From: an uncultured Pelagibacteraceae bacterium
GTDB taxonomy: Bacteria > Pseudomonadota > Alphaproteobacteria > Pelagibacterales > Pelagibacteraceae
Assembly (NCBI GenBank): GCA_902589725.1
Contig: CACITU010000007.1
Location: 1-64,000, forward strand
DNA: 64,000 nucleotides
Direction of reading: 5' to 3'
Shown here: piece after piece, positions 1 through 64,000 of the stretch
Position numbering within the stretch: the first letter of the stretch is position 1
How the letters are laid out: every line of letters begins with the position of its first letter
Program-made: the position numbers and the translations under genes
Notes under the pieces: model-generated
What the model saw: only the letters and a program-made list of their open reading frames with translations
Told to the model about the DNA's origin: nothing
Databases searched by the model: none

Positions 1-1638
1 ATGATTATGATCAATACAAACAACTGTTAAATCTGTTTCTATACCACCATCCTGATTTAACATATGTGTATAAGTACACTTACCAACTTCATGCTTAATA
101 TTTGATGTACAAATTCTTTGTAATTCTTCATGAGCCTTATTTGATTTAATCTCAAATTTCGAAAAAGGTGTCAAATCAAACAGACCTACATTTTTAACTG
201 TATTGCTTGTCTCGTATTCAACAGATGGATACCAATTTTGGTAATTATAACTATATTCATATTCAGTTTTTTCACCGTCGAGAGCAAACCACATAGGTCG
301 CTCGTATCCTCCAGAAGTACCAAAGCATGCACCAAAGCCTTTTAATAAATCATGATAAGGTAAAGTTTTTATATTTCTTGACGTTTTGTATTGTTTATAC
401 GGCCAGTGCATTCCATACAAATCTCCCAAAGACTCTGTAATTCTATCTTTGATAAAAGTTAATTCTGAGTGAAAATTTTGAAATCTTTTAATATCATAAT
501 TAAAAATGTCCTCATTAATATGACCTGTCATTAACCATTCAGCAGTTACTTTACCAACACCTCCCCCACTACCAATTCCAATGCTATTTAATCCGCAACT
601 TAAAAATAGATTTTTAACCTCAGGAACTTCACCTAACAAAGAATTGGTATCAGGTGTAAAAGACTCAGGACCTGCAAAAAATTTTCTTATTCCAATTTTT
701 TCAAGAATTGGAAATCTTTTCATAGATTTTTGTAAATAAGGTTCAAAATGCTCAAAATTTTCAGGAAATTCTCCAAAAGAAAAATCTTCAGGCACTTTGT
801 TAGTTTTATTAAATGCTGGTATTGATTTTCCCTCAAAAATACCAATTAATAATTTACCTGCATCCTCTTTAAAGTAAACACTACTATCAAAATCTCTGAT
901 TACTGGAAGAGTTTTTGAAAGATCTTCAATTGGTTCTGTAATCACATAAAAATGTTCTGCTGGATAAAGAGGAATACTAACATTTATTTTTTCACCTATT
1001 TGTCTAGACCACATACCTGTTGCTAATACAATATATTCACATTCAATGATTTGACCATTTATCTTTACTCCATGAACTCTTTTATTTTTAATCAAAATTT
1101 TTTCTACAGGAGACTGCTCAAATATTTTTGCACCTCCTTTTCTAGCAGCCTTAGCAAGCATATGAGTTACACCACTAGGATCAGCTGCACCATCACCTGA
1201 CATTAATACACCACCTTTTAAATCCTCAGTGTGCATCATTGGATATCGCTTTTTAATTGTATCGATATCTAATATGTCAATATCTACGTCATAAAGTTGA
1301 GCTGTAGTTGCTTGTCTTTTAAGTTCTTGCCATCTAGAATTTGTTTGTGCTATGGAAAGCGCACCATTAAGTCTAAGTCCAGCAGAATGATCAATTTCTT
1401 TCTCTAATTTTTTGTAAAGATCTAAAGTATATTTTCTAATTTTAGTTACTGCAGCTGTAGGTCCCAGTTGACTTACCAAACCTGCTGCATGCCAAGTTGT
1501 ACCAGATGTTAACTGATCTCTCTCAAGTAATGTTACATCTCTCCAGCCAAATTTAGTCAAATGGTATGCAACAGAGCAACCAATTACACCACCTCCAATA
1601 ACAACTACCTTTGAACTAGAAGGATAGTTTTTTTCCAT
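1..1638 (-). CDS. FAD-dependent dimethylglycine/sarcosine dehydrogenase-like protein (3' end outside window)
   Basis: Reading the minus strand from the ATG at 1638 gives 546 open codons to the window edge, so the C-terminus is missing. The N-terminus has a Rossmann FAD motif (VVVIGGGVIGCSVAYHL) and the TTWHAAGL segment; in dimethylglycine dehydrogenase the His of this segment carries the covalent flavin. The DAO domain is followed by a segment (PYHDLLKGFGACFGTSGGYERP) leading into the GcvT-like folate-binding half, of which the start is present. Such enzymes oxidatively remove N-methyl groups, passing formaldehyde to tetrahydrofolate. It starts 2 bases after the ald stop, so it is the third gene of an operon with an aminotransferase and alanine dehydrogenase. 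The substrate is unknown; the taurine context makes N-methyltaurine or another N-methylated amine possible. Confidence 0.85.
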   Translation of the reverse strand, partial: MEKNYPSSSKVVVIGGGVIGCSVAYHLTKFGWRDVTLLERDQLTSGTTWHAAGLVSQLGPTAAVTKIRKYTLDLYKKLEKEIDHSAGLRLNGALSIAQTNSRWQELKRQATTAQLYDVDIDILDIDTIKKRYPMMHTEDLKGGVLMSGDGAADPSGVTHMLAKAARKGGAKIFEQSPVEKILIKNKRVHGVKINGQIIECEYIVLATGMWSRQIGEKINVSIPLYPAEHFYVITEPIEDLSKTLPVIRDFDSSVYFKEDAGKLLIGIFEGKSIPAFNKTNKVPEDFSFGEFPENFEHFEPYLQKSMKRFPILEKIGIRKFFAGPESFTPDTNSLLGEVPEVKNLFLSCGLNSIGIGSGGGVGKVTAEWLMTGHINEDIFNYDIKRFQNFHSELTFIKDRITESLGDLYGMHWPYKQYKTSRNIKTLPYHDLLKGFGACFGTSGGYERPMWFALDGEKTEYEYSYNYQNWYPSVEYETSNTVKNVGLFDLTPFSKFEIKSNKAHEELQRICTSNIKHEVGKCTYTHMLNQDGGIETDLTVVCIDHNH

Positions 1639-1640
1639 CT

Positions 1641-2759
1641 CTAATGCTTGATTGCTTCTCCAGGTTCAACAAAATCATGTCCAAAAACGTCAGCAACTGC
1701 TTTGTAAGTTACATGTCCTTTGTGAACATTTAAACCTGCTAAGAAGTTTTTATCTTCACTTAGTGCTTTTTGATAACCTTTGTTTGCTAATTTTACTAAA
1801 TATGGAAGAGTTGCTTGATTTAGTGCAAAAGTAGAAGTTCTAGGAACTCCACCTGGCATATTCGCAACACAGTAATGAACTATATCATCAACTATATAGG
1901 TTGGATCTCCATGTGTGGTTGGTTTACTTGTTTCAACACATCCTCCTTGATCAATTGCTACATCAACAATAACTGATCCTCTTTTCATTAATTTCAACAT
2001 ATCTTTGGTTATTAGTTTAGGTGCTTCTGCACCTGGAATTAATACCCCTCCAACCAAAAGATCTGCATTAGCAACTAATTTATTTAAATCAATTTTATCA
2101 CTTTGTTCAGGTATAATTTTATCACCAAACATTTCTACAAGTTGTTTTAATCTTGCTTCTGACTTGTCAACTATATGGACTTTTGCTTGCATCCCTGTTG
2201 CAATTATTGCTGCATTCTCTCCAACAACTCCACCACCAAGAATTAGTACATTGGCTGGCTCTCCTCCTGGTGCTCCTCCCAATAATACTCCTCTACCTTT
2301 TTGATTTTTTTCTAGACAATGAGCTCCAGCTTGAACTGACATTCTTCCTGCAACTGCACTCATTGGAGCAAGTAAAGGTAATCTACCGTTGTTGTCTGTA
2401 ACAGTTTCATAAGCAATATTTATACTTTTAGATTTTATTAATCCCTCGGTTAATTCTTTTGCAGCAGCTAAATGTAAATAAGTGTATACAATTTGATTTT
2501 CTCTAATCATATCTACTTCGGGTTTTTGTGGTTCTTTAACTTTTACAATTATATCTGCATCATTAAAAATATCAGATGCTGTATCAGCTATTTTTGCACC
2601 TGCTTTCAAATATTGATCATTCTCAAAACCAGCTTCAAACCCACCATTTTTTTCAACTAAAACCTCGTGACCCTCGGATACTAAAGTTTTTACGCTATCA
2701 GGTGTTAAACCAATTCTATTTTCTTGTGGCTTGATTTCTTTGGGAACACCAATTTTCAT
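1641..2759 (-). CDS. ald: Alanine dehydrogenase
   Basis: The 372-residue product matches the usual length of NAD-dependent L-alanine dehydrogenase and starts with the family signature MKIGVPKEIKPQENRIGLTP. The NAD-binding Rossmann segment is VLILGGGVVGENAA, and the C-terminal PGGVPRTSTFALNQAT block is typical. It interconverts alanine with pyruvate and ammonium in the cytoplasm. It lies 9 bases after the class III aminotransferase and 2 bases before the FAD dehydrogenase, so it is operonic. In taurine degradation Ald regenerates the pyruvate acceptor of taurine:pyruvate aminotransferase and releases ammonium for assimilation, which fits the divergent tauABC genes. Confidence 0.95.
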   Translation of the reverse strand: MKIGVPKEIKPQENRIGLTPDSVKTLVSEGHEVLVEKNGGFEAGFENDQYLKAGAKIADTASDIFNDADIIVKVKEPQKPEVDMIRENQIVYTYLHLAAAKELTEGLIKSKSINIAYETVTDNNGRLPLLAPMSAVAGRMSVQAGAHCLEKNQKGRGVLLGGAPGGEPANVLILGGGVVGENAAIIATGMQAKVHIVDKSEARLKQLVEMFGDKIIPEQSDKIDLNKLVANADLLVGGVLIPGAEAPKLITKDMLKLMKRGSVIVDVAIDQGGCVETSKPTTHGDPTYIVDDIVHYCVANMPGGVPRTSTFALNQATLPYLVKLANKGYQKALSEDKNFLAGLNVHKGHVTYKAVADVFGHDFVEPGEAIKH

Positions 2760-2768
2760 AAACGAAAA

Positions 2769-4115
2769 TTAATTTTTTTTACTTTTTGCGTAACTTGTTA
2801 TTCCAGTTCGAAGTTTTTCTATTATTTCATCAATATGTTTTTTTTCACAAATGAACATCGGAGCGATAATTAAACAATCTCCAGTAGCTTTAAAATTTAC
2901 TCCAGCTTCATAACAATGTTTAAAACAAGTAAGTCCAGCAGCTCCTGGTTTTTTATCCGTTACTATATCTATTCCACCCATCATTCCATATCCTCTAATG
3001 TTATCAACAACATCAATGTCTTTTAAAGACATTAAACCTTCTTGGAAATAAGGTGCTAAATTTTTTGCTCTATTAAAAATATCATCTTTTTCGATAATAT
3101 CTTGAACAGCTAATCCAGCAGCTACAGAAATTGGTATTCCAGAATACGTATAGCCATGGAATAATTCTATTGTTCCTTTAGGTGCATTTTCAGCAATAGC
3201 ATCATAAATATCTTCTTTACATGCAACAACTCCCATTGGGCTAATTCCATTTGTTGTCGCTTTAGCCATTGTCATCATGTCGGGAGTTACGCCGTACTCT
3301 TGTGATGCAAAAGGTGACCCAGTCCTTCCCCAACCCGTTATTACTTCATCAAAAATTAAAAGTATTCCATGCTTATCACAAATCTCTCTTAATCTTTGTA
3401 AATATCCTTTTGGTGGAACTAAAGTGCCTGTTGATCCAGCAATAGGTTCAACAATACAAGCTGCAATATTTTCAGCTCCAAAGTTCATACAAATTCTCTC
3501 TAAATCTTCGGCTAACTCAACACCTGTTTCTGGTTGACCACTTACAAATTTATGCTCTGGTAAATGTGTATGCCTCATATGCACAACACCTGGCATTAAA
3601 ACACTTGCAAAAGTTTTTACGTTATTTACCATCCCTCCGACAGAGGTCGCACCAATATTCATTCCATGGTAACCTCTTTCTCTACCAACAAATCTAAATC
3701 TTTGGCTATCACCTCTTGCTCTGTGATAAGCAATTGCAATTTTAATTGCTGTTTCAACAGCAGTTGAGCCGCAAATAGTATAAAACATTCTATTCAAGTT
3801 TCCTGGAGTATGTTTAGAAATTCTTGTAGCTAATTCAAAAGATCCACCAAAACCTTGTTGGAATGGCTGACAATAATCTAAAGTTTTTAATTGATTTGTT
3901 ATTGCCTCTATAATTTCTTCTCTGCCGTGACCCAAAGGATTACAGAACAGCCCTGAGCTTGCATCAATTTGAGTTTGTCCTTGGTGGTTTTTTAAATACA
4001 CACCTTTAGCTTCAACAATTAATCTTGGGTTCTCTTTAAAATCTTTATTTGATGTAAAAGGCATCCAATGCTCATTTAAAGAGTTTGGAATAGCTGTTTT
4101 GTTTTGTGTGCTCAT
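2769..4115 (-). CDS. tpa: Class III aminotransferase, probable taurine:pyruvate aminotransferase
   Basis: The 448-residue protein is a PLP fold-type I class III transaminase of the omega-amino acid:pyruvate group. LIFDEVITGWGRTG carries the Asp that pairs with the pyridine nitrogen, and the Lys in MTMAKATTNG is the expected Schiff-base residue. The N-terminal HWMPFTSNKDFKENPRL block resembles beta-alanine:pyruvate transaminases. It is first in the operon tpa-ald-FAD dehydrogenase and diverges from tauABC. With Ald next door and a taurine importer opposite, the most economical role is taurine + pyruvate to sulfoacetaldehyde + alanine. The transaminase class is certain; the substrate rests on context, and beta-alanine or another omega-amine cannot be excluded. 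No xsc (sulfoacetaldehyde acetyltransferase) gene is in this window. Confidence 0.75.
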   Translation of the reverse strand: MSTQNKTAIPNSLNEHWMPFTSNKDFKENPRLIVEAKGVYLKNHQGQTQIDASSGLFCNPLGHGREEIIEAITNQLKTLDYCQPFQQGFGGSFELATRISKHTPGNLNRMFYTICGSTAVETAIKIAIAYHRARGDSQRFRFVGRERGYHGMNIGATSVGGMVNNVKTFASVLMPGVVHMRHTHLPEHKFVSGQPETGVELAEDLERICMNFGAENIAACIVEPIAGSTGTLVPPKGYLQRLREICDKHGILLIFDEVITGWGRTGSPFASQEYGVTPDMMTMAKATTNGISPMGVVACKEDIYDAIAENAPKGTIELFHGYTYSGIPISVAAGLAVQDIIEKDDIFNRAKNLAPYFQEGLMSLKDIDVVDNIRGYGMMGGIDIVTDKKPGAAGLTCFKHCYEAGVNFKATGDCLIIAPMFICEKKHIDEIIEKLRTGITSYAKSKKN

Positions 4116-4291
4116 AAAATTTTTTTAAAATGTTAATTTAAATATTAGAACCTCTTTAGACTAAAATAAAAGGATTAACTACCACATTATTGACACAACC
4201 ATCAATTGTATAAACTTTCTTTTTTGTTTTACTTCAGGCTCAATTTGAATTTAAATATCGATAATTTAATTAATTAAACATAGGGGAATAA
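4116..4291. promoter_or_regulatory. Divergent promoter region tpa / tauA
   Basis: These 176 bases separate the start codons of two divergent operons and must hold both promoters. A TTGACA hexamer lies at 4190-4195 on the plus strand, but no -10 element stands at standard spacing (TATAAA follows after only 13 bases). The tauA ribosome-binding site is AGGGGAA just before its ATG. No riboswitch fold was recognised. Confidence 0.5.
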
Positions 4292-5233
4292 ATGAGAAAA
4301 ATACTAAGTTTTATTCTAGGATCTATTTTTGCACTTAACCTATCAATTTCAGTTGCTAATTCAGCTGCAAATGAAGTTAGAGTTGCATACTTTCTAGAAT
4401 GGCCAAGTCCAAATCTAGAGGACATGCAGAAGAAAAATTTTGCAAAAGCACTAGGTGTTCCAGTAAAATGGACTAACTTCACAAACGGTGGAGCTATGAC
4501 TGATGCAATGTTAGCTGGAGATATTGATATTTCTTACTCACAAGGATTGGTACCTTTTATCAATGCCGTAAAATCTAATGCGCCTATCAAATTAGTTGAT
4601 ATTGCTATGGAATACGGAATGGGTGGAACTACATGTGTTACATCTAACGCTTCTGGAATTACAAAAGCAAATGCTACTGAATTAGAAGGTAAAAAAGTTG
4701 CTGTTCCATTAGGAACAATGGCTGAATACGTTTTTGATGAAAGTATGAAAGTTGTTGGTGCTGACAGAGGTAAAATGGACATTATACAAATGGACCCTGA
4801 AGAAGGTGCTGCTGCATTAGTTAGTGGTGATGTTGTTATGGCATGTTTATTTGGTGGTAATTCTATCAAAGCTGCAACTGCAGTTGGATCGAGACTTTTA
4901 ACTGTAGATGAAGCTAGAGCAGCAGGTATCTTAGGTATAGATATAACATCTGTTACAGATAAATTCATGAAAGAGAACCCAGGCATGTTGAGAACTTTCA
5001 TCGAAGTAACTCATGAAGCTAACGCTAGATACAAAGCTGGAAAAGCTGACTTGAACGCAATGTCTAAAGCTTCAGAAATGAAAGTTTCAGATATGAAAGA
5101 TACTTTAAGTGGATTTAAATTCTTAACTCCAGAAGAAACTAAACAATCTATGACAAGTGGAAACTTAGATGCATTCTTAAAAGGAATGGGAACTCCAGGT
5201 GGAAACGTAGATACAAGTTTCTTACCTTTATAA
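4292..5233 (+). CDS. tauA: Taurine/sulfonate ABC transporter substrate-binding protein
   Basis: A 313-residue periplasmic protein with a signal peptide of about 27 residues (MRKILSFILGSIFALN, cleavage near VANSAA). The mature part belongs to the TauA/SsuA/NMT1-like family: it starts with VRVAYFLEWPSPN and contains GGAMTDAMLAGDIDI and the second-domain hinge GKKVAVPLGTMAEYV. It would capture taurine or a related sulfonate. A strong hairpin terminator follows 20 bases after the stop, so the binding protein is probably made in excess of the downstream ATPase and permease. Family assignment is firm; taurine specificity is inferred from the opposite tpa-ald operon. Confidence 0.88.
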   Translation: MRKILSFILGSIFALNLSISVANSAANEVRVAYFLEWPSPNLEDMQKKNFAKALGVPVKWTNFTNGGAMTDAMLAGDIDISYSQGLVPFINAVKSNAPIKLVDIAMEYGMGGTTCVTSNASGITKANATELEGKKVAVPLGTMAEYVFDESMKVVGADRGKMDIIQMDPEEGAAALVSGDVVMACLFGGNSIKAATAVGSRLLTVDEARAAGILGIDITSVTDKFMKENPGMLRTFIEVTHEANARYKAGKADLNAMSKASEMKVSDMKDTLSGFKFLTPEETKQSMTSGNLDAFLKGMGTPGGNVDTSFLPL

Positions 5234-5253
5234 TTTTAAGGGTTTAAAATTTT

Positions 5254-5292
5254 AAATAGGCACTGATTTTATAATTGGTGCCTATTTTTTTT
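5254..5292 (+). terminator. Intrinsic terminator/attenuator after tauA
   Basis: A perfect 10-bp stem, AAATAGGCAC pairing with GTGCCTATTT (5254-5263 and 5278-5287), with a 14-base loop, runs into a T8 tract (5285-5292). It lies between tauA and tauB, genes expected to share an operon, so partial termination would lower tauBC relative to tauA. Confidence 0.88.
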
Positions 5293-5317
5293 ACAAAATT
5301 TCTAATATAAAGAATTT

Positions 5318-6115
5318 ATGAGTGATCTTGTTTCTCAAAATTTAAATATGATTTTTAAAACTCCAAAAGGAGAAACTGTTCATGCGCTAAAAGATGTAAG
5401 TTTTACTCTTAAAAAAGGAGAATTACTTACAGTCCTTGGTCCCTCAGGCTGTGGAAAAACAACTTTACTTAACATAACAGCTGGATTTTTAAGACCTACA
5501 TCAGGAAAAATTACTCTTAACAATAATGAAATAGATGGTCCTGGAGTTGAAAGAGGAATGGTTTTTCAACAAGGTGCTTTGTTTGAATGGTTAACAGTTG
5601 CTGAGAATGTAAACTTTGGACTTAGAATGAAAAAAGAAGATCCTGAAATTACATCAAAGAAAGTTGATGAATGGTTAGATATAGTTGGACTTAAAGGTTT
5701 TGGTAACACACCTACTTATCAATTATCTGGGGGTATGCAACAAAGAGTTGCGCTTGCAAGATGTTTGATAAATGATCCTGATTTAATTTTAATGGATGAA
5801 CCATTAGGAGCTTTAGATGCATTAACGAGAGAAAAAATGCAGTCATTAGTTTTAAAAATTTGGAAAGAGACGGGAAAAACAATTATTTTAATTACACACT
5901 CCGTTGAAGAAGCATTGTTACTTGGAGAAAGATTATATGTAATGGCACCAAGACCAGGTAGAATACACAAAGAGTACAACCTTCCTTTTGCAGAAATGGG
6001 TCTTACACAAGATTTAAGAGAAATAAAAAAGAATAAGGAATTCTCTTCTACCAGAGAAGAAATCTTATCAATGATTTGGAATATGGAAGAAGAAATAATG
6101 GGGAAAGAAAGTTAA
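5318..6115 (+). CDS. tauB: Taurine/sulfonate ABC transporter ATP-binding protein
   Basis: A 265-residue ABC ATPase of the SsuB/TauB type. Walker A is GPSGCGKTT, the signature is LSGGMQQR, Walker B is LILMDEPLGALD, and the H-loop is ITHSVEEAL. The C-terminal APRPGRIHKEYNLPF segment is typical of nitrate/sulfonate/taurine importers. It sits behind the tauA attenuator and its stop codon abuts the ATG of the permease with no gap, indicating translational coupling. It would energise uptake at the inner face of the cytoplasmic membrane. Confidence 0.9.
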   Translation: MSDLVSQNLNMIFKTPKGETVHALKDVSFTLKKGELLTVLGPSGCGKTTLLNITAGFLRPTSGKITLNNNEIDGPGVERGMVFQQGALFEWLTVAENVNFGLRMKKEDPEITSKKVDEWLDIVGLKGFGNTPTYQLSGGMQQRVALARCLINDPDLILMDEPLGALDALTREKMQSLVLKIWKETGKTIILITHSVEEALLLGERLYVMAPRPGRIHKEYNLPFAEMGLTQDLREIKKNKEFSSTREEILSMIWNMEEEIMGKES

Positions 6116-8041
6116 ATGTTAACCCAATTTGTAACAATATTAATATTTGTAGCTGTAATTGGATGCATTCTTTATGGAAGGAGATTAATTAGAACTGAGA
6201 AAGTGGATGCAGTATTTGGTAATCCAGAGAGAGCTAAAGGTGGTACGCACTGGGTAATCGTTGGTAGCAGTGCAATTCTAATGCTATGGCTTTATTATTC
6301 ATGGGATATTGCAAAAGGTTTTTATCCAAAATCAGCAAATGAATTATGTCAAGTCGCTAAAATTAATGAGTCATTGTTAGGTTTAAAATATCAGTTCCCT
6401 ATTGAAGAAAGAGAATTTAAAAGCACATCTATTATTAAAATTGAAAATAAAAACCTAGTAAAAATTTCAAATGAAATAAAAATATCTCCTGATCTAAATG
6501 ATCAACAAAAAACAATCCTTATAAGTTACATTGATAGAACTTCTAAATTAATTCCAATTTTAACAAGTGAAGACCTTATGGAAATGGATACCAAAATTAA
6601 ACTTAAGGAAATGACAGAAGAAATAAAACTTTTGAGTTCCAATTTCCAAAAGAAAGATTATCCATTTGAGACAGATACGCAAAAAACTGAGAGACAGAAA
6701 CTTATTGATGAACAAGGTGGCTGGGGAATTACAACTATAGACTCTGGAACTGGTACAATTGAAAATACTATTGAAATACCTACTGCACCTCAAACCAATA
6801 AAGGTTTAAAATTTCATGCAGCTGCAGCAGAACTTAAAAAAATTGACGACAAATTTTTTAAATTAAAAAACCACAACCCACAATTTAAAAATGCAATCAA
6901 ACAACTTAAAGATGATATTAAAGCTTACAGAAAAGGATTAGATGATAGTGAAGAAATAGCATCTGACTATGCAAAAAATATTGTTAAAATTGCGAGAAGA
7001 ATAGAGTTTGCAAGCATCTATCCTCCTGATGCATTAAATGAAATGCAAGCAGCAATAATAGAGTTTGATGAATTACAAAATAAAGAGCAAGGTGGATTAA
7101 GATTAATTGATATTCTTCTATTTCCAGCAGGAACAATTGTTGCAAGTGGACCAACATGTTCTGAACAAGGTTCAGGTAGATGGTTACCTAAACCATCAGA
7201 TACATTTAATAAATTTGTATTGATGTCTAAACCAAGTATTGGATACAAAAATATTCCTCTTTTATGGATTGAGATGGTTGATGTAAGTAAAATGATTGGA
7301 TTTATTTTACCTGATTGGATAGCAGATATCTTGCCTGGTGAATATCCAGTGCATTCAAAAGATGGAATTGTAAAAGAAAACTTCAAAAGTAACGTTTTAA
7401 AAGTTGTTACTGGTGACTTTAAATTATTTAAAGTGCCTGTTCCATATGGACACATATGGGACTCATTCTTAAGGGTATTTTTAGGTTTAGTTTTTGGAAT
7501 TCTTATTGGGGTGCCATTAGGATTGTTTATGGGTCTAAATCGATTTGCTAAAGGCTTCTTTGATCCTTTAATAGAATTATACAGACCTGTTCCACCATTA
7601 GCTTGGGCACCATTGATTATTTCAGTTCTTGGAATAGATAATACGGGTAAAATATTTTTATTATTCATGGTCTCACTTTCAATTATGATTATTTCTGCTA
7701 GAGCTGGTGCATCAGGAACACAGCTATCAAAAATACATGCTGCACATTCTTTAGGAGCTACTAAAAAACAAATTTTAAGATATGTGATTTTCCCTAATTC
7801 ACTTCCTGAAATTCTTACAGGCATTAGAGTTGCTGTTGGTATGTGCTGGGGAACACTTGTTGCAGCAGAGTTTCTAGCAGGTACAACTGGTATTGGTTTT
7901 GTTGAAAATGTTGCAAAAAAATACTTTCAGTACGAAGTTATTTGGATAACTATTTTCATAATGGGTCTGCTGGGTCTTTTGTTTGATATATCTTTAAGAA
8001 AAATAATAGATAAGACTATTCCTTGGAGAGGCAAAGGTTAA
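6116..8041 (+). CDS. tauC: Oversized TauC-like ABC permease with a large inserted domain
   Basis: TauC/SsuC permeases are normally about 250-280 residues; this one is 641. The last 205 residues or so form a standard BPD_transp_1 domain (PYGHIWDSFLRVFLGLVFG, EAA loop AHSLGATKKQILRYVIF, final TM GLLGLLFDISLRK). Two extra membrane segments lie at about residues 4-21 and 46-64. Between them and the permease core is a mostly hydrophilic stretch of about 370 residues, Lys/Glu-rich with helical, possibly coiled-coil parts, that I do not recognise. The frame is uninterrupted and codon use matches its neighbours, so this is a real long protein. The stop lies 20 bases before a convergent TRAP gene. Confidence 0.85.
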   Translation: MLTQFVTILIFVAVIGCILYGRRLIRTEKVDAVFGNPERAKGGTHWVIVGSSAILMLWLYYSWDIAKGFYPKSANELCQVAKINESLLGLKYQFPIEEREFKSTSIIKIENKNLVKISNEIKISPDLNDQQKTILISYIDRTSKLIPILTSEDLMEMDTKIKLKEMTEEIKLLSSNFQKKDYPFETDTQKTERQKLIDEQGGWGITTIDSGTGTIENTIEIPTAPQTNKGLKFHAAAAELKKIDDKFFKLKNHNPQFKNAIKQLKDDIKAYRKGLDDSEEIASDYAKNIVKIARRIEFASIYPPDALNEMQAAIIEFDELQNKEQGGLRLIDILLFPAGTIVASGPTCSEQGSGRWLPKPSDTFNKFVLMSKPSIGYKNIPLLWIEMVDVSKMIGFILPDWIADILPGEYPVHSKDGIVKENFKSNVLKVVTGDFKLFKVPVPYGHIWDSFLRVFLGLVFGILIGVPLGLFMGLNRFAKGFFDPLIELYRPVPPLAWAPLIISVLGIDNTGKIFLLFMVSLSIMIISARAGASGTQLSKIHAAHSLGATKKQILRYVIFPNSLPEILTGIRVAVGMCWGTLVAAEFLAGTTGIGFVENVAKKYFQYEVIWITIFIMGLLGLLFDISLRKIIDKTIPWRGKG

Positions 8042-8061
8042 GCATACGTTTTTAAAATAAA

Positions 8062-8571
8062 TTAGACTTTTTTTATAAAACCAATGGCGGCACCAATGGT
8101 AGTCAAAAATCCAGCTAAAGGGAGGATAGCAACTGCATATTTTTTGGGCATATAATTAGGTTTGAACTCAATACCTTGCATACTAATTTCTAAATACCAC
8201 ATTTCCCAATACTTCCCTCGCATACCCTCTACAAGTTCAATTCCATAAATTATTAAGACTACACCAATTATCATAATCATAATTTTCCAAAACTGGCGTA
8301 TGTATAATGAAACTCTCTCTGGTAATTTTTCATAAATTAAATTTAATGCTACATGTTCATTATCTCTTGCTGTAAGAGAAAGTGCTATAAACATCAACCA
8401 AATATTACTTAATACTGTTAGCAAATCTCCCCAAACAGGAGGGTTATTAAAAACATATCGCATAGTAACATTGTAAAGTGTAAAACCAACCATGGCAGCC
8501 AACAAGAGTGAGCACATAGCTTCCAACGTACGATGAATAAAACGATCAATACTGTTTAAAAATTTTATCAT
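8062..8571 (-). CDS. dctQ: TRAP transporter small membrane subunit
   Basis: A 169-residue protein with four hydrophobic segments and the DctQ-family pattern (DRFIHRTLEAMCSLLLAAMV, then FNNPPVWGDLLTVLSNIWLM). With DctM it forms the sodium-driven membrane part of a tripartite ATP-independent periplasmic transporter. It is last in a P-M-Q order and its ATG overlaps the dctM stop by one base (TAATG), implying coupled translation. The usual TRAP order is P-Q-M. The substrate cannot be read from this subunit. Confidence 0.88.
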   Translation of the reverse strand: MIKFLNSIDRFIHRTLEAMCSLLLAAMVGFTLYNVTMRYVFNNPPVWGDLLTVLSNIWLMFIALSLTARDNEHVALNLIYEKLPERVSLYIRQFWKIMIMIIGVVLIIYGIELVEGMRGKYWEMWYLEISMQGIEFKPNYMPKKYAVAILPLAGFLTTIGAAIGFIKKV

Positions 8572-9854
8572 TAATTACTCAGTAAGTTTGGAAGAAACAT
8601 TGTTAGTTCTGGAACAATAAGAATAAAAAATAAAAGTAAAAACAATCCAATTAAATAAGGAATTAAAGCAATAGCAACCTTTTCAAGACGCACTTGCGCT
8701 ATTGTTGCAGAGGTAAAGTAGGCAACACCAACAGGTGGAGTTACTGATCCTATCAAAAATCCTACTATTACAACCATAGCTGCTTGTACCTCAGGGAAGC
8801 CTGCTTGAGACATAACATTTACAAGCACTGGACCAACAATAATAATGTTAACTGCTGAGTCCATTACAGTTCCAAGAAGAAAAATAAATAATATTAAAGC
8901 TAAAATAAATAATATAGGTGAATCTGCTAAGCCTAAAAGCCAAGCTTCAAGATCACCAATTGCTCCAAGAGAAGTAAGTAACCAACTAAAAGGTCCTGAG
9001 GCAGCTATTATAATAAAAACCATTGCTGAATTACGGAATGCTCGTCGAAAAGCTCCTGTACAATCTTTCCATTTAATAGTTCGATAAACAAATACACCTG
9101 TAAACAATGCAACCAAAGCAGTGATGGCTCCTGCTTCAACAACAGATGCGACACCTCCCATTACTGAACCCACTAAAACTAAAGGTATTAAAAGAGCGAA
9201 TGAAGAACGATATAATTCTTTACCAGCTCGACGTACTGAAAATGGTTCATCGCTCCGCTCGAAGTTATATTTAACTGCAAAGTAATGGTTGATTACCATT
9301 ATCACAACACCAATCAAAATCCCTGGTATAATTCCAGCTGCAAATAATGCTGCAATCGAAATCTCAGTTGCATTAGCAAGAACAATCATCATGATGCTAG
9401 GTGGAATAATTCCTCCTATAGTGGAACTTACTCCTGTAACAGCAGCTGAAAATGCAGCGGGATAACCTGCTTTCTTCATTGCTGGTAAAACTAATGCTCC
9501 AACTGTTGCGGTATCTGCTACAACAGATCCATTCATACCAGCAAAAAACATACTTACCAAAACATTAACTTGGGCTAACCCTCCTCGTATACGTCCAATT
9601 AATGCCCTACTCAAAGCAACTAAACGGTCAGTGATTGTTGCACTTGTCATCAACTCACCTGTTAACATAAAGAATGCAATAGCAGTCAATGGCACCGAGT
9701 CTATGGCTGTAAACATCTGACTAGGAATTAAAACAAGAGGAACAGCATCTGTTAATAGAATATAAACAAATGGTATCAGTATTAATATAAAACCAATAGG
9801 AGCTCCTAATAAAATTAGAAAAAGGAGTACTACGAGTAAAATAATACTTTCCAT
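8571..9854 (-). CDS. dctM: TRAP transporter large membrane subunit
   Basis: A 427-residue, very hydrophobic protein of the DctM family with about 12 membrane segments. Typical family motifs are LLGAPIGFILIL near the N-terminus, MFFAGMNGSVVADTATVGAL, and GFLIGSVTPPVGVAYF near the C-terminus. It is the ion-coupled channel of the TRAP system. It lies 90 bases downstream of dctP, behind a 17-bp RNA hairpin, and shares one base with dctQ. Confidence 0.93.
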   Translation of the reverse strand: MESIILLVVLLFLILLGAPIGFILILIPFVYILLTDAVPLVLIPSQMFTAIDSVPLTAIAFFMLTGELMTSATITDRLVALSRALIGRIRGGLAQVNVLVSMFFAGMNGSVVADTATVGALVLPAMKKAGYPAAFSAAVTGVSSTIGGIIPPSIMMIVLANATEISIAALFAAGIIPGILIGVVIMVINHYFAVKYNFERSDEPFSVRRAGKELYRSSFALLIPLVLVGSVMGGVASVVEAGAITALVALFTGVFVYRTIKWKDCTGAFRRAFRNSAMVFIIIAASGPFSWLLTSLGAIGDLEAWLLGLADSPILFILALILFIFLLGTVMDSAVNIIIVGPVLVNVMSQAGFPEVQAAMVVIVGFLIGSVTPPVGVAYFTSATIAQVRLEKVAIALIPYLIGLFLLLFFILIVPELTMFLPNLLSN

Positions 9855-9886
9855 AAATATTTATAAGTTATGATTTTTTTTTGGTA

Positions 9887-9923
9887 AAGACCATCTAATT
9901 CTAAAATAGAACTAAATGGTCTT
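9887..9923 (-). other. RNA hairpin between dctP and dctM
   Basis: On the minus-strand transcript two 17-base arms pair completely across a 3-base loop, using two G-U wobbles. On the plus strand those two positions would be A-C mismatches, so pairing holds only in the transcribed direction. No U-tract follows. It is therefore more likely a 3'-end stabiliser or processing element for dctP mRNA than a classic terminator. Confidence 0.7.
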
Positions 9924-9944
9924 CACAAAGTTTTCTTTGAAGAT

Positions 9945-10985
9945 TTATAAAGCTCCAGCTGCTTCTAACTGAGCTACAAATCCATCCATACCTTGTTCAA
10001 GAAGTACTCTTTTAGCTACTTCTGGTTCAAAAGTACCCTTAGCGTCTAACCAAGCACCGATTGCACCTGCTCTCCACTTAGTCATTTCCGCTTCTGTTGG
10101 AACATACCACTCTTTAGCAGACGCTTTAATTGCATCTTCACCATTTTTAATCCAAGCGTTATCCAACTCGTTTACTTTTTCTCCATAAGCATCAGCTGCT
10201 TCGTGTAACCATTTTCTTTGTTGGTCAGACAATGCATTGTACTGCTTAGCATCCATCGCCAAAATATTTCCAGACCACATTCCTCCGATCTCAGTGAAAT
10301 ATTTTGCAACTTCATGAAGTTTAGCTACATGCTGCCATGGACTAGCAACATACTGACCTTCAACTACACCTGATTGTAGACCTTGATATAATTGACTCCA
10401 GTCATAAGGTGTTGGTGTTGCACCCCAATTTTTAACTAGCATGAACTCAACTGGACTTTTAGTAGTTCTCCACTTAAGTCCTTTCATGTCATCTGGTTCA
10501 TGAACAGGTTTAGTTGCGTTTCCAAGCTGTCTAAATCCTCCACTTGAATATACTGATAGGCAAATGTGACCAGCATTCTCAAGAGCTAGTTTACACTGTC
10601 TTTCAGCTAACCATTCATCTGAAATTCTTTTAGCATCTTCCAATGATTTGAAAATAAAAGGCAAATCGAAAATTGCTAATTCAGGTCCAAAGTTACCGTA
10701 GTTTGCAGTAGAACTAGTCCACAAAGCTATAAGTCCTTGGTTTGCTTGTTCACCACATTTTTGCTCTGCGCATAAGCTTCTTTGATAGTGAGGTTCAATT
10801 TTCATTTTACCTCCAGATGCTTTCTCCATAGCTGGTATCAACGCCTGATCTATTGCGTCACCAATTGGCATACCCAATCTACCAGTAGTTCCAAGCTTAA
10901 GAGTTATTTCTGCATAAGCAGCTTGTGCAAAGAAAATAATCGCAACCACTTTGATAAGTGTCTTGCAAATTGTTTTTATAAACAT
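9945..10985 (-). CDS. dctP: TRAP transporter substrate-binding protein
   Basis: A 346-residue DctP-family protein with a signal peptide (MFIKTICKTLIKVVAIIFFA, cleavage near AYAEI). The mature N-terminus ITLKLGTTGRLGMPIGDA and the mid-protein DMKGLKWRTTKSPVEFM carry the family's conserved Arg region that contacts the ligand carboxylate. Two closely spaced Cys (CAEQKC) could form a disulfide in the periplasm. It is first in the operon P-M-Q, with an RNA hairpin after it. The facing aldehyde dehydrogenase and epoxide hydrolase suggest an organic-acid or aldehyde-derived substrate, but this is a guess. Confidence 0.92.
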   Translation of the reverse strand: MFIKTICKTLIKVVAIIFFAQAAYAEITLKLGTTGRLGMPIGDAIDQALIPAMEKASGGKMKIEPHYQRSLCAEQKCGEQANQGLIALWTSSTANYGNFGPELAIFDLPFIFKSLEDAKRISDEWLAERQCKLALENAGHICLSVYSSGGFRQLGNATKPVHEPDDMKGLKWRTTKSPVEFMLVKNWGATPTPYDWSQLYQGLQSGVVEGQYVASPWQHVAKLHEVAKYFTEIGGMWSGNILAMDAKQYNALSDQQRKWLHEAADAYGEKVNELDNAWIKNGEDAIKASAKEWYVPTEAEMTKWRAGAIGAWLDAKGTFEPEVAKRVLLEQGMDGFVAQLEAAGAL

Positions 10986-11208
10986 TTTATTTATCTCCTC
11001 TTAATTAGTTTAAGTATCAATTTAAATTAATTTAAGCCTAATTAAGTTTGCAACAGAAGTACACACAAAAAAAAACTTGGTTAATCAAAATGAGATTGCA
11101 ATCAAAAGTTGTATTAATAATTTGATAGTTAATCTATTTATTTTAGTCTCAAGGTGTCTTAGACTTAAATTTAAGAAATAAAATAAATACAATTTATAGG
11201 AAAAATTT
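10986..11208. promoter_or_regulatory. Divergent promoter region dctP / aldehyde dehydrogenase
   Basis: This 223-base AT-rich gap is the longest in the window and separates two divergent starts. dctP has a TCTCCTC complement (GAGGAGA on the minus strand) as ribosome-binding site. Apart from the dyad at 11145-11165 nothing stands out. Confidence 0.4.
11145..11165. promoter_or_regulatory. Imperfect dyad, candidate operator
   Basis: AGTCT-c-AAG-gtgt-CTT-AGACT is an inverted repeat with one unpaired base, 44 bases upstream of the aldehyde dehydrogenase ATG. A similar string (TCTAAGTGTCTAGA) lies near 18852-18865 in front of the symporter/phosphotransacetylase pair. The position suits a repressor or activator site; the regulator is unknown. 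Confidence 0.3.
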
Positions 11209-12696
11209 ATGAGTTCAGGTAATAAATACAAAGTAATAGCCAGTAAACTTAAATTTGAAGGAAGAGCATTTATTAACGGCAAATATGTAAATGCTATTGA
11301 TGGTAAAAAATTTGAAACAGTCAACCCCGCAACTGGTAAAAAACTTTGTGCTGTTGCAAAATGTAATCACAAAGATGTTAACTTAGCAGTTAAAGTCTCA
11401 AGAAAAGCTTTTAATAGTGGAGTATGGTCTAAAAGCCCGCCTGAGCATAGAAAAGAAGTTTTATTAAAATTTGCTGAATTACTTAGAAAACATGGTGAAG
11501 AAAATTCAGTTTTAGAAAGTGTTGATACAGGTAAACTTATAACAGATTGTATTAATGAAGTTGCAAATGATGCCCCAATGCACTTTCAGTGGTATGGAGA
11601 ATTAATTGATAAAGTATTTGGAAAGGTTGGTCCAACAGAACCATCTATTACTAGTTTAATTGTTAAAGAACCAATTGGAGTTGTTGCTGGAATTGTTCCT
11701 TGGAACTTTCCTTTAATGATGGCAGTGTGGAAAATGGCACCAGCTCTTGCAGCAGGTTGTTCAGTAATTATCAAACCAGCAGAGGACACACCTCTTACAG
11801 CAATTAGAGTTGCTCAAATTGGAAAAGAAGCTGGAATACCAGATGGAGTTTTGAACGTGCTTCCAGGTTATGGTGATGTTGGTGAGGCTTTGGGTCGACA
11901 TAAAGATGTTGATGCAGTTTCTTTTACCGGTTCAACTGAAGTAGGTGGTTATTTTTTAAAATACTCAAGTGAAAGTAATTTAAAACCTGTTGCATTAGAG
12001 ATGGGAGGAAAAAGTCCATTTATAGTTTTAGAGGATGCTAAAATCACTGATGATCTGATAGATAATGCTATGAATTCTGCATTTTGGAATGGTGGACAAA
12101 ACTGTTCCGCAAATATGAGACAGATAGTTCATAAAAAAGTTAAAGATGAGTTTTTAGATAAAATTATTAAAAAAGTTAAAAAATTAAAAGTTGGAGATCC
12201 ATTGGATACAAAATCAAACATGGGATCCATGATTTCAAAAGGACATTTACAAACTGTTGATGGATATATCCAAACTGGAATAAATGAAGGGGCAAAACTT
12301 TTATCTGGAGGTGTTTCAAGCAAAAGCCAAAAAGGTTTTTATGCGAAACCAACTTTGTTTGATGGATTAAAAGAAAATATGACCATCGCTCAGGAAGAAA
12401 TATTTGGACCAGTGCTCGGTGTTTTAACAGTTAAAAATGATGAAGAGGCATTAAAAGTTGCAAGTAATTCTAAATACGGATTGCATGCAAGTGTGTTTAC
12501 TCAAGACATAAATAGAGCATTTCACTTGGCTAAAAGCTTGCCTTGTGGAACTGTATCAGTGAATACTTTTTCTGAAGGTGATATTAAAACTCCTTTTGGA
12601 GGATACAAGCAATCAGGCTCTCTAAGTAGAGATCAAGGTACTGAAGCTTTAAATTCGTTTCTCCAAACAAAAACAATCTGGATAAGTCATAATTAA
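11209..12696 (+). CDS. NAD(P)-dependent aldehyde dehydrogenase
   Basis: A 495-residue ALDH-superfamily protein, the usual length. Catalytic residues are visible: Asn166 in VPWNFPL, Glu264 in ALEMGGKSP and nucleophile Cys299 in NGGQNCSAN. The coenzyme-binding segment is SFTGSTEVG and the C-terminal PFGGYKQSG is typical of the betaine-aldehyde / gamma-glutamyl-aminobutyraldehyde (PuuC-like) group. It oxidises an aldehyde to its acid in the cytoplasm. It is followed directly by the epoxide-hydrolase-like gene and faces the TRAP operon, suggesting a joint catabolic role. The substrate is not determinable here. Confidence 0.9.
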   Translation: MSSGNKYKVIASKLKFEGRAFINGKYVNAIDGKKFETVNPATGKKLCAVAKCNHKDVNLAVKVSRKAFNSGVWSKSPPEHRKEVLLKFAELLRKHGEENSVLESVDTGKLITDCINEVANDAPMHFQWYGELIDKVFGKVGPTEPSITSLIVKEPIGVVAGIVPWNFPLMMAVWKMAPALAAGCSVIIKPAEDTPLTAIRVAQIGKEAGIPDGVLNVLPGYGDVGEALGRHKDVDAVSFTGSTEVGGYFLKYSSESNLKPVALEMGGKSPFIVLEDAKITDDLIDNAMNSAFWNGGQNCSANMRQIVHKKVKDEFLDKIIKKVKKLKVGDPLDTKSNMGSMISKGHLQTVDGYIQTGINEGAKLLSGGVSSKSQKGFYAKPTLFDGLKENMTIAQEEIFGPVLGVLTVKNDEEALKVASNSKYGLHASVFTQDINRAFHLAKSLPCGTVSVNTFSEGDIKTPFGGYKQSGSLSRDQGTEALNSFLQTKTIWISHN

Positions 12697-12699
12697 TTG

Positions 12700-13854
12700 A
12701 TGATCAAACCATATAAGATTAGTGTGCCTAAAAGCACACTTAATAATATCTATAAAAAAGTAAGATTCTATCCATGGAAGACGATGCAAAATGTAAATGG
12801 ATGGGAATATGGAACTAATTATAATTTTTTAAAAAAAATATCTCAATATTGGGTTTCAAAATATAATTGGAAGAAATTTGAAAAAAAAATTAATTCTTTT
12901 AAAAACTATAAGACTAATGTTGATGGCATAAATATACATTTTATAAGAGAAAAAAGTAAAAACCCAAAATCAAGACCATTATTACTTTTACATGGATGGC
13001 CAGGTAGTATAATTGAATTTTTTGACATCATTCCAAGGCTTGCACATCCTGAAAATTTTGGAGGGAAAATTGAGGATGGTTTTGATGTAATTGTACCCTC
13101 TTTGCCTGGATTTGGCTTTTCAACACCAATTAAAAAAGCTTTAGGTCCTAGAAAGATTGGCAAAATACTTAATAAATTTATGGTCAAAAATCTAGGACAT
13201 AAAAATTACATAGTACAAGGTGGTGATTGGGGGGCAACTATTGCGGCTTGGATCGGTCTTGATAGTTCAAAATATTGTAAAGGAATTCATATTAATTGTT
13301 TACCTATTAGACATCCTAAAGGGCCAAGAAATATCAAAGAAAAAAAGTGGGAAAAAAAATTTAATTTTGATCAAATAATGCAGGAGGGATACAGAACTCA
13401 ACAAGCTACAAAACCTCAAACTTTATCTTATGCAATGATAGATAGTCCAGTGGGTACAGCAGCATGGATTTTAGAAAAATTTCATGGTTGGTCTGACTTA
13501 AAAAAGGGCGATATAGAAAAAACATTTTCTAAAGATGAATTAATATCAAATATAATGATATACATAATTACCAAAAGTTTTAATACTTCTGCTTGGATAT
13601 ATTTTGGAAGAAGAAAAGAAGGTGGTCGATCTTTCCCTAAAAATTTCAAAAAAATAAAAGTTCCTACTGCAATAGCGGAATTTCCAAAAGAAATGCTTGA
13701 ATGGCCTCCAAAATCGTATGTGAAAAGAATTTTTAATATTAAAAGGTGGAAAAAATTTCCTAAAGGTGGTCATTTTGCAGCTTTAGAAGTTCCAAATTTA
13801 CTAACAAATGACATTAAGAATTTTTTTAATAAAGATATAAAAATATTCAAATAA
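12700..13854 (+). CDS. Epoxide-hydrolase-like alpha/beta hydrolase
   Basis: This protein of about 384 residues has the N-terminal epoxide-hydrolase (EHN) region followed by an alpha/beta-hydrolase core. Visible motifs are the oxyanion-hole HGWPGS, VPSLPGFGFS, nucleophile elbow QGGDWGA (Asp176) and catalytic His in KGGHFAALE. An aspartate nucleophile marks epoxide hydrolases rather than esterases. The frame is also open from a TTG at 12697 immediately after the ALDH stop; the adjacent ATG at 12700 is taken as start. Diol products of such enzymes could feed further oxidation, but the true substrate is unknown. Confidence 0.85.
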   Translation: MIKPYKISVPKSTLNNIYKKVRFYPWKTMQNVNGWEYGTNYNFLKKISQYWVSKYNWKKFEKKINSFKNYKTNVDGINIHFIREKSKNPKSRPLLLLHGWPGSIIEFFDIIPRLAHPENFGGKIEDGFDVIVPSLPGFGFSTPIKKALGPRKIGKILNKFMVKNLGHKNYIVQGGDWGATIAAWIGLDSSKYCKGIHINCLPIRHPKGPRNIKEKKWEKKFNFDQIMQEGYRTQQATKPQTLSYAMIDSPVGTAAWILEKFHGWSDLKKGDIEKTFSKDELISNIMIYIITKSFNTSAWIYFGRRKEGGRSFPKNFKKIKVPTAIAEFPKEMLEWPPKSYVKRIFNIKRWKKFPKGGHFAALEVPNLLTNDIKNFFNKDIKIFK

Positions 13855-13906
13855 GTGAAAAGATTAGTAATAAAAAATAAAAATTAAGACAAATGATTTT
13901 CCATAA

Positions 13907-14014
13907 TCCACTTTATTTATAAAAAGAATTCTTAGTCCTTTATTTGAAGTAACATTAAGAAAAATAATTGATAAAAAAATTCCTAGAAGAAAAAAAGGTA
14001 AAATTATATTTTAG
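13907..14014 (+). pseudogene. Remnant C-terminus of a TauC/SsuC-type ABC permease
   Basis: The frame 13907-14014 encodes about 35 residues ending in PLFEVTLRKIIDKKIPRRKK and a short Lys-rich tail before TAG. It aligns without gaps to the last residues of the 641-residue permease at 6116-8041 (LLFDISLRKIIDKTIPWRGK). No start codon, ribosome-binding site or upstream permease sequence remains, and the end overlaps the 3' end of the opposite oxygenase gene. This looks like the decayed tail of a deleted or duplicated transporter gene. Confidence 0.65.
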
Positions 14015-14786
14015 CAACTTTAAAAGCGAATTTAGGGTTTGCTCTCATTTTAATAAATTTTTTTACATTTTTATCTTTCATTTGATTTTTTAAAGGTGAG
14101 TATAAAGCTTTGTATCGTCTTTCTATTTTAGGTTTTTTGTCGATTAGATAATAAACAGCCATACTTTTTCTAATCATACTTTTAACTTCGTTTACTCCAT
14201 GCCAGCTGTTTAAAGAAGTGTCAAATAAAACAGCCCTATTAAATTTTGGTTCAATTCTTTTTACTAACTTTCCAGGAAGATTTTTATTATTAGGATTTTT
14301 TTCATATAAACAAAGTTCACCTCCATTACTTGAATTCCATTTAGTGTTAAAAAAAATAATTAAATTAAATTTTCTCATTAAATTTAACTTTGGGTGAATT
14401 ATATAGTCTAAATGTGGATTTAATTTCCCTTTTTCGCCCATAATGTGGAAGCCACCTCCATTTAGTCCATAATCAGGATATAGATTTTTAAGTTTAATCT
14501 TTTTCTTAATGATGTTTAAAAAATCATGTGAGTTTAAAACTGATAATAATTGATATGCTTCAGGAGGAAACATATTCCAATTGTCAGTTGCCTTTTTAAT
14601 TTCACAATAATTTTTATAAGTCCATAATTTTTTATCACTATGTAATGGAAAATTTTTTTCAATTTTCTTTGCCAACTTAATATTTAAAAAGTTATCAATA
14701 ATTGTGAATGGGAAAGGTTTAATTAAATTAAATTTATTTAAAGCTTTTTTAAATTTTTCAATTTTAATAAAAGATTTTGTATTCAT
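14004..14786 (-). CDS. 2-oxoglutarate/Fe(II)-dependent oxygenase family protein
   Basis: A 260-residue protein with the facial-triad pattern of prolyl-4-hydroxylase-like oxygenases: HLD in NPHLDYI, a distal His in SWHGVNEV, and an Arg in IRKSMAVYYL that would bind 2-oxoglutarate. The segment GGELCLYEKN is also typical of this fold. Such enzymes hydroxylate small molecules, peptides or sugars. It diverges from a GT17 glycosyltransferase by 49 bases, and both are very Lys-rich and AT-rich, so a shared surface or sugar-modification role is possible. Its 3' end runs over a permease remnant on the other strand. Confidence 0.75.
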   Translation of the reverse strand: MNTKSFIKIEKFKKALNKFNLIKPFPFTIIDNFLNIKLAKKIEKNFPLHSDKKLWTYKNYCEIKKATDNWNMFPPEAYQLLSVLNSHDFLNIIKKKIKLKNLYPDYGLNGGGFHIMGEKGKLNPHLDYIIHPKLNLMRKFNLIIFFNTKWNSSNGGELCLYEKNPNNKNLPGKLVKRIEPKFNRAVLFDTSLNSWHGVNEVKSMIRKSMAVYYLIDKKPKIERRYKALYSPLKNQMKDKNVKKFIKMRANPKFAFKVAKI

Positions 14787-14835
14787 TAAATTTTAATATA
14801 TTAGTAGCTTATATTAAATAGAGATAATAAATCCA

Positions 14836-15732
14836 ATGAGAATATTTGACTGTACTACATTTTATAATGAAAATTTTATCTTAGATGTTAGATTTAATAT
14901 ATTAGATCCATATGTTGATAAATTTATTGTTTGTGAGTCTGGCTATTCTCATAGTGGAGAAAAGAAAAATTTTAATTTCGATATTAATAAATTTGAAAAA
15001 TTTAAAAATAAAATCATTTATTTGAAGATTGATAAAGAACCTGAGGGTTTAAAGTATTTTATTAAAAATGGAGAAAAAAGAGAAACTAAAGAAGATGCTA
15101 GAGTCAATGCTATTAAAAGAATTGCATTTCAAAGAAATTATATCCAAGAGGGAATAATTGATGCGTCTAAAGATGATTTAATTCTTTATAGTGATAACGA
15201 TGAAATTCCTAATTTAAAAAATTTCAAATTTGAAAATATTAATGATGAATTAATATATTTTAAGCAAAAACTTTATTATTATAAATTTAATTTGTTTTGT
15301 GACAGATATGACTGGTATGGCTCAAAAGGCTGTAAAAAGAAAAAACTATTAGATTTTGAATGGTTGAGAAATACTAAACCAAAAAAATATAAGCCTTTTA
15401 GATTAGATACTTTTTTTTCTAATACAAAATATATAAATGTTAAAATAATAAATGACGGTGGATGGCATTTTACTCAATTAAAAAATATAAAAGATCTTTA
15501 CGAAAAACTCACAAATTCAGAAGACCATCAAGAATTTAAAGATGCCAATCAAAGTATTAAAGAAATAGAAATTTTAATGAGAAAAAAAGTTATAAATTAT
15601 GATCATAAAGTTAAAAAAAATAACTATAAATTCTCTAACGAGTTTAAATTACAAACTGTGAGTCTAGATAATTTACCAGAATATATAAAAAATAATAAAG
15701 ACAAATTTAAAGACTGGATAGACATGTATTGA
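14836..15732 (+). CDS. Glycosyltransferase family 17 protein
   Basis: A 298-residue protein resembling GT17 (the family of beta-1,4-mannosyl-glycoprotein N-acetylglucosaminyltransferase). The start MRIFDCTTFYNENFILDVR, followed by VDKFIVCESGYSHSG and SDNDEIPN (a DxD-like metal motif), is characteristic, as is the GGWHFT block. Bacterial members are usually found in polysaccharide or glycan loci. No other glycan genes lie nearby. It is followed 4 bases later by the Ldh_2 gene, though functional linkage is doubtful. Confidence 0.78.
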   Translation: MRIFDCTTFYNENFILDVRFNILDPYVDKFIVCESGYSHSGEKKNFNFDINKFEKFKNKIIYLKIDKEPEGLKYFIKNGEKRETKEDARVNAIKRIAFQRNYIQEGIIDASKDDLILYSDNDEIPNLKNFKFENINDELIYFKQKLYYYKFNLFCDRYDWYGSKGCKKKKLLDFEWLRNTKPKKYKPFRLDTFFSNTKYINVKIINDGGWHFTQLKNIKDLYEKLTNSEDHQEFKDANQSIKEIEILMRKKVINYDHKVKKNNYKFSNEFKLQTVSLDNLPEYIKNNKDKFKDWIDMY

Positions 15733-15736
15733 AGGT

Positions 15737-16741
15737 ATGAGGAACAGGAAAATAAAAAATTTAATTACAAAAATATTCCAAAAATTTGGATTAAGCAAAG
15801 ATCATTCTAAAATATCTGCAAATGCTATAATAAATGCAGAGCTTGTTGGTGCTTATGGTCATGGTTTATCTAGACTTAAAATGTATTGTGATAGAATTTC
15901 TAAAAAAGTTATTAATCCAAGACCAAAAATTAAAATAAAGAAAATTTCACAATCGATCTCTCATATTGATGCAAATAACAGTATTGGATTTGTTGCAGCT
16001 GATTTAGCGATTAAAAAAGCAATTTTTCATGCTCAAAAAACGGGTTTAGGAATGGTAGCTGTTAAAAATAGTGGTCATTATGGTTTATCAGGTTACTACG
16101 CAGAACAAGCTGTAAGAAAAAATTTAATCACACTGATATTTACAAACGCTCCTCCAGCCGTTGCACCTTATGGTGCATTAAAAACTTTATTTGGTACAAA
16201 TCCAATTTGTTTTGGATGTCCAACGGGTTCCAAAATTCCATTTATTTTAGATACATCAATATCTATGATAAATAGAGGTAAAATCAGAGTTGCAGCCAGG
16301 AACAATAAATCCATACCTGCTGGTGTCGCTTTAGATAAATTTGGTAAACCAACAATTGATGCAAAAAAAGCACTAGCTGGAGTACAACTACCAATCGCAA
16401 GTTTTAGAGGTTCGGGACTTGCTTGGATGGTAGATATTTTGAGTGGAGTTTTAACTGGTGGTAATCACGCAGGTAGAGTTAAAGATCCATTTGATGACTT
16501 TTCTGGCCCACAAAATATTGGACATTTATTTATTACATTTAAAGCAGATTTATTTGAAAAAAATTATAACCAGAGAATTAAAGATAATATAAAAACAATA
16601 AAAAAACTTCCTAAAATAAAAGGTGTTAAAGAAATAATGTATCCAGGACAAAATAAATTCTTTAGGTATAAAAAAAATTTAAAAAAAGAAATTTCTATTC
16701 CAGATGTAATAAAGAAAGACCTGGAAACCTTAGTAGGTTAA
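15737..16741 (+). CDS. Ldh_2-family malate/L-lactate/sulfolactate-type dehydrogenase
   Basis: A 334-residue member of the Ldh_2 (malate/L-lactate/L-sulfolactate dehydrogenase) family, with the conserved GHGLSRLKMYC, NSGHYGLSGYYAEQA and PYGALKTLFGTNPICFG segments. It catalyses NAD(P)-linked oxidation of a 2-hydroxyacid. The ATG has a GAAGG ribosome-binding site 4 bases upstream. The family includes ComC, the (R)-sulfolactate dehydrogenase, which would link to the HpsN-like gene at 19912, but malate, lactate or ureidoglycolate are equally allowed by sequence. It overlaps the opposite small gene by 12 bases. Confidence 0.85.
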   Translation: MRNRKIKNLITKIFQKFGLSKDHSKISANAIINAELVGAYGHGLSRLKMYCDRISKKVINPRPKIKIKKISQSISHIDANNSIGFVAADLAIKKAIFHAQKTGLGMVAVKNSGHYGLSGYYAEQAVRKNLITLIFTNAPPAVAPYGALKTLFGTNPICFGCPTGSKIPFILDTSISMINRGKIRVAARNNKSIPAGVALDKFGKPTIDAKKALAGVQLPIASFRGSGLAWMVDILSGVLTGGNHAGRVKDPFDDFSGPQNIGHLFITFKADLFEKNYNQRIKDNIKTIKKLPKIKGVKEIMYPGQNKFFRYKKNLKKEISIPDVIKKDLETLVG

Positions 16742-16927
16742 AAAGGTAAGAGCACCAATAGAAACTACAACTGAAGATAAAATAATTGTTCTTTTAACTT
16801 TTTCCTTTTTTTTCTCAACTAAAAGTCTTTGCTTTAGAACATCCACATTCACTTTTTTTGAAGTTTCATTGATTTGAGAAGGGGTCTCTATAATCTTGGA
16901 TGTTCTATTAAAGCTTTCAGTACTCAT
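16730..16927 (-). CDS. Small single-pass membrane protein, unknown
   Basis: A 65-residue frame: a polar N-terminus, a Lys/Glu-rich central helix (LKQRLLVEKKKEKVKR), then one membrane segment (TIILSSVVVSIGALTFLTY) ending at the C-terminus, the layout of a tail-anchored protein. It fills the space between the Ldh_2 gene, which it overlaps by 12 bases, and the divergent regulator. No family is recognised. The clear hydrophobic segment and fit to the gap favour a real gene. Confidence 0.6.
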   Translation of the reverse strand: MSTESFNRTSKIIETPSQINETSKKVNVDVLKQRLLVEKKKEKVKRTIILSSVVVSIGALTFLTY

Positions 16928-16984
16928 AATAGTTAATAAACATAAATAAACTCAATTGAGAATAGAAGAATTGTCCAAAATGGG

Positions 16985-17013
16985 TTGACACTAATATTAC
17001 TTTTGTTCATATT
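16985..17013 (+). promoter_or_regulatory. Putative sigma-70 promoter of the winged-helix regulator
   Basis: TTGACA (16985-16990), a 17-base spacer and CATATT (17008-17013, 4 of 6 consensus) stand 16 bases before the ATG at 17030, leaving a very short leader. It is the best-spaced -35/-10 pair seen in the window. Confidence 0.5.
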
Positions 17014-17029
17014 GGGTTTTTTTTAAAAT

Positions 17030-17992
17030 ATGAACTCTATACCAAGTATTTCTGAACATATTGATGAGAAGGTAATCAATAAAGTAATTCAGGATAATTT
17101 TGCCGCAATAGCACCCAGTTATTTTACTTTAACAAGTAACTGGTTTGTAAGAGCCTATGATCATTATAAAGACATAGATAAGTTTGTCCTCATTATATAT
17201 TTGATACATCAAGACCTTATATATTTCAGACAAAATGGAGTAAAAATTAACTACGACACATTTTATAAGGATAAATCAATCGAAATTAATAAAATAAATA
17301 TTTCAGACATCTCAAAAGATTTAGGAATTCCGAAAGAAAGTATTAGAAGAAAAGTTTTAGAATTAGAAAAATTAAAAGTAATTAAAAGAACTGGTAAGAA
17401 AATGTTTGTTGTTCGAGATACGCTTTACTCAGCTAAAGCAGTCGACACTCTTACAGAGGTTGCAAATATCTTGTATGAATTCAATAAAATTTTAAAAAAG
17501 GAAAAATTAATAACCGAAATTTACTCCCGTAAAGAAATAATATTAGCAATAAAAGAAAATTTTTCTTACTGCTTGTATCAGTTTAATAAATTTTGGTTTA
17601 TTTTTATTAAAAGATGGAGAGAAGAATTGAAGGATTTAGAAGTTTTTGCAATCGGCATGGTTGTGGTAATAAATACAATTAAAAATCCAAAATTTACACC
17701 AAAAAAAACAAATTTAGACTCATATAGAAAAGAGATTCAGGGGTCAGATAAAAGAGGAGTTAATGCCATGTCAATTTCTGATATAACTGGTATTCCTAGA
17801 CCTACAGTTGTTAGAAAAATAAAATATTTAGTTGATAAAAAATTCCTTCATATAAATGATAAAAAATTAATTACATACAATACTAAAGATAGTGCTTTTG
17901 TAACTACAAAGGGAATGGTGAATAAAAATATACTTAGCTTAAGCCATTTTATTTATAAAGTTTTTAATCAAATAAGAATAATCAATAATTAA
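17030..17992 (+). CDS. Protein with two winged helix-turn-helix domains, putative regulator
   Basis: The 320-residue product has two similar DNA-binding-like units: residues ~85-125 (ISKDLGIPKESIRRKVLELE, then a wing) and ~245-285 (ISDITGIPRPTVVRKIKYL, then a wing). Both read as 'helix, IP-x-T/S-V/I-R-RK recognition helix, beta wing', like MarR/GntR-type winged helices. The parts between are helical with no recognised ligand domain. A single chain with two winged helices could bind an inverted repeat as a monomer. Convergent with the symporter gene, with which it shares the stop tetranucleotide TTAA. Targets are unknown. Confidence 0.65.
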   Translation: MNSIPSISEHIDEKVINKVIQDNFAAIAPSYFTLTSNWFVRAYDHYKDIDKFVLIIYLIHQDLIYFRQNGVKINYDTFYKDKSIEINKINISDISKDLGIPKESIRRKVLELEKLKVIKRTGKKMFVVRDTLYSAKAVDTLTEVANILYEFNKILKKEKLITEIYSRKEIILAIKENFSYCLYQFNKFWFIFIKRWREELKDLEVFAIGMVVVINTIKNPKFTPKKTNLDSYRKEIQGSDKRGVNAMSISDITGIPRPTVVRKIKYLVDKKFLHINDKKLITYNTKDSAFVTTKGMVNKNILSLSHFIYKVFNQIRIINN

Positions 17993-18840
17993 TTAGACTT
18001 TCTTAAAAAATAAATAAAAATAAATCCTGTTATATACATGATTAATGCATAAGCACCTGTTGGTAATGCATACAATATATCTGTACCAAATATTTGCGTA
18101 GAGACAAATAAGGCTAACGTACCATTTTGTAATCCACATTCTAAGGCAATACACTTCATTTGTTTAACACCTGAAGCAAAAGCTTTTGCAATGTAATATG
18201 CGATAACCATCATTGAAATATTTAAAATTAAAGCAACTAAACCTGCTTGTTTGATAAAGCTAAGAATATTTTCTCTTTCTTCATAAAACGCTGCTACAAA
18301 AAAAACAATAAACAAAACTATGTTGAGTTTATTAAATATTTCAACTTTAGAAGATATGAAATTTTCAGCAAATTTTCTGATAATCATTCCTAATATTACA
18401 GGTACTGTTACAACTAAAAACATTTTTAGTGCTATTCCCGTCATTGAAATGTTTTGAGAAACTTCTGTTATCCCTAACATATCTGCAGATGTAAAGATTA
18501 TTAAAGGAACTGTAATTATACTTAATAAACTAATTACAGCAGTTAAAGATATTGATAATGCAACATCACCATCAGCAAACTTTGTCATTACATTAGATGT
18601 TACACCTCCTGGTGCTGCAGCTATGATCATAACCCCTAATGCTATTTCAGGTGGTGTTTTTAAAATTAAAATTAATATGTATGCTGCAATTGGAAGAATT
18701 ATTAATTGGGAAATAAAACCAACAATAAAATCTTTTGGTGATTTGAATACTCTTCCAAAATCGTCTAGCTTTAATCCTAGGCCTAAGCCTAACATTATCA
18801 ATGCCAAAATAATTGGCGCAATTTTAGTTACAACTTCCAA
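17989..18840 (-). CDS. BASS-family (bile acid:sodium symporter-like) transporter
   Basis: A 283-residue membrane protein with about 9-10 hydrophobic segments and the SBF/BASS signatures PGGVTSNVMTKFADGDVALS and ECGLQNGTLALF. Such symporters import organic acids (bile acids, pyruvate, pantothenate, other anions) with sodium. Translation starts at a TTG (18840) with AGAGG 8 bases upstream; no ATG lies in a suitable place. It diverges from the phosphotransacetylase-like gene. Near an HpsN-like dehydrogenase it is a candidate sulfonate or hydroxyacid importer, by context only. Confidence 0.85.
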   Translation of the reverse strand: MEVVTKIAPIILALIMLGLGLGLKLDDFGRVFKSPKDFIVGFISQLIILPIAAYILILILKTPPEIALGVMIIAAAPGGVTSNVMTKFADGDVALSISLTAVISLLSIITVPLIIFTSADMLGITEVSQNISMTGIALKMFLVVTVPVILGMIIRKFAENFISSKVEIFNKLNIVLFIVFFVAAFYEERENILSFIKQAGLVALILNISMMVIAYYIAKAFASGVKQMKCIALECGLQNGTLALFVSTQIFGTDILYALPTGAYALIMYITGFIFIYFLRKSN

Positions 18841-18940
18841 AGTGTTAACCTCTAAGTGTCTAGATTATAACTTTTTTGGTAATTTGTTTAGACGATTTTT
18901 TTCTATATACATGTTGAGTTTTTTGACTTATTTAAAGAAA

Positions 18941-19852
18941 ATGCTTTCAAACAAAGAAATTGTCTGTCCAAACAATTTATTAGATTTAGCTCATAAAAAA
19001 AAAGGAGTTAAAGTTGCAGTAGTAAATGCTGGAAAACCCTTACCCATGTTATCAGTTCAGGATGCAGTTAATGAAAATTTAATTGAACCTATTTTTATTG
19101 GTCATGAAGTAGAAATTCAAAAATGTGCTGAAGATATCAAATGGGATATTTCTAAATATGAACTTATTCATGTACCTGTTGAAAACGACACCGCAAAAAT
19201 AGCAGCTAAATTAGCAAGTGATGGTAAAGTCCAAATAATAGTCAAAGGCCATATTCATACAGATGTTTTAATGAAAGAAGTTTTAAAAAGAGAGTATAAT
19301 TTGCTTGGTAAAACAAGATTAAGTCATATCTGGCATATGACAATTGATAAAGAGGATAAGCCTTTAATTATTACCGATGGAGCATTAAATGTTTTACCAA
19401 ATTTGAAAACAAAAATGCATATTCTTAAGAATGTTGTAAATTTTTCAAATAGAATAGGAATAGAAAGACCCAAAGTATCTGTATTGTCTGCAACTGAAGA
19501 AGTTTTAGAAAGTGTACCAAGTTCAATTGAAGCTGCTGAAATTACTAAACTAGCTACAAAAGAAAATTTAAATGCAGATGTTTTTGGTCCATTAGCATTT
19601 GACAATAGTATTTCAAAAAAGTCAGCAGCAATTAAAGGAATTAAAAATTTAGTTGCTGGAGAAGCGGATGTATTATTAGTACCAAGTGTGGAGACTGGAA
19701 ATGCATTAGTAAAAATGCTTATTTATTTCAGTGGTGCTTGTGCCGCAGGAGTAGTTGTTGGAGGGAAAGTGCCTGTGGTAATAACAAGTAGATCAGATGA
19801 AGCACAAGCGAGACTAGCATCCATTGCTGCTGCTGTGGTTGCTTTAGACTAA
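18941..19852 (+). CDS. Phosphate acetyl/butyryltransferase-family protein
   Basis: About 303 residues matching the PTA_PTB catalytic domain (GVKVAVVNAGKPLPMLSVQD, ITDGALNVLPN, AGEADVLLVPSVETGN, C-terminal VVITSRSDEAQARLASIAAA). It would interconvert acyl-phosphate and acyl-CoA. The start at 18941 leaves about 10 residues before the conserved fold; an ATG at 18911 is an alternative, while the frame further upstream (from 18623) is antisense to the symporter. It is 59 bases before the HpsN-like gene. In sulfonate catabolism Pta converts the acetyl phosphate made by Xsc to acetyl-CoA, a plausible but unproven role. Confidence 0.82.
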   Translation: MLSNKEIVCPNNLLDLAHKKKGVKVAVVNAGKPLPMLSVQDAVNENLIEPIFIGHEVEIQKCAEDIKWDISKYELIHVPVENDTAKIAAKLASDGKVQIIVKGHIHTDVLMKEVLKREYNLLGKTRLSHIWHMTIDKEDKPLIITDGALNVLPNLKTKMHILKNVVNFSNRIGIERPKVSVLSATEEVLESVPSSIEAAEITKLATKENLNADVFGPLAFDNSISKKSAAIKGIKNLVAGEADVLLVPSVETGNALVKMLIYFSGACAAGVVVGGKVPVVITSRSDEAQARLASIAAAVVALD

Positions 19853-19911
19853 ATGTTTCATTGAAATTTAAAAAAATTTCATTTAAATAAACTTAATTTT
19901 AAAGGAGTAAA

Positions 19912-21198
19912 ATGGCTATAACATATCTAAAAAGATCACCTAAAACTTCATCTACAGATGATACTAAGACCCGAGAAATAGTAGAAAATATTTTAAAAGA
20001 TATTGAGAAAACTAAAGAAGAAGGATGTAAAGAACTGTCAAAAAAATTTGATAAATATGAAGGTGATGTAGTTATTTCTAAAGAAAAAATTGAAGAAATT
20101 AAAAAAAACTTAGATCAAAAGACTAAAGACGATATTCAATTTTCCCATGAGAGAGTTAGGAAATTTGCTGAAGCACAATTAAAAAATTACGGTCAAGATT
20201 TTGAAGTTGAGTTATCTGATGGTCTATTTGCAGGTCAAAAATTAATTCCAGTAAATACTGCTGGTTGCTATGTCCCAGCTGGTAGGTATGCTCACATAGC
20301 ATCTGCTGTAATGAGCGTGACAACAGCCAAAGTAGCAGGAGTTAAAAATATAATAGTCTGTAGCTCTCCTAAACCTGGTGTTGGTGTGCATCCATCAATT
20401 GTTTATACAGCAGATTTATGCGGTGCTGATGTAATTATGAATTTAGGTGGTGTTCAAGCTATTGCAGCAATGACAAATGGATTATTTGGAAATGCGCCAG
20501 CAGATATTTTAGTTGGACCAGGAAATCAATTTGTTGCTGAAGCAAAAAGACTTTTGTTTGGTAAAGTTGGTATCGATTTATTTGCAGGACCAACAGAAAT
20601 TGCAGTAATCGCAGATGAGACAGCTGATCCTGAAATGGTTGCCTACGATCTTGTTGGACAAGCTGAGCATGGTTACAATTCTCCTGCTTGGTTATTTACA
20701 AAAAGTAAAAAAATTGCAGATTATGTGTTGCAAAGAGTCCCTGAACTTATTGAAGATTTACCAGATTTACCTAAAGAAAATTCTGGCGCAGCATGGAGAG
20801 ATTATGGTGAAGTAATATTATGCGATACTGATGAAGAAATAGCAAAAGTAAGTGATGATTATGCCCCAGAGCATTTAGAGGTGCAGACAAAAAATTTACA
20901 ATGGTATCATGATAGACTTAAAAATTATGGTTCTCTATTTATAGGAGAAGAAACAACAGTAGCTTATGGTGATAAGTGTTCAGGTACAAATCATATTTTA
21001 CCAACAAAAGGTGCTGGAAAATATACAGGTGGTTTGTTTGTAGGAAAATTTATCAAAACACTTAGCTTTCAAAGAATGAGTAAAGAAGCAACGAAAGAAG
21101 TAGGAGCAGCTTGTGCTAGAATTTCTAGATACGAAGGTATGGAAGCACACGCTCGAACAGGTGATGTTAGATTAAGAAAATATGGCTTTTCAAACTAG
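19912..21198 (+). CDS. hpsN: HisD-family dehydrogenase, probable sulfopropanediol 3-dehydrogenase (HpsN-like)
   Basis: A 428-residue histidinol-dehydrogenase-fold protein retaining the zinc and catalytic residues (Gln/His in DLVGQAEHGYNSP, Glu-His in DYAPEHLEVQ, Asp in AYGDKCSGTNHILPT, C-terminal His in GMEAHARTGDVRLRKY). The start MAITYLKRSP, the ELSDGLFAGQKLIPV block and the EGMEAHART end agree with my recollection of the HpsN branch rather than true HisD, and no other histidine gene is near. HpsN oxidises (R)-2,3-dihydroxypropane-1-sulfonate to (R)-sulfolactate with 2 NAD. It has an AAGGAG ribosome-binding site and shares its CTAG stop with the opposite hydrolase gene. Family certain, HpsN function probable. 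Confidence 0.75.
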   Translation: MAITYLKRSPKTSSTDDTKTREIVENILKDIEKTKEEGCKELSKKFDKYEGDVVISKEKIEEIKKNLDQKTKDDIQFSHERVRKFAEAQLKNYGQDFEVELSDGLFAGQKLIPVNTAGCYVPAGRYAHIASAVMSVTTAKVAGVKNIIVCSSPKPGVGVHPSIVYTADLCGADVIMNLGGVQAIAAMTNGLFGNAPADILVGPGNQFVAEAKRLLFGKVGIDLFAGPTEIAVIADETADPEMVAYDLVGQAEHGYNSPAWLFTKSKKIADYVLQRVPELIEDLPDLPKENSGAAWRDYGEVILCDTDEEIAKVSDDYAPEHLEVQTKNLQWYHDRLKNYGSLFIGEETTVAYGDKCSGTNHILPTKGAGKYTGGLFVGKFIKTLSFQRMSKEATKEVGAACARISRYEGMEAHARTGDVRLRKYGFSN

Positions 21199-22457
21199 TT
21201 TTTATTAAGTTTTAAATCTAAGTAAAGAGCTGCTGACCAAGAAAAATTTTTTGCACCCATTGGTTTACCGTTCTTACAGCTAAAATATTCAAAAAAACCT
21301 TTTTTTTCTAATATTTGAATAGTTTTATTTCTTATTTTATTAGAAAAAAGTCTGTCTTTATTTTTTAGTCCTTTATAAATAAACCAATTACAATTAATCC
21401 ACACAGGACCACGCCAGTATCTTTTCTCCTCAAAACTTTTGTGATTTGATTTAATTGATGAAAAAAAATATTTTTCTTTTAAATTATGTTTTTTTAGGTT
21501 TTGGATCAATATTTTATTAATTTTATCATTATTCAAATCAGCAAATAACAAAAAATAATTTGTAATTGATGGAATAAAAATCTTTTTTTTATTTTTTATA
21601 TCTTTTGAAAAAAAAGTTTTTCTTTTTTTGTCATATAATTTTAGAAAATTTTTTTCTGTCGTTTTGATGTATTTTTCTATTTTTTTTTTGTTTAAACCAA
21701 ATCTATCTAGTAATGTAACAAGATCTTTGTTTGCTTTTAAAAATATTGAATTAAAACCTACATCTACAACATTAAAAAATGAAGATTTATAAACTTTTTT
21801 TGGATTATATTTCAATTTTTTCAAATTGTTTTTGATTGTTACATACCGATCGTAATCAATATCTAATGGTCTAAAATCTGGATTTACAACTTTATTATCA
21901 GCTCTCTTATATTTAATATTTTTCTCAATTTTTACTTTATTCATAGGATCATCCCATAAAGGAGAATTATCGTATCCACTTTCCCATGGATGTAAAATCG
22001 ATACTAAACCAGTTTTTTTTGGATCTCTAAATTGAATAAACCATTCATGAAATTTATTTATTTTTTTAATTATTTTTTTTATATTTAAAAGTTGAGTTTT
22101 GTTAATTTCATTTTTATTTAAAATTTCCTTTAAAATTGTTGCTAATATTGGTGGTTGAGTTATTCCAGATGAATGAATTTTATTACCGCAATTCCACGCA
22201 GTGTAATTTGGATAATAATTTGTTTTTGTGTTATGAAATAAAATATGTGGAACCATTCCATCCTTCCATTGTCCATCTAATAATGTATTAATTTCTTTTA
22301 AAGCAAAGTTTAAGTTAAAGTAAGAATACCCCAAAGCTATAAATCCTGAGTCCCAATTCCACTGAGCTGGATAAAGTTTGTTATTAGTTGGCAAAGTATA
22401 CCCTCTCCTTCTATTGCCAAGTAAAGTTTTTTTTGCTTTATTAATTGAAATTTTCAT
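21195..22457 (-). CDS. GH63/trehalase-like glycoside hydrolase, possible glucosylglycerate hydrolase
   Basis: A 420-residue (alpha/alpha)6-barrel-type hydrolase of the GH63/MGH1-like group. PAQWNWDSGFIALGYSY near the N-terminus, LHPWESGYDNSPLWDDPM in the middle and YWRGPVWINCNWFIYKGL near the C-terminus are hallmarks. The HPWESG-DNSP-W block is what I associate with glucosylglycerate/mannosylglycerate hydrolases. It has no signal peptide, so it works in the cytoplasm on an imported solute. Its ATG overlaps the permease stop by one base (TAATG), so it is translationally coupled to the sugar ABC transporter and probably cleaves its substrate. Confidence 0.72.
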   Translation of the reverse strand: MKISINKAKKTLLGNRRRGYTLPTNNKLYPAQWNWDSGFIALGYSYFNLNFALKEINTLLDGQWKDGMVPHILFHNTKTNYYPNYTAWNCGNKIHSSGITQPPILATILKEILNKNEINKTQLLNIKKIIKKINKFHEWFIQFRDPKKTGLVSILHPWESGYDNSPLWDDPMNKVKIEKNIKYKRADNKVVNPDFRPLDIDYDRYVTIKNNLKKLKYNPKKVYKSSFFNVVDVGFNSIFLKANKDLVTLLDRFGLNKKKIEKYIKTTEKNFLKLYDKKRKTFFSKDIKNKKKIFIPSITNYFLLFADLNNDKINKILIQNLKKHNLKEKYFFSSIKSNHKSFEEKRYWRGPVWINCNWFIYKGLKNKDRLFSNKIRNKTIQILEKKGFFEYFSCKNGKPMGAKNFSWSAALYLDLKLNKN

Positions 22458-23650
22458 TAACCTTTCACACTTCCAGCCGTTAGACCACTTACTAGATATT
22501 TTTCAAAATAAACAAATATAAACAATACGGGCAATGTAACAACAACTGATCCTGCCATTAAATATTGTCTTGGGGTTTCAGCATCACCACTTAAATATTG
22601 GATTGCCCTAGATAGTGTAAATGAATTAGGATTATCCAAGAACATTAAAGAAAATAAAAACTCATTCCATGCAATCATAAATACATATAGTGCAACAGAA
22701 GAAATAGCAGGGATACTTAAAGGAATTATAATTTTTGTTATAATTCCGAACCAACTCAATTTGTCTAATATTGCTGCTTCCTCTAATTCTTTAGGTATGC
22801 TTTTAAAATAACCTTGCAGCATATAAATTGCTACTGGAAGTGTCGTTGCTGTATAAACTATCAATAATCCCTCTATTGAATTTCGCAAACCTAGTTGACT
22901 AAAAATTGTGTAAAGTGGAATTACAAGCACAATTGCTGGGAACATATATATTATAAGTATAGATGTAGACAAAAATGTTTTTCCAAAGAAATTTAATCTT
23001 GCTACTGCATAAGCAGCAGGAATTGCAAAAAGAAGAGTTATAATAACTGTGCCAACGGAAACTATTGTACTAGTCAGAATATATTTACCAAATTTATAGG
23101 ATTTAAAAATAACAAAGTAGGATTTAAATAAATCTTTTATATCTTGCCCAAAGTTAATACTAAAATCCAAAGGATTTACTAACAAAGCAATCTGTGTCTT
23201 AAAACTTGTAACTAACATCATATAAAATGGAAACAATATTACGAATGAAAAAAATAAAATTCCAAATAAAGTTAAAAAGTCAAATAAAATTACTTGAGTT
23301 GAGTGCTCTTCTTTTAAACCAATAAAACTATATTTGCCAATTTTATAACTAAAGAAATATAATATTAAAAATACTCCCAAATTATACCAAACAGGTAATT
23401 TTTGAATTAAATAACCATCACAAAAAACAAATACTGATGAAAAAATTATTGATTTATAAATTGATTTAATTTTATTACCTATTCCAAGGTGACTTAATGA
23501 TATTAAAAATCCTAGTAAGAATAGTACTTCTATATTAAAACTATTGATGCTTAGACCTTGTAACGTAGCTAATATTTTCCAAATCGAAATTAAAAAAATT
23601 AAGAATAATGTAGAAATTAATGAAAATATAATTGTGTTTTTAGTTCTCAT
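22457..23650 (-). CDS. Carbohydrate ABC transporter permease (MalG-like) with extra N-terminal membrane segments
   Basis: The C-terminal ~275 residues are a MalG-type permease (FPFYMMLVTSFKTQ, EAA loop LEEAAILDKLSWFGIITKI, C-terminal EKYLVSGLTAGSVKG). About 120 residues precede it with roughly four more hydrophobic segments, so the 397-residue protein is well above the usual ~280. Its start overlaps the partner permease gene by 11 bases and its stop overlaps the hydrolase start. It forms the membrane channel with the product of 23640-24899. Confidence 0.9.
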   Translation of the reverse strand: MRTKNTIIFSLISTLFLIFLISIWKILATLQGLSINSFNIEVLFLLGFLISLSHLGIGNKIKSIYKSIIFSSVFVFCDGYLIQKLPVWYNLGVFLILYFFSYKIGKYSFIGLKEEHSTQVILFDFLTLFGILFFSFVILFPFYMMLVTSFKTQIALLVNPLDFSINFGQDIKDLFKSYFVIFKSYKFGKYILTSTIVSVGTVIITLLFAIPAAYAVARLNFFGKTFLSTSILIIYMFPAIVLVIPLYTIFSQLGLRNSIEGLLIVYTATTLPVAIYMLQGYFKSIPKELEEAAILDKLSWFGIITKIIIPLSIPAISSVALYVFMIAWNEFLFSLMFLDNPNSFTLSRAIQYLSGDAETPRQYLMAGSVVVTLPVLFIFVYFEKYLVSGLTAGSVKG

Positions 23651-24899
23651 CTACCCTCTTCCCTAAAAGTCTAAAATAAAAAAACATAAACATTAAAAGT
23701 AATACAACTATTACTATTGAAACAGCTGAACCCATTCCAATATCTGATATTGCAAAACCTTGCTGATAAACATTTATTGGTAAAGTCCTTGTTCCTGATG
23801 CGCCCCCAGTTAATAAAAAGACATCCTCAAATTTATTAAAATTCCATATAAATCTAATCATGAATAAAATCGAAATTACCGCAGTAATTTGTGGAAGCGT
23901 AATTTTAAAAAATTTTTGAAATGGACTTGCGCCATCGACATCAGCAGCTTCATATAATTCCTTTGGTATTGCTTGAAGTCTTGCAAGAATAAATAAAAAG
24001 GCTAAAGGGAAATACCTCCAAATTTCAAACATTATAACTGTAGTTAGAGCAAGTCTTAATTTAAAATCAAAACCAAAAATACTAATTTCAATATATTTTT
24101 GTCCAAGTAAATTTATTGGAGTTTCAATGATTTGATAATTTAATAATAAACTATTAAGCGTACCACTATTTGGGTCTAATAACAGTTCCCATGTGTAAGC
24201 TAAAGCCACAACTGGAGCAACATATGGAAAAAGCAAAACACTTCTCATAAATGTTCTTCCATAAAACTTTTGATTAACCATTTGAGCAGTTAGAATACCA
24301 AATACTATAGAGCCAACAGTTCCAAAAAATGTGTAATAAAAAGTTGTTAGTAGTAAATCTACAAATTCATTCTCAAATAAAACTTTTTTAAAGTTTTTTA
24401 AGGTGAAGTTGTTATTTAGTAATATGTTATCAGATTTTCCATCTAGTTTCGGTTTAACTGATTTTAGGGTTTTTTTATCAATTTTTGATCCATCGTTTGT
24501 TGAAAAAATTACTTGAAAATTTTCCTTATATTTGGCTGGCCAATTGCCAAATTCACATTTTAGTGAGGACTTTTTATATTCACATCTTGGGTCTAAATTT
24601 TCAATTTCAAAATTTTTTGGAAAGTTATCTTTAAATGAAACTTCTCTGATTTCTTGAAGTAGTGAGCTATTTCTTAATTTATATAATATTTTTATTTTTG
24701 AGGGCTCATCAGAGATAGATTTTACAATCTTTTTAGCTCTTGGTTCAGGAATTCTTATATCTTTTAACTCGACTTCTTTAAAACTGATCCAAACATTTGC
24801 AAAAATTGGAAAGAGAATTATTGCAAAAACTAAAAGGACTGCAGGTAGAGTTAATATGTAAGCAGTTTTTTTTTCTGTATTTGCTAAAGTATCATTCAT
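23640..24899 (-). CDS. Carbohydrate ABC transporter permease (MalF-like) with periplasmic loop
   Basis: A 419-residue MalF-type permease. The first membrane segment (ILTLPAVLLVFAIILFPIFA) is followed by about 140 hydrophilic residues (to about residue 180), a long periplasmic loop reminiscent of the MalF P2 loop in position. The core has the EAA loop LYEAADVDGASPFQKFFKI and ends FFYFRLLGKRVDEN. Its ATG lies directly at the T-tract of the terminator that follows the binding-protein gene. The substrate is unknown; the hydrolase downstream suggests a glycoside. Confidence 0.9.
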   Translation of the reverse strand: MNDTLANTEKKTAYILTLPAVLLVFAIILFPIFANVWISFKEVELKDIRIPEPRAKKIVKSISDEPSKIKILYKLRNSSLLQEIREVSFKDNFPKNFEIENLDPRCEYKKSSLKCEFGNWPAKYKENFQVIFSTNDGSKIDKKTLKSVKPKLDGKSDNILLNNNFTLKNFKKVLFENEFVDLLLTTFYYTFFGTVGSIVFGILTAQMVNQKFYGRTFMRSVLLFPYVAPVVALAYTWELLLDPNSGTLNSLLLNYQIIETPINLLGQKYIEISIFGFDFKLRLALTTVIMFEIWRYFPLAFLFILARLQAIPKELYEAADVDGASPFQKFFKITLPQITAVISILFMIRFIWNFNKFEDVFLLTGGASGTRTLPINVYQQGFAISDIGMGSAVSIVIVVLLLMFMFFYFRLLGKRVDEN

Positions 24900-24934
24900 A
24901 AAAAAAGCGGATAATTCATATTATCCGCTTTTTT
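24900..24934 (-). terminator. Intrinsic terminator/attenuator after the sugar-binding protein gene
   Basis: A perfect 14-bp stem (arms 24901-24914 and 24921-24934, core AAGCGGATAA) with a 6-base loop, followed on the minus strand by a T-tract that runs straight into the ATG of the permease at 24899. It separates the binding protein from its permeases in one operon and should reduce their expression. Confidence 0.9.
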
Positions 24935-24946
24935 AAAAAATTAAAA

Positions 24947-26278
24947 TTATTTGAATTTAGCTAATGATTTGTTAATCATATCAACAGCCTCATCAACATC
25001 GATTTGATCGTCAATATAAAGTCTAGTAACTCTATTTATAAATTGAGAATTTATGACTTTTGATGCTCTTGATAGTTCACCTTCTTTAACACCCCATCTA
25101 TTTGCAGTATCTAAACCAGCTACTATATTATTTATAACATCTGGGTCATAAAGATCTGACAAAGGAGCTTTTCTATCAACTCCAACAGGTAGTTTACTCC
25201 AAGCTTTTGTGAAAGCTTCAGGGTCACTTGAATTTCCTCTTCTTACAGGAAATTTACCCTCTGGAGCAATGGATAGTGTGCTTGCATAACCTTCATCCAT
25301 TGAGTACATGACAAATTGTTTAGCTTCATCAGTATCAGCATCAGCTGTTATACCGAAGTATCTAATATCTGCCCATGCAGCACCTTTTTTGTTACTAGGC
25401 CCACTAAAATTAGTAATAAAACCAGTTTTAGATGCTAGTTCAGGTGATGTTGGGTCACTGTTAATTGTTGGTGGAGCTGAGTCTCTTAAACCAGCAAGTT
25501 CATCCATGATGAATGGAGACCAAATGATCATTGGAGTTTTACCTGCAAAGTAAAGTGCTCTAGATTGTTTCCAGTACAATTCGCCTGGAGGACTTGCTTT
25601 AGCAATTACTTTATAAAACTCTAATGCCTCTTTTAGTTTCTTACCTTGTTTCTTGATACCACCCTTTTTAACAATATTAACACCGTTTGCCAAAAGAACA
25701 TGCTCTAAAACCTGACTCATGAAATTTTCATCAGTTTTTGTTGCAGCAACAAAACCAAACATACCATTTTGTTTTGATAGTTTCTCAACCGCAGCAACAA
25801 TGTTTGCATAACTTGTTGGTGGTGCTAAATCCGCATTTTCAAAAAGGTCTTTTCTATAAACAACCATTTGTGTCCATCCATCAACTGGAACAGCTGCAAT
25901 TTTTGAACCCTTTTTAGCCATATTAAGTGCACCTGGTGCAAATGTGTCTTTACCTAGGTCTTTAACAACGCTGTTATTAGCATCTACATCTAAAATTCCT
26001 GCTTCAGCCCATGGTAATACATATTGTAGAGTATGGTAGATCACATCTGGTAAATCACCTGCTGCAGCAGCTGCTGTAGCCCTAGTTCCCAAATCTTTTT
26101 CTTCTACCGGGATCACCTCTACTTTAATTCCTGTCTTAGCTTCAAAAGCTTTTGCCATTTCCTCTTGCTTAGCCATTCGGGCAGGCTGAACTTCTGTTGT
26201 CCAAAACTTTATGTCTGCGTAAACAATACTTGAAATAAAAAAAGATATTACGCAAAACAATCTTATTATGTTTTTCAT
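24947..26278 (-). CDS. Carbohydrate ABC transporter substrate-binding protein (family 1)
   Basis: A 443-residue extracellular solute-binding protein family 1 member with a signal peptide (MKNIIRLFCVISFFISSIVYA). The mature N-terminus DIKFWTTEVQPARMAKQEEM and the blocks AAAAAGDLPDVIYHT and PVDGWTQMVVYRKDLFE are typical of sugar-binding proteins. The start has a strong ribosome-binding site (AGGAGGGG). Palindromes upstream suggest its own regulated promoter, separate from the ATPase gene. The ligand is unknown; a glucoside such as glucosylglycerate is possible given the downstream hydrolase. Confidence 0.9.
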   Translation of the reverse strand: MKNIIRLFCVISFFISSIVYADIKFWTTEVQPARMAKQEEMAKAFEAKTGIKVEVIPVEEKDLGTRATAAAAAGDLPDVIYHTLQYVLPWAEAGILDVDANNSVVKDLGKDTFAPGALNMAKKGSKIAAVPVDGWTQMVVYRKDLFENADLAPPTSYANIVAAVEKLSKQNGMFGFVAATKTDENFMSQVLEHVLLANGVNIVKKGGIKKQGKKLKEALEFYKVIAKASPPGELYWKQSRALYFAGKTPMIIWSPFIMDELAGLRDSAPPTINSDPTSPELASKTGFITNFSGPSNKKGAAWADIRYFGITADADTDEAKQFVMYSMDEGYASTLSIAPEGKFPVRRGNSSDPEAFTKAWSKLPVGVDRKAPLSDLYDPDVINNIVAGLDTANRWGVKEGELSRASKVINSQFINRVTRLYIDDQIDVDEAVDMINKSLAKFK

Positions 26279-26291
26279 TTCCCCTCCTATT

Positions 26292-26358
26292 TATAGTTAA
26301 AACTATATTAATTTGAGAATGTTTCGCAAACTACTCACTGTCACATATCAGATATGTG
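26292..26358. promoter_or_regulatory. Palindromes upstream of the sugar-binding protein, candidate operators
   Basis: Three inverted repeats lie in the 143-base gap before the binding-protein gene: TATAGTT-AA-AACTATA (26292-26307), GTTT-CGC-AAAC (about 26321-26331) and the perfect 17-base CACATATC-A-GATATGTG (26342-26358). None is followed by a T-tract on the minus strand, so they look like protein-binding sites, not terminators. They suggest substrate-controlled transcription of the transporter. Confidence 0.5.
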
Positions 26359-26421
26359 CTAGTCTCATAGCAAATATTAAAAAATTGGGGAAAAATTGAA
26401 ATTTGTCAATTGTAAGTTGTG

Positions 26422-27477
26422 TTAAGATTTTAGTCTTCTTCCATTTTCATCAAAAATAAAAATGTCATTTAGATCAAATCCAATTTTATTTCCAATTTCT
26501 ATGTTGCTAGGGATTTTGGCACTTAATTGATGTTCCTCTTTTTTCATATAAGCAATTTTTTCGTTACCTAAGTTTTCAATTAATTCAATCTCAGGATTAA
26601 AAATAAATTGATTTTCTTGATTTGCTTTTAAGTGTTCAGGTCTAATGCCTACAAAGTGTTTTGATTTATTGAGTTTTAAGTTATCAAACACAATATCATT
26701 ACCTAATAACTTAATTTTATTATCAGAAATTATGTTTTTTTCATCAACTTCCAGAATATTCATTTTGGGTGTACCAATAAATTGAGCCACAAAAATATTT
26801 GCAGGGTCATTATAAATTTCTTCAGGAGTCCCAACCTGTTCAATGTTGCCTTGATTTAAAATAACTATTCTATCTGCTAAAGTCATAGCTTCAACCTGAT
26901 CGTGAGTAACATAAATCATATTGGTTTTTATTTGATTATGTAATTTTGATATTTCGACCCTCATTTCAGCCCTTAAAGCAGCATCCAAATTTGATAACGG
27001 TTCATCGAATAAGAATATTTTTGGATTTCTTGTGATAGCTCTTCCTATTGCAACCCTTTGTCTTTGACCTCCAGACAATTGTTTTGGTTTCCTCTCAAGA
27101 AGTTCTTCAATTTTTAGAATTTTTGCAGCTTGCATGACTTTTGTTTCGATTTCCTCCTTTGGTCTTTTTTCAATTTTTAAGCCGAAAGACATGTTTTCAT
27201 AAACATTCATGTGAGGATAAAGAGCGTAAGATTGAAAAACCATTGCAGTTTGACGCTTTGAAGGATGAAGTTCATTAATTTTTTGTTCGTTAATAAAAAT
27301 TTCACCTTCATCAATTTTTTCTAATCCAGCAATCATTCTTAACAATGTTGATTTTCCACATCCAGATGGTCCAACAAGAACAAGAAACTCATCCTCTTTT
27401 CCTAAAAGATTAAAATCAGTAATGATTTTGTTTGATCCAAATGATTTATGTACACCAGTAAATTTTATATTTGCCAT
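26422..27477 (-). CDS. Carbohydrate ABC transporter ATP-binding protein (UgpC/MalK/MsmX-like)
   Basis: A 351-residue sugar-importer ATPase: Walker A GPSGCGKSTLL, signature LSGGQRQRVAIGRAI, Walker B IFLFDEPLSNLDA, H-loop YVTHDQVEAMTLADR, then an OB-like C-terminal domain (GIRPEHLKANQ) that docks in MalK-type transporters. It starts 1 base after the stop of the SnoaL-like gene, and is separated from the binding-protein gene by a palindrome-rich gap. Since the transporter at 31738-34922 has no ATPase of its own, this one may energise both systems. Confidence 0.93.
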   Translation of the reverse strand: MANIKFTGVHKSFGSNKIITDFNLLGKEDEFLVLVGPSGCGKSTLLRMIAGLEKIDEGEIFINEQKINELHPSKRQTAMVFQSYALYPHMNVYENMSFGLKIEKRPKEEIETKVMQAAKILKIEELLERKPKQLSGGQRQRVAIGRAITRNPKIFLFDEPLSNLDAALRAEMRVEISKLHNQIKTNMIYVTHDQVEAMTLADRIVILNQGNIEQVGTPEEIYNDPANIFVAQFIGTPKMNILEVDEKNIISDNKIKLLGNDIVFDNLKLNKSKHFVGIRPEHLKANQENQFIFNPEIELIENLGNEKIAYMKKEEHQLSAKIPSNIEIGNKIGFDLNDIFIFDENGRRLKS

Positions 27478-27478
27478 T

Positions 27479-28564
27479 TTATTTTTTTATATTTTCTAAA
27501 ATATCTAGTCCAATTTGTTTTAATATGTGAACTATATCAATTGGAACCCAATTTTCACGAATTTTTCCTTCATCATGATGGTAAAAATCCATAACCCTCA
27601 TAGTTACTTTTTGATTTTTAGCTTTATAACCTAGCCAATCTTCAGTTCCATAAGTAGCATGAATACTATTCCAGCCAGCAGTTAAGGAAAATTTTCCGTC
27701 TCCTAATTCACAATAGTGACCAAGTTTCCAATAATTTCTTTCTTTAAATGTTTTTCTAAAAGGTAATTGATGATCATCAACAAACCCTTCTAAAGTTCTC
27801 GCTGTACCAATTCCACTTGGTCCATACCATACCATTTTATCATGCCAATAATCATTTTGAGGGTGATTGATTAATCTTTCCTTAAGATCTTTATCAGAAG
27901 AAACTTCTAATTCAGGTTTTATATTTAAACTTCTCTGCATAATAAGTGATTGTTCTAAACTAGCTTTAGAAACTTGCATATCTTTTTCAAAAAAATTTAC
28001 ACCATCTGTATTAATTGGGCTCAACCAACTACCTTCCGAGCCTCTCGAGGTCTTTAATGGATTTAATCCAATTTGAATTAGGAGATCTATTAAATCAATT
28101 AAAATATAGCTCTCAATAATTTTATTATTTTTAAGTTCATGAATTTCACAACATTTTAGATTTACCATTTTCATATTTGGTTTGATGCCTAACCAAGTTT
28201 TTTTGAAAACACCTGATAAAGTTGAGATTGTTCCAACTTGAATTTTGTCCCTAAAAGCTCCACTTATTACTAGCTGTTCTCTTCTTTCAATGTCAGGAAA
28301 TGAATTAAATAAAGGCTTCCAGAACCTTTCCTTAAATTCATCTATTCCAATAAATTCATTTAATGGATAAAAACAATTAATATTAACATTGTTAGAAAAC
28401 GCATTTTGAAGATTTTGATCAAGATTAGAAATACCTTCTTTTACTATCGTACCTAAATATTTTCTAACAACCTGTTTATAATTATAATTTTCCTCAGGAG
28501 TTATAACTATTTTTTCAACGTTCCCTTGACCCTTAAGACCTGTATCAAATTGTTCTATTTGCAT
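27479..28564 (-). CDS. SnoaL-like (NTF2-fold) polyketide-cyclase-family protein, two domains
   Basis: About 361 residues from the ATG at 28564 (a GTG at 28594 would add ten residues). Two SnoaL/NTF2-like units are visible, around residues 30-170 (GIDEFKERFWKPLFNSFPDI, IHELKNNKIIESYILID) and 230-355 (ARTLEGFVDDHQLPFRKTF, HDEGKIRENWVPIDIVHIL). Such proteins bind small hydrophobic ligands or act as cyclases and isomerases. A second two-domain homologue lies at 29559 on the other strand. It is directly upstream of the ABC ATPase. No specific function can be assigned. Confidence 0.75.
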   Translation of the reverse strand: MQIEQFDTGLKGQGNVEKIVITPEENYNYKQVVRKYLGTIVKEGISNLDQNLQNAFSNNVNINCFYPLNEFIGIDEFKERFWKPLFNSFPDIERREQLVISGAFRDKIQVGTISTLSGVFKKTWLGIKPNMKMVNLKCCEIHELKNNKIIESYILIDLIDLLIQIGLNPLKTSRGSEGSWLSPINTDGVNFFEKDMQVSKASLEQSLIMQRSLNIKPELEVSSDKDLKERLINHPQNDYWHDKMVWYGPSGIGTARTLEGFVDDHQLPFRKTFKERNYWKLGHYCELGDGKFSLTAGWNSIHATYGTEDWLGYKAKNQKVTMRVMDFYHHDEGKIRENWVPIDIVHILKQIGLDILENIKK

Positions 28565-28614
28565 AAATTTTTTGTTATATAAATTTAGTATCACAAAATA
28601 TAGTTTAAAAAAAT

Positions 28615-29559
28615 ATGAATAATCGATTAGCTAAATTTGAGGACCTTGTTCCAAGTACTTTACCATTTGTTGAAGGAAAGCTTGAAGGACATAAAGAAAG
28701 AAAAAATTATTCTATTGTAGGTCCTGGGGTTGCCGAAGACAGTAAACAATTTGTTAAAATAGCTATGCCTCATAGCTTTAATCTAGGTGCCGTATCAGCA
28801 TTGCCAAAAAATGGTTCGGGCCTGCACAGTCATACTACTGCTGAAGTTTTTATTATCTATTCTGGTAAGTGGAGGTTCTATTGGGGCGCTGAAGGTAAAG
28901 ATGAAACAATTCTAAGTGCAGGAGATATAATTTCTATGCCAACAAACATGTTTAGAGGATTTGAGAATGCAGGGAATAAAGAAGGATTAATTTTTGTTGT
29001 ATTAGGTGGAGATGATCCTGGAATAATAACTTGGGTTCCAAGTGTCTTAGAAAAAGCTAAACAGACAGGGATGGCTCTTTTAAATGATAATTCTCTAATT
29101 GATTTATCTATAAATGATATTCCTAAAAACAAATCTCTCCTAGAACCAATTTCCTCTGAAGAAATTAAAAAATTTGATAATTATAAATTAAATGAACTTG
29201 AAAATTATATTTGTAAATTTTCTGACAGAATTAATTATGAAAATAAAATAAGTGAGAATTTTAGTTTAATTCAAGTATTGGGTGATACTTTTCAAGATAA
29301 GAAGTTTAATCCTGTTATAAATCATAATACAGGCTTTAACTTATCAATTTTAAAAGCAAAAAAAGGTAAATTAGAAAATTTGAAATTTTCAAAGCCCGCA
29401 ATAATGTTTTCACAGAAAGGAAGTTGGCAAATAAAAATTGATGATTTTTTAATGAAACTCAATCCTAGAGATACAATTTCTATTCCAATTAATTCACAAG
29501 TAAATATTGAAATTAATGATCATGACGAAAGTTTATTAAACTGTGTAACTCAAATCTAA
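28615..29559 (+). CDS. Bicupin-like protein
   Basis: A 314-residue protein with two cupin-like halves. The first is well formed, with metal-ligand candidates in SGLHSHTTAEVFIIYSGKW and the second cupin motif AGDIISMPTNMFRGFEN. The second (about residues 225-310) is degenerate, keeping the glycine-rich turns but few histidines. Cupins of this kind are dioxygenases, isomerases or sugar-binding proteins. Its last base is the first base of the next gene (TAATG), so it is co-translated with the SnoaL-like protein. It diverges from the other SnoaL-like gene by 50 bases. Confidence 0.7.
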   Translation: MNNRLAKFEDLVPSTLPFVEGKLEGHKERKNYSIVGPGVAEDSKQFVKIAMPHSFNLGAVSALPKNGSGLHSHTTAEVFIIYSGKWRFYWGAEGKDETILSAGDIISMPTNMFRGFENAGNKEGLIFVVLGGDDPGIITWVPSVLEKAKQTGMALLNDNSLIDLSINDIPKNKSLLEPISSEEIKKFDNYKLNELENYICKFSDRINYENKISENFSLIQVLGDTFQDKKFNPVINHNTGFNLSILKAKKGKLENLKFSKPAIMFSQKGSWQIKIDDFLMKLNPRDTISIPINSQVNIEINDHDESLLNCVTQI

Positions 29560-30521
29560 TGAAAGGATTTGATAATAAATATAAAAGTTTTCCTGATTTT
29601 ATACTGAAGATTACAAAACAAATTTGGGAAGGTAAAGACGTTAACTCTATTGCAAATTTTTATACTAATGATATTCCTGTAAGATCTCCTTTTGGTGTTA
29701 CTTATGGAAATAAACCAGTTATTGATGCAACGTTTAAAACATTAAAAGAATTCCCGAACAGACAATTATTGGGAGAAGATGTTATTTGGAATGGAAAAGA
29801 TGGTGAGGGCTATCATTCCTCTCACAGAATTTTAAGTAAAGGCACTCATCTTGGAGAAGGTTATTACGGTAAACCAACAGGAAAAAATATTTATTATAGA
29901 GTTATTGCAGATTGTGCATGTAAAGATAATCAGGTTTACGATGAGTGGATTGTAAGAGATCAAGGTGCTATGGTTAGACAGATAGGTTTTACTCCTAAAG
30001 AATTTGCTCAAAAAATTATTGAAAATGAAGGTGGACTAGAAAAAGCACAAAAATTATTTAATTCTAAATCTGATATGAAGTCAGAGTATAAACCAACTCC
30101 TGCCCCAAAAAACTCTGTTGGTATAAAATATTCAAATATACTAAATAAAATTTTCAACAATGATTATGATTTTTCTGACTATGCCAGAGCAGCGAGTATT
30201 TATTGGCCAGGTAATAGAATTGGACATGGTAGAGAAGATATTGTGAAATTTTGGAAATTAATAAAGGATGCTTTAGGTAATATTAAATTTTCTGTTGAAC
30301 ATATTGGTTATTTAGAGGAACCAAATAAGAATCATAAAGCATCAATTAGATGGTTTTTAGAAGCTGATCATTTAAATGATACTTCTGAGTTTGGTGAAGC
30401 AACAAATAAAAATATTTTTATAATGGGTATTAATCATGCGGAAATAAGTGATGGAAATGTTATAAGGGAGTGGGTTCTATTTGATGAAGTTGCGATCTGG
30501 AAACAAATTTTAATGAAATAA
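29559..30521 (+). CDS. SnoaL-like (NTF2-fold) protein, two domains
   Basis: A 320-residue protein with two NTF2/SnoaL-like domains: residues ~10-140 (WEGKDVNSIANFYTNDIPV, YDEWIVRDQGAMVRQIGF) and ~185-318 (GHGREDIVKFWKLIKDAL, ISDGNVIREWVLFDEVAIW). It overlaps the bicupin stop by one base and ends 3 bases before the MetE-like gene, so the three form an operon. Related in layout to the SnoaL-like protein at 27479-28564. Substrate unknown. Confidence 0.72.
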   Translation: MKGFDNKYKSFPDFILKITKQIWEGKDVNSIANFYTNDIPVRSPFGVTYGNKPVIDATFKTLKEFPNRQLLGEDVIWNGKDGEGYHSSHRILSKGTHLGEGYYGKPTGKNIYYRVIADCACKDNQVYDEWIVRDQGAMVRQIGFTPKEFAQKIIENEGGLEKAQKLFNSKSDMKSEYKPTPAPKNSVGIKYSNILNKIFNNDYDFSDYARAASIYWPGNRIGHGREDIVKFWKLIKDALGNIKFSVEHIGYLEEPNKNHKASIRWFLEADHLNDTSEFGEATNKNIFIMGINHAEISDGNVIREWVLFDEVAIWKQILMK

Positions 30522-30524
30522 TTT

Positions 30525-31652
30525 ATGGTCAAAATTAAAACAACACATGTTGGGAGTCTACCAAGATCAAATGAATTATCAGATCTTTTATTTAAGAAAG
30601 ATCAAAAGCAAAAAATAAATTTAGATGTATTTGATCAAATAGTTAACAGAGACGTGAATGAGGTTGTTAAAAAACAAATCGATGTAGGAATAGACTTTAT
30701 AAGCGATGGTGAAATGTCTAAAATAAGTTATGCTACTTATGTAAAGGATAGAATTGATGGTTTTTCTGGTGAAAGTGAAAGAAAAGCACCAAAAGATTTA
30801 GATGATTTTCCATCTTTTAAAGAAAGAATAGCTAGAACAGGTGGAACACCTACTTATACAAGACCTTGTTGTACAAATGAATTAAAAGTAAAAGACAAGT
30901 CTTCTCTAACAAAAGATATTAATAATTTTAAAGAAGCTTTAAATAAAAATAATCACAAGAATGGATTCATGAATGCTGCATCACCAGGTGTCATATCAGC
31001 TTTCTTACCTAATAAATTTTATAAAAATGATGATGAATATTTAGAAAACTTGGCAAATATAATGAAAGAAGAATATGAAGAAATTACATCGAGTGGAATA
31101 AAACTACAGTTGGATTGTCCTGATTTAGCATTAGCTAGACACATGACATTTAAAGATTTTTCAGAAGATGAATTTTTATTAAGAGCTGAAAAACAAATTG
31201 AATGTCTGAACAGTGCGATTAGTAATATAGATAGCTCAAATATTAGACTTCATATTTGTTGGGGAAATTACGAAGGTCCACATTTACATGATATTGCACT
31301 AGAAAAAATAATGCCAATTGCATTAAAAGCAAATGTACAAACTTATCTAATTGAGTCATCTAACCCTAGACATTCTCATGAATGGCAAACTTTTGAAAAT
31401 TTAAAAATACCAAAGGATAAAATTATTGCTCCAGGTGTAATAGATTCTACCACAAATTTTGTTGAGCATCCTGAAGTTGTGAAAAATAGAATTTTAACTT
31501 ATGCAAAAGTGATTGATATTGAGCAACTATTAGCTGGTACTGATTGTGGATTTAGTACCTTTGCTGGTTTTGGAAATGTAGACGAAAACATAGTTTATAA
31601 AAAACTCGAAGCGCTCGTGAGGGGCTCAGAGCTTGCGTCAAAAGTGATTTAA
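30525..31652 (+). CDS. MetE C-terminal-like (cobalamin-independent methionine synthase-type) protein
   Basis: A 375-residue protein of the UROD/MetE-like barrel family. It starts TTHVGSLPRSNEL, typical of stand-alone MetE C-domain homologues, and keeps zinc-ligand candidates: His and Cys in RLHICWGNYEG and Cys in GTDCGFSTFAG. The family transfers alkyl groups to a thiol; known members include methionine synthases and epoxyalkane:coenzyme M transferase. It lacks the N-terminal half of full MetE (about 750 residues). Together with cupin and SnoaL-like partners and a following transporter it probably serves a catabolic pathway, not methionine synthesis; this is inference. Confidence 0.8.
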   Translation: MVKIKTTHVGSLPRSNELSDLLFKKDQKQKINLDVFDQIVNRDVNEVVKKQIDVGIDFISDGEMSKISYATYVKDRIDGFSGESERKAPKDLDDFPSFKERIARTGGTPTYTRPCCTNELKVKDKSSLTKDINNFKEALNKNNHKNGFMNAASPGVISAFLPNKFYKNDDEYLENLANIMKEEYEEITSSGIKLQLDCPDLALARHMTFKDFSEDEFLLRAEKQIECLNSAISNIDSSNIRLHICWGNYEGPHLHDIALEKIMPIALKANVQTYLIESSNPRHSHEWQTFENLKIPKDKIIAPGVIDSTTNFVEHPEVVKNRILTYAKVIDIEQLLAGTDCGFSTFAGFGNVDENIVYKKLEALVRGSELASKVI

Positions 31653-31737
31653 TTATCTCTTTTATTCTTTTTGAGGAATAGATATAGTTTTTGAACTTAA
31701 ATTATAATTTAAATAACAAACATAGAGAGAAAAAAAT

Positions 31738-32958
31738 ATGAGAAAAATACTAGTTACTTTATTGTTTCTACTATTTGGAACTTCTGCTTTTGCAGATTGT
31801 AACATTAAAAGTGGTTCAATAAATATTTTGGCTAATGATTTTCCTGCATTAAGAACTTTCGTTGAAACTTCTAAACAATGTAAAGGAAGTGCTGATTTTA
31901 AAGTGACTCACTCATCTGAGCATAATAAAATCGCAGTGCCAGCATTAACTGCAAATCCTTCTGAGTTTTCTGCTAGGATTGCTGCTAACAGTTCAATTGT
32001 TCCTTTAATGAACCAAGATTTAATTAGACCATTAGATGATCTTGTTAAAAAATATGGTAAAGGAATTCAGGACTCACAATTAATCACAATTGATGGAAAA
32101 GTAATGGCTGTAGCTTTTATGGCTAATACTCAACACTTATACTATAGAGAAGATGTTTTGAAGGATCTTGGTATAGCAGTTCCAAAAACATACGAGGAAG
32201 TGGTTGCTGCATCTGAAAAAATTAGAGCTTCAGGTAAAATGCAATATCCTTATGCTGCTGCATATAAAGCAGGTTGGAATTTAGCAGAAGAGTTTGTAAA
32301 CATGTTTATTGGTCACGGTGGTGAATTCTTTAAAGCTGGTGGTGCACAACCTAATATTAATAACGCAAAAGGTGTTGCTACTTTAAACATGCTTAAAAAA
32401 TTATCTGAACTAAGTAATCCTGATTACTTAACTCACGATAGTGAAGCTATTAAAGTTGAATGGGAGTCAGGTAATGTTGCATTAATGACATTATGGGCTT
32501 CAAGATCAGGTACTCTTTTAGATGATGAAGGAGATCCAAACATTACTAAAGCAACAAAATTAACTGGACCAGCTACAGTGGGTGGTGGAAATATTCCAGC
32601 AGCTACATTATGGTGGGATGGTTTCACGCTAGCTAAAAATAGATCAGATGCAGACGCCGAAGCAACATTTAGAGCTTTAGCGCATGCAGCATCAAATAAG
32701 AAAATGGTAGCTGACGCTGCTGATCAAGCTGTTTGGTTAGTTGAAGGATTTGTACCAGGACCAAAATCTATCGGTGTAATTGAAGCTGTAAAAATGGGAG
32801 CAAAACCATATCCAATGTTACCACAAATGGGTTTAATGCATGGTGCATTAGGAAGTGAAATTGTTGAATTTTTACAAGGAAAAGAGTCTGCAGAACAAGC
32901 ATTGAAAGATGTTGAGGCTGCTTACATTAGTAAAGCTAAAGAACAAGGCTTTCTATAA
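31738..32958 (+). CDS. ABC transporter substrate-binding protein (family 1)
   Basis: A 406-residue periplasmic binding protein with signal peptide MRKILVTLLFLLFGTSAFA. Family-1 features include AVAFMANTQHLYYREDVLKDLG, WESGNVALMTLWASRSG and the LWWDGFTLAKN block. Cys residues near the mature N-terminus and at CKGSADF could pair. It follows the MetE-like gene by 85 bases and is followed by a 10-bp hairpin and two permeases. Ligand unknown; it need not be a sugar. Confidence 0.88.
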   Translation: MRKILVTLLFLLFGTSAFADCNIKSGSINILANDFPALRTFVETSKQCKGSADFKVTHSSEHNKIAVPALTANPSEFSARIAANSSIVPLMNQDLIRPLDDLVKKYGKGIQDSQLITIDGKVMAVAFMANTQHLYYREDVLKDLGIAVPKTYEEVVAASEKIRASGKMQYPYAAAYKAGWNLAEEFVNMFIGHGGEFFKAGGAQPNINNAKGVATLNMLKKLSELSNPDYLTHDSEAIKVEWESGNVALMTLWASRSGTLLDDEGDPNITKATKLTGPATVGGGNIPAATLWWDGFTLAKNRSDADAEATFRALAHAASNKKMVADAADQAVWLVEGFVPGPKSIGVIEAVKMGAKPYPMLPQMGLMHGALGSEIVEFLQGKESAEQALKDVEAAYISKAKEQGFL

Positions 32959-32972
32959 AATCTAAAAACTTC

Positions 32973-32997
32973 TAAGTGGGGATTTATTCCCCACTTA
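32973..32997 (+). other. RNA hairpin between binding-protein and permease genes
   Basis: A perfect 10-bp stem, TAAGTGGGGA pairing with TCCCCACTTA around a 5-base loop, 15 bases after the binding-protein stop. No T-tract follows. It could stabilise the upstream mRNA 3' end or pause transcription; it occupies the same place as the true terminators of the other transporter operons. Confidence 0.7.
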
Positions 32998-33009
32998 ATC
33001 AAAATTTAA

Positions 33010-34038
33010 ATGCCTAATAAAACATTTTTTTGGTTTTTTTTACCAACAGGTCTAGCAATGATCCTGTTTATTGGGCTACCAATCATATCAACTGGTATCC
33101 AATCTTTTTATGCTCAACACGATCAAGTAGTTAAAGAAGTTAAAAAGTGTGACCCTTTTGGTTGTACTGTTTCAATTGTAGTTGATAACGAGTTAACAAC
33201 AAAATTGAGAGAGGACAAGCCACTTGGTAAATTTAATGGGTTTGGAACCTATGTAGATAGAAATCATCTTGCTATTGACGAAATTAAAAAATTTTGGAAT
33301 GAAACTGAGAACTTTGGTGCTTTCGTAGATCAAGTAACCAATCTTCCATTTTACAAGGCGTTAATATTTACCCTAACCTATTGTCTATTTGTTACACCGA
33401 ATGTTCTTTTATTAGGATTTATTATTGCTTTAAGTTTAAATGCTGTTGCAAGAAAAATTAGGGGTCCATTAATTTTTGGTACGATATTGCCTATGATTGT
33501 TACGCCTCTAGTAGGGTCTCTTGTATTATTTTGGATGATAGATTCTCAAGGAATTATTGGAGCTAATATTCAAAATTTAATGAATGATCCGTATTTATCA
33601 CTTAAATCTTCTAAAACATTAACCTGGATCACTATTATTATATATGGAATTTGGCATCATTCACCTTTTGCATTTGTAGTATTTTATGCGGCTCTTCAAA
33701 CGGTCCCTCAAGAACCAGTAGAAGCTGCAATTATTGATGGCGCATCAAGGTTTCAAAGAATTAAACATATAGTGTTACCGCATATTTATCCTGTAGTTAC
33801 TTTTGTAGCTTTGATTTCGTTAATGGATAACTTCAGGGTTTTTGAGCCAATAATTGGCTTTAGCGCTGAGGGAAGTGCACAATCATTATCATGGTTAATC
33901 TATGATAATTTAGTAAATGAGGAAGTAATATTATTTGGATCTGCTGCAGCAACCTCTATGATGACGATTGTTGGTATAGCAATTTTATTAGCTCCAGTTT
34001 TAATAAGAACATGGAAAGAATTTAAGACAGCGAGATAA
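33010..34038 (+). CDS. ABC transporter permease (MalF/UgpA-like)
   Basis: A 342-residue binding-protein-dependent permease. Membrane segment 1 (FFWFFLPTGLAMILFIGLPI) is followed by a periplasmic loop of about 80 residues containing a Cys pair (KKCDPFGCTV), then the transport core with the EAA loop EPVEAAIIDGASRFQRIKHI. It pairs with the permease that starts 3 bases downstream. No ATPase gene is adjacent. Confidence 0.9.
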   Translation: MPNKTFFWFFLPTGLAMILFIGLPIISTGIQSFYAQHDQVVKEVKKCDPFGCTVSIVVDNELTTKLREDKPLGKFNGFGTYVDRNHLAIDEIKKFWNETENFGAFVDQVTNLPFYKALIFTLTYCLFVTPNVLLLGFIIALSLNAVARKIRGPLIFGTILPMIVTPLVGSLVLFWMIDSQGIIGANIQNLMNDPYLSLKSSKTLTWITIIIYGIWHHSPFAFVVFYAALQTVPQEPVEAAIIDGASRFQRIKHIVLPHIYPVVTFVALISLMDNFRVFEPIIGFSAEGSAQSLSWLIYDNLVNEEVILFGSAAATSMMTIVGIAILLAPVLIRTWKEFKTAR

Positions 34039-34040
34039 TT

Positions 34041-34922
34041 ATGGATTATGGTCTAGATAAAAAATCAACAAGTTTAAAAACTTTTAACACAATCTTTATT
34101 ATCGTTTGGCTTTTAATTGCTTGTTTTCCTTTCATTTGGACTTTTTGGGGATCATTTAAAGTTAGAGCTGATTTTTTTTCAAGATCAGATTGGTGGTATG
34201 CTATTTCTGCATTCAATACTTTAATTGAAACCGGTGGAAAATTTACAACAGATGCATATACCCAAGCCTGGACTGAAGGAGAGTTTTGGAAAGCATCCAA
34301 AAATACAATAATTGTAACTGTATTTGTTGTAAGCATTTCATTATTTTTAGGAACACTTGGTGCATATGCACTTTCAAGATCAACTGAAAGATATGCGTTT
34401 TGGATATTAATTGCAGCACTAATATTTAGAGCAATGCCTCACATCACTCTAGTATCAGGATATTTATTTCCATTTTTTCAATTACAAATATGGGGAATTC
34501 TCCCTACAACCATTGTTGTGCTAGTTGCAATTAATCAACCATTTACTTTATGGTTACTATATTCATTTTTTAAAACAGTCCCTAAAGAACTTGATGAAAG
34601 TGCTTTAATAGATGGGTGTTCATACTTTCAAGCTTTTAGACATATTATCATGCCAGTGATGTGGCCAGGAGTAATTACTGCAGGATTATTTAGTTTAATG
34701 CTTGCTTACAATGATTTTACGGTAACTGCATTACTTTTAAACCAAGAAAATCATACCATGGTTCCAAAAATTCAGAGTTATTTAGGAACAAATCAACATG
34801 AAGGTAATTTAATGTGGGCAGTTTCTGCAGTAGTTTCAGCAACAGCTCCTCTATTTATGTTGGTGATGTTTTTTCAAAGACAGGTTATTAGTGGTTTAAC
34901 TGCTGGAGCTGTAAAAGGTTGA
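34041..34922 (+). CDS. ABC transporter permease (MalG/UgpE-like)
   Basis: A 293-residue MalG-type permease with about six membrane segments, EAA loop LDESALIDGCSYFQAFRHI, and the usual C-terminus QRQVISGLTAGAVKG. It is the second channel subunit of the importer starting at 31738. Its TGA overlaps the TTG start of the HAD-like gene by 4 bases. The expected ATPase is not in this operon. Confidence 0.92.
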   Translation: MDYGLDKKSTSLKTFNTIFIIVWLLIACFPFIWTFWGSFKVRADFFSRSDWWYAISAFNTLIETGGKFTTDAYTQAWTEGEFWKASKNTIIVTVFVVSISLFLGTLGAYALSRSTERYAFWILIAALIFRAMPHITLVSGYLFPFFQLQIWGILPTTIVVLVAINQPFTLWLLYSFFKTVPKELDESALIDGCSYFQAFRHIIMPVMWPGVITAGLFSLMLAYNDFTVTALLLNQENHTMVPKIQSYLGTNQHEGNLMWAVSAVVSATAPLFMLVMFFQRQVISGLTAGAVKG

Positions 34923-35581
34923 AATATTACAAAGCTTTATTTTTTGGTTCTATTGGATCAATTGTCGAAACTTCAGAGATACAAAGAAAGTCATTTAACA
35001 AAGCATTTAAAAAATATGGGCTTGATTGGAATTGGACTAAGCGAGAGTATTTAAGTTTACTAAATAAATCTGGGGGAAAAGATAGAATATCTAGATACGC
35101 AAAGAAGAATAAAGAAATTGTAAACTCTACATATTTAAGAAATTTAAAAACTAAAATATTCAATAATTACCTTAAAAAAAACCAGCTAAAATTAAGACCA
35201 GGTGTTAAAAATTTAATTTTATTCTGTAAGAAAGAAAAAATAAAATTAGCTTTTGTCTCATCAACATCTACGAATAATATAAATGCAATATTATATTCAT
35301 TGAGAAATTCAATAAATAAAGAAGATTTTAGTTTTGTCGGTAATTCAAAACTAGTTAAAAAATTTAAACCACATCCTGCAATATACTTGCTAGCGCTTAA
35401 AAAACTTAAGCTTAAAGCTAATGAATGTTTGGCTATTGAAGATACACAAGAAAGCCTAAATTCAGCTAAGCGAGCTAAAATAAAATGTATAATTTTTCCT
35501 GGAAAATTTCATTCTTCAAGAAAATTTAGTGGGGCTTTAAAAAAAGTTTATAGACTGAATAAAAATATTATTCTGAGATAA
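34919..35581 (+). CDS. HAD-superfamily (CbbY-like) protein lacking the catalytic aspartates
   Basis: A 220-residue protein with the layout of beta-phosphoglucomutase/CbbY-like HADs: motif II FVSSTSTNN, motif III Lys in KKFKPHPAIYL, motif IV ECLAIEDTQESLNSAKRA. Motif I, normally DxDGT(L/V), reads ALFFGSIGSIVET, so the nucleophile Asp is Gly and the general-acid Asp is Ile. It starts at a TTG overlapping the permease stop (TTGA), with AAAAGG upstream. The rest of the fold is intact and the frame unbroken, so it looks like a pseudoenzyme rather than a dead gene. It overlaps the opposite hydrolase gene by 14 bases. Confidence 0.78.
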   Translation: MKYYKALFFGSIGSIVETSEIQRKSFNKAFKKYGLDWNWTKREYLSLLNKSGGKDRISRYAKKNKEIVNSTYLRNLKTKIFNNYLKKNQLKLRPGVKNLILFCKKEKIKLAFVSSTSTNNINAILYSLRNSINKEDFSFVGNSKLVKKFKPHPAIYLLALKKLKLKANECLAIEDTQESLNSAKRAKIKCIIFPGKFHSSRKFSGALKKVYRLNKNIILR

Positions 35582-36323
35582 ATTTTTGTACTAAATTATT
35601 AAATTGATCAGGCTGTTCTAAATGAACATTATGAGCACAATCCTTAAATATTTCTAAACGACTATTCTTAATATTTTTTTTTAATGTATCAACCTGATCA
35701 AAATTGTAAGAAGTATCTTTATCACCCCAGATAATCAAAGTTTCATTCTTTATATTTTTTAAATCTTCTTTACCTCTCCAATTTTTCATTGCTAACAAAG
35801 CATTATCAGCGGCCTCTAAAGAAACACCTTTAACTGCATTTTTGCATAAAAAATAATTTTTATCTTTATCCCCTTTAACAAACCATTTTTTTGGAACTCT
35901 AGAAAATGAAACTTCAGTTCCATCTTTTTTTAATTTTTCTCTTGTTTCATCTATTGTTTCAAATCTACCGGGTATTTCTCCAATTGATCCTGTAGCAAAA
36001 CAAATTAATTTGTTAACTCTATCACCAATTAGTTTTGTAATTTCTTGAACAATCATTCCTCCCATTGAATGTCCAATTAAATTAAATTTATCAATATTTT
36101 TTTGATCTAATAAATCTATTATTTCTATGGCCATTTTATTTATAGAGTCTAAAGATTTAATATTATGACTTTCACCAAACCCTGGAAGAGCTGGAATTAT
36201 TACACGATAATCTTTTGAAAAAAATTCTTTTTGAAAAGTCCACATTTTAGATGAGCCTAAGTAACCATGAACAAAAACAAATGGAAACCCTTTGCCTATA
36301 TCCTCTACATAAATATTTTTCAT
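35568..36323 (-). CDS. Alpha/beta-hydrolase fold protein
   Basis: A 251-residue alpha/beta hydrolase with the full catalytic triad pattern: nucleophile elbow LIGHSMGGMIVQE (Ser), Asp in IIWGDKDTSYN and His in CAHNVHLEQPDQF; the oxyanion-hole HGYLGSSKMW is also present. It is probably an esterase, lactonase or C-C hydrolase. It overlaps lysE upstream by 4 bases and the HAD-like gene downstream by 14. Substrate unknown. Confidence 0.85.
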   Translation of the reverse strand: MKNIYVEDIGKGFPFVFVHGYLGSSKMWTFQKEFFSKDYRVIIPALPGFGESHNIKSLDSINKMAIEIIDLLDQKNIDKFNLIGHSMGGMIVQEITKLIGDRVNKLICFATGSIGEIPGRFETIDETREKLKKDGTEVSFSRVPKKWFVKGDKDKNYFLCKNAVKGVSLEAADNALLAMKNWRGKEDLKNIKNETLIIWGDKDTSYNFDQVDTLKKNIKNSRLEIFKDCAHNVHLEQPDQFNNLVQKFISE

Positions 36324-36925
36324 AATATTTCCTTAATAATAAATAGAATTAACACAGCCATAAAACCAATAATAAAAATATTAATTACTCTCCAAACTAT
36401 TTTACTTTTAGCATACTTTGATAAATAATTAGATAAATACCCCAATATAAAAAAAAATAAAAATGATGCTATAGAAGCACCTACCCCGAATAAAATTTTT
36501 TGGTTTAATAAATAATTTTTTGAAAAATTTCCGAGAAAAAAAACCGTGTCAGAATAAACGTGTGGATTTAAATAGGTAAATCCTAAAGTTTTAAATATGA
36601 TATTTAATTTTGAAATATCATTTTGCTTAGTACTAAAGTAAATATCTAAATAATGAGATTTTATTTTTTTATAAATAAAGTGAAGTAAAAATAAAATTAA
36701 AAATAAATTTAAAATTAGTTCAATTAAAGAATTAAAATATTGATTAAAATAATGGAAAATAAAGATACCGAAAAAAATTAATATCAGATCTGATAAGGAG
36801 CATATTAAACAAACAATAAATACGTGTTGTTTTTTTAAACCTTGTTCTATAACAAAAATATTCTGGGCACCTATAGCTAAAATTAAGCTAATCCCTGTGA
36901 AGAAGCCTAATAATAGGTATTCCAT
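36320..36925 (-). CDS. LysE/ArgO-family amino-acid exporter
   Basis: A 201-residue membrane protein with about six hydrophobic segments and the family start GFFTGISLILAIGAQNIFVIEQGL, where GAQNIFVI is the LysE/ArgO signature. The later YLNPHVYSDTVFFLG block is the second family motif. Such proteins export basic amino acids to prevent toxic accumulation. Overlaps the hydrolase by 4 bases; no LysG-type regulator is adjacent. Confidence 0.88.
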   Translation of the reverse strand: MEYLLLGFFTGISLILAIGAQNIFVIEQGLKKQHVFIVCLICSLSDLILIFFGIFIFHYFNQYFNSLIELILNLFLILFLLHFIYKKIKSHYLDIYFSTKQNDISKLNIIFKTLGFTYLNPHVYSDTVFFLGNFSKNYLLNQKILFGVGASIASFLFFFILGYLSNYLSKYAKSKIVWRVINIFIIGFMAVLILFIIKEIL

Positions 36926-36937
36926 TAAGGTTTTGGA

Positions 36938-37348
36938 CTACTCTGGATTTGCTGTTAAAGTTTTAATTTCTAGTATATTTTCGTTTGGGTCTTTAACAAA
37001 GAAAGTTTCTTGCTCGTATTTTGTTCCTTTAAATCTCAAATAAGGTTCGTCGTAATACTTAGTTCCACTATCCTTTAATCTTTGTTTTAGAGCATCAAAG
37101 TCTTTTCTTGATAAATGAACACCAAAATGAGGAACTGAAACATTTCCCATGTCTACATCGTGTCTCTCATTATCTAATTTATGTTCACTTTTATGTAAGG
37201 TTAATTCATTGCCCCAAAAATCTACATCTGCCCACTCTTGCGCTGAGTTATCTAATCTACATCCTAAAGTTTCACTGTAAAACTTTTTTGCAATCTCTAA
37301 GTCTCCACACGGGATGGCTAGATGAAAACAATTGGTGTTTTTATACAT
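36938..37348 (-). CDS. VOC (glyoxalase/dioxygenase-fold) protein
   Basis: A 136-residue protein with two beta-alpha-beta-beta-beta units. FHLAIPCGDLEIAKKFYSET starts the first, PHFGVHLSRKDFDALKQRL the second, and the C-terminal DPNENILEIK carries the usual metal-binding Glu; His residues in FHLAI and FGVHL are the other ligand candidates. It could be a small dioxygenase, lyase or isomerase. It diverges from cysE by 80 bases. Confidence 0.85.
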   Translation of the reverse strand: MYKNTNCFHLAIPCGDLEIAKKFYSETLGCRLDNSAQEWADVDFWGNELTLHKSEHKLDNERHDVDMGNVSVPHFGVHLSRKDFDALKQRLKDSGTKYYDEPYLRFKGTKYEQETFFVKDPNENILEIKTLTANPE

Positions 37349-37428
37349 TTAAACCTCTTTAAATTAAGCAATTATGTACTATATAAGGCATATTATTTTT
37401 TAATCAACAGCAACTAAACTAAAGAAAT

Positions 37429-38013
37429 ATGAGTGATTTTTTACAATCCATAATTGATAGAGATCCTGCTGCAAGGTCTAAGTTAAGTTTAATATTAACT
37501 TATCCTGGTGTTAAAGCAGTTTTTTTTCATCGAATAGCAAATTTTTTTAGTACTGCAAAATTTCATTTGATAGCAAGAATCATTTCTCAATTTTCAAGAT
37601 TCTTAACTGGAATAGAAATTCATCCTAATGCAAAAATTGGAAAAAATTTATTTATAGATCATGGAATGGGTGTTGTAATTGGTGAAACTTCAGACATTGG
37701 AGATAATGTAACTATCTATCACATGGTTACGTTAGGTGGAATTGCTCCAAGTATTAATTCAAATGACCAAAGAAATATGAAAAGACATCCTACTATAAAA
37801 GAAGATGTAGTTATTGGTTCAGGTGCACAAGTATTAGGTCCTGTAGTCGTTGGCAAAGGTGCTAGAATTGGAGCAAATGCAGTTATTACGAAAGATGTTT
37901 CAGAAAATGCTGTAATGGTTGGAATTCCTGCAAGAAGTGTTGGAATAGCAGATAGTGAATTTAAACCTTATGGAATTACGTCTGACAGTGATAAAAAATC
38001 AGATAATGAATAA
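37429..38013 (+). CDS. cysE: Serine O-acetyltransferase
   Basis: A 194-residue left-handed beta-helix acyltransferase of the short CysE type. It shows the hexapeptide repeats ([50 protein letters not shown]) and the catalytic-region His of IDHGMG. It acetylates serine with acetyl-CoA as the first step of cysteine synthesis. Its 3' end overlaps cysK by 8 bases, so both are co-translated. Confidence 0.93.
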
Positions 38014-39007
38014 TACCCAAAACGATTTTATTTCTGGAATAGGAAATACTCCATTAATTAAACTTAGAGCAGCCTCTGAAATTACTGGGTGTAACATTTA
38101 TGGAAAAGCAGAATTTTTAAATCCTGGAGGATCTGTAAAAGATAGAGCTGCACTTGCATTAATTAAAGACGCTCAAGAAAAAAAATTAATTTCTAAAGGT
38201 GGGACTGTTGTTGAGGGAACAGCTGGTAATACAGGAATAGGTTTGGGTCTTTTAGGTAATTCTCTTGGCTACAAAACTATAATTGTAATGAATGACAATC
38301 AAACACAAGAGAAAAAAGATTTACTTCGCAACCTTGGAGCTGAATTAAGATTAGTTCCACCAAAGCCTTATAAAGATGACAACAACTTTGTAAAAGTAGC
38401 AGCAAGACTTGCAGATCAACTAAGACCTACAAACAATAATGGAGTTATTTGGGCTAACCAGTTTGATAATACTGCAAATGCTAGAGGACATTATGAGGGA
38501 ACAGGTCAAGAAATCTGGGAACAAACCGATGGTAAAGTTGATGGTTTTGTTTGTTCTTCAGGTACTGGAGGGACAATTTCAGGTGTTAGCAATGCTCTTA
38601 AAGAAAAGAACAAAGATATAAAAATTTATTTATCAGATCCAAAAGGTTCTGCTCTTTATAATTACATTAAAAATGGTGAACTTAAATCGGAAGGTGGTTC
38701 AATTACTGAAGGTATTGGCTCAAGTAGAGTGACTGCTAACTTTGGTGAGGCCAAAATTGATGACGCATATTCAATTGATGACCATGAGGCTCTGCCTATT
38801 CTATATGATTTAATTCAAAACGAAGGTTTAAGTCTAGGAACAAGCTGTGGGATAAATATTGCAGGAGCAATTAGAATGGGAAAAGAGTTAGGGCCAGGAA
38901 AAACTATTGTAACTATTCTTTGTGATAGAAGTGACAAATACGCAACTAAAATGTTTAATAAAAAATTTTTAGAAGAAAAAGGTTTGCCGATACCTAATTG
39001 GTTTTAA
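38006..39007 (+). CDS. cysK: Cysteine synthase (O-acetylserine sulfhydrylase)
   Basis: A 333-residue PLP fold-type II enzyme. The PLP Lys is in [15 protein letters not shown], the substrate loop is [12 protein letters not shown], and the phosphate-binding glycines are [10 protein letters not shown]. The ATG at 38006 overlaps the cysE end; the frame is open further upstream but that part lies inside cysE. It makes cysteine from O-acetylserine and sulfide. SAR11 needs reduced sulfur, so the link to imported organosulfur compounds is relevant. Its stop shares TTAA with the opposite gene. Confidence 0.93.
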
Positions 39008-39420
39008 ATATAAATTTTATCAGCTAATCCGTAAGTAAGAATAGCACTTAAAATCGTAAGTACTCCAGCAGCTATTACACCTTCACTGTTAGTCTTTTCA
39101 GTGTGTCCAAGTTTATTTATGTAAATGGTATAAATACCAAATATTAAGTACATTAAATTTTGAACAAATACTAAATTAAAGAACGCCCAAGTTCCATTTA
39201 CTCCACCATCTCTAACAAACATAATATAAAGAGCCATTAAAAAAGACCCAACAAAAGGAGCTCCAAAAAATCTTGTAATCACAGCTGCCGAATGATCGAT
39301 GTTATATTGATCCATAAAACTCTTTGTTCCAACTATAGCTCTGAAAGCATAAACAGCATAAACAAGGAAATGAATAATAAAAATGATTAGATAAACAATT
39401 CCATTAAATTTTTCGATCAT
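39004..39420 (-). CDS. Small four-helix membrane protein, unknown
   Basis: A 138-residue protein with four hydrophobic segments (around residues 7-27, 48-68, 78-98, 112-133) and little else. A conserved-looking YAFRAIVGTKSFMDQYNI segment follows the first helix. I recognise no family. It is convergent with cysK (shared TTAA) and separated by 165 bases from the small-protein cassette. Confidence 0.7.
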   Translation of the reverse strand: MIEKFNGIVYLIIFIIHFLVYAVYAFRAIVGTKSFMDQYNIDHSAAVITRFFGAPFVGSFLMALYIMFVRDGGVNGTWAFFNLVFVQNLMYLIFGIYTIYINKLGHTEKTNSEGVIAAGVLTILSAILTYGLADKIYI

Positions 39421-39524
39421 AAATAATTACTATTAAATGTTTAATATAATTAATACAGCATAATCGACATTTTTTACACTCTCAAAATGCATATCTGTCG
39501 CGCGTTATAAACACAAGAGACTCA

Positions 39525-39553
39525 TTGTTAAAAATGTAACACTCTATTATATA
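39525..39553 (+). promoter_or_regulatory. Putative promoter of the small-protein cassette
   Basis: TTGTTA (39525-39530), 17-base spacer, TATATA (39548-39553), about 33 bases before the ATG at 39586, which has a TTAGGA ribosome-binding site. The gap 39421-39585 contains no other structure I can support. Confidence 0.45.
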
Positions 39554-39585
39554 ATATATATTAATTACAACTTATTAGGAAAATA

Positions 39586-39972
39586 ATGAAAAAAATAATT
39601 TTCACGTCTTTATTGGTTTTGCTAACAACAACTTCACATGCACACATGAGTGATAAAGAAATATCTGAGTCTTTAAAATGTGCAGGAATTTTTACATCGA
39701 CTCAATTTATTAAACAAGGTGAGCTTCCAAATGGTGATTTGGCTTACAAAGAAAATAGTCTGGCTGCAGCAAAGGTTACTAGAGAATTTCTTACAAATGA
39801 GGGTGTTTTAGAAGATAAAATAAATTCAAGTATAAATTCTACTGTTGATGAAATGTTTGGTAAACCTTATCAGAAAACTTTAATGGATAATTGCTATGCA
39901 TTTATTTTCAAATTAATACCAAATGGTAAAGAAAAAGTAGAGGAGACATCGAAAACAATTTATGGAGGATAA
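39586..39972 (+). CDS. Small periplasmic protein, unknown
   Basis: A 128-residue protein with a clear signal peptide (MKKIIFTSLLVLLTTTSHA) and a mature part of about 109 residues, mainly helical with two cysteines (LKCAGIF and DNCYAF) that could form a disulfide. No family recognised. First gene of a tight run of small genes: the next start is 3 bases after its stop, with GGAGG inside its final codons. Confidence 0.72.
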   Translation: MKKIIFTSLLVLLTTTSHAHMSDKEISESLKCAGIFTSTQFIKQGELPNGDLAYKENSLAAAKVTREFLTNEGVLEDKINSSINSTVDEMFGKPYQKTLMDNCYAFIFKLIPNGKEKVEETSKTIYGG

Positions 39973-39975
39973 AAT

Positions 39976-40269
39976 ATGATTATAAAAATAGAAGAAAATA
40001 TAAAATCGTTTTCAGCATGGAGGGATATGGTTAAAGATAATGCTGAAAAAATTAAAGGATTTGGTGCAACTATTATTTTTGCTGGTGTATCAAAAGAAGA
40101 TGCTTCAAAATTTACAGTAATTGTGAAATATGCAACTATGGAGGGGTTTGAGGCATTTAAAAATGATAAAGAACTTCACGCAGCAAGAGCTGCAGCTGGG
40201 GTTGATTTAGACTCTGCAAAAATCACTCCCATGGATGGAGACTTTATGGAAAATTTTTCAGGACAATAA
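39976..40269 (+). CDS. Small protein of ferredoxin-like/dimeric alpha-beta-barrel type, unknown
   Basis: A 97-residue cytoplasmic protein whose alternating pattern (helix FSAWRDMVKDNAEKIK, strand ATIIFAGVSK, strand FTVIVKYATMEGFEAFK, helix) suggests the dimeric alpha+beta barrel fold of ABM/EthD/DUF3764-like proteins. It resembles the next gene in layout and may be its paralogue. Strong GGAGG ribosome-binding site. Function unknown. Confidence 0.7.
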   Translation: MIIKIEENIKSFSAWRDMVKDNAEKIKGFGATIIFAGVSKEDASKFTVIVKYATMEGFEAFKNDKELHAARAAAGVDLDSAKITPMDGDFMENFSGQ

Positions 40270-40283
40270 AATAGGAGGAAAAA

Positions 40284-40568
40284 ATGGAAAAAGAAATGCT
40301 AGTGGTAGCAAAGTTAAAAGAAGGTACTTTTGAGAAATTCATGGGATTTATGCAATCTCCTGAAGGACTTGCTGAAAGGGCTAAAGTTGCTGTGGTTGAA
40401 AAAACAATTGGAACTGTAACTCCAGACAAAAGTACTGTAATGTTTAAAATATTTTGTACTGATGAAGCTGCACTTCATAAGTTTATAGAAGGTACAGAGG
40501 TATCAAAGCCAATAATGGATGAAGTGTTAGACAGTTACTCAATATATGATCTAACTAAGGTTAAATAG
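40284..40568 (+). CDS. Small protein similar in layout to the preceding gene, unknown
   Basis: A 94-residue protein: a strand (EMLVVAKLKEG), helix (FEKFMGFMQSPEGLAERAKV), strands and helix (STVMFKIFCTDEAALHKFI). It shares the order of elements and the 'VxV/FKI...A...F' core with the protein of 39976-40269. GGAGG precedes the ATG. It is followed by a 73-base gap before the cupin gene, which may hold a second promoter. Unknown function. Confidence 0.7.
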   Translation: MEKEMLVVAKLKEGTFEKFMGFMQSPEGLAERAKVAVVEKTIGTVTPDKSTVMFKIFCTDEAALHKFIEGTEVSKPIMDEVLDSYSIYDLTKVK

Positions 40569-40641
40569 AAGGCTGAGGCTACACATACTGACCAATCTCT
40601 GCTAGACTATATAACTAAATAATTGGTAACAAGGAGGAAAA

Positions 40642-40992
40642 ATGGCTGGGATAGAAGTAAAAAGTTTTGATAAAGCAGATGAAGTGAATGATAATTTTAA
40701 TAATGCTAAAATTGAAGCGGTCAAAGTTGGAAATCAAAGATTGATGAAACTTACTTTGCAACCTGGTTGGCAATGGTCAAAAGATATAAAGCCAACAGTT
40801 GGTGGCGACAGCTGTCAAGCTACACATCTTGGTATAATTATCTCGGGTGCTGTTTGTGCAAAACATAATGATGGAACTGAACTAACTTATAAAGCTGGTG
40901 ATGCATACTCAATACAACCAGGTCATGATGGATGGGTTGTTGGAGATAAACCAGCAGTAGTATATGAATTTCATGGGATGTGGGGTGAATAA
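40642..40992 (+). CDS. Small single-domain cupin
   Basis: A 116-residue cupin barrel. The first motif is around GGDSCQATHLGIIISGAVCA with a His, and the second is KAGDAYSIQPGHDGWVVGD with another His; a Glu at the GMWGE end may be outside the site. Small cupins bind metals and act as isomerases, dioxygenases or sensors. AAGGAGG precedes the ATG, and its last base overlaps the next start (TAATG). Confidence 0.75.
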   Translation: MAGIEVKSFDKADEVNDNFNNAKIEAVKVGNQRLMKLTLQPGWQWSKDIKPTVGGDSCQATHLGIIISGAVCAKHNDGTELTYKAGDAYSIQPGHDGWVVGDKPAVVYEFHGMWGE

Positions 40993-41315
40993 TGTCTAAA
41001 TTTTATGTAATTGGAAAGGCAAGTTCTGAGTTATTAAAAAAAATGCATTCTGACCCTGCTGCAGATAGAAGTGCGGTAATGAAATCCATGTGTGATAGCT
41101 TAGGAGTAAAAGCTGTAAGTTATGAATGGTTAAGAGGACGTTTTGATGTTCTTTTTTGTGTTGAAGGCGATTATGAAAGTGTTCTTGCTATGAAAGTAAC
41201 TGTTTTAAATAGTGGAATGATGTCGGATCTGATGGTTCATGAAGTATTTGATTATAACAGTGCATTTAAAAAGGCAGCTGATGTTTCAAAAAGTTATAAA
41301 AAACCAGGTGAATAA
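40992..41315 (+). CDS. Small GYD-domain-like protein
   Basis: A 107-residue protein resembling GYD-domain (ferredoxin-like) proteins in layout: FYVIGKASSELLKKM, then SLGVKAVSYEWLRGRFDVLF, then a helix with VLAMKVTVLNSG. Its start overlaps the cupin stop by one base, implying coupled translation and perhaps a complex. Function unknown. Confidence 0.65.
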   Translation: MSKFYVIGKASSELLKKMHSDPAADRSAVMKSMCDSLGVKAVSYEWLRGRFDVLFCVEGDYESVLAMKVTVLNSGMMSDLMVHEVFDYNSAFKKAADVSKSYKKPGE

Positions 41316-41330
41316 ATAGAAAGGAATAAT

Positions 41331-41651
41331 ATGTCTATATTAGAAAAATATAGTGCTGCAATAAAAAACAAAGATGAAGCAGTGATGAATGATCTTTTGC
41401 ATGATGATTTTAAATTCACAATGCATAAGTCAGGAAATGTTTTAGGCAAAAGTGATGTTATCAAATGGGCAATGAGCGGTGACATAAATCAAGATAAAGT
41501 AAGAGTTGTTTATGAAAATGACGAAGTTGGTGTTCATCATTCATTTGTTACTTTTGATGATGGAAATGTAGAGGCTGTAATGGCAGTTTATAAATATGAT
41601 AATGGAAAAATTGTTAGTTTAGAAACTGGTGCTACACCTATGCCAAAGTAA
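41331..41651 (+). CDS. Small NTF2/SnoaL-like protein
   Basis: A 106-residue NTF2-fold protein: helices ILEKYSAAIKNKDEAVMNDL then strands LHDDFKFTMHKSG and VEAVMAVYKYDNGKIVSLE, the usual SnoaL/ketosteroid-isomerase-like arrangement. AAGGAA ribosome-binding site. It abuts the GTG start of the next gene with no gap. Substrate unknown. Confidence 0.75.
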   Translation: MSILEKYSAAIKNKDEAVMNDLLHDDFKFTMHKSGNVLGKSDVIKWAMSGDINQDKVRVVYENDEVGVHHSFVTFDDGNVEAVMAVYKYDNGKIVSLETGATPMPK

Positions 41652-42242
41652 GTGAGTGGTATTGATTTTTATTTTTCGATAGGTAGCACTTACACCTATC
41701 TTTCTGTGACTAGAATACTTGATGTTGAAAAACAACATCAAGTAAAATTTAATTGGAAACCCTTTTCAGTTAGAGCAATTATGAAGGAAATGAATAATAT
41801 ACCATTTCCAAAAGATAAAATTAATAAAGTCAATTACATGTGGAGAGATATTGAAAGACGAGCAGAAGGATATGGTTTTTTTGCTAAGACACCAGTTCCC
41901 TACCCTTTATCAGAATTCGATTTAGCAAATCAAATAGCAATCTTTGGTTTTGAAAAAGGCTGGGGAGAAAAATTTGTAATGCTGACTTATAAAAAATGGT
42001 TCCAAGAAGGCAAAGAACCTGCAATTGAACCTAGCCTTTCTGAGGTTTGTACTGAATTAAATTTAGATAAGGATGAAATAATATCAGAAGCAAAATCAGA
42101 AAATATAGAGGTAAAATATAATGAAAACACAAATTCAGCTCGTGAAAATAAAATTTTTGGTAGTCCATCTTTTATAGTGAATAATGAAATTTTCTGGGGA
42201 GATGATAGAATGGAAGATGCTATTAAATGGTCTCTTAAATAA
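41652..42242 (+). CDS. 2-hydroxychromene-2-carboxylate isomerase-like (DsbA/GST-kappa family) protein
   Basis: A 196-residue thioredoxin-fold protein of the HCCA isomerase / GST-kappa family. The start IDFYFSIGSTYTYLSVTRIL has the catalytic Ser/Thr region, and the C-terminal NKIFGSPSFIVNNEIFWGDDR, with the cis-Pro loop GSPSF, is typical. Family members isomerise aromatic catabolites using glutathione. It starts with GTG directly after the NTF2-like stop, so it completes the small-protein operon. Confidence 0.85.
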   Translation: MSGIDFYFSIGSTYTYLSVTRILDVEKQHQVKFNWKPFSVRAIMKEMNNIPFPKDKINKVNYMWRDIERRAEGYGFFAKTPVPYPLSEFDLANQIAIFGFEKGWGEKFVMLTYKKWFQEGKEPAIEPSLSEVCTELNLDKDEIISEAKSENIEVKYNENTNSARENKIFGSPSFIVNNEIFWGDDRMEDAIKWSLK

Positions 42243-42280
42243 TTCTATATATTCTCTCAAAATTCATTTAAAGTCATTGT

Positions 42281-42613
42281 ATGAGTCTTGCTAGTTCATA
42301 CTTATTTTTAGGTATTGCGGTATTTTTAGGTGTAACTTCTAATAGTTTTGCAAAAAGTGCTGAGGGTTTTACACTTCTTGTTCCAAGCATAATTACAGCA
42401 ATTACAATTGTACTGTGTATGTATGCACTGTCATTAGTAATGAAAAATATTCCTATGGGAATTACTTACGCCTCTTTTGCGGGACTTACAATTATAGCGA
42501 CAGTCATTGTTGGTGTAATTAAATATAATCAAGTTCCCAATTTATATTCTTTGATAGGGCTAATATTTATTATAGTTGGAGTGTTAATGGTTAATTTATT
42601 AGGAAATAAATAA
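42281..42613 (+). CDS. SMR-family membrane protein lacking the conserved Glu (first of a pair)
   Basis: A 110-residue, four-helix protein of the small multidrug resistance family. It aligns ungapped with EmrE (LGIAVFLGVTSNSFAKSAEGF against LGGAILAEVIGTTLMKFSEGF), but the position of the essential Glu14 is Gly. The YNQVPNLYSLIGLIFIIVGVLMVN end is typical. Without Glu it cannot use the known proton-coupled mechanism. Two genes in tandem suggest a heterodimer. The ATG lies 38 bases after the isomerase gene. Confidence 0.85.
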   Translation: MSLASSYLFLGIAVFLGVTSNSFAKSAEGFTLLVPSIITAITIVLCMYALSLVMKNIPMGITYASFAGLTIIATVIVGVIKYNQVPNLYSLIGLIFIIVGVLMVNLLGNK

Positions 42614-42614
42614 T

Positions 42615-42950
42615 ATGAAACCTTTGTTTGGTTATTTATTTTTAGCTATCGGTATTTCTTTTGGAATTGCCTCTAATAGCTTAGCCAAAATTTCTGAAGG
42701 ATTTACAAAATTAACTCCTTCTGTTTTATGCATTCTGTTTATGTGTATTACAATGTTTTCAATTGCAAAAGCAATGCATGCTCTTCCAGTTGGTTTTGCG
42801 TATGCAACATATAGTGGTCTAACGGTAACTGGAGTTGTGCTATTTGCAGTATTAAAACTTAATCAGGTCCCAAACATTTATGGAATTGTGGGCATAATAT
42901 TAATTATTATTGGTGTAATAATGGTTAATTATCTTGGTCGGCTAAACTGA
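42615..42950 (+). CDS. SMR-family membrane protein lacking the conserved Glu (second of a pair)
   Basis: A 111-residue four-helix SMR homologue, clearly a paralogue of the preceding gene (LFLAIGISFGIASNSLAKISEGF; LNQVPNIYGIVGIILIIIGVIMVN). Gly again replaces the position of EmrE Glu14. It starts 1 base after the first gene's stop, supporting a two-subunit transporter of opposite topology. It overlaps the opposite DUF952 gene by 22 bases. Confidence 0.85.
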   Translation: MKPLFGYLFLAIGISFGIASNSLAKISEGFTKLTPSVLCILFMCITMFSIAKAMHALPVGFAYATYSGLTVTGVVLFAVLKLNQVPNIYGIVGIILIIIGVIMVNYLGRLN

Positions 42951-43300
42951 TATTTTTTTAAAATTTCTGGAAGCTTATGTTTTCCATCATCATCTAGAGG
43001 CAACTCAAATTCTTTCTCAACATTTGAAATATCTAAAGGTGAGTATAGATGAGGATACATATCTCCATTTGAGGCTTGTTCCCATAATAAATGTTCAAGT
43101 TTAAAAGCATTAACTTTTAATAAAATTAAATTATCTTTTTTTGAATAATGTCTTAAAAGAGTTTCTTCTACTTGTTCTTCCTCTGAGAAATGAATGTAGC
43201 CATCTTCTATATCTTTTTTAGATCCTTCATAAGTGCCAGCTTGTTTAGCTTTTTGCCATTCTTCTTTGTCAATAATTTTGAAAATAAATTCTAAATTCAT
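42929..43300 (-). CDS. DUF952 family protein
   Basis: A 123-residue protein matching DUF952: IFKIIDKEEWQKAKQAGTYE at the start, DGYIHFSEEEQVEETLLRHY, then DNLILLKVNA and YPHLYSPLDI. The family is small and cytoplasmic with no established function; its fold has been compared with ADP-ribosyl-binding proteins. Last in the minus operon DUF924-DUF952, 1 base after its neighbour. Confidence 0.85.
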   Translation of the reverse strand: MNLEFIFKIIDKEEWQKAKQAGTYEGSKKDIEDGYIHFSEEEQVEETLLRHYSKKDNLILLKVNAFKLEHLLWEQASNGDMYPHLYSPLDISNVEKEFELPLDDDGKHKLPEILKKYQFSRPR

Positions 43301-43301
43301 T

Positions 43302-43865
43302 TTACCAAGATGAGTCTGGGCCTTTTAAAAACTCTTTTTCTTCTTCAGTCGTCTCTCGTCCTAAAATTTCATTTCTATGTGGGTATCTATGAAATAGCCT
43401 AATTGCTTTAGTGTGGTCCTGCCAAAACTTTTTAATTTTATGGTATTCTTCGTGCTCTCTTAAATATTTGTTTAATAAGTAATAAGCCATTTCATGATCA
43501 CTAATTTCCTCACTATGAATTAATGGCAAAAGCATAAAAAATCTTTGATCAACATTCATTGTTTCTAAATAACCTGAATAAACTGCGTCATTTACAATTA
43601 ATCTAGTTTTTTGATCTTGATCAAAAGCTCTTTTGTCATTTCTAAATAAGTTACGAGAAAACTGGTCGAAAAGAATAACAAGAGCCAAACAGCTCATGGG
43701 CTCATCTTGCCAATCATCATATTCATTTTTACATGCAAGCTCATAATCTTGTAAAAAATTAACTCTAATTTTTTGGTCAAATTTTTCATCTTTTTTAAAA
43801 TGCAATTCTGAAGGAGTTTCTTTGAACCAAAAATCTAAAATTACTTGTGCTCTTTCAGGTATCAT
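43302..43865 (-). CDS. DUF924 family protein
   Basis: A 187-residue DUF924 protein: VILDFWFKETPSELHFKKD, FDQKIRVNF, ALVILFDQFSRNLFRNDKRAF and FFMLLPLIHSEEISDHEMA are the family blocks. All-helical, TPR-like, function unknown. It overlaps the phosphatase gene upstream by 4 bases, so it is translationally coupled. Confidence 0.9.
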   Translation of the reverse strand: MIPERAQVILDFWFKETPSELHFKKDEKFDQKIRVNFLQDYELACKNEYDDWQDEPMSCLALVILFDQFSRNLFRNDKRAFDQDQKTRLIVNDAVYSGYLETMNVDQRFFMLLPLIHSEEISDHEMAYYLLNKYLREHEEYHKIKKFWQDHTKAIRLFHRYPHRNEILGRETTEEEKEFLKGPDSSW

Positions 43866-44668
43866 TCAGCCAACGGTTTTAATAATTCTAAAATTTTTTT
43901 ATGATTTTTGATATTATTTGAAACTATTATATTGCCACCTGCTATTGGATTTTTATTTCCCCAGGTTGTAACTATTGCACCACTCGCTCTTACTATTGGT
44001 ATTATTGGATGAATATCCCAAATTTGATTTGCACATTGTGCAACTATTTCAAGCCTACCCTCTGCTAATTGGCAATAAGTTAATGCATCAAAACATGGAA
44101 ATTGCATACGTTTAATAAATTTTTTAATTTTAGATTGTTGTTTTAAAGTTAATTGATTATGAAATGCAGCAGCTAATTTAGCATTTATAAAATTTAATTT
44201 ACTATTAACTTTTAATTTTCTTTTTTTATTATTTTCAAAAACATATGCTAAATTTTTATTTATATTTAAATAATATTTTCTCATTTTAGGAAAATTTGCT
44301 AAACCTAAAAGTGGTTCTCCATTGTAATTAAGTGAAATGAGATTACTCCAAGTTGGATTACCCACAACATATGACCTTGTTCCATCAATTGGATCAATCA
44401 CCCACGAGAATTCACTCTTAGTATTTTTGTGGCCGTACTCTTCGCCAATAATTTGATGATTTGGAAATTTTTTAGAAATTTTTGACCTTATAAATTTTTC
44501 AAATGCTTTATCAGATGATGTTACTGGATCGTAACCCTTGCCTTTCATTTTGTTGGTAATCTTAAATGGTTTATCTAACTTAGCGTAATAAAATCTTGTT
44601 AAATCTTTAGCCAATTGATTTAAAAAGCTTGCGTATATTGGATATTTTTTTGTATCAAAATTTTTCAC
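43862..44668 (-). CDS. Inositol-monophosphatase-family phosphatase (HisN/SuhB-like)
   Basis: A 268-residue member of the IMPase family with metal-binding motifs GEEYGHK (Glu), WVIDPIDGTRSYVVG (Asp-x-x-Asp-Gly) and C-terminal QIWDIHPIIPIVRASGA (Asp). Substrates may be inositol phosphate, histidinol phosphate (HisN) or adenosine bisphosphate; sequence alone does not decide. The GTRSYVVGNP segment is more HisN-like. First gene of a three-gene operon with DUF924 and DUF952; diverges from the oxygenase gene by 67 bases. Confidence 0.87.
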   Translation of the reverse strand: MKNFDTKKYPIYASFLNQLAKDLTRFYYAKLDKPFKITNKMKGKGYDPVTSSDKAFEKFIRSKISKKFPNHQIIGEEYGHKNTKSEFSWVIDPIDGTRSYVVGNPTWSNLISLNYNGEPLLGLANFPKMRKYYLNINKNLAYVFENNKKRKLKVNSKLNFINAKLAAAFHNQLTLKQQSKIKKFIKRMQFPCFDALTYCQLAEGRLEIVAQCANQIWDIHPIIPIVRASGAIVTTWGNKNPIAGGNIIVSNNIKNHKKILELLKPLAE

Positions 44669-44735
44669 AATGAACTCTTACTATTTAATTTATGTTGATT
44701 AAAGTTAAATTTTAAATAATCCTAGGGTTGTAACT

Positions 44736-45839
44736 ATGAAAATAGAGTTAATAGAAAACAAAGTTTATTTTAACAATGGATTTGAAAAAAAAGAAATACA
44801 CCCTTTCTGGTTAAGAGAGAGAATTGATGGCGATAAATACTTAGATAAAGGCACTCAACAAAGGCTTTTTGATCCAACATTTTTAAATAAAAGTATTTCA
44901 ATAAATAAAGCAAAAATTAATGATAAATATTTGGAAATTGATTTTAATGATGGCGTGAATTCAAAACTTGATATTAATAAAATTAGTTCTGAATTTTCTA
45001 AAGAAGACGTTGTAATTAAATCAATAAAAAAAATTAAATGGGACTCTAGCTTAAAAAAGATCAAAAATTTTGAATATCAGGAAAATTTTTTTGAAAGTAA
45101 AGAGATGTATGATTTACTTGTTTCTTTTTATAGTTTTGGATTTGTTATAATTAAAAATATTCCAACATCAAAAAATTACATTGTTGAATTTGCAAATTCT
45201 ATTGGAAGTGTTCGAAGAACAAATTTTGGGGAATATTTTGATGTTAAATCTAAACCTAATCCAAATGATCTTGCTTACACATCTCTAGCTTTAGCACCAC
45301 ATACTGATAATCCTTATAGAAATCCTGTTCCATGTATTCAACTTTTACACTGTATAGAAAGTAAAGTATCTGGTGGATTATCTACACTTGTTGATGGTTA
45401 TACAGTTACTGAAGATTTTAAAAATCAATACCCAAAATTTTATAAAATATTAACTGAAGTAAAAGTTAGATTTAAATTTATTGATAAGAAAGTTATCTTA
45501 GAAACTATGGCGCCTTTGATTGAACTTAATGATGATAAAAGTTTTAAACAGGTAAGATTTAGTCCTAGATTGGATTATGTTCCAATTTTAGATAAAGAAG
45601 AATTAGATCTTTACTATAATGCGAGAAAAAAACTCTCTGAAATGTATAATTCAAATAAATATAGAATAGAATTTAAACTTGAGCCAAAAGACCTAATAAT
45701 GATGGATAATTATAGATTGCTCCATGGAAGAACTGCTTATGAAACAAAAGAAGGTGAAAGATTTTTACAAGGCTGTTACATTGATTATGACAGTACGGAA
45801 GGTAAATTGAGACACTTAAAAAGGATTTTTAATTTTTAA
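44736..45839 (+). CDS. Gamma-butyrobetaine-hydroxylase-like 2OG-Fe(II) oxygenase
   Basis: A 367-residue protein with an N-terminal DUF971-like domain (residues ~1-90, IHPFWLRERIDGDKYLD) and a C-terminal TauD-like oxygenase. Iron ligands are His and Asp in LAPHTDNPYRNPVP and the distal His in YRLLHGRTAYE. This two-domain layout is that of gamma-butyrobetaine and trimethyllysine hydroxylases and of the phosphonate oxygenase TmpA. It would hydroxylate a quaternary-ammonium compound. Stand-alone gene, sharing the TTAA stop with the opposite gene. Confidence 0.82.
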   Translation: MKIELIENKVYFNNGFEKKEIHPFWLRERIDGDKYLDKGTQQRLFDPTFLNKSISINKAKINDKYLEIDFNDGVNSKLDINKISSEFSKEDVVIKSIKKIKWDSSLKKIKNFEYQENFFESKEMYDLLVSFYSFGFVIIKNIPTSKNYIVEFANSIGSVRRTNFGEYFDVKSKPNPNDLAYTSLALAPHTDNPYRNPVPCIQLLHCIESKVSGGLSTLVDGYTVTEDFKNQYPKFYKILTEVKVRFKFIDKKVILETMAPLIELNDDKSFKQVRFSPRLDYVPILDKEELDLYYNARKKLSEMYNSNKYRIEFKLEPKDLIMMDNYRLLHGRTAYETKEGERFLQGCYIDYDSTEGKLRHLKRIFNF

Positions 45840-46873
45840 ATTTTAATTTTTTTTCCAGTTTTTGCACTTTTAGTAATAGCTGCAAAAATTTTTAGAGAAA
45901 TTAAACCATCATTTCCAGTAACCTTTGGTTTTATTTTCTTTAAAACTACATTTGCAAAATGATCAATTTGATTAACTAACGTATTATCATCTTTTTTATT
46001 TTTGTCTTCATTAACATATATTTTATTCCACCAGCTTCTTTCTTTTTTGTAAAACCAATATTTAAGATTAGGAAACTGTAAAGATCCTTTGGTACCACCA
46101 ATCAAATAAGCTGATTGGTTTGTAACTGGATAGGCAGGATTTTCACCTGCAGTTAATTCATAACTCCAAGGGGCCACTATGGTATCGGATAAATTTAAAG
46201 TGCAAAGAGCTCCAGAATTAAAGATCAGGCTTATTGTAGCTGTATCTTCTACTTGAAATTTTCTAGTTTTATTCGTTGCAAATGCTTGAACATATTTGAT
46301 TGAACCCAATAAATAACAAATCATATCAATGTCATGAACTAAATTGATACCTAAAGGCCCACCTCCTTTTCTTACTCTCCATTTTTCTTTGTAATATGCT
46401 TTGTGTTTATACAACCAACATAACACGTTTGCCGAAACGATATTACCTAATTTGCCTTTATTAATAAGTTCTTTTACTTTAGAGACTATTGAATTATGTC
46501 TACGATGATAGCCAATAAGCAATGGGGTTTTATTTTTATAAGCGCTACTTATAATTTTTTTTGCAGAATGAATATTGTCTGAAATAGGTTTTTCTAACAA
46601 GACAGGTATTTTATTTTTTAAAAAACTTACGGTATGTTTTTCATGCAATTGATTAGGAGTAGCAACTATTACAGCATCAAGTTTTTTTGAGTTTAAAAGC
46701 TCTGATACATTTGAATATAATGGAATTTTATATTTTTTTGATAAGTTTTTAGCATTATTACTAATATCTACTATTGAATGAAGATTTGCTCTCTTTGACT
46801 TTTGAATAGCTTTTATGTGTTGTAAACCCATTAATCCTGTTCCAACGATTGAAATATTAATTTTTTTACTCAT
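45836..46873 (-). CDS. Gfo/Idh/MocA-family oxidoreductase
   Basis: A 345-residue NAD(P)-dependent sugar dehydrogenase: Rossmann start ISIVGTGLMGLQHIKAIQ, substrate-site EKPISDNIHSAKK, and RKGGGPLGINLVHDIDMICY where Asp/His form the catalytic region. Last gene of the glucose-type transporter operon, 3 bases after galM, so probably oxidises the imported sugar or a derivative. Confidence 0.88.
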   Translation of the reverse strand: MSKKINISIVGTGLMGLQHIKAIQKSKRANLHSIVDISNNAKNLSKKYKIPLYSNVSELLNSKKLDAVIVATPNQLHEKHTVSFLKNKIPVLLEKPISDNIHSAKKIISSAYKNKTPLLIGYHRRHNSIVSKVKELINKGKLGNIVSANVLCWLYKHKAYYKEKWRVRKGGGPLGINLVHDIDMICYLLGSIKYVQAFATNKTRKFQVEDTATISLIFNSGALCTLNLSDTIVAPWSYELTAGENPAYPVTNQSAYLIGGTKGSLQFPNLKYWFYKKERSWWNKIYVNEDKNKKDDNTLVNQIDHFANVVLKKIKPKVTGNDGLISLKIFAAITKSAKTGKKIKI

Positions 46874-46876
46874 AAA

Positions 46877-47845
46877 TTAATTAATTTTGATTTTTGTAAA
46901 GCATGTATACCTTTTATTAGGTTTAATTAAAGTACTTGGAAAATTTTTTTTATTAGGTGCATCAGGAAAATATTGTGTTTCTAAACAAATGCCTTGATAA
47001 GGAAATAATTTTTTTTTGTAATTCAGATTTTGTGCTGAATAAAGTTGAACACCAGGTAAATTTGAAAAAAATTCAACTTTAATATTAGAGTTACTATTTT
47101 TTAAATTTCCAACTAAATTTCTAATATTTTTCTTTACAACAAAAGTTGTATCAAAACCTTTAAATTTAATATTAAGCTTTTTATTTTTAAAGTAATCTAA
47201 TTTTTTACCAATGTTTTCAAAGTTTGAAAAATCATAAATAGATTTTTTTAGGTTTTTGAATTTACCAGTTGGGATTAGATTTTTATTTATTTGAAGATAT
47301 TTAGATGAGTTTAATTTTAACTCATGATTATAAATCATATTTTTTTTATTTTTTTCTAAATTCCAATAACTATGATTAGTTAAATTAACATGAGTACTTT
47401 TATTAGATTTGTATTCATATTTTATAATTAGAGATTTATTTCTCAATTGATAAATACAATTGACAACTAGATTTCCTGGAAAGCCTTGATCCTTATCTCT
47501 TGAATAAATTCGATATACTATTTTGTCTTTTGTTTGATTTAATTTTGTCCACGGGAGAATTGAAAAACCAACTTTACCACCATGAAGTATATTTTTTCCC
47601 TCATTTGCATTCAAATTAAATTTTTTGTTACCTATCTTAAATCTTGCGTTAGAAATTCTACCTGCATATCTTCCACAAGTCGATCCAACACTTGGATGTT
47701 TATACCGATAGTTTTCTTTTGATCCTAAATTTAAAATTAAATTAATTTTCTTTTTCTTGTGATAAACCTCAAAAAGACTGGCACCATAGTTAAGAGTTTG
47801 AACTCTTAGAAATTTATTTTGAATTGTAGAACTTTCAACTTTCAC
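46877..47845 (-). CDS. galM: Aldose 1-epimerase
   Basis: A 322-residue GalM-fold mutarotase. Catalytic His candidates are in NILHGGKVGFS and VNLTNHSYWNLEKN, and the general-base Glu is in GICLETQYFPDAPN. It interconverts alpha and beta anomers of aldoses in the cytoplasm. Encoded in the transporter operon with SDR and Gfo/Idh dehydrogenases, which supports an aldose substrate. Confidence 0.9.
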   Translation of the reverse strand: MKVESSTIQNKFLRVQTLNYGASLFEVYHKKKKINLILNLGSKENYRYKHPSVGSTCGRYAGRISNARFKIGNKKFNLNANEGKNILHGGKVGFSILPWTKLNQTKDKIVYRIYSRDKDQGFPGNLVVNCIYQLRNKSLIIKYEYKSNKSTHVNLTNHSYWNLEKNKKNMIYNHELKLNSSKYLQINKNLIPTGKFKNLKKSIYDFSNFENIGKKLDYFKNKKLNIKFKGFDTTFVVKKNIRNLVGNLKNSNSNIKVEFFSNLPGVQLYSAQNLNYKKKLFPYQGICLETQYFPDAPNKKNFPSTLIKPNKRYTCFTKIKIN

Positions 47846-47850
47846 CTAAA

Positions 47851-48612
47851 TCAAGTTATTCCACCATCTACAATAAAGCTTTGTTTTGTGCATCCAGATG
47901 ATTGATCTGATGCTAAAAACATAACTAATTGAGCTACATCATTTGGTTTTAACTGTCTTTTTAAAGCTTGGCTGTCCAAGATAAGCTTTTTATATTTTGG
48001 TGTTAACCAATGTTTAATTTGTCTTTCAGTTGCAATTGAACCAGGTATTACTGAATTTGTTCTAATATTATATTTTCCATATTCTTGAGCAAATGATCTT
48101 GTTAAACCAACAACAGCAGATTTTGCAGTTTCATAAACTACTTTATCTCCTTCACCTAACATCCATGAGACTGAACTCAGATTTACAATAGATCCTGCTT
48201 TAATTTTTTTCATTCCTTTTATGACTGCCTTAGCAGCAAAAAAATAGTGTTTTAAATTAACATCCATTCTATTTTGCCAATATTTTTCATCAACTTGATC
48301 TGTTGTATGTCTATCATCGTTTGCTGCATTGTTGATTAAAGCATGTATTGGTCCGTTTATGGAAATAATTTTTTGAATAATTTTCTCTAATTTATTAATA
48401 TCTAATAAATTACACTCAATAAAGGTTGGTAATCTAAATTTATTTTTTTTTATTCTTTTTAATAATTTATTTGTTTCTTTTAAATTTATATCAACAAAAT
48501 AAACATCACTTCCTTGCTCACAAAAATGCTCAACGATTGATGCCCCAATTCCTGAACCTCCTCCAGTTATAAATATTCTTTTATTCTTTAAATCTGTATA
48601 TTTTACTTTCAT
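47851..48612 (-). CDS. SDR-family sugar/alcohol dehydrogenase
   Basis: About 253 residues from the ATG at 48612, 1 base after the ATPase stop (an upstream ATG at 48642 would overlap the ATPase). NAD-binding ITGGGSGIGASIV, NNAANDD, active-site Ser in VNLSSVSWM and YETAKSA (Tyr-x-x-x-Lys) identify a classical short-chain dehydrogenase. The operon suggests sugar or aldonate oxidation. Confidence 0.88.
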   Translation of the reverse strand: MKVKYTDLKNKRIFITGGGSGIGASIVEHFCEQGSDVYFVDINLKETNKLLKRIKKNKFRLPTFIECNLLDINKLEKIIQKIISINGPIHALINNAANDDRHTTDQVDEKYWQNRMDVNLKHYFFAAKAVIKGMKKIKAGSIVNLSSVSWMLGEGDKVVYETAKSAVVGLTRSFAQEYGKYNIRTNSVIPGSIATERQIKHWLTPKYKKLILDSQALKRQLKPNDVAQLVMFLASDQSSGCTKQSFIVDGGIT

Positions 48613-48613
48613 A

Positions 48614-49708
48614 TTATATTCTTTCCTCTGTTTTAGCATCAAATAAAGATGCTTGAGTTAAATCAAAATATAATTTTGTCTCTTTACCTAGATCTATTTT
48701 AATTGTTGACGGAAATTTAGCTAATACCTCTTGATTTGCATAATCAAAAGTCATTATTTGCTCATGACCTATATACTCACTAAGATCTGGTCTTAAAGTG
48801 ATTTCAAAATCAGTTTCATTAAATTTTTTAAAGAAAATATGTTCTGGTCTAATACCAAAGAAAACCTCTTTGTTATTTAGATTTGATTTGTCTTTGAATT
48901 CATAATCTTTTATTGGAACTTCTAGATTTGAACCATTTGCTGTAAAAAATATATCTCCTGAATTTTCTTTTAGGTTTCCCTTAATAAGATTCATTGATGG
49001 AGATCCAATAAAGTCTGCAACAAATGTATTGCTTGGCTTGTTATAAATATTTTCAGGAGTATCATTTTGCTGAATTACCCCGTGATTCATAATTGCAATA
49101 TTAGTACCCAAACTCATTGCTTCTGTTTGATCGTGTGTTACATAAACAACTGTTGTTTTTAACTGTTGGTGAAGTTTTTTTATTTCTCTTCTCATCTCTA
49201 CTCTTAGTTTTGCATCTAAGTTAGATAAAGGCTCGTCAAATAAAAATATTCTTGGCTCCCTAACTAAGGCCCTACCAATAGCCACACGTTGTCTTTGTCC
49301 TCCAGATAATTGGGAGGGTTTTCTCTCTAGTAACTGATCTACTTGTAGAAATTTTGAGACTTTTTCTAACTGTTCTTCTATTTTTTCTTTAGATGTTTTT
49401 GCTTGCTTAAGGCCAAAAATCATATTTTCCCTTACATTCATTGATGGATATAAGGCGTAGGATTGAAAAACCATAGCAATATTGCGGTCTTTTGGTTCCA
49501 CTTTGCTGACATTGTAATCATCAATAAAAACATCGCCCTCATTAATTGTTTCCAATCCTGCAATAATATTTAATAAAGTTGATTTTCCACAACCAGATGG
49601 TCCTAAAAGAACTAGAAAATTTCCTTCATCTATTTCTAAATTAATTTTTCTTAAAACCTCAGTCGATCCAAAGTTTTTTGATAATTCTTCGATTTTTAAC
49701 GTTTTCAT
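48614..49708 (-). CDS. Sugar ABC transporter ATP-binding protein (UgpC/MalK-like)
   Basis: A 364-residue ATPase: Walker A GPSGCGKSTLLN, signature LSGGQRQRVAIGRAL, Walker B IFLFDEPLSNLDAKLR, H-loop YVTHDQTEAMSLG, plus a C-terminal OB-type domain (FGIRPEHIFFKK). It starts 2 bases after the MalG-like permease stop. Serves the glucose-type system at 49711-52807. Confidence 0.94.
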   Translation of the reverse strand: MKTLKIEELSKNFGSTEVLRKINLEIDEGNFLVLLGPSGCGKSTLLNIIAGLETINEGDVFIDDYNVSKVEPKDRNIAMVFQSYALYPSMNVRENMIFGLKQAKTSKEKIEEQLEKVSKFLQVDQLLERKPSQLSGGQRQRVAIGRALVREPRIFLFDEPLSNLDAKLRVEMRREIKKLHQQLKTTVVYVTHDQTEAMSLGTNIAIMNHGVIQQNDTPENIYNKPSNTFVADFIGSPSMNLIKGNLKENSGDIFFTANGSNLEVPIKDYEFKDKSNLNNKEVFFGIRPEHIFFKKFNETDFEITLRPDLSEYIGHEQIMTFDYANQEVLAKFPSTIKIDLGKETKLYFDLTQASLFDAKTEERI

Positions 49709-49710
49709 TG

Positions 49711-50616
49711 TTATCCTTTCACTGCTCCTGAAGTTAATCCTCTGATAAAATACTTGCCTGCTAGTACATAGACGATAAGTGTTGGAATACCGGCTATAAT
49801 AGCTGAAGCCATATCGACATTATATTCTTTCACACTTGTGCTTGATAAAACCATATTATTTAATGCTACTTGAATAGGAGCAGCTTCACCAAATGAGAAG
49901 GTTGATCCAAATAAGAAATCATTCCATATTTGTGTGAATTGCCAAATTACAGTTACAACAATAATTGGTGCTGATATCGGAAGTAATATTTTGAAAAATA
50001 TTTTAAAAAAACCAGCGCCATCTATTCTGGCAGCTTTAACTAATTCAGTAGGTACAGAAACATAATAATTTCTGAAAAATAATGTTGTAAAAGGTATTCC
50101 ATAAACTGTATGAACTAAAACTAATCCAACTACTGAATTTGAAATTCCTAATACTCCAAGAGTTCTAGCCATTGGTAGTAATATTGCTTGAAAAGGTATG
50201 AAACATCCAAATAATAAAAAAAGAAAAACCCACTGATCCCCTTTAAATCTCCACTTTGTTAAAACATAGCCAGTCATAGCTCCAATAAATGTTGAAAAAA
50301 ATACTGCTGGTACAACCATCTTGATTGAATTCCAAAAATATGGTCTTAGAAAGGTGTCACCGGCTCCATATCCTCTACCGCCCCACGCTACAGCCCAGGA
50401 CTCTAAATTTAATCCACTTGGCCAACTTAGAAGTGTTCCTTGACGTATCTCTTCCATTGTCTTTAAAGAAGTAACTACCATAACGTAAAGTGGAAAAATA
50501 AAATAAGAAGCAAAAACAATTAATATAAAATACAAAAACCATCTCAAAAACATGTTTGTATATTTTGATTTTTGCTCTAGCTGCTGGTAAGAAGACGATT
50601 TTAAATTATCTTGCAT
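49711..50616 (-). CDS. Sugar ABC transporter permease (MalG/GtsC-like)
   Basis: A 301-residue MalG-type permease with six membrane segments: FPLYVMVVTSLKTMEEIRQG, EAA loop LVKAARIDGAGFFKIFFKI, and C-terminus GKYFIRGLTSGAVKG. It overlaps the partner permease by 11 bases. The FLFLLFGCFIPFQAILLPM segment is typical of the glucose/mannose (GtsC) branch. Confidence 0.92.
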   Translation of the reverse strand: MQDNLKSSSYQQLEQKSKYTNMFLRWFLYFILIVFASYFIFPLYVMVVTSLKTMEEIRQGTLLSWPSGLNLESWAVAWGGRGYGAGDTFLRPYFWNSIKMVVPAVFFSTFIGAMTGYVLTKWRFKGDQWVFLFLLFGCFIPFQAILLPMARTLGVLGISNSVVGLVLVHTVYGIPFTTLFFRNYYVSVPTELVKAARIDGAGFFKIFFKILLPISAPIIVVTVIWQFTQIWNDFLFGSTFSFGEAAPIQVALNNMVLSSTSVKEYNVDMASAIIAGIPTLIVYVLAGKYFIRGLTSGAVKG

Positions 50617-51481
50617 TTTCTCTCCTTAACTCTGAATATAGATATGGAATAATCACAGCTGCTACAGCCATAAACATCATCATCGCACTTGCAGCAGATA
50701 AACCAACTTGGCTTTTGTGGAATGCAGTTTGAGTCATATATAAAGCAGGCATAGTTGTGGAAATACCTGGTCCACCTTGAGTCAATGCTACAATCAAATC
50801 ATAACTTTTTATGGATATATGAACTAAAATTACAAAACTTGTAAAAAATACTGGTCTCATCATTGGTAATAATATTTTCCAATAGACTGTAAAAAGACTT
50901 GCACCATCTATCTTTGCTGCCTTGACAATTTCGTCCTCAACTGATCGCAACCCTGCTAAAAATAATGCCATTACAAACCCAGCAGATTGCCAGACACCAG
51001 CGATAACGATTGTATAAATGGCCATTTCTCTATCAACCAACCAATCAAACGTAAAATTCTCAAAACCCCAGTCTCTAAACATTTTTTGGATACCAAGAGT
51101 TGGATTCAATATCCATTTCCATGCAGTTCCTGTTACGATAAATGATAGAGCCATTGGGTATAAATAAATCGTTCTTAACAAACCTTCGGCTCTAATTTTT
51201 TGATCTAAAAAAATTGCCAAAATAATCCCGATTACAACACAAAAAATTAGAAACAATGCTGTAAATATAAGTAAGTTATCTACTGCAATGAGCCATTTTC
51301 TTGATGCCCAAAGTTTTTCATATTGTCCAAATCCCCAAAGTTCGTACTTTGGTAGAATTTTTGAATTTGTAAAAGATATATATAAAGTCCAGAGTACAAA
51401 TCCATAAACAAACCAACCAATTAAACCTACAGCTGGAGCCATTACAATTTTAGGCAAATTTTTTTCTAACCACTTGAACAT
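50606..51481 (-). CDS. Sugar ABC transporter permease (MalF/GtsB-like)
   Basis: A 291-residue permease of the MalF type without a large periplasmic loop: FVYGFVLWTLYISFTNSK, EAA loop VKAAKIDGASLFTVYWKI, and TQGGPGISTTMPALYM. Separated from the binding-protein gene by a strong terminator and overlapping the next permease, so both permeases are expressed together below the level of the binding protein. Confidence 0.92.
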   Translation of the reverse strand: MFKWLEKNLPKIVMAPAVGLIGWFVYGFVLWTLYISFTNSKILPKYELWGFGQYEKLWASRKWLIAVDNLLIFTALFLIFCVVIGIILAIFLDQKIRAEGLLRTIYLYPMALSFIVTGTAWKWILNPTLGIQKMFRDWGFENFTFDWLVDREMAIYTIVIAGVWQSAGFVMALFLAGLRSVEDEIVKAAKIDGASLFTVYWKILLPMMRPVFFTSFVILVHISIKSYDLIVALTQGGPGISTTMPALYMTQTAFHKSQVGLSAASAMMMFMAVAAVIIPYLYSELRRENAR

Positions 51482-51504
51482 TATAAATATTTTTATTTAG
51501 ATTT

Positions 51505-51538
51505 AAAAAAAAGGCCACTTTATAAAAAGTGGCCTTTT
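51505..51538 (-). terminator. Intrinsic terminator/attenuator after the glucose-type binding protein
   Basis: A perfect 12-bp stem, arms 51509-51520 and 51527-51538 (core AAGGCCACTT), 6-base loop, followed on the minus strand by a U8 tract (A-run 51505-51512). It lies 12 bases after the binding-protein stop and before its permeases. Confidence 0.92.
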
Positions 51539-51550
51539 AATTTTAATGAA

Positions 51551-52807
51551 CTACATATTTGCTAAAACTGAGTCAGCTAAAGCATTAGCAGCATCTACTG
51601 AAGACATATCAGAATTGAAGTGTTCTGTAATAATATCTTGTAATGCAGCTTTCATGGTATTTCCTTGAGCCATACCATGAGCAAAACTTGGAACTAATCC
51701 ACCGCTAGCTCCTGCTGTTTTAATATCAGAGTTAGAAGTTTTTGCACATTTATCAAACTCGTCCATTGGAACATCTAGTCTTGCTGGGATCGAACCTTTG
51801 TATAGGTTAAATACTTTTTGAAAGTTTTTACCCATCATTAGTTTCGCAAGTAGTTTTTGACCTTCTTGTTTTTCTGGATCGCTAGTTTTGTAGAATATAA
51901 AGCTATCTACATTGTATAAGTATCCATTATTTGAAGGAGTAGGAGCACAGTAGTAATCTACACCTGGAACTTTTCCAGCAGCTGTAAATTCACCTTTTGC
52001 CCAGTCACCCATAATTTGGAAACCAGCTTTTCCTTCTATTACCATTCCAGTAGCAACGTTCCAGTCTCTTCCTGGGCTACCTTCATCAGTATAGCTCTGA
52101 AGTTTTCTCATTTGGTCAAAAACTTTAACTGTAGTTTCACTTCTTAAACAACTTTCTTTAAGATCAACGTAACAGTTTTTGTAGTAATTGTTTCCACCAA
52201 TACCCATAGCAACTGCTTCAAATACTGTAGCATCTTGCCAAGCTTGGCCACCATGTGCAAATGGAATTATACCTGCAGCTTTTAATTTCTCAGCAGCAGC
52301 ATTTACTTCATCCCAAGTTGTTGGAACTGAAATACCATTTGCATCGAATACAGCTTTGTTAGCCCACATCCAGTCGATTCTGTGAATGTTAACTGGTGCA
52401 GCACAATATGGTCCACTGTTATTTTCACATTTATGTACTGCAGCAATCATTGGATCTAAAAGTTTATCCCAACCTTCAGATTGAGCAATTGCATCAATAT
52501 TGTATGGAGCTACAACACCTTCTTGGTCATACTCTTGAATTGTAGGACCTTTTATTTGAGATGCTGATGGGGGATCTCCAGCAACTATTCTTGCTTTTAA
52601 AGCAACGTTAGCAGCGTCTCCACCACCACCTGTTACAGGCATGTCCATCCATTCACCACCGTTTGCAGCGAAATCATCTTTTAAAACTTTAAGTGCAGCA
52701 GCTTCACCACCAGACGTCCACCAATGCAATACCTCAATCTTAGGTCCTGCAATTGATGAAGTTGAAGTGAATGCTAATGTAATCAAAGCAATTATTAGTT
52801 TTTTCAT
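51551..52807 (-). CDS. Sugar ABC transporter substrate-binding protein, glucose-type
   Basis: A 418-residue family-1 binding protein with signal peptide MKKLIIALITLAFTSTSSIA. The mature start GPKIEVLHWWTSGGEAAALK and the block VAGDPPSASQIKGPTIQEYD are features of the GtsA-type glucose/mannose-binding proteins. Two Cys pairs in the middle (KCENNSGPYC and NCYVDLKESC) may be disulfides. First gene of a seven-gene operon ending in Gfo/Idh. Specificity for glucose is a family-level guess supported by GalM in the operon. Confidence 0.85.
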   Translation of the reverse strand: MKKLIIALITLAFTSTSSIAGPKIEVLHWWTSGGEAAALKVLKDDFAANGGEWMDMPVTGGGGDAANVALKARIVAGDPPSASQIKGPTIQEYDQEGVVAPYNIDAIAQSEGWDKLLDPMIAAVHKCENNSGPYCAAPVNIHRIDWMWANKAVFDANGISVPTTWDEVNAAAEKLKAAGIIPFAHGGQAWQDATVFEAVAMGIGGNNYYKNCYVDLKESCLRSETTVKVFDQMRKLQSYTDEGSPGRDWNVATGMVIEGKAGFQIMGDWAKGEFTAAGKVPGVDYYCAPTPSNNGYLYNVDSFIFYKTSDPEKQEGQKLLAKLMMGKNFQKVFNLYKGSIPARLDVPMDEFDKCAKTSNSDIKTAGASGGLVPSFAHGMAQGNTMKAALQDIITEHFNSDMSSVDAANALADSVLANM

Positions 52808-52998
52808 ATCTTCTCTTCCTCTTTTTATTTAGTTAACTATTTTTTAAAAACGAAACTATAAGTAGAATAATTCCCAATTGATAACTAAAAAAATAATATA
52901 CAACTAAAAATTGATATTGATTTTTATCTTTATTTTACAGTGTTTTTTTTACTTATGAAAATTAAGCAAAAAAGTAAATTCAATTTAAGGTTGAATCT
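52808..52998. promoter_or_regulatory. Promoter region of the glucose-type transporter operon
   Basis: A 191-base AT-rich gap between the stop of the ROK gene and the start of the binding protein, both on the minus strand. The binding-protein ATG has a GAGGAAGAGAA ribosome-binding site. No terminator for the upstream ROK operon and no convincing -35/-10 pair could be picked out. Confidence 0.35.
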
Positions 52999-53901
52999 CT
53001 AATATGTCGCGCTTCTACCTAGTCTTGCAGCTCCACGCACACCACTCGCGTCACCATACTTCGGTTTTAAAAAAACACCTTCATATTCTCGGCCAATTAC
53101 AAATTTTCTTACCAATGAATCTACTTCATGTAAAAAATCTATTTCATTTGAAACGCCACCACCAAACACGAAAGCATCTGGATCTAAAATATTTATAATA
53201 CTTGAAAGTGACATTGCTAAATTAACTTTGAAATCGTCAATAAATCTCTCTGCATCTAAATCATGTTTTCGATTTAATTCAAAAATTTCATTTGTTTTTA
53301 AATTTTTTCCATAAATTTTATTAAATCTTTTAGCTAAACCTAAACCTGATAAAAAACTTTCAATTTCTGCTTCACGTGCATTGCTAGAGTCAAATTTTTC
53401 TTTCTTTGCAGCAAAATATGGTATTTGATTATGTCCCCATTCACCTGCAACACCATTTGGGCCACTGACAATTTTTTTATCTATTACCAATCCACCACCG
53501 ACACCTGATCCTAATATAATTCCATAGACAATTTTATAATGTTTTCCCGATCCATCTATAGCTTCAGACAAAGCAAAACAATTCGCATCGTTTTCACAAA
53601 ATACTTCTTTTCCAAGTGCTTTACGCAAATCATTTTGGAAAGGTTTTTTTTCTAACCATGTAATATTTGGGGCATTTTTTACTAATCCTGTTTGAGGAGA
53701 GTGTACTCCGGGGTGACAAACTCCAATTGGAAGTTCTTTTTTAAATTCTTGTTCTAATTTTTTGTGTATATCTCTTATCGCAGTTACAATTTGAGTATAA
53801 TCTTTTGGACAAGATATTCTTGATCTATGTTTTTCTTGACCATCCTCTTCAAGAACTACACTTTCAATTTTGGTAGCTCCAACATCAATACCTACTTGCA
53901 T
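52999..53901 (-). CDS. ROK-family sugar kinase lacking the zinc cysteines
   Basis: About 300 residues from the ATG at 53901, 1 base after the SDR stop. The ATP-binding start QVGIDVGATKIESVVLEEDG, catalytic Asp in FCENDANCFALSE and GSGVGGGLVIDKKIVSGPNG identify a ROK kinase, and AGEWGHNQIP has the conserved Glu-x-x-Gly-His. The CxCGxxGCxE zinc motif expected next is absent: the region reads DSSNAREAEIESFLSG with no Cys. Probable fructokinase, glucokinase or aldose kinase. Last gene of the TctABC operon. Confidence 0.85.
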   Translation of the reverse strand: MQVGIDVGATKIESVVLEEDGQEKHRSRISCPKDYTQIVTAIRDIHKKLEQEFKKELPIGVCHPGVHSPQTGLVKNAPNITWLEKKPFQNDLRKALGKEVFCENDANCFALSEAIDGSGKHYKIVYGIILGSGVGGGLVIDKKIVSGPNGVAGEWGHNQIPYFAAKKEKFDSSNAREAEIESFLSGLGLAKRFNKIYGKNLKTNEIFELNRKHDLDAERFIDDFKVNLAMSLSSIINILDPDAFVFGGGVSNEIDFLHEVDSLVRKFVIGREYEGVFLKPKYGDASGVRGAARLGRSATY

Positions 53902-53902
53902 A

Positions 53903-54652
53903 TTAATAGGTAGCCCTCCCACCACTCAAATCGAAAACAGCAGCTGTGGAGAACGAATTCTCTTCACTAGCTAGCCAAGTAACTAAAGAAGCTAATTCTT
54001 CAACTTTTGCAAATTTATTTCTAGGGATTTTTGATAACATATAATTGATGTGTTCTTCTGTCATTTGGTCAAAAATCCTTGTTTTTGCTGCAGCAGGAGT
54101 TACACAATTTACAGCTATATTTTTTTGTGCAAGCTCCTTACCTAATGATTTTGTTAATCCTATAACACCTGCTTTAGATGTGCTGTAAGCACTAGCATTG
54201 GGATTTCCTTCTTTTCCTGCAATTGATGCAATATTTACTATTCTTCCATAATCATTTTTTAACATGTATGGAACAACTGCTTTGCAACAGTAAAAAACAG
54301 AATTTAAATTTAAATTCATTACTTTCTTCCATTCATCTAATGGATACTCTGCTACGGTAGTATTCATGCCTGCAATACCAGCGTTATTTATAAATATATC
54401 AATTTTGCCGTGTTTTCTTTCTACTTCTTCTAAATTTTGATTTATTATTTCAAAATTAGTTACATCAACAGCCTGATGACTAAGGTTTTCAGATTTCAAT
54501 TTATTAATCGCATCTATTGCAGCACTTTCATCAATATCCCAAATAACAACTTTTGCACCAGCTTCGATAAATCTTTCGGTAATTGCCAAACCAAATCCTT
54601 GTGCTCCACCTGTAACTACTGCAATCCTGTCATTTAAATCAAACTTAATCAT
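53903..54652 (-). CDS. SDR-family dehydrogenase (FabG-like)
   Basis: A 249-residue classical SDR: VTGGAQGFGLAITERFIEAG, NNAGIAG, Ser in VNIASIAGKEG and YSTSKAGVIGLTKSL (Tyr-x-x-x-Lys). It would oxidise or reduce a sugar, polyol or hydroxyacid. Overlaps tctA by 8 bases and precedes the ROK kinase, linking it to the tricarboxylate-type transporter. Confidence 0.88.
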   Translation of the reverse strand: MIKFDLNDRIAVVTGGAQGFGLAITERFIEAGAKVVIWDIDESAAIDAINKLKSENLSHQAVDVTNFEIINQNLEEVERKHGKIDIFINNAGIAGMNTTVAEYPLDEWKKVMNLNLNSVFYCCKAVVPYMLKNDYGRIVNIASIAGKEGNPNASAYSTSKAGVIGLTKSLGKELAQKNIAVNCVTPAAAKTRIFDQMTEEHINYMLSKIPRNKFAKVEELASLVTWLASEENSFSTAAVFDLSGGRATY

Positions 54653-56126
54653 ATTTTCTTTTTAATTTTTTTGATCTTATTAAAGGAAAAGCCAAAGCAA
54701 TTAAAGATAAAATAAAGAATGTTAAAGCTATAGGTCTTGTTAAAAACATAAACCAATTACCATCAAATATAACTAGAGATTGTCTTAAAGTTCCTTCAAC
54801 TAATTCACCTAAAATTAATCCAATTATAACTGGGACAACTGAAAAACCATATCTTCTCATAAAGAATCCAAGAACTCCGAAAAAAAGCATTATCCAAACA
54901 TCAATTATTGACTGATTTAAAGAATAAGTTCCACATACAGAAACTGCAAAAATCATTGGCCATAAAATTTTGTTAGGTACCAAAGTTATTCTAGCAAATA
55001 TTTTGGCGCCAAAAAAACCAAATATAAAAAACAAGATATTAGCAATAAGCATTGCACCAAAAATCCCATATAAGAAATCTGGCTGCTCTCTAAATAAATC
55101 AGGCCCAGGCCTTACACCGTGAATAATTAATCCAGTTAGAATTACTGCAGTAGTAGCGCTTCCAGGGATACCCAAAGCAAGTGTAGGAACCATAGCTCCT
55201 CCTGTTGCAGCATTATTTGCTGCTTCGGCACCAGCAATGCCCTCAATTGATCCTTTTCCAAATTCTTCTGGATTTTTTGAAAATCTTTTAGCTTCAGAAT
55301 AACCAATTAAAGATGCCACTGTTCCACCTTCTGCAGGTAATACTCCAATAAAAGATCCAATTCCACTTGATCTCAAAATCGTTTTCCAAGTTTTTTTATA
55401 ATCCTCTTTAGTTGGTAGTTTAATTGCTTTAAGCGCGATTCTATTAAATATTTGATTAATTAAAGTTGATTGAGTTAGCATTTCGCTCATTGCAAATAAA
55501 CCAACAACAACAGGTATAAACCCAATACCCTCAGTTAATTCATTTATTCCAAAAGTAAATCGATCAATTGAAGTCATAAAATCTTTACCAACTGTCGAGA
55601 TTAAAATTCCAAATGCACCTGCAATTAGATTTTTAATTGGACTACCTTCTCCAATTGATGCAAGCATTGTTAATCCAAAAATTGCTAATGCAAAATATTC
55701 TGGTTGACCAAATTCATATGCAAGTTGAGCTAAGATAGGAGCAAAAAAAACAAGTATAATCACACTAAATATACCTCCAACAGTACTTGATACTGTTGCC
55801 ATACCCAAAGCCCTTCCAGCTTCTCCTTTTTGTGCTAATGGATAGCCATCCAAACAAGTTGCTGCAGCCGCTGGAGTTCCAGGTGTATTAATTAATACGG
55901 CTGTAATTGCACCACCATATGTCCCTGCACAGTAAATTGAAGTTAATAGTACAATTGCAGATAATGGATCAAGTGTCATTGTAAATGGTAAAATTAATGC
56001 ACCACCTGTTGTTGGACCTAAACCAGGTAGCACCCCTAATATTAAACCAAACAAAGTTCCAAAAAATAAAACTAACAATAGCTTTGAGCTAAACAAAGGA
56101 GCCATCATTAAAAATAAATTATCCAT
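54645..56126 (-). CDS. tctA: Tripartite tricarboxylate transporter large membrane subunit
   Basis: A 493-residue TctA protein with about 11-12 membrane segments. Signatures are GLILGVLPGLGPTTGGALIL, GAITAVLINTPGTPAAAAT and the internal repeat GVLPAEGGTVASLIGYSEAK/LALGIPGSATTAVILTG. It transports small carboxylates or sugar acids with a cation gradient. Its ATG abuts the tctB stop with no gap. Confidence 0.95.
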   Translation of the reverse strand: MDNLFLMMAPLFSSKLLLVLFFGTLFGLILGVLPGLGPTTGGALILPFTMTLDPLSAIVLLTSIYCAGTYGGAITAVLINTPGTPAAAATCLDGYPLAQKGEAGRALGMATVSSTVGGIFSVIILVFFAPILAQLAYEFGQPEYFALAIFGLTMLASIGEGSPIKNLIAGAFGILISTVGKDFMTSIDRFTFGINELTEGIGFIPVVVGLFAMSEMLTQSTLINQIFNRIALKAIKLPTKEDYKKTWKTILRSSGIGSFIGVLPAEGGTVASLIGYSEAKRFSKNPEEFGKGSIEGIAGAEAANNAATGGAMVPTLALGIPGSATTAVILTGLIIHGVRPGPDLFREQPDFLYGIFGAMLIANILFFIFGFFGAKIFARITLVPNKILWPMIFAVSVCGTYSLNQSIIDVWIMLFFGVLGFFMRRYGFSVVPVIIGLILGELVEGTLRQSLVIFDGNWFMFLTRPIALTFFILSLIALAFPLIRSKKLKRKYD

Positions 56127-56633
56127 CTAGCTATAATAAATATTTGTTATAATCCCAGGAGGAAATCTTAAACCTAAAATTGTTTCAAAAAAAATAAAGA
56201 CAATCACAGGAAAAATTATCCCAACAAGTAATAAATAAAATATTCTTTTCTCTCCCCAACAATAGGAAACAAAAATAGATAATGCTGAAATAGCTAGAAA
56301 GAAATCTAAAGTCATTGAAATAACTAAGAAAATCAAAAAACTTAAAAGTGTTAAATAGAATGATTTTGGAAGTTTTTTTTCAACTTTCCAAGGATTTTTA
56401 GTAGCTAAATAATAAATTAACAGTGTCATTACTATAATTAAAACCAAAAGTGCTTTTGGAAATGTTGCTGGCTGTATTCCTCTATTTAAAATGGGAGGAA
56501 CAATGTCAAAAGTAAAAGTTGTGATTAATAACGCTGTAGATATTATAATAATTACAAGAGAAACTTTAAACTCATCTCTAAAAAAAAAGGGCAAACTTTT
56601 GTTTGCCCTTTTTTGTTTTTGTACATTTTTCAT
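56127..56633 (-). CDS. tctB: Tripartite tricarboxylate transporter small membrane subunit
   Basis: A 168-residue protein with four hydrophobic segments in TctB layout (VSLVIIIISTALLITTFTF at residues ~23-41). The only in-frame ATG is at 56633, before a perfect terminator hairpin that then encodes residues 7-17. The membrane core starts after it, so the first 20 residues are either a by-product of the hairpin or the true start is a non-AUG codon downstream. Confidence 0.85.
   Translation of the reverse strand: MKNVQKQKRANKSLPFFFRDEFKVSLVIIIISTALLITTFTFDIVPPILNRGIQPATFPKALLVLIIVMTLLIYYLATKNPWKVEKKLPKSFYLTLLSFLIFLVISMTLDFFLAISALSIFVSYCWGEKRIFYLLLVGIIFPVIVFIFFETILGLRFPPGIITNIYYS
56580..56614 (-). 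terminator. Intrinsic terminator/attenuator inside the 5' end of tctB
   Basis: A perfect 14-bp stem, arms 56583-56596 and 56601-56614 (core GGGCAAAC) with a 4-base loop, followed on the minus strand by a U9 tract. It sits 42 bases after the tctC stop and within codons 7-17 of tctB. It should limit tctBA transcription relative to tctC. Confidence 0.9.
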
Positions 56634-56656
56634 ATCGAAATGTACTTTTGATTAGA

Positions 56657-57631
56657 TTAGTTTATGTAACCTAAAGCTTTAAGCTGCGCAGTCATTTCAG
56701 TAAGCATTTCTTCCATTTGCTTACCCCATTCATCTGCACCTACAACACTTGTATCATCAAGACCAATTTCCGTTAGGAAATTTTTGTAGTAGTTGTGGCT
56801 CATAGCTTTCATCATTCCAGCTTCTAATTGTTTTACTCTGTCTGCTGGAGCACCTTTTTTAGTTACGAAACCTCTTACAGTAGATAAAGAAACTGGTATA
56901 CCTAGTTCTTTTGCTGTTGGAGAGTCTCCAATTTTAGCCATTCTATTGTTTGCTAATACAACTGAAACACAAAGTTTACCCTCATTAATTTCAGTTAATG
57001 CTTCACCTAAGTTTAAAACACCCACATCAATATCTCCTTTGATAAGGTTTGTTTTAATTGGCGCAACACCTTTATAAGCAACGATAGTTGGATCTTTTAA
57101 TCCACCTTTTTTAGTAAATGCAATTGCACTAACATCATCAATACCACCAGTATGAGTAGTTCCATATTTTAGAGATTTTGATTTCTGTGTGCTAATGAAT
57201 TTTTTAGCATCCTTGATATCATTTTTACAATTAACAACGAATAATTGTGGATCATCTGTTCCTCTAGCAAGTGGCTGCATGTCACTTAACTTAACTTTAG
57301 TTTTACCTAAAGCCATCGATACAGCGTGACCTGTAGTCCAAGTTAAAGTGTGATTTCCATCAGCTGGTAAAGACATCATGTAGTCCATAGATGCTGCTCC
57401 ACCACCACCTTTTTTGTTTACTAATTGCATATCTTGCTTAAGAACTCGTCTTGCTCTTAATAACATCATTCTAGTAGTAACGTCAGTTCCACCACCAAAA
57501 CCAGCATGAGTAATTGCTTGTATTGGATGACCATCAGCTTTAGCTGATGTAATCATTAATGGAAGAGCTACAACAAAAAATTCCGTCACTAGAAAAGCAG
57601 CTGCTAAAAATAGTTTAAAGCTTTTTTTCAT
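56657..57631 (-). CDS. tctC: Tripartite tricarboxylate transporter substrate-binding protein
   Basis: A 324-residue TctC/Bug-family protein with an N-terminal signal (MKKSFKLFLAAAFLVTEFFV, cleavage near SAKA). The mature start includes ITHAGFGGGTDVTTRMML, and the second domain KYGTTHTGGIDDVSAIAF and VAYKGVAPIKTNLIKGDIDV are family-typical. First gene of tctC-B-A-SDR-ROK. Ligand unknown; a sugar acid would suit the downstream SDR and kinase. Confidence 0.92.
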   Translation of the reverse strand: MKKSFKLFLAAAFLVTEFFVVALPLMITSAKADGHPIQAITHAGFGGGTDVTTRMMLLRARRVLKQDMQLVNKKGGGGAASMDYMMSLPADGNHTLTWTTGHAVSMALGKTKVKLSDMQPLARGTDDPQLFVVNCKNDIKDAKKFISTQKSKSLKYGTTHTGGIDDVSAIAFTKKGGLKDPTIVAYKGVAPIKTNLIKGDIDVGVLNLGEALTEINEGKLCVSVVLANNRMAKIGDSPTAKELGIPVSLSTVRGFVTKKGAPADRVKQLEAGMMKAMSHNYYKNFLTEIGLDDTSVVGADEWGKQMEEMLTEMTAQLKALGYIN

Positions 57632-57700
57632 TATTTCCCTCTATAGTTAATTTATATTTAATAATTTAAACATAATCTGCTACAAGACGTAAAGAAAAAA

Positions 57701-58696
57701 ATGACTGAAAATAAATCAAACATTGCTCTTCTTCTTGGCGATCCAGCTGGGATTGGACCAGAATTAATTTCAAAACTTTTAAATAACGAGATGACAAAAA
57801 AAGCAAACATAGTCATAATTGGTGAAAAGCAAGTTTTTGAAAGTGGAAATAGTATTACAGGAATTTCACACGATATTAATGTAGTTGAAAACTTTGATGA
57901 AATTAATTTTACAAATTCTGATAGATACCTATTAGATATTTCTAAAGGTAAAAATCATAAATATAAACTAGCAGAACCATCAAAAGAGTCTGGAGAAAGC
58001 GTATTACAGGCTTTAGATATTGCTTTAACTTTAGCTAAGGAAAAAAAAATAGATGCAATTAATTTTGCACCAATGAATAAAACAAGTTTAAAACTTGGAG
58101 GAAATAAACATTCAGATGAATTACAGTTAATGGCTGAAAAGCTTGAAGTAAATAGTTTTTGTTGTGAGTTTAATGTAATTGATAATTTTTGGACAGCAAG
58201 GGTGACATCCCATATTCCAATTAAAGAAGTTGCTCAACATATTACTAAAGAAAATATAATGAAGCCTATAAAATTAATTAACGAAGTTATGCAGTTAAAT
58301 GGCATAAAAAATCCTAGAATTGCTATTCAAGCTCTTAATCCACATGCAGAGTTTGGTACAGAAGAAAAAGATGAAATTATTCCAGCGATTGAAGAAGCAA
58401 GAAAACTTGGCTACAATGTTGATGGTCCATTGCCATGCGATACTTCATTTGTAGTAGCTTATAAAAATAAAAATCATGATTGTATGGTTGGTATGTATCA
58501 TGATGCGTTACAATCTGGTCTTAAAGCATTTGGTTTTGATAGAGGTGTAACAGTTCAAGGTGGACTAACTGTACCTGTGACCACAACTGCACACGGTTCA
58601 GCATTTGCAATTGCAGGAAAAAATCAAGCTAATTTAGATCCAATTTTAAATTCTTTTAAAATAGCTTTATCAATGGCCAAACATAAAAAGAATTAA
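57701..58696 (+). CDS. PdxA-like dehydrogenase (possibly PdxA2, 4-phosphoerythronate/threonate type)
   Basis: A 331-residue PdxA-family protein: LLLGDPAGIGPELISKLL, metal-binding His in VTSHIPIKEVAQHI, NPHAEFG, MVGMYHDALQSGLKAFGF and TVPVTTTAHGSAFAIAGK. True PdxA oxidises 4-phosphohydroxythreonine in vitamin B6 synthesis; PdxA2 paralogues act on phosphorylated four-carbon sugar acids and often sit beside transporters. Divergent from tctC with a 69-base gap, which favours PdxA2, but no DUF1537 kinase is adjacent. Ends 2 bases from the convergent kinase gene. Confidence 0.82.
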   Translation: MTENKSNIALLLGDPAGIGPELISKLLNNEMTKKANIVIIGEKQVFESGNSITGISHDINVVENFDEINFTNSDRYLLDISKGKNHKYKLAEPSKESGESVLQALDIALTLAKEKKIDAINFAPMNKTSLKLGGNKHSDELQLMAEKLEVNSFCCEFNVIDNFWTARVTSHIPIKEVAQHITKENIMKPIKLINEVMQLNGIKNPRIAIQALNPHAEFGTEEKDEIIPAIEEARKLGYNVDGPLPCDTSFVVAYKNKNHDCMVGMYHDALQSGLKAFGFDRGVTVQGGLTVPVTTTAHGSAFAIAGKNQANLDPILNSFKIALSMAKHKKN

Positions 58697-58698
58697 AA

Positions 58699-59610
58699 TT
58701 AGTTATCTACTATTTCCTCAGAAAAAGGCATAGATGCAGCAGCACCTAATTTTGTAGTCGAAATTCCAGCTACTTTATTTGCGAAAATGAGAGCTTCTTT
58801 TATTTCTAAATCATTTGCTAAACCAACAGCTAAAGCGCCATTAAATGCATCACCAGCTCCTGTTGTATCAACAACAGGTCTTTCAAGTTTAAATGCCTCT
58901 AAAAAAAATTTTTGTTTTTTATTTGCAAAATAAATACCTTTGTGTCCTAAAGTAATAACAACATTCTTTATACCTTTTCTTAATAAATCATTAGCTGCAA
59001 GTTTTATATCCTCATTAGTTTCAATTTTTTTATTTAAATAAAATTCTGCCTCTGTCTCGTTAGGAGTGAAGAAATCTATTAATTGAAAATTATTCTCATC
59101 GATTTTACGTGCTGGTGCAGGATTTAATATTGTTATGCATTTTTGTTCATTTGCTTTTTTTAATGCATAAATTGTTACTGCGTCAGGAGTTTCCATTTGT
59201 GTGAGAAATATATCTGAATTCTTAATAGTTTCGATTTGATTATCTATATCTTCAGCGACTAAATGCTCAGCAGCTCCTGAAACAATATTAATTGCATTCT
59301 TTCCTTCTTTATCAATCATAATACCAGCAACTCCTGTAAAAAGATTTTCATCATGAATGATTGAATGAGTTTTTACACCAGATTTCTTATACAGATTAAA
59401 CGCCATTTCAGCATGACTATCTTTACCAACTTTCGTGATAAAACTAACATCTCCATTTAATCTGGCAGCTGCAATTGCTTGATTTGATCCTTTTCCACCA
59501 GGACCAACAATATGTTTTTTACCTAACACTGTTTGACCCTCGCTAGGAATTTTTTCTCCTACGAAACACAAATCTGCTACAAAAACTCCAAGTATACAAA
59601 TTGATTTCAT
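58699..59610 (-). CDS. rbsK: PfkB-family sugar kinase (ribokinase-like)
   Basis: About 303 residues from ATG 59610 (start MKSICILGVFVADLCFVGEK); the ATG at 59640 would overlap the mutarotase gene. PfkB signatures are VGPGGKGSNQAIAAARL near the N-terminus and VDTTGAGDAFNGALAVGLA, holding the catalytic Asp, near the C-terminus. It phosphorylates a pentose or related sugar with ATP. Downstream of the RbsD/FucU-type gene in the transporter operon, so ribose is the leading candidate. Confidence 0.88.
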   Translation of the reverse strand: MKSICILGVFVADLCFVGEKIPSEGQTVLGKKHIVGPGGKGSNQAIAAARLNGDVSFITKVGKDSHAEMAFNLYKKSGVKTHSIIHDENLFTGVAGIMIDKEGKNAINIVSGAAEHLVAEDIDNQIETIKNSDIFLTQMETPDAVTIYALKKANEQKCITILNPAPARKIDENNFQLIDFFTPNETEAEFYLNKKIETNEDIKLAANDLLRKGIKNVVITLGHKGIYFANKKQKFFLEAFKLERPVVDTTGAGDAFNGALAVGLANDLEIKEALIFANKVAGISTTKLGAAASMPFSEEIVDN

Positions 59611-59620
59611 TTTTTTATTT

Positions 59621-60082
59621 TTATGACCAAACCTTACCATCAGGTAAAATTACTCCCTTAGTCAAAATAAAACATCCAAAAGGTCTAGCATCAGTAGTTG
59701 TTACTATACAATATGCTTTTTTTGCTTCTTGATAAAAATTTTGTCTTGATATTGAACCTACTTTCCAATTTTCTCCTGAGATATTTTTAACCGCTTCAAT
59801 AAAATCTTTATGAGTCTCAGTTATTTCATCTGGTTTATTGTCAACTTCCATTCTTATAGCTGGCGACCCTCCTTGAGAAACAATAAAACTATCAAGGGGA
59901 AAAACTGAAAGTATTGCTGAAACCGCCTCTTTAATTCCAACTCCATCTAATCTAATCACTTTATCATTTGAAGTGTTTGCAGGAAAGTTTGCATCAGCTA
60001 AAATTAACTTCTCTCCATGTCCCATAGATCTTAGATGGAATAACAATTCAGGGCTTAACACTGGATTAATATTTATTAACAT
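59621..60082 (-). CDS. RbsD/FucU-family sugar mutarotase
   Basis: A 153-residue protein of the RbsD/FucU family: PVLSPELLFHLRSMGHGEKL (catalytic His region), ILADANFPA, and the C-terminal YCIVTTTDARPFGCFILTKG. It interconverts anomers of ribose or fucose. The TDARPFGCFIL ending is closer to FucU. It follows the binding-protein terminator and precedes the kinase by 10 bases. Confidence 0.87.
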   Translation of the reverse strand: MLININPVLSPELLFHLRSMGHGEKLILADANFPANTSNDKVIRLDGVGIKEAVSAILSVFPLDSFIVSQGGSPAIRMEVDNKPDEITETHKDFIEAVKNISGENWKVGSISRQNFYQEAKKAYCIVTTTDARPFGCFILTKGVILPDGKVWS

Positions 60083-60104
60083 CCGAATATTATATTACAT
60101 AAAA

Positions 60105-60137
60105 AAAAAGGGTGGAATTAAATTCCACCCTTTTTTA
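60105..60137 (-). terminator. Intrinsic terminator/attenuator after the ribose-type binding protein
   Basis: GGGTGGAATT facing AATTCCACCC (60109-60130) forms a GC-rich stem flanked by A- and T-runs; on the minus strand it is followed by a T-run of nine bases. It lies about 20 bases after the binding-protein stop and before the mutarotase gene. Confidence 0.9.
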
Positions 60138-60156
60138 ATATTTTATTATCTAATGA

Positions 60157-61089
60157 TTATTTAAAATCGTTAGCGTTTTCTTTTGTCACCAATTGTGTTC
60201 CAGTATCAATGTTTGGATCAATACTTCCACCATTAGCTAATTCAAGAGCATATTTAACTCCATACGCACCCATGTTGTAAGAAAACTGAGCTATAGTTGC
60301 TGTCATTTCTCCTTTTAAGATACTTGTTGCTGCATCTGGAGTAGCATCAAATCCTACTACAACTACATCATTCATGTCTGCATCTTTAAGAGCCTGCATA
60401 GCACCTAAGCCCATATTATCATTTGAAGCAAATATTGCTTTGATGTTTGGATTTTTTAAAATAATCGACTCAGTTACAGATCTACCTTTAGCAGTATCCC
60501 ACTCAGCAGTTTGAGTTGCAACAATGTTTAATCCACAATTTTTAAAACCTTTTATTGCACCATCTCTTCTTAATAACGCTGTAGATTGTGATTCAATACC
60601 AGTTAAAATTGCAACATCTGAACCTTTCGGAGTTTTGTCACAAATAAATTTTGCAGCTAACTCTGCACCATTCATGTTGTTTGTCCCAATGAAAGTTACT
60701 CCTTCGTTAATTCCTTTTGTATCAACGAATACTACTGGAACACCACTTTTAATAGCATCATCAACGATTGGAGCAAATGCATTCGGATCTCCTGGTGCGA
60801 GTGCTAAAGCATCAACACCTTTCGCTAATTGGTCTTCAACTTGGTTTATCTGTGCCTGAACATCTCCCTCTTGAGGAGGTGCAATTAAAATTAATTTAAC
60901 GCCTAGTTTTTTAGCTTCCTCTTCAGCACCTTTTGTTACAGATGCCCAAAAAGGATTTCCAGATCCAGGGCCTTTAATACTGAATAGGATTTTTTTACCA
61001 TGTCCATCAGCAAAAGATACTGAACCTAAACTAATTGATAAAAAAATTGCTGTAAAAAAAACAACAATTTTTCGTGTTAAGTTTTTCAT
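60157..61089 (-). CDS. rbsB: Ribose-type sugar ABC transporter substrate-binding protein
   Basis: A 310-residue periplasmic-binding-protein (LacI-like fold) with signal peptide ending near SFADG. Blocks ILFSIKGPGSGNPFWASVTK, DALALAPGDPNAFAPIVDDA, VPVVFVDTKGINEG and IKAIFASNDNMGLGAMQALK are typical of RbsB-type sugar-binding proteins. It is encoded after the permease, unlike other transporter operons here where it is first, with a 119-base gap before it that may contain its own promoter. Ligand: ribose, fucose or similar, unproven. Confidence 0.9.
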   Translation of the reverse strand: MKNLTRKIVVFFTAIFLSISLGSVSFADGHGKKILFSIKGPGSGNPFWASVTKGAEEEAKKLGVKLILIAPPQEGDVQAQINQVEDQLAKGVDALALAPGDPNAFAPIVDDAIKSGVPVVFVDTKGINEGVTFIGTNNMNGAELAAKFICDKTPKGSDVAILTGIESQSTALLRRDGAIKGFKNCGLNIVATQTAEWDTAKGRSVTESIILKNPNIKAIFASNDNMGLGAMQALKDADMNDVVVVGFDATPDAATSILKGEMTATIAQFSYNMGAYGVKYALELANGGSIDPNIDTGTQLVTKENANDFK

Positions 61090-61208
61090 TTATTTCCCCT
61101 ATTGTTATTTAAAAACTAAATTAAATAAAAAAAATGAGAAGAGTTCAACTGTTTATAAAGGTGTTAAGACAATTTTGAATACAACTAATGCGTGTAAGTG
61201 CGTATAAT
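61090..61208. promoter_or_regulatory. Gap between permease and binding-protein genes, possible internal promoter
   Basis: 119 bases on the minus-strand side of an operon, long for this genome. The binding-protein ATG has an AGGGGA ribosome-binding site. No clear hairpin or -35/-10 pair was found. Confidence 0.3.
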
Positions 61209-62222
61209 TTACTTTCTAGTTCCCAAATCTCTTCTTAATACATCTATATAAACTGCAAGAACTATTATTGAACCTATTAAAACTTGCTGCCAAAAAGAAC
61301 TAACGTCCATCAAATTTAGACCATTTCTTAAAATTCCCATAATCATTACACCTGCAAATACTCCTAAAACTGTACCTCTACCACCAAAAAAACTTGCACC
61401 TCCAATTATGCATGCAGCGATCGCATCAAGTTCAGATTGAAGTCCAGCGTTGGGATAACCCGAGTCAGTTCTGCCAGCTAAAATTAAAGCACCAATGCCA
61501 GATAGAAATCCACATAAGGAATAAACAATAACTAAAATTTTATTAACATTTATTCCTGATGCCCTAGCAGCATTTGGGTTTCCTCCAATTGCATAAATCC
61601 ATTTTCCAGTTTTGCTATGATTTAAGAAAATCCAAAAAATTATATATACAATTGCAATTAATACTAAACTTACAGGAAGGTACTGCGATTTTTCTAATCC
61701 TAACCATTGAAGATCAATTCTTCCATGACCAAGGTACCTAACTTCGTCGGTAAAACCACTTATCGGGGTTCCGCCAGAGATTAAGTTTCCAGTTCCTCTA
61801 AATATATAAAGTGTACCTAAAGTCATTATAAAAGGATGTGGCATGCGAAGTAAGGTGATACCTAGACCATTAAATAGACCACATAAAAAACCTGCGATCA
61901 AAGGTGTAATAACCACAATATACCAAGGCGCTCCAGCTTTAGCAACAACAGCTAAAATCATTAATGATAACATCATGATTGAACCAACCGAGAGATCTAT
62001 TCCAGCAGTCACAATTACCATAAATACCCCTAAAGCTAACATTGACTGCCAAGAGATTTGTTTAAAAACGTTAGTTACATTTCTCCAAGATAAAAAAACA
62101 TCTGGCTGCAATATGTGCATAACCAAAATCATAATTACTAATAAAAGAAGAATTCCATATTTTTCTAAATACGGCATTAGTTTCAAATGTAGACTTACAA
62201 TTTTTTTATCTTTATCTTCCAT
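61209..62222 (-). CDS. rbsC: Ribose-type sugar ABC transporter permease
   Basis: About 337 residues from the ATG at 62222, 2 bases after the ATPase stop; an ATG at 62246 would add eight residues inside the ATPase gene. The BPD_transp_2 signatures include VTAGIDLSVGSIMMLSLMIL, GNPNAARASGINVNKILVIV and AACIIGGASFFGGRGTVLGV. About 8-10 membrane segments. It forms the channel of the ribose-type importer. Confidence 0.92.
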   Translation of the reverse strand: MEDKDKKIVSLHLKLMPYLEKYGILLLLVIMILVMHILQPDVFLSWRNVTNVFKQISWQSMLALGVFMVIVTAGIDLSVGSIMMLSLMILAVVAKAGAPWYIVVITPLIAGFLCGLFNGLGITLLRMPHPFIMTLGTLYIFRGTGNLISGGTPISGFTDEVRYLGHGRIDLQWLGLEKSQYLPVSLVLIAIVYIIFWIFLNHSKTGKWIYAIGGNPNAARASGINVNKILVIVYSLCGFLSGIGALILAGRTDSGYPNAGLQSELDAIAACIIGGASFFGGRGTVLGVFAGVMIMGILRNGLNLMDVSSFWQQVLIGSIIVLAVYIDVLRRDLGTRK

Positions 62223-62224
62223 AT

Positions 62225-62974
62225 TTATTTTTTTCCCATAATCCAACCAATCACCTCATCTCTAGAGGTATTTGATAGACTTGCTTCTGCAAAATTTGTT
62301 CCCTGAAACAAAGCCATCACTCTGTCACATACTGTAAAGATATCATCCATTCTATGACTTATTACGATCACTCCAACACCTGTTTTTTTTAAACTATTAA
62401 TCAGATCTAATACTTTACCCACTTCTTTAATTGCTAATGCAGCAGTTGGTTCATCCATAATTACTACTTTAGCATTAAAAGCTGTAGATCTAGCTATCGC
62501 AACAGCTTGTCTTTGACCACCTGAAAGTTCCTCTACTTTTTGATCTGCACTTTTCACATTTATTTTTAATTTATCTAAATGAGCATTTGTTAATTCTTTA
62601 ATTTTATTAAAGTCTAATAATTTAATAATTCCTAAATTTTTTGTAGGTTCTCTTCCAAGAAATATATTTTCGCCTATCGGTAAATTTCCAGCTAACGCAA
62701 GATCTTGATAAACCATTTCTAAGCCTAAGTTTTGAGAGTCTCTTGGACTTTCTAAAACTTCCTCTTTACCTTGAAAGAATAACGAGCCTGCACTTGGTTT
62801 ATAAAGACCAGATAATACTTTCATCAAAGTTGATTTCCCAGCACCATTATCTCCAACAACACCTAAGCATTCTCCTGCGTGAACTTTTAAGTTTACGTTT
62901 TCCAATGCTGTTATGGTTCCAAAATATTTTGTTATTCCTTTTGCTTCTAGTAGTGGATTGGTAGTTGATGACAT
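62225..62974 (-). CDS. Sugar ABC transporter ATP-binding protein, single-domain (FrcA-like)
   Basis: A 249-residue ATPase with Walker A VGDNGAGKSTLMK, signature LSGGQRQAVAIARS, Walker B VVIMDEPTAAL and H-loop VISHRMDDIF. Ribose-type RbsA normally has two fused ATPase domains (about 500 residues); this one has a single domain, as in FrcA-type fructose importers. It would work as a homodimer with the permease. Confidence 0.92.
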   Translation of the reverse strand: MSSTTNPLLEAKGITKYFGTITALENVNLKVHAGECLGVVGDNGAGKSTLMKVLSGLYKPSAGSLFFQGKEEVLESPRDSQNLGLEMVYQDLALAGNLPIGENIFLGREPTKNLGIIKLLDFNKIKELTNAHLDKLKINVKSADQKVEELSGGQRQAVAIARSTAFNAKVVIMDEPTAALAIKEVGKVLDLINSLKKTGVGVIVISHRMDDIFTVCDRVMALFQGTNFAEASLSNTSRDEVIGWIMGKK

Positions 62975-62996
62975 AAATTATAAAATTATTAAAATA

Positions 62997-64000
62997 TCAA
63001 TTAATTGCAACTGGTTTTGAAGCTAATAATCCTACTGTCTTTAATTCAGCCTTTTTACAAAATTTAGGTTTTAAATTTTTTGATATTAAATGCATGTCCT
63101 TTAAAACTATGTCTCCCATAGCAAAAAAAGCCTCTGTCAAAGCTCCAGCTCTGTGTGCTGAAAACAAAATATTTTTAACTTTTCTGATTGGGTCATTTTT
63201 TCTCACTGGCTCCTCAGGAAATACATCTGTAGCTAGATAAATATCTCCCTTTTTAACTCTCGTGATCAAGTCTTTAAAATTTACAACTGCTGCTCGACTC
63301 ATTAATATAAATAATGAGTTTGTTTTCATTTTATTAATTAAACGTTTATTTACTAAATTTTTATTTTTAGTTGTTACTGCTGCTAATACGTAAATAATTT
63401 CGCACGTTTTAAACATATTATTTAAGCTAACTGGATTAAATCCAAAACTTTTAATTTTGTTCTTGGACAACCAAGGGTCATAAACATTTATATCTTTAGT
63501 AAAAGGCAGCAACAGTGGATATAACGATTTTGCTAGGTCGCCAAATCCTAATAATCCAATTTTTTTTCCTGATAAAAGTGATGCTTTTAAATTACTTTCT
63601 AATCCATATTTCTCTTTACCTTTTACAAAATCAAAATGAGCATTATGAATATTTCTTAACAAAGAAAGTGTCATTCCTAATGCAATTTCTGCTACAGGCT
63701 TTGAAAATACTGGAGAGGTTGCAATTATATGGATTCCTTTTTGAGAACAATAAGTATAATCAACATTGTTCATAAAATTACTTTCAACATTTATTATTGC
63801 TTTTAATTTTTTTGCTTTTGACAAAATTTTTTTATCTAAGTCTGGCTGACCCATTATGAAAGTAGCTTTATTAATATAGTTTTCATAAAATTGTCTTTTT
63901 TTTTTATTAGGTGCTATTAAAACTTTATATTTTGTTTTTAATTCTTTTAATTTTTTTTTTGTAAAAATCAGATCCAATGTTCTTGGAAAAGGATCAGATA
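62997..64000 (-). CDS. D-isomer-specific 2-hydroxyacid dehydrogenase (5' end outside window)
   Basis: The minus-strand frame is open to the window edge, reading SDPFPRTLDLIF before a TTG at 63977, so the true start lies beyond 64000. Rossmann motif IGLLGFGDLAKSLYPLLL and the catalytic residues Arg (LMSRAAVVNF), Glu (FPEEPVRKND) and His (LFSAHRAGAL) identify the family. It oxidises or reduces a 2-hydroxyacid with NAD(P). It lies 22 bases before the sugar-ABC ATPase gene and is probably the head of that operon. Confidence 0.87.
   Translation of the reverse strand, partial: SDPFPRTLDLIFTKKKLKELKTKYKVLIAPNKKKRQFYENYINKATFIMGQPDLDKKILSKAKKLKAIINVESNFMNNVDYTYCSQKGIHIIATSPVFSKPVAEIALGMTLSLLRNIHNAHFDFVKGKEKYGLESNLKASLLSGKKIGLLGFGDLAKSLYPLLLPFTKDINVYDPWLSKNKIKSFGFNPVSLNNMFKTCEIIYVLAAVTTKNKNLVNKRLINKMKTNSLFILMSRAAVVNFKDLITRVKKGDIYLATDVFPEEPVRKNDPIRKVKNILFSAHRAGALTEAFFAMGDIVLKDMHLISKNLKPKFCKKAELKTVGLLASKPVAIN

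Follow-up and report, generated by a model that had tools for sequence, protein, structure and literature searches.

The stand-alone MetE-type methionine synthases MesA–MesD (Price et al. 2021, PMC7857596) are among the closest known counterparts of the protein at the centre of this locus. The available text of that study sets out the roles of the zinc and homocysteine residues in methionine synthases, and uses 560 bits to ACIAD3523 as its level of similarity to MesD. In marine bacteria, a Phaeobacter core-MetE homologue described as ‘Mes-like’ (PGA1_c27430) may have a minor role in methionine synthesis, and SAR11 is reported to be without MetE, according to the accessible parts of PMC12366255 and PMC12478193; the latter also considers the function of core-MetE in aerobic marine bacteria questionable and discusses betaine-homocysteine methyltransferase (BHMT). 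At the locus analyzed here, small surface-ocean genomes encode a core-MetE whose homocysteine site is complete; the named relatives of these genomes carry the Pelagibacteraceae label. This core-MetE lies beside its own importer, in a catabolic setting common to Rhodobacteraceae, SAR116, and Halieaceae, making it testable which dissolved methylated compound is bound and whether its methyl group is salvaged as methionine.

The window, i.e., the whole stretch of 64,000 nucleotides analyzed, comes from an uncultured Pelagibacteraceae bacterium (Table 1). ORFs and Pfam matches agree with a sequence-only reading in which a bicupin, a two-domain SnoaL-like protein (SnoaL_B), and a stand-alone MetE-type protein are coupled, with a transporter downstream. 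The coupling is tight: the bicupin and SnoaL_B genes overlap by 1 nt, and 3 nt separate SnoaL_B from the MetE-like gene. The transporter is of the sugar-type ABC kind. A second two-domain SnoaL gene (SnoaL_A) is divergent from the bicupin, as that reading had stated, with its ORF called at 27479–28594 on the minus strand. Its start is, however, probably at 28564 rather than 28594: the CAT at 28564 is identical in nine of nine aligned sequences, the window included, and the ten extra N-terminal residues have a mean pLDDT of 38 in the AF2 model. The revised start leaves a divergent intergenic stretch of about 50 nt. Riboswitch control was considered and set aside, as an Rfam scan of the window gave no match at gathering score.

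Table 1 Features of the cassette and its insertion site in the window
Feature	Coordinates	Strand	Basis
HpsN-like sulfopropanediol dehydrogenase, left flank of insertion site	19912..21198	+	PDB matches; site comparison
ABC transporter ATPase, UgpC-like	26422..27477	-	NCBIfam UgpC 461 bits, cut-off 432
SnoaL_A, two-domain SnoaL/NTF2-like	27479..28564	-	Pfam SnoaL 69 bits; AF2 pLDDT 90.8
Divergent intergenic stretch, about 50 nt	28565..28614	.	Follows from revised SnoaL_A start
Bicupin	28615..29559	+	Pfam Cupin_2; alignment of 25; AF2 pLDDT 93.4
SnoaL_B, two-domain SnoaL/NTF2-like	29559..30521	+	Pfam SnoaL 57.5 bits; alignment of 24
MetE-like zinc methyltransferase, proposed homocysteine-dependent demethylase	30525..31652	+	PF01717 (Meth_synt_2) 62 bits, cut-off 21
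Extracellular solute-binding protein (SBP), sugar (CUT1) type	31738..32958	+	SBP_bac_1, PF01547
ABC permease 1	33010..34038	+	BPD_transp_1; UgpA-like, below cut-off
ABC permease 2	34041..34922	+	BPD_transp_1
HAD-family phosphatase, overlaps permease 2	34919..35581	+	HAD_2; found in many related cassettes
Alpha/beta hydrolase, cassette edge in close relatives	35568..36323	-	Abhydrolase_1; within G020 and G078 cassettes
LysE-like gene, right flank of insertion site	36320..36925	-	Name from reading translation; site comparison

The MetE-like protein (375 aa) has PF01717 as its sole Pfam match, over residues 5–345, and the N-terminal folate domain is absent, leaving the MetE catalytic domain alone as in core methionine synthases. 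In an alignment of 96 relatives, the zinc ligands H243, C245, E277, and C341 (mapped via 1ypx) and the homocysteine-binding positions S11, E63, and D197 are invariant throughout, which makes homocysteine the likely thiol and argues against the CoM or epoxyalkane-type transfer suggested earlier. Profile searches detected PF02574 homocysteine methyltransferases in 25 of 26 genomes, including 10 of 11 carriers of the genus tested; none was found in the window’s own genome (G000, 85% complete), where the MetE-like protein is the only PF01717 match. Given the PF02574 enzymes of the other genomes, the protein is probably not needed for methionine, consistent with the earlier proposal of a MetE-type barrel outside ordinary methionine synthesis, and it is unlikely to be the only methionine route. 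Complementation of methionine synthesis would not tell the readings apart, since a methionine-forming demethylase would also complement if given its donor. With the marine core-MetE proteins, the window’s protein shares an origin in aerobic marine bacteria, the core architecture, and a doubtful role in methionine synthesis, but the accessible parts of PMC12366255 and PMC12478193 name no cassette, transporter, or substrate. Similarly to the SAR11 BHMT in the available text of PMC12478193, it would tie the removal of a methyl group from an imported compound to the formation of methionine; that enzyme, however, is a PF02574 rather than a PF01717 protein, and the donor in the window is probably an O-methyl compound.

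The SnoaL fold is predicted in both halves of both SnoaL proteins, with two stretches matching Pfam SnoaL in each; for the second half this rests on Pfam, while the first domain of the SnoaL_A AF2 model superposes on the SnoaL-like structure 3kkg (Z 18.4, rmsd 3.2, 144 aligned). In the bicupin, the N-domain metal motif H71-x-H73-x3-E77 is invariant, and the fourth position is Arg114 in 25 of 25 aligned sequences. This departs from the 3-His-1-Glu metal site of quercetinase and acireductone-type cupins, in which the fourth ligand is usually His. The second cupin domain is degenerate in sequence, yet the AF2 model is that of a full bicupin, close to quercetin 2,3-dioxygenase (1y3t: Z 22.1, rmsd 2.3, 224 aligned) and oxalate decarboxylase (6l9i: Z 23.2, rmsd 6.5, 256 aligned). 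Plant vicilins and oxalate decarboxylase scored as high as quercetinase in the fold search, so the fold leaves the cupin reaction unsettled. In profile comparisons the N-domain matched acireductone dioxygenase (4qgl, E 5e-4), while the best PDB match of the cupin profile was a kinetochore cupin. The CUT1 importer set is complete, comprising SBP_bac_1, two permeases, and a UgpC/MalK-type ATPase. The ATPase probably energises the transporter encoded at 31738–34922: a UgpC-like ATPase also adjoins SnoaL_A in relatives without a second transporter (e.g., L096, L097, and L101). The imported ligand is probably sugar- or cyclitol-like.

Across the 197 genomes of the order, at least one of MetE, SnoaL_B, and SBP was detected in 37, and all three in 34 of these 37, one of which counts SnoaL_B through a 58-residue fragment only. 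Each of the three exceptions has an incomplete copy of a detected gene, two of these copies beginning no more than 6 bases from a contig start. Identity of the SBP is 94% or higher in 34 of 36 carriers and 90% in two. In all four cassette-free genomes looked at (G003, G005, G026, and G015), the site between hpsN and lysE lacks the cassette, and lysE is the next window gene after hpsN, across a gap of a few bases to 1.1 kb; in both carriers looked at (G020 and G078), the same site is occupied. The stretch is thus part of a mobile, probably catabolic cassette, whose genes co-occur and move together in genomes of the order. This bears out the idea of a gene set with its own importer, and chance neighbourhood was rejected, since the genes co-occur and an equivalent set is present in other classes. 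The conservation check proposed from the sequence gave the same picture, the arrangement being kept within the genus and across classes. HpsN was rejected as a cassette member in the genus and treated as a resident flank: hpsN occurs in 113 of the 197 genomes of the order, and was found in 71 cassette-free genomes of the genus and 33 of the 37 carriers.

Relatives of the gene set recur in SAR116, Rhodobacteraceae, Halieaceae, and others, where an HpsN-like dehydrogenase, an SDR, and a LacI regulator are frequent companions. To describe them we took 100 near relatives (20 chosen from the best matches, plus the best 80 of at least 590), and counted the 47 loci that were at least 15 kb long with MetE <90% identical to one another, using profiles built from the same loci. 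Cupin was detected in 41 of these 47 listed loci (absent from 6), SnoaL in 40 (absent from 7), and the HisD family in 36, 5 of which are the resident hpsN of Pelagibacteraceae-labelled loci. SDR was detected in 33 and LacI in 29, although the SDR, LacI, hydrolase, permease, and HAD profiles may match unrelated members of large families. ORF calling was crude, and genes may be cut or merged. RraA occurred in 11 loci and HpcH in 10, with both in 1, i.e., an RraA or HpcH/HpaI aldolase in 20. Full or nearly full annotated clusters were found on Ruegeria, Marinovum, and Octadecabacter plasmids (five plasmid clusters). We found no published cluster matching this cassette in the open-access literature.

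The cluster HisD resembles HpsN: the R. conchae enzyme scores 385 bits to HpsN against 237 bits to histidinol dehydrogenase, a preference shared by the window’s HpsN-like protein (533 bits to 8v35 vs 235 for the best histidinol dehydrogenase), and the zinc and catalytic positions checked are intact in 69 of 69 cluster HisD sequences. However, cluster-type enzymes are 46–54% identical to the window’s HpsN, and 39 diagnostic differences, R415E among them, separate the two. The place of the cluster HisD is taken by an HpsN-type enzyme in L115 and L136, and shared use is thus possible. The cluster RraA shares with 4-carboxy-4-hydroxy-2-oxoadipate aldolase an Arg-Asp pair and a Glu upstream of it, which all 14 sequences compared retain. 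The match to that aldolase (3noj, E 8.6e-5) is nonetheless weak: it is one of three PDB matches and is outscored by 3k4i and 5ir2. Both an SDR and a cluster-type HisD are missing from the genus cassette. RraA was found in 1 of the 197 genomes of the order, a carrier (G042), and not in that of the window, so that RraA as a last step in the window’s organism was discarded. Among the matches listed, a PF03328 (HpcH/HpaI) protein was present in all 37 carriers, but also in 45 genomes of the genus that have no cassette; its presence was set aside as evidence for the pathway, as the protein of six genus carriers is 25–27% identical to the cluster HpcH and the statistics ignore relatedness. The end of the pathway in the window’s organism is thereby left unaccounted for.

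On balance, we lean towards the view that the cassette takes up a methylated compound resembling a carbohydrate or cyclitol, hands the methyl group on to homocysteine, and breaks down the remainder. We infer the transfer to homocysteine, the O-methyl donor, and every reaction and its order. The sugar-type ABC transporter would import the compound, and the MetE-like zinc enzyme would bind homocysteine as a thiolate and take the methyl group, probably from an O-methyl (an enol or other activated ether), with release of methionine. The SnoaL-like proteins may act on keto/enol intermediates by isomerase, dehydratase, or retro-aldol type reactions, and the bicupin may catalyze an oxygen-dependent cleavage or isomerisation of the remainder. 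In the fuller clusters elsewhere, an HpsN-like dehydrogenase would convert CH2OH to a carboxylate, and an RraA or HpcH/HpaI aldolase would release a small oxo-acid. An O-methyl donor is favoured over an N- or S-methyl donor because the annotation of the five plasmid clusters shows no amine oxidase, dimethylglycine-type, lyase, or thiol-handling gene within them. The route for a methylated compound put forward in the sequence-only reading is probable; its alternative of a sulfur compound found no direct support, although sulfur genes lie near some relatives (alpha loci and Marinovum).

One concrete form of this preferred reading, possible but tentative, is that an O-methylated (deoxy)sugar is degraded oxidatively. 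The SDR would oxidise C1, the amidohydrolase open the lactone, and the SnoaL proteins dehydrate the product; MetE would then demethylate the resulting enol ether, and the aldolase yield pyruvate and an aldehyde. The CUT1 transporter, the LacI regulator, and the RraA or HpcH/HpaI aldolase in 20 of 47 loci are consistent with it, as is the R. conchae amidohydrolase, whose best match is L-fucono-1,5-lactonase (123 bits, cut-off 400), and the R. conchae SDR, which matches a general SDR model first and then several sugar dehydrogenase models, below cut-offs. However, the amidohydrolase (profile from gamma and a few alpha loci) occurs in only 7 of 47 listed loci, the five plasmid clusters carry no gene annotated as a sugar-acid dehydratase or kinase, and the scheme has no need for an HpsN-like dehydrogenase or a dioxygenase-like cupin. 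These two would find a use in the boldest reading, the breakdown of mycosporines or gadusol (sunscreen-type compounds), which we consider improbable. Here the HpsN-like enzyme would oxidise the CH2OH next to a tertiary alcohol, the MetE-like enzyme move the methyl of an enol methyl ether to homocysteine, and the bicupin cut the exposed reductone ring to 4-carboxy-4-hydroxy-2-oxoadipate, which RraA or HpcH would split into pyruvate and oxaloacetate; the chemistry behind this route is general knowledge. The mixture of sugar-like parts (CUT1, LacI, HisD, and SDR) with ring-cleavage-like parts fits, as do the cluster hydrolase, whose best models are PcaD-type but under cut-off, the RraA match to 3noj, the N-domain match to 4qgl, and the match of the whole cupin to quercetinase. 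Against it stand the weakness of these profile matches, the tie of oxalate decarboxylase with quercetinase, the Arg as fourth cupin ligand, the near absence of RraA from the order, and the lack of any mycosporine catabolic cluster in the open-access literature that we found. If true, O-demethylation would gain a new chemistry that needs no cobalamin, and marine sunscreens a sink that had been missing.

Other readings change the role of the methyl transfer itself. It is unlikely that the protein is a MesD-type methionine synthase, independent of cobalamin and folate, for which SnoaL and cupin supply the methyl group from central metabolism. The window’s protein does share with MesA–MesD, in the available text of PMC7857596, the stand-alone MetE barrel, the HCEC zinc ligands, and the homocysteine-binding Ser, Glu, and Asp, i.e., the methionine-synthase residues are kept. 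However, it reaches only 35 bits to the MesD structure 3rpd (a different MesD than the PMC7857596 query), PF02574 enzymes are present in 25 of 26 genomes tested, and the gene sits with an importer here and with catabolic enzymes elsewhere; a search of 25 genomes found no MesX (DUF1852, PF08908), but it was equally silent on the control genomes. Equally doubtful is demethylation of an N- or S-methyl donor (e.g., a betaine-lipid head group or sulfonium) in the style of BHMT. Methyl transfers of this kind to homocysteine are known and pose little chemical difficulty. Sulfur genes beside some clusters make these donors possible (several alpha loci have sulfate-assimilation genes next to HisD, and the Marinovum cluster borders on a DMSP demethylation locus), as do GMC oxidoreductases, a family that we take to include choline dehydrogenase, in six loci (L152 and five more). 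The sugar-type transporter and regulator argue against them, along with the gene content of the plasmid clusters noted above. Finally, it is very improbable that the enzyme transfers an alkyl group, or opens an epoxide, with another thiol than homocysteine as acceptor: epoxyalkane:CoM transferase presumably shares the barrel superfamily of the MetE-like protein, but the homocysteine-binding Ser, Glu, and Asp are invariant, and general annotation revealed no CoM-biosynthesis or alkene-oxidation gene among the annotated or scanned genes.

Beyond the clusters, five loci encode a MetE 50–53% identical but no cluster (L079, L080, L084, L086, and L163), and relatives at 36–44% identity (haloarchaea, Dietzia, Rhodococcus, and sphingomonads) lie in different gene settings. 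Among the haloarchaeal relatives, no SnoaL-type gene is annotated nearby in Haloprofundus and Halopiger, and five SnoaL-type genes lie beside the one in Halobellus. A study of mineral weathering by Collimonas reportedly names MetE, SnoaL, cupin, and an ABC transporter together. The Novosphingobium and Sphingobium relatives (42–44% identical) sit with an NTF2 gene, close to genes presumably for methoxyaromatic breakdown, a hint of methyl-ether chemistry at the family level.

Within the window, ORF calls and Pfam matches bore out the arrangement put forward in the sequence-only reading: the bicupin, a SnoaL-like protein (SnoaL_B) and the MetE-like protein are encoded in one tightly packed run, a transporter (binding protein, two permeases) and then a HAD phosphatase lie downstream, and SnoaL_A is divergent on the opposite strand, together with a UgpC-type ATPase. 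Judging from the sequence, SnoaL_A very probably starts at 28564. The source assembly (1.20 Mb, 39 contigs) represents a genome that is 85% complete, in which no second PF01717 protein was found besides MetE-like, and the nearest named relatives of the window are single-cell genomes labelled Pelagibacteraceae.

In an alignment of 96 MetE-like relatives, mapped to 1ypx, seven zinc- or homocysteine-binding positions were invariant; the accessible parts of PMC7857596 assign these residues their binding roles in methionine synthases. Read most simply, MetE-like would be a zinc enzyme that passes the methyl of a specific donor on to homocysteine, and methionine would be a by-product of demethylation. 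MetE-like is distant from MesD (35 bits to the MesD structure 3rpd), and MesX matches were absent from all 25 genomes searched, with control genomes equally silent. PF02574 homocysteine methyltransferases were detected in 25 of 26 genomes, the exception being the window's own incomplete genome. Every part of the cassette is from a known family. The open-access literature searched (including PMC7857596, PMC12478193, PMC12366255, and PMC10734472), as far as its text was accessible, describes neither this combination of parts nor a core-MetE enzyme within a catabolic cassette carried by SAR11-type genomes; in its accessible parts, PMC12478193 reports SAR11 as lacking MetE and regards what core-MetE proteins do in marine bacteria as questionable.

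In the order (197 genomes), MetE and the binding protein each had strong matches in 36 genomes, and SnoaL_B had matches in 36 as well. At least one of the three was present in 37 genomes and all three in 34 (one of these, G056, with SnoaL_B counted from a 58-residue fragment only), an overlap that does not represent independent events because the carriers are related. G058, G074 and G179, the three that lack the full set, each have a detected gene that is only partly present; in G074 and G179 this gene starts at most 6 bases from a contig start. In four cassette-free genomes (G003, G005, G026, G015), lysE-like, VOC, cysE, and cysK are, among the genes of the window, those that come after pta-hpsN (VOC was not detected there in G015), with a few bases to 1.1 kb between hpsN and lysE. 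This is where the cassette is located in carriers G020 and G078, and in both the window and G078 the same gap also holds a second transporter and a mannosylglycerate-hydrolase-like enzyme. Binding protein identity was at least 94% in 34 of the 36 carriers and 90% in the other two; the cupin was more variable, at 42–45% in the most distant cassettes (C-terminal part compared) and ~58–60% over its full length in distant loci L100 and L107.

The set recurs elsewhere. In a class-level scan, 72 of 385 genomes gave matches with E values of 1e-30 or lower. From a genome-collection scan, the best 80 of 590 loci were taken; 100 loci including these were collapsed at 90% MetE identity to 58, of which 47 span at least 15 kb. 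These 47 loci (from the best 80 of 590 and others) have a cupin in 41 cases and SnoaL in 40, along with the HisD family in 36 (5 being the resident hpsN of Pelagibacteraceae-labelled L096, L097, L100, L101, and L110), SDR in 33, LacI in 29, and permeases in 27. RraA was found in 11 of them and HpcH in 10, with both in one and neither in 27. Among the matches listed, RraA is typical of Rhodobacteraceae, SAR116, and some single-cell alphaproteobacteria, and HpcH of gammaproteobacteria, with further cases in alphaproteobacterial L088, L152, and L156; L166 (Chloroflexi) matches both. RraA and HpcH have unrelated folds, and both include metal-dependent pyruvate aldolases, which suggests a shared aldol-cleavage step.

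The fullest annotated version is that of Ruegeria conchae, in which an amidohydrolase and a SnoaL gene diverge from an arm encoding ATPase, binding protein, two permeases, SnoaL, SnoaL, HisD, SnoaL, SDR, LacI, SnoaL_B, cupin, MetE, alpha/beta hydrolase, and RraA. The other four annotated plasmid clusters resemble it, with no SDR in Marinovum and no RraA in Ruegeria sp. SCSIO 43209. In Ruegeria sp. AD91A (L169, 13388–13990), a SAM-dependent methyltransferase gene lies between cupin and MetE; none is annotated there in the other four. Pseudohalioglobus (L142) carries SDR, HisD, LacI, hydrolase, MetE, HpcH/HpaI, amidohydrolase, cupin, and SnoaL genes, with a sodium:solute symporter where others have the ABC importer, and Marinicaulis (L152) has a TonB-dependent receptor. 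The R. conchae HisD is closer to HpsN (385 bits) than to histidinol dehydrogenase (237 bits). All 69 HisD-family proteins from these loci retain the zinc and catalytic residues that were checked, and 39 diagnostic positions, R415E among them, separate the cluster type from the HpsN type. An HpsN-type dehydrogenase (70–71% identical to the window's HpsN) replaces the cluster type in L115 (4487–5773) and L136 (4497–5783).

The bicupin's predicted model (pLDDT 93.4) aligned with quercetinase 1y3t (Z 22.1, rmsd 2.3, 224 residues) and oxalate decarboxylase 6l9i (Z 23.2, rmsd 6.5, 256 residues). By alignment, its N-domain keeps H71, H73, and E77, with Arg114 in place of the usual fourth cupin ligand, and the N-domain profile weakly matched acireductone dioxygenase (E 5e-4). 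The first domain of SnoaL_A adopts a SnoaL-type fold in its predicted model (3kkg: Z 18.4, rmsd 3.2, 144 aligned).

Several clues bear on the substrate. A sugar-like ligand is suggested by the importer and the LacI regulator. The HpsN-like enzyme hints at oxidation of a CH2OH group to a carboxylate, the MetE-like enzyme at a methyl group on the substrate, and SnoaL, cupin, PcaD-like hydrolase, and aldolase at keto/enol intermediates and carbon–carbon cleavage. A compound that would fit is an O-methylated sugar or cyclitol. The annotation of the five plasmid clusters shows no gene for handling amines or thiols, and the genes near two sphingomonad MetE relatives (L174, L180) presumably serve methoxyaromatic breakdown; together these point to an O-methyl donor. 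Other neighbours speak against it and for an N- or S-methyl donor, which nonetheless appears unlikely: a locus annotated as DMSP demethylation adjoins the Marinovum algicola cluster (L171, 14531–21921), sulfate-assimilation genes (CysQ-like of the inositol-phosphatase family, PAPS reductase, GTPase/APS kinase) adjoin HisD divergently in 8–12 single-cell alphaproteobacterial loci (e.g., L118, 941–4510), and GMC oxidoreductases occur in six loci.

On paper, the chemistry of mycosporine/gadusol compounds also agrees well with the enzyme set: CH2OH oxidation, enol-ether demethylation, and reductone cleavage would lead to 4-carboxy-4-hydroxy-2-oxoadipate, on which RraA-type aldolases act. We nevertheless consider such substrates unlikely. 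The difficulty lies in the window's own genus: a single one of the 197 genomes of the order had RraA, which leaves the last steps of the pathway there unaccounted for.

More distant MetE relatives occur in other settings. On a Halobellus limi plasmid (L173, 2747–9140), five 'ester cyclase' (SnoaL) genes lie directly 5' of a MetE-like gene (41% identical), extending the SnoaL–MetE link to an archaeon. Dietzia and Rhodococcus plasmids (L172, L177) combine MetE-like with iron/2-oxoglutarate oxygenase, phytanoyl-CoA dioxygenase family, and HD-domain genes, a set reminiscent, by analogy, of oxidative phosphonate breakdown. The sphingomonad plasmids L174 and L180 carry MetE-like and a one-domain NTF2 gene, with an aminomethyltransferase or GcvT-type gene nearby and, in L174, also MTHFR and protocatechuate dioxygenase genes. 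In the window itself, the HpsN homologue scored 533 bits to 8v35, and HpsN was detected in 113 of the 197 genomes of the order.

Other features of the window and their readings
Position	Content	Reading
11209–13854	Aldehyde dehydrogenase, then epoxide hydrolase with N-terminal domain	
17989–21198	BASS-type transporter (named from translation), phosphate acetyltransferase (PF01515), close HpsN homologue	Probably a sulfopropanediol (DHPS) use locus
21195–26278	Second sugar-type ABC transporter (SBP 24947–26278), MGH1-like glycoside hydrolase (276 bits)	Probable cassette for uptake of mannosylglycerate or glucosylglycerate; only in some relatives
40642–42242	Single cupin, short protein, one-domain SnoaL-like, DsbA/HCCA-isomerase-like in a row (named from translations)	Another small cupin and SnoaL-like cluster
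42281–42950	Two adjacent small EmrE-like membrane proteins (second: Multi_Drug_Res, 59.5 bits)
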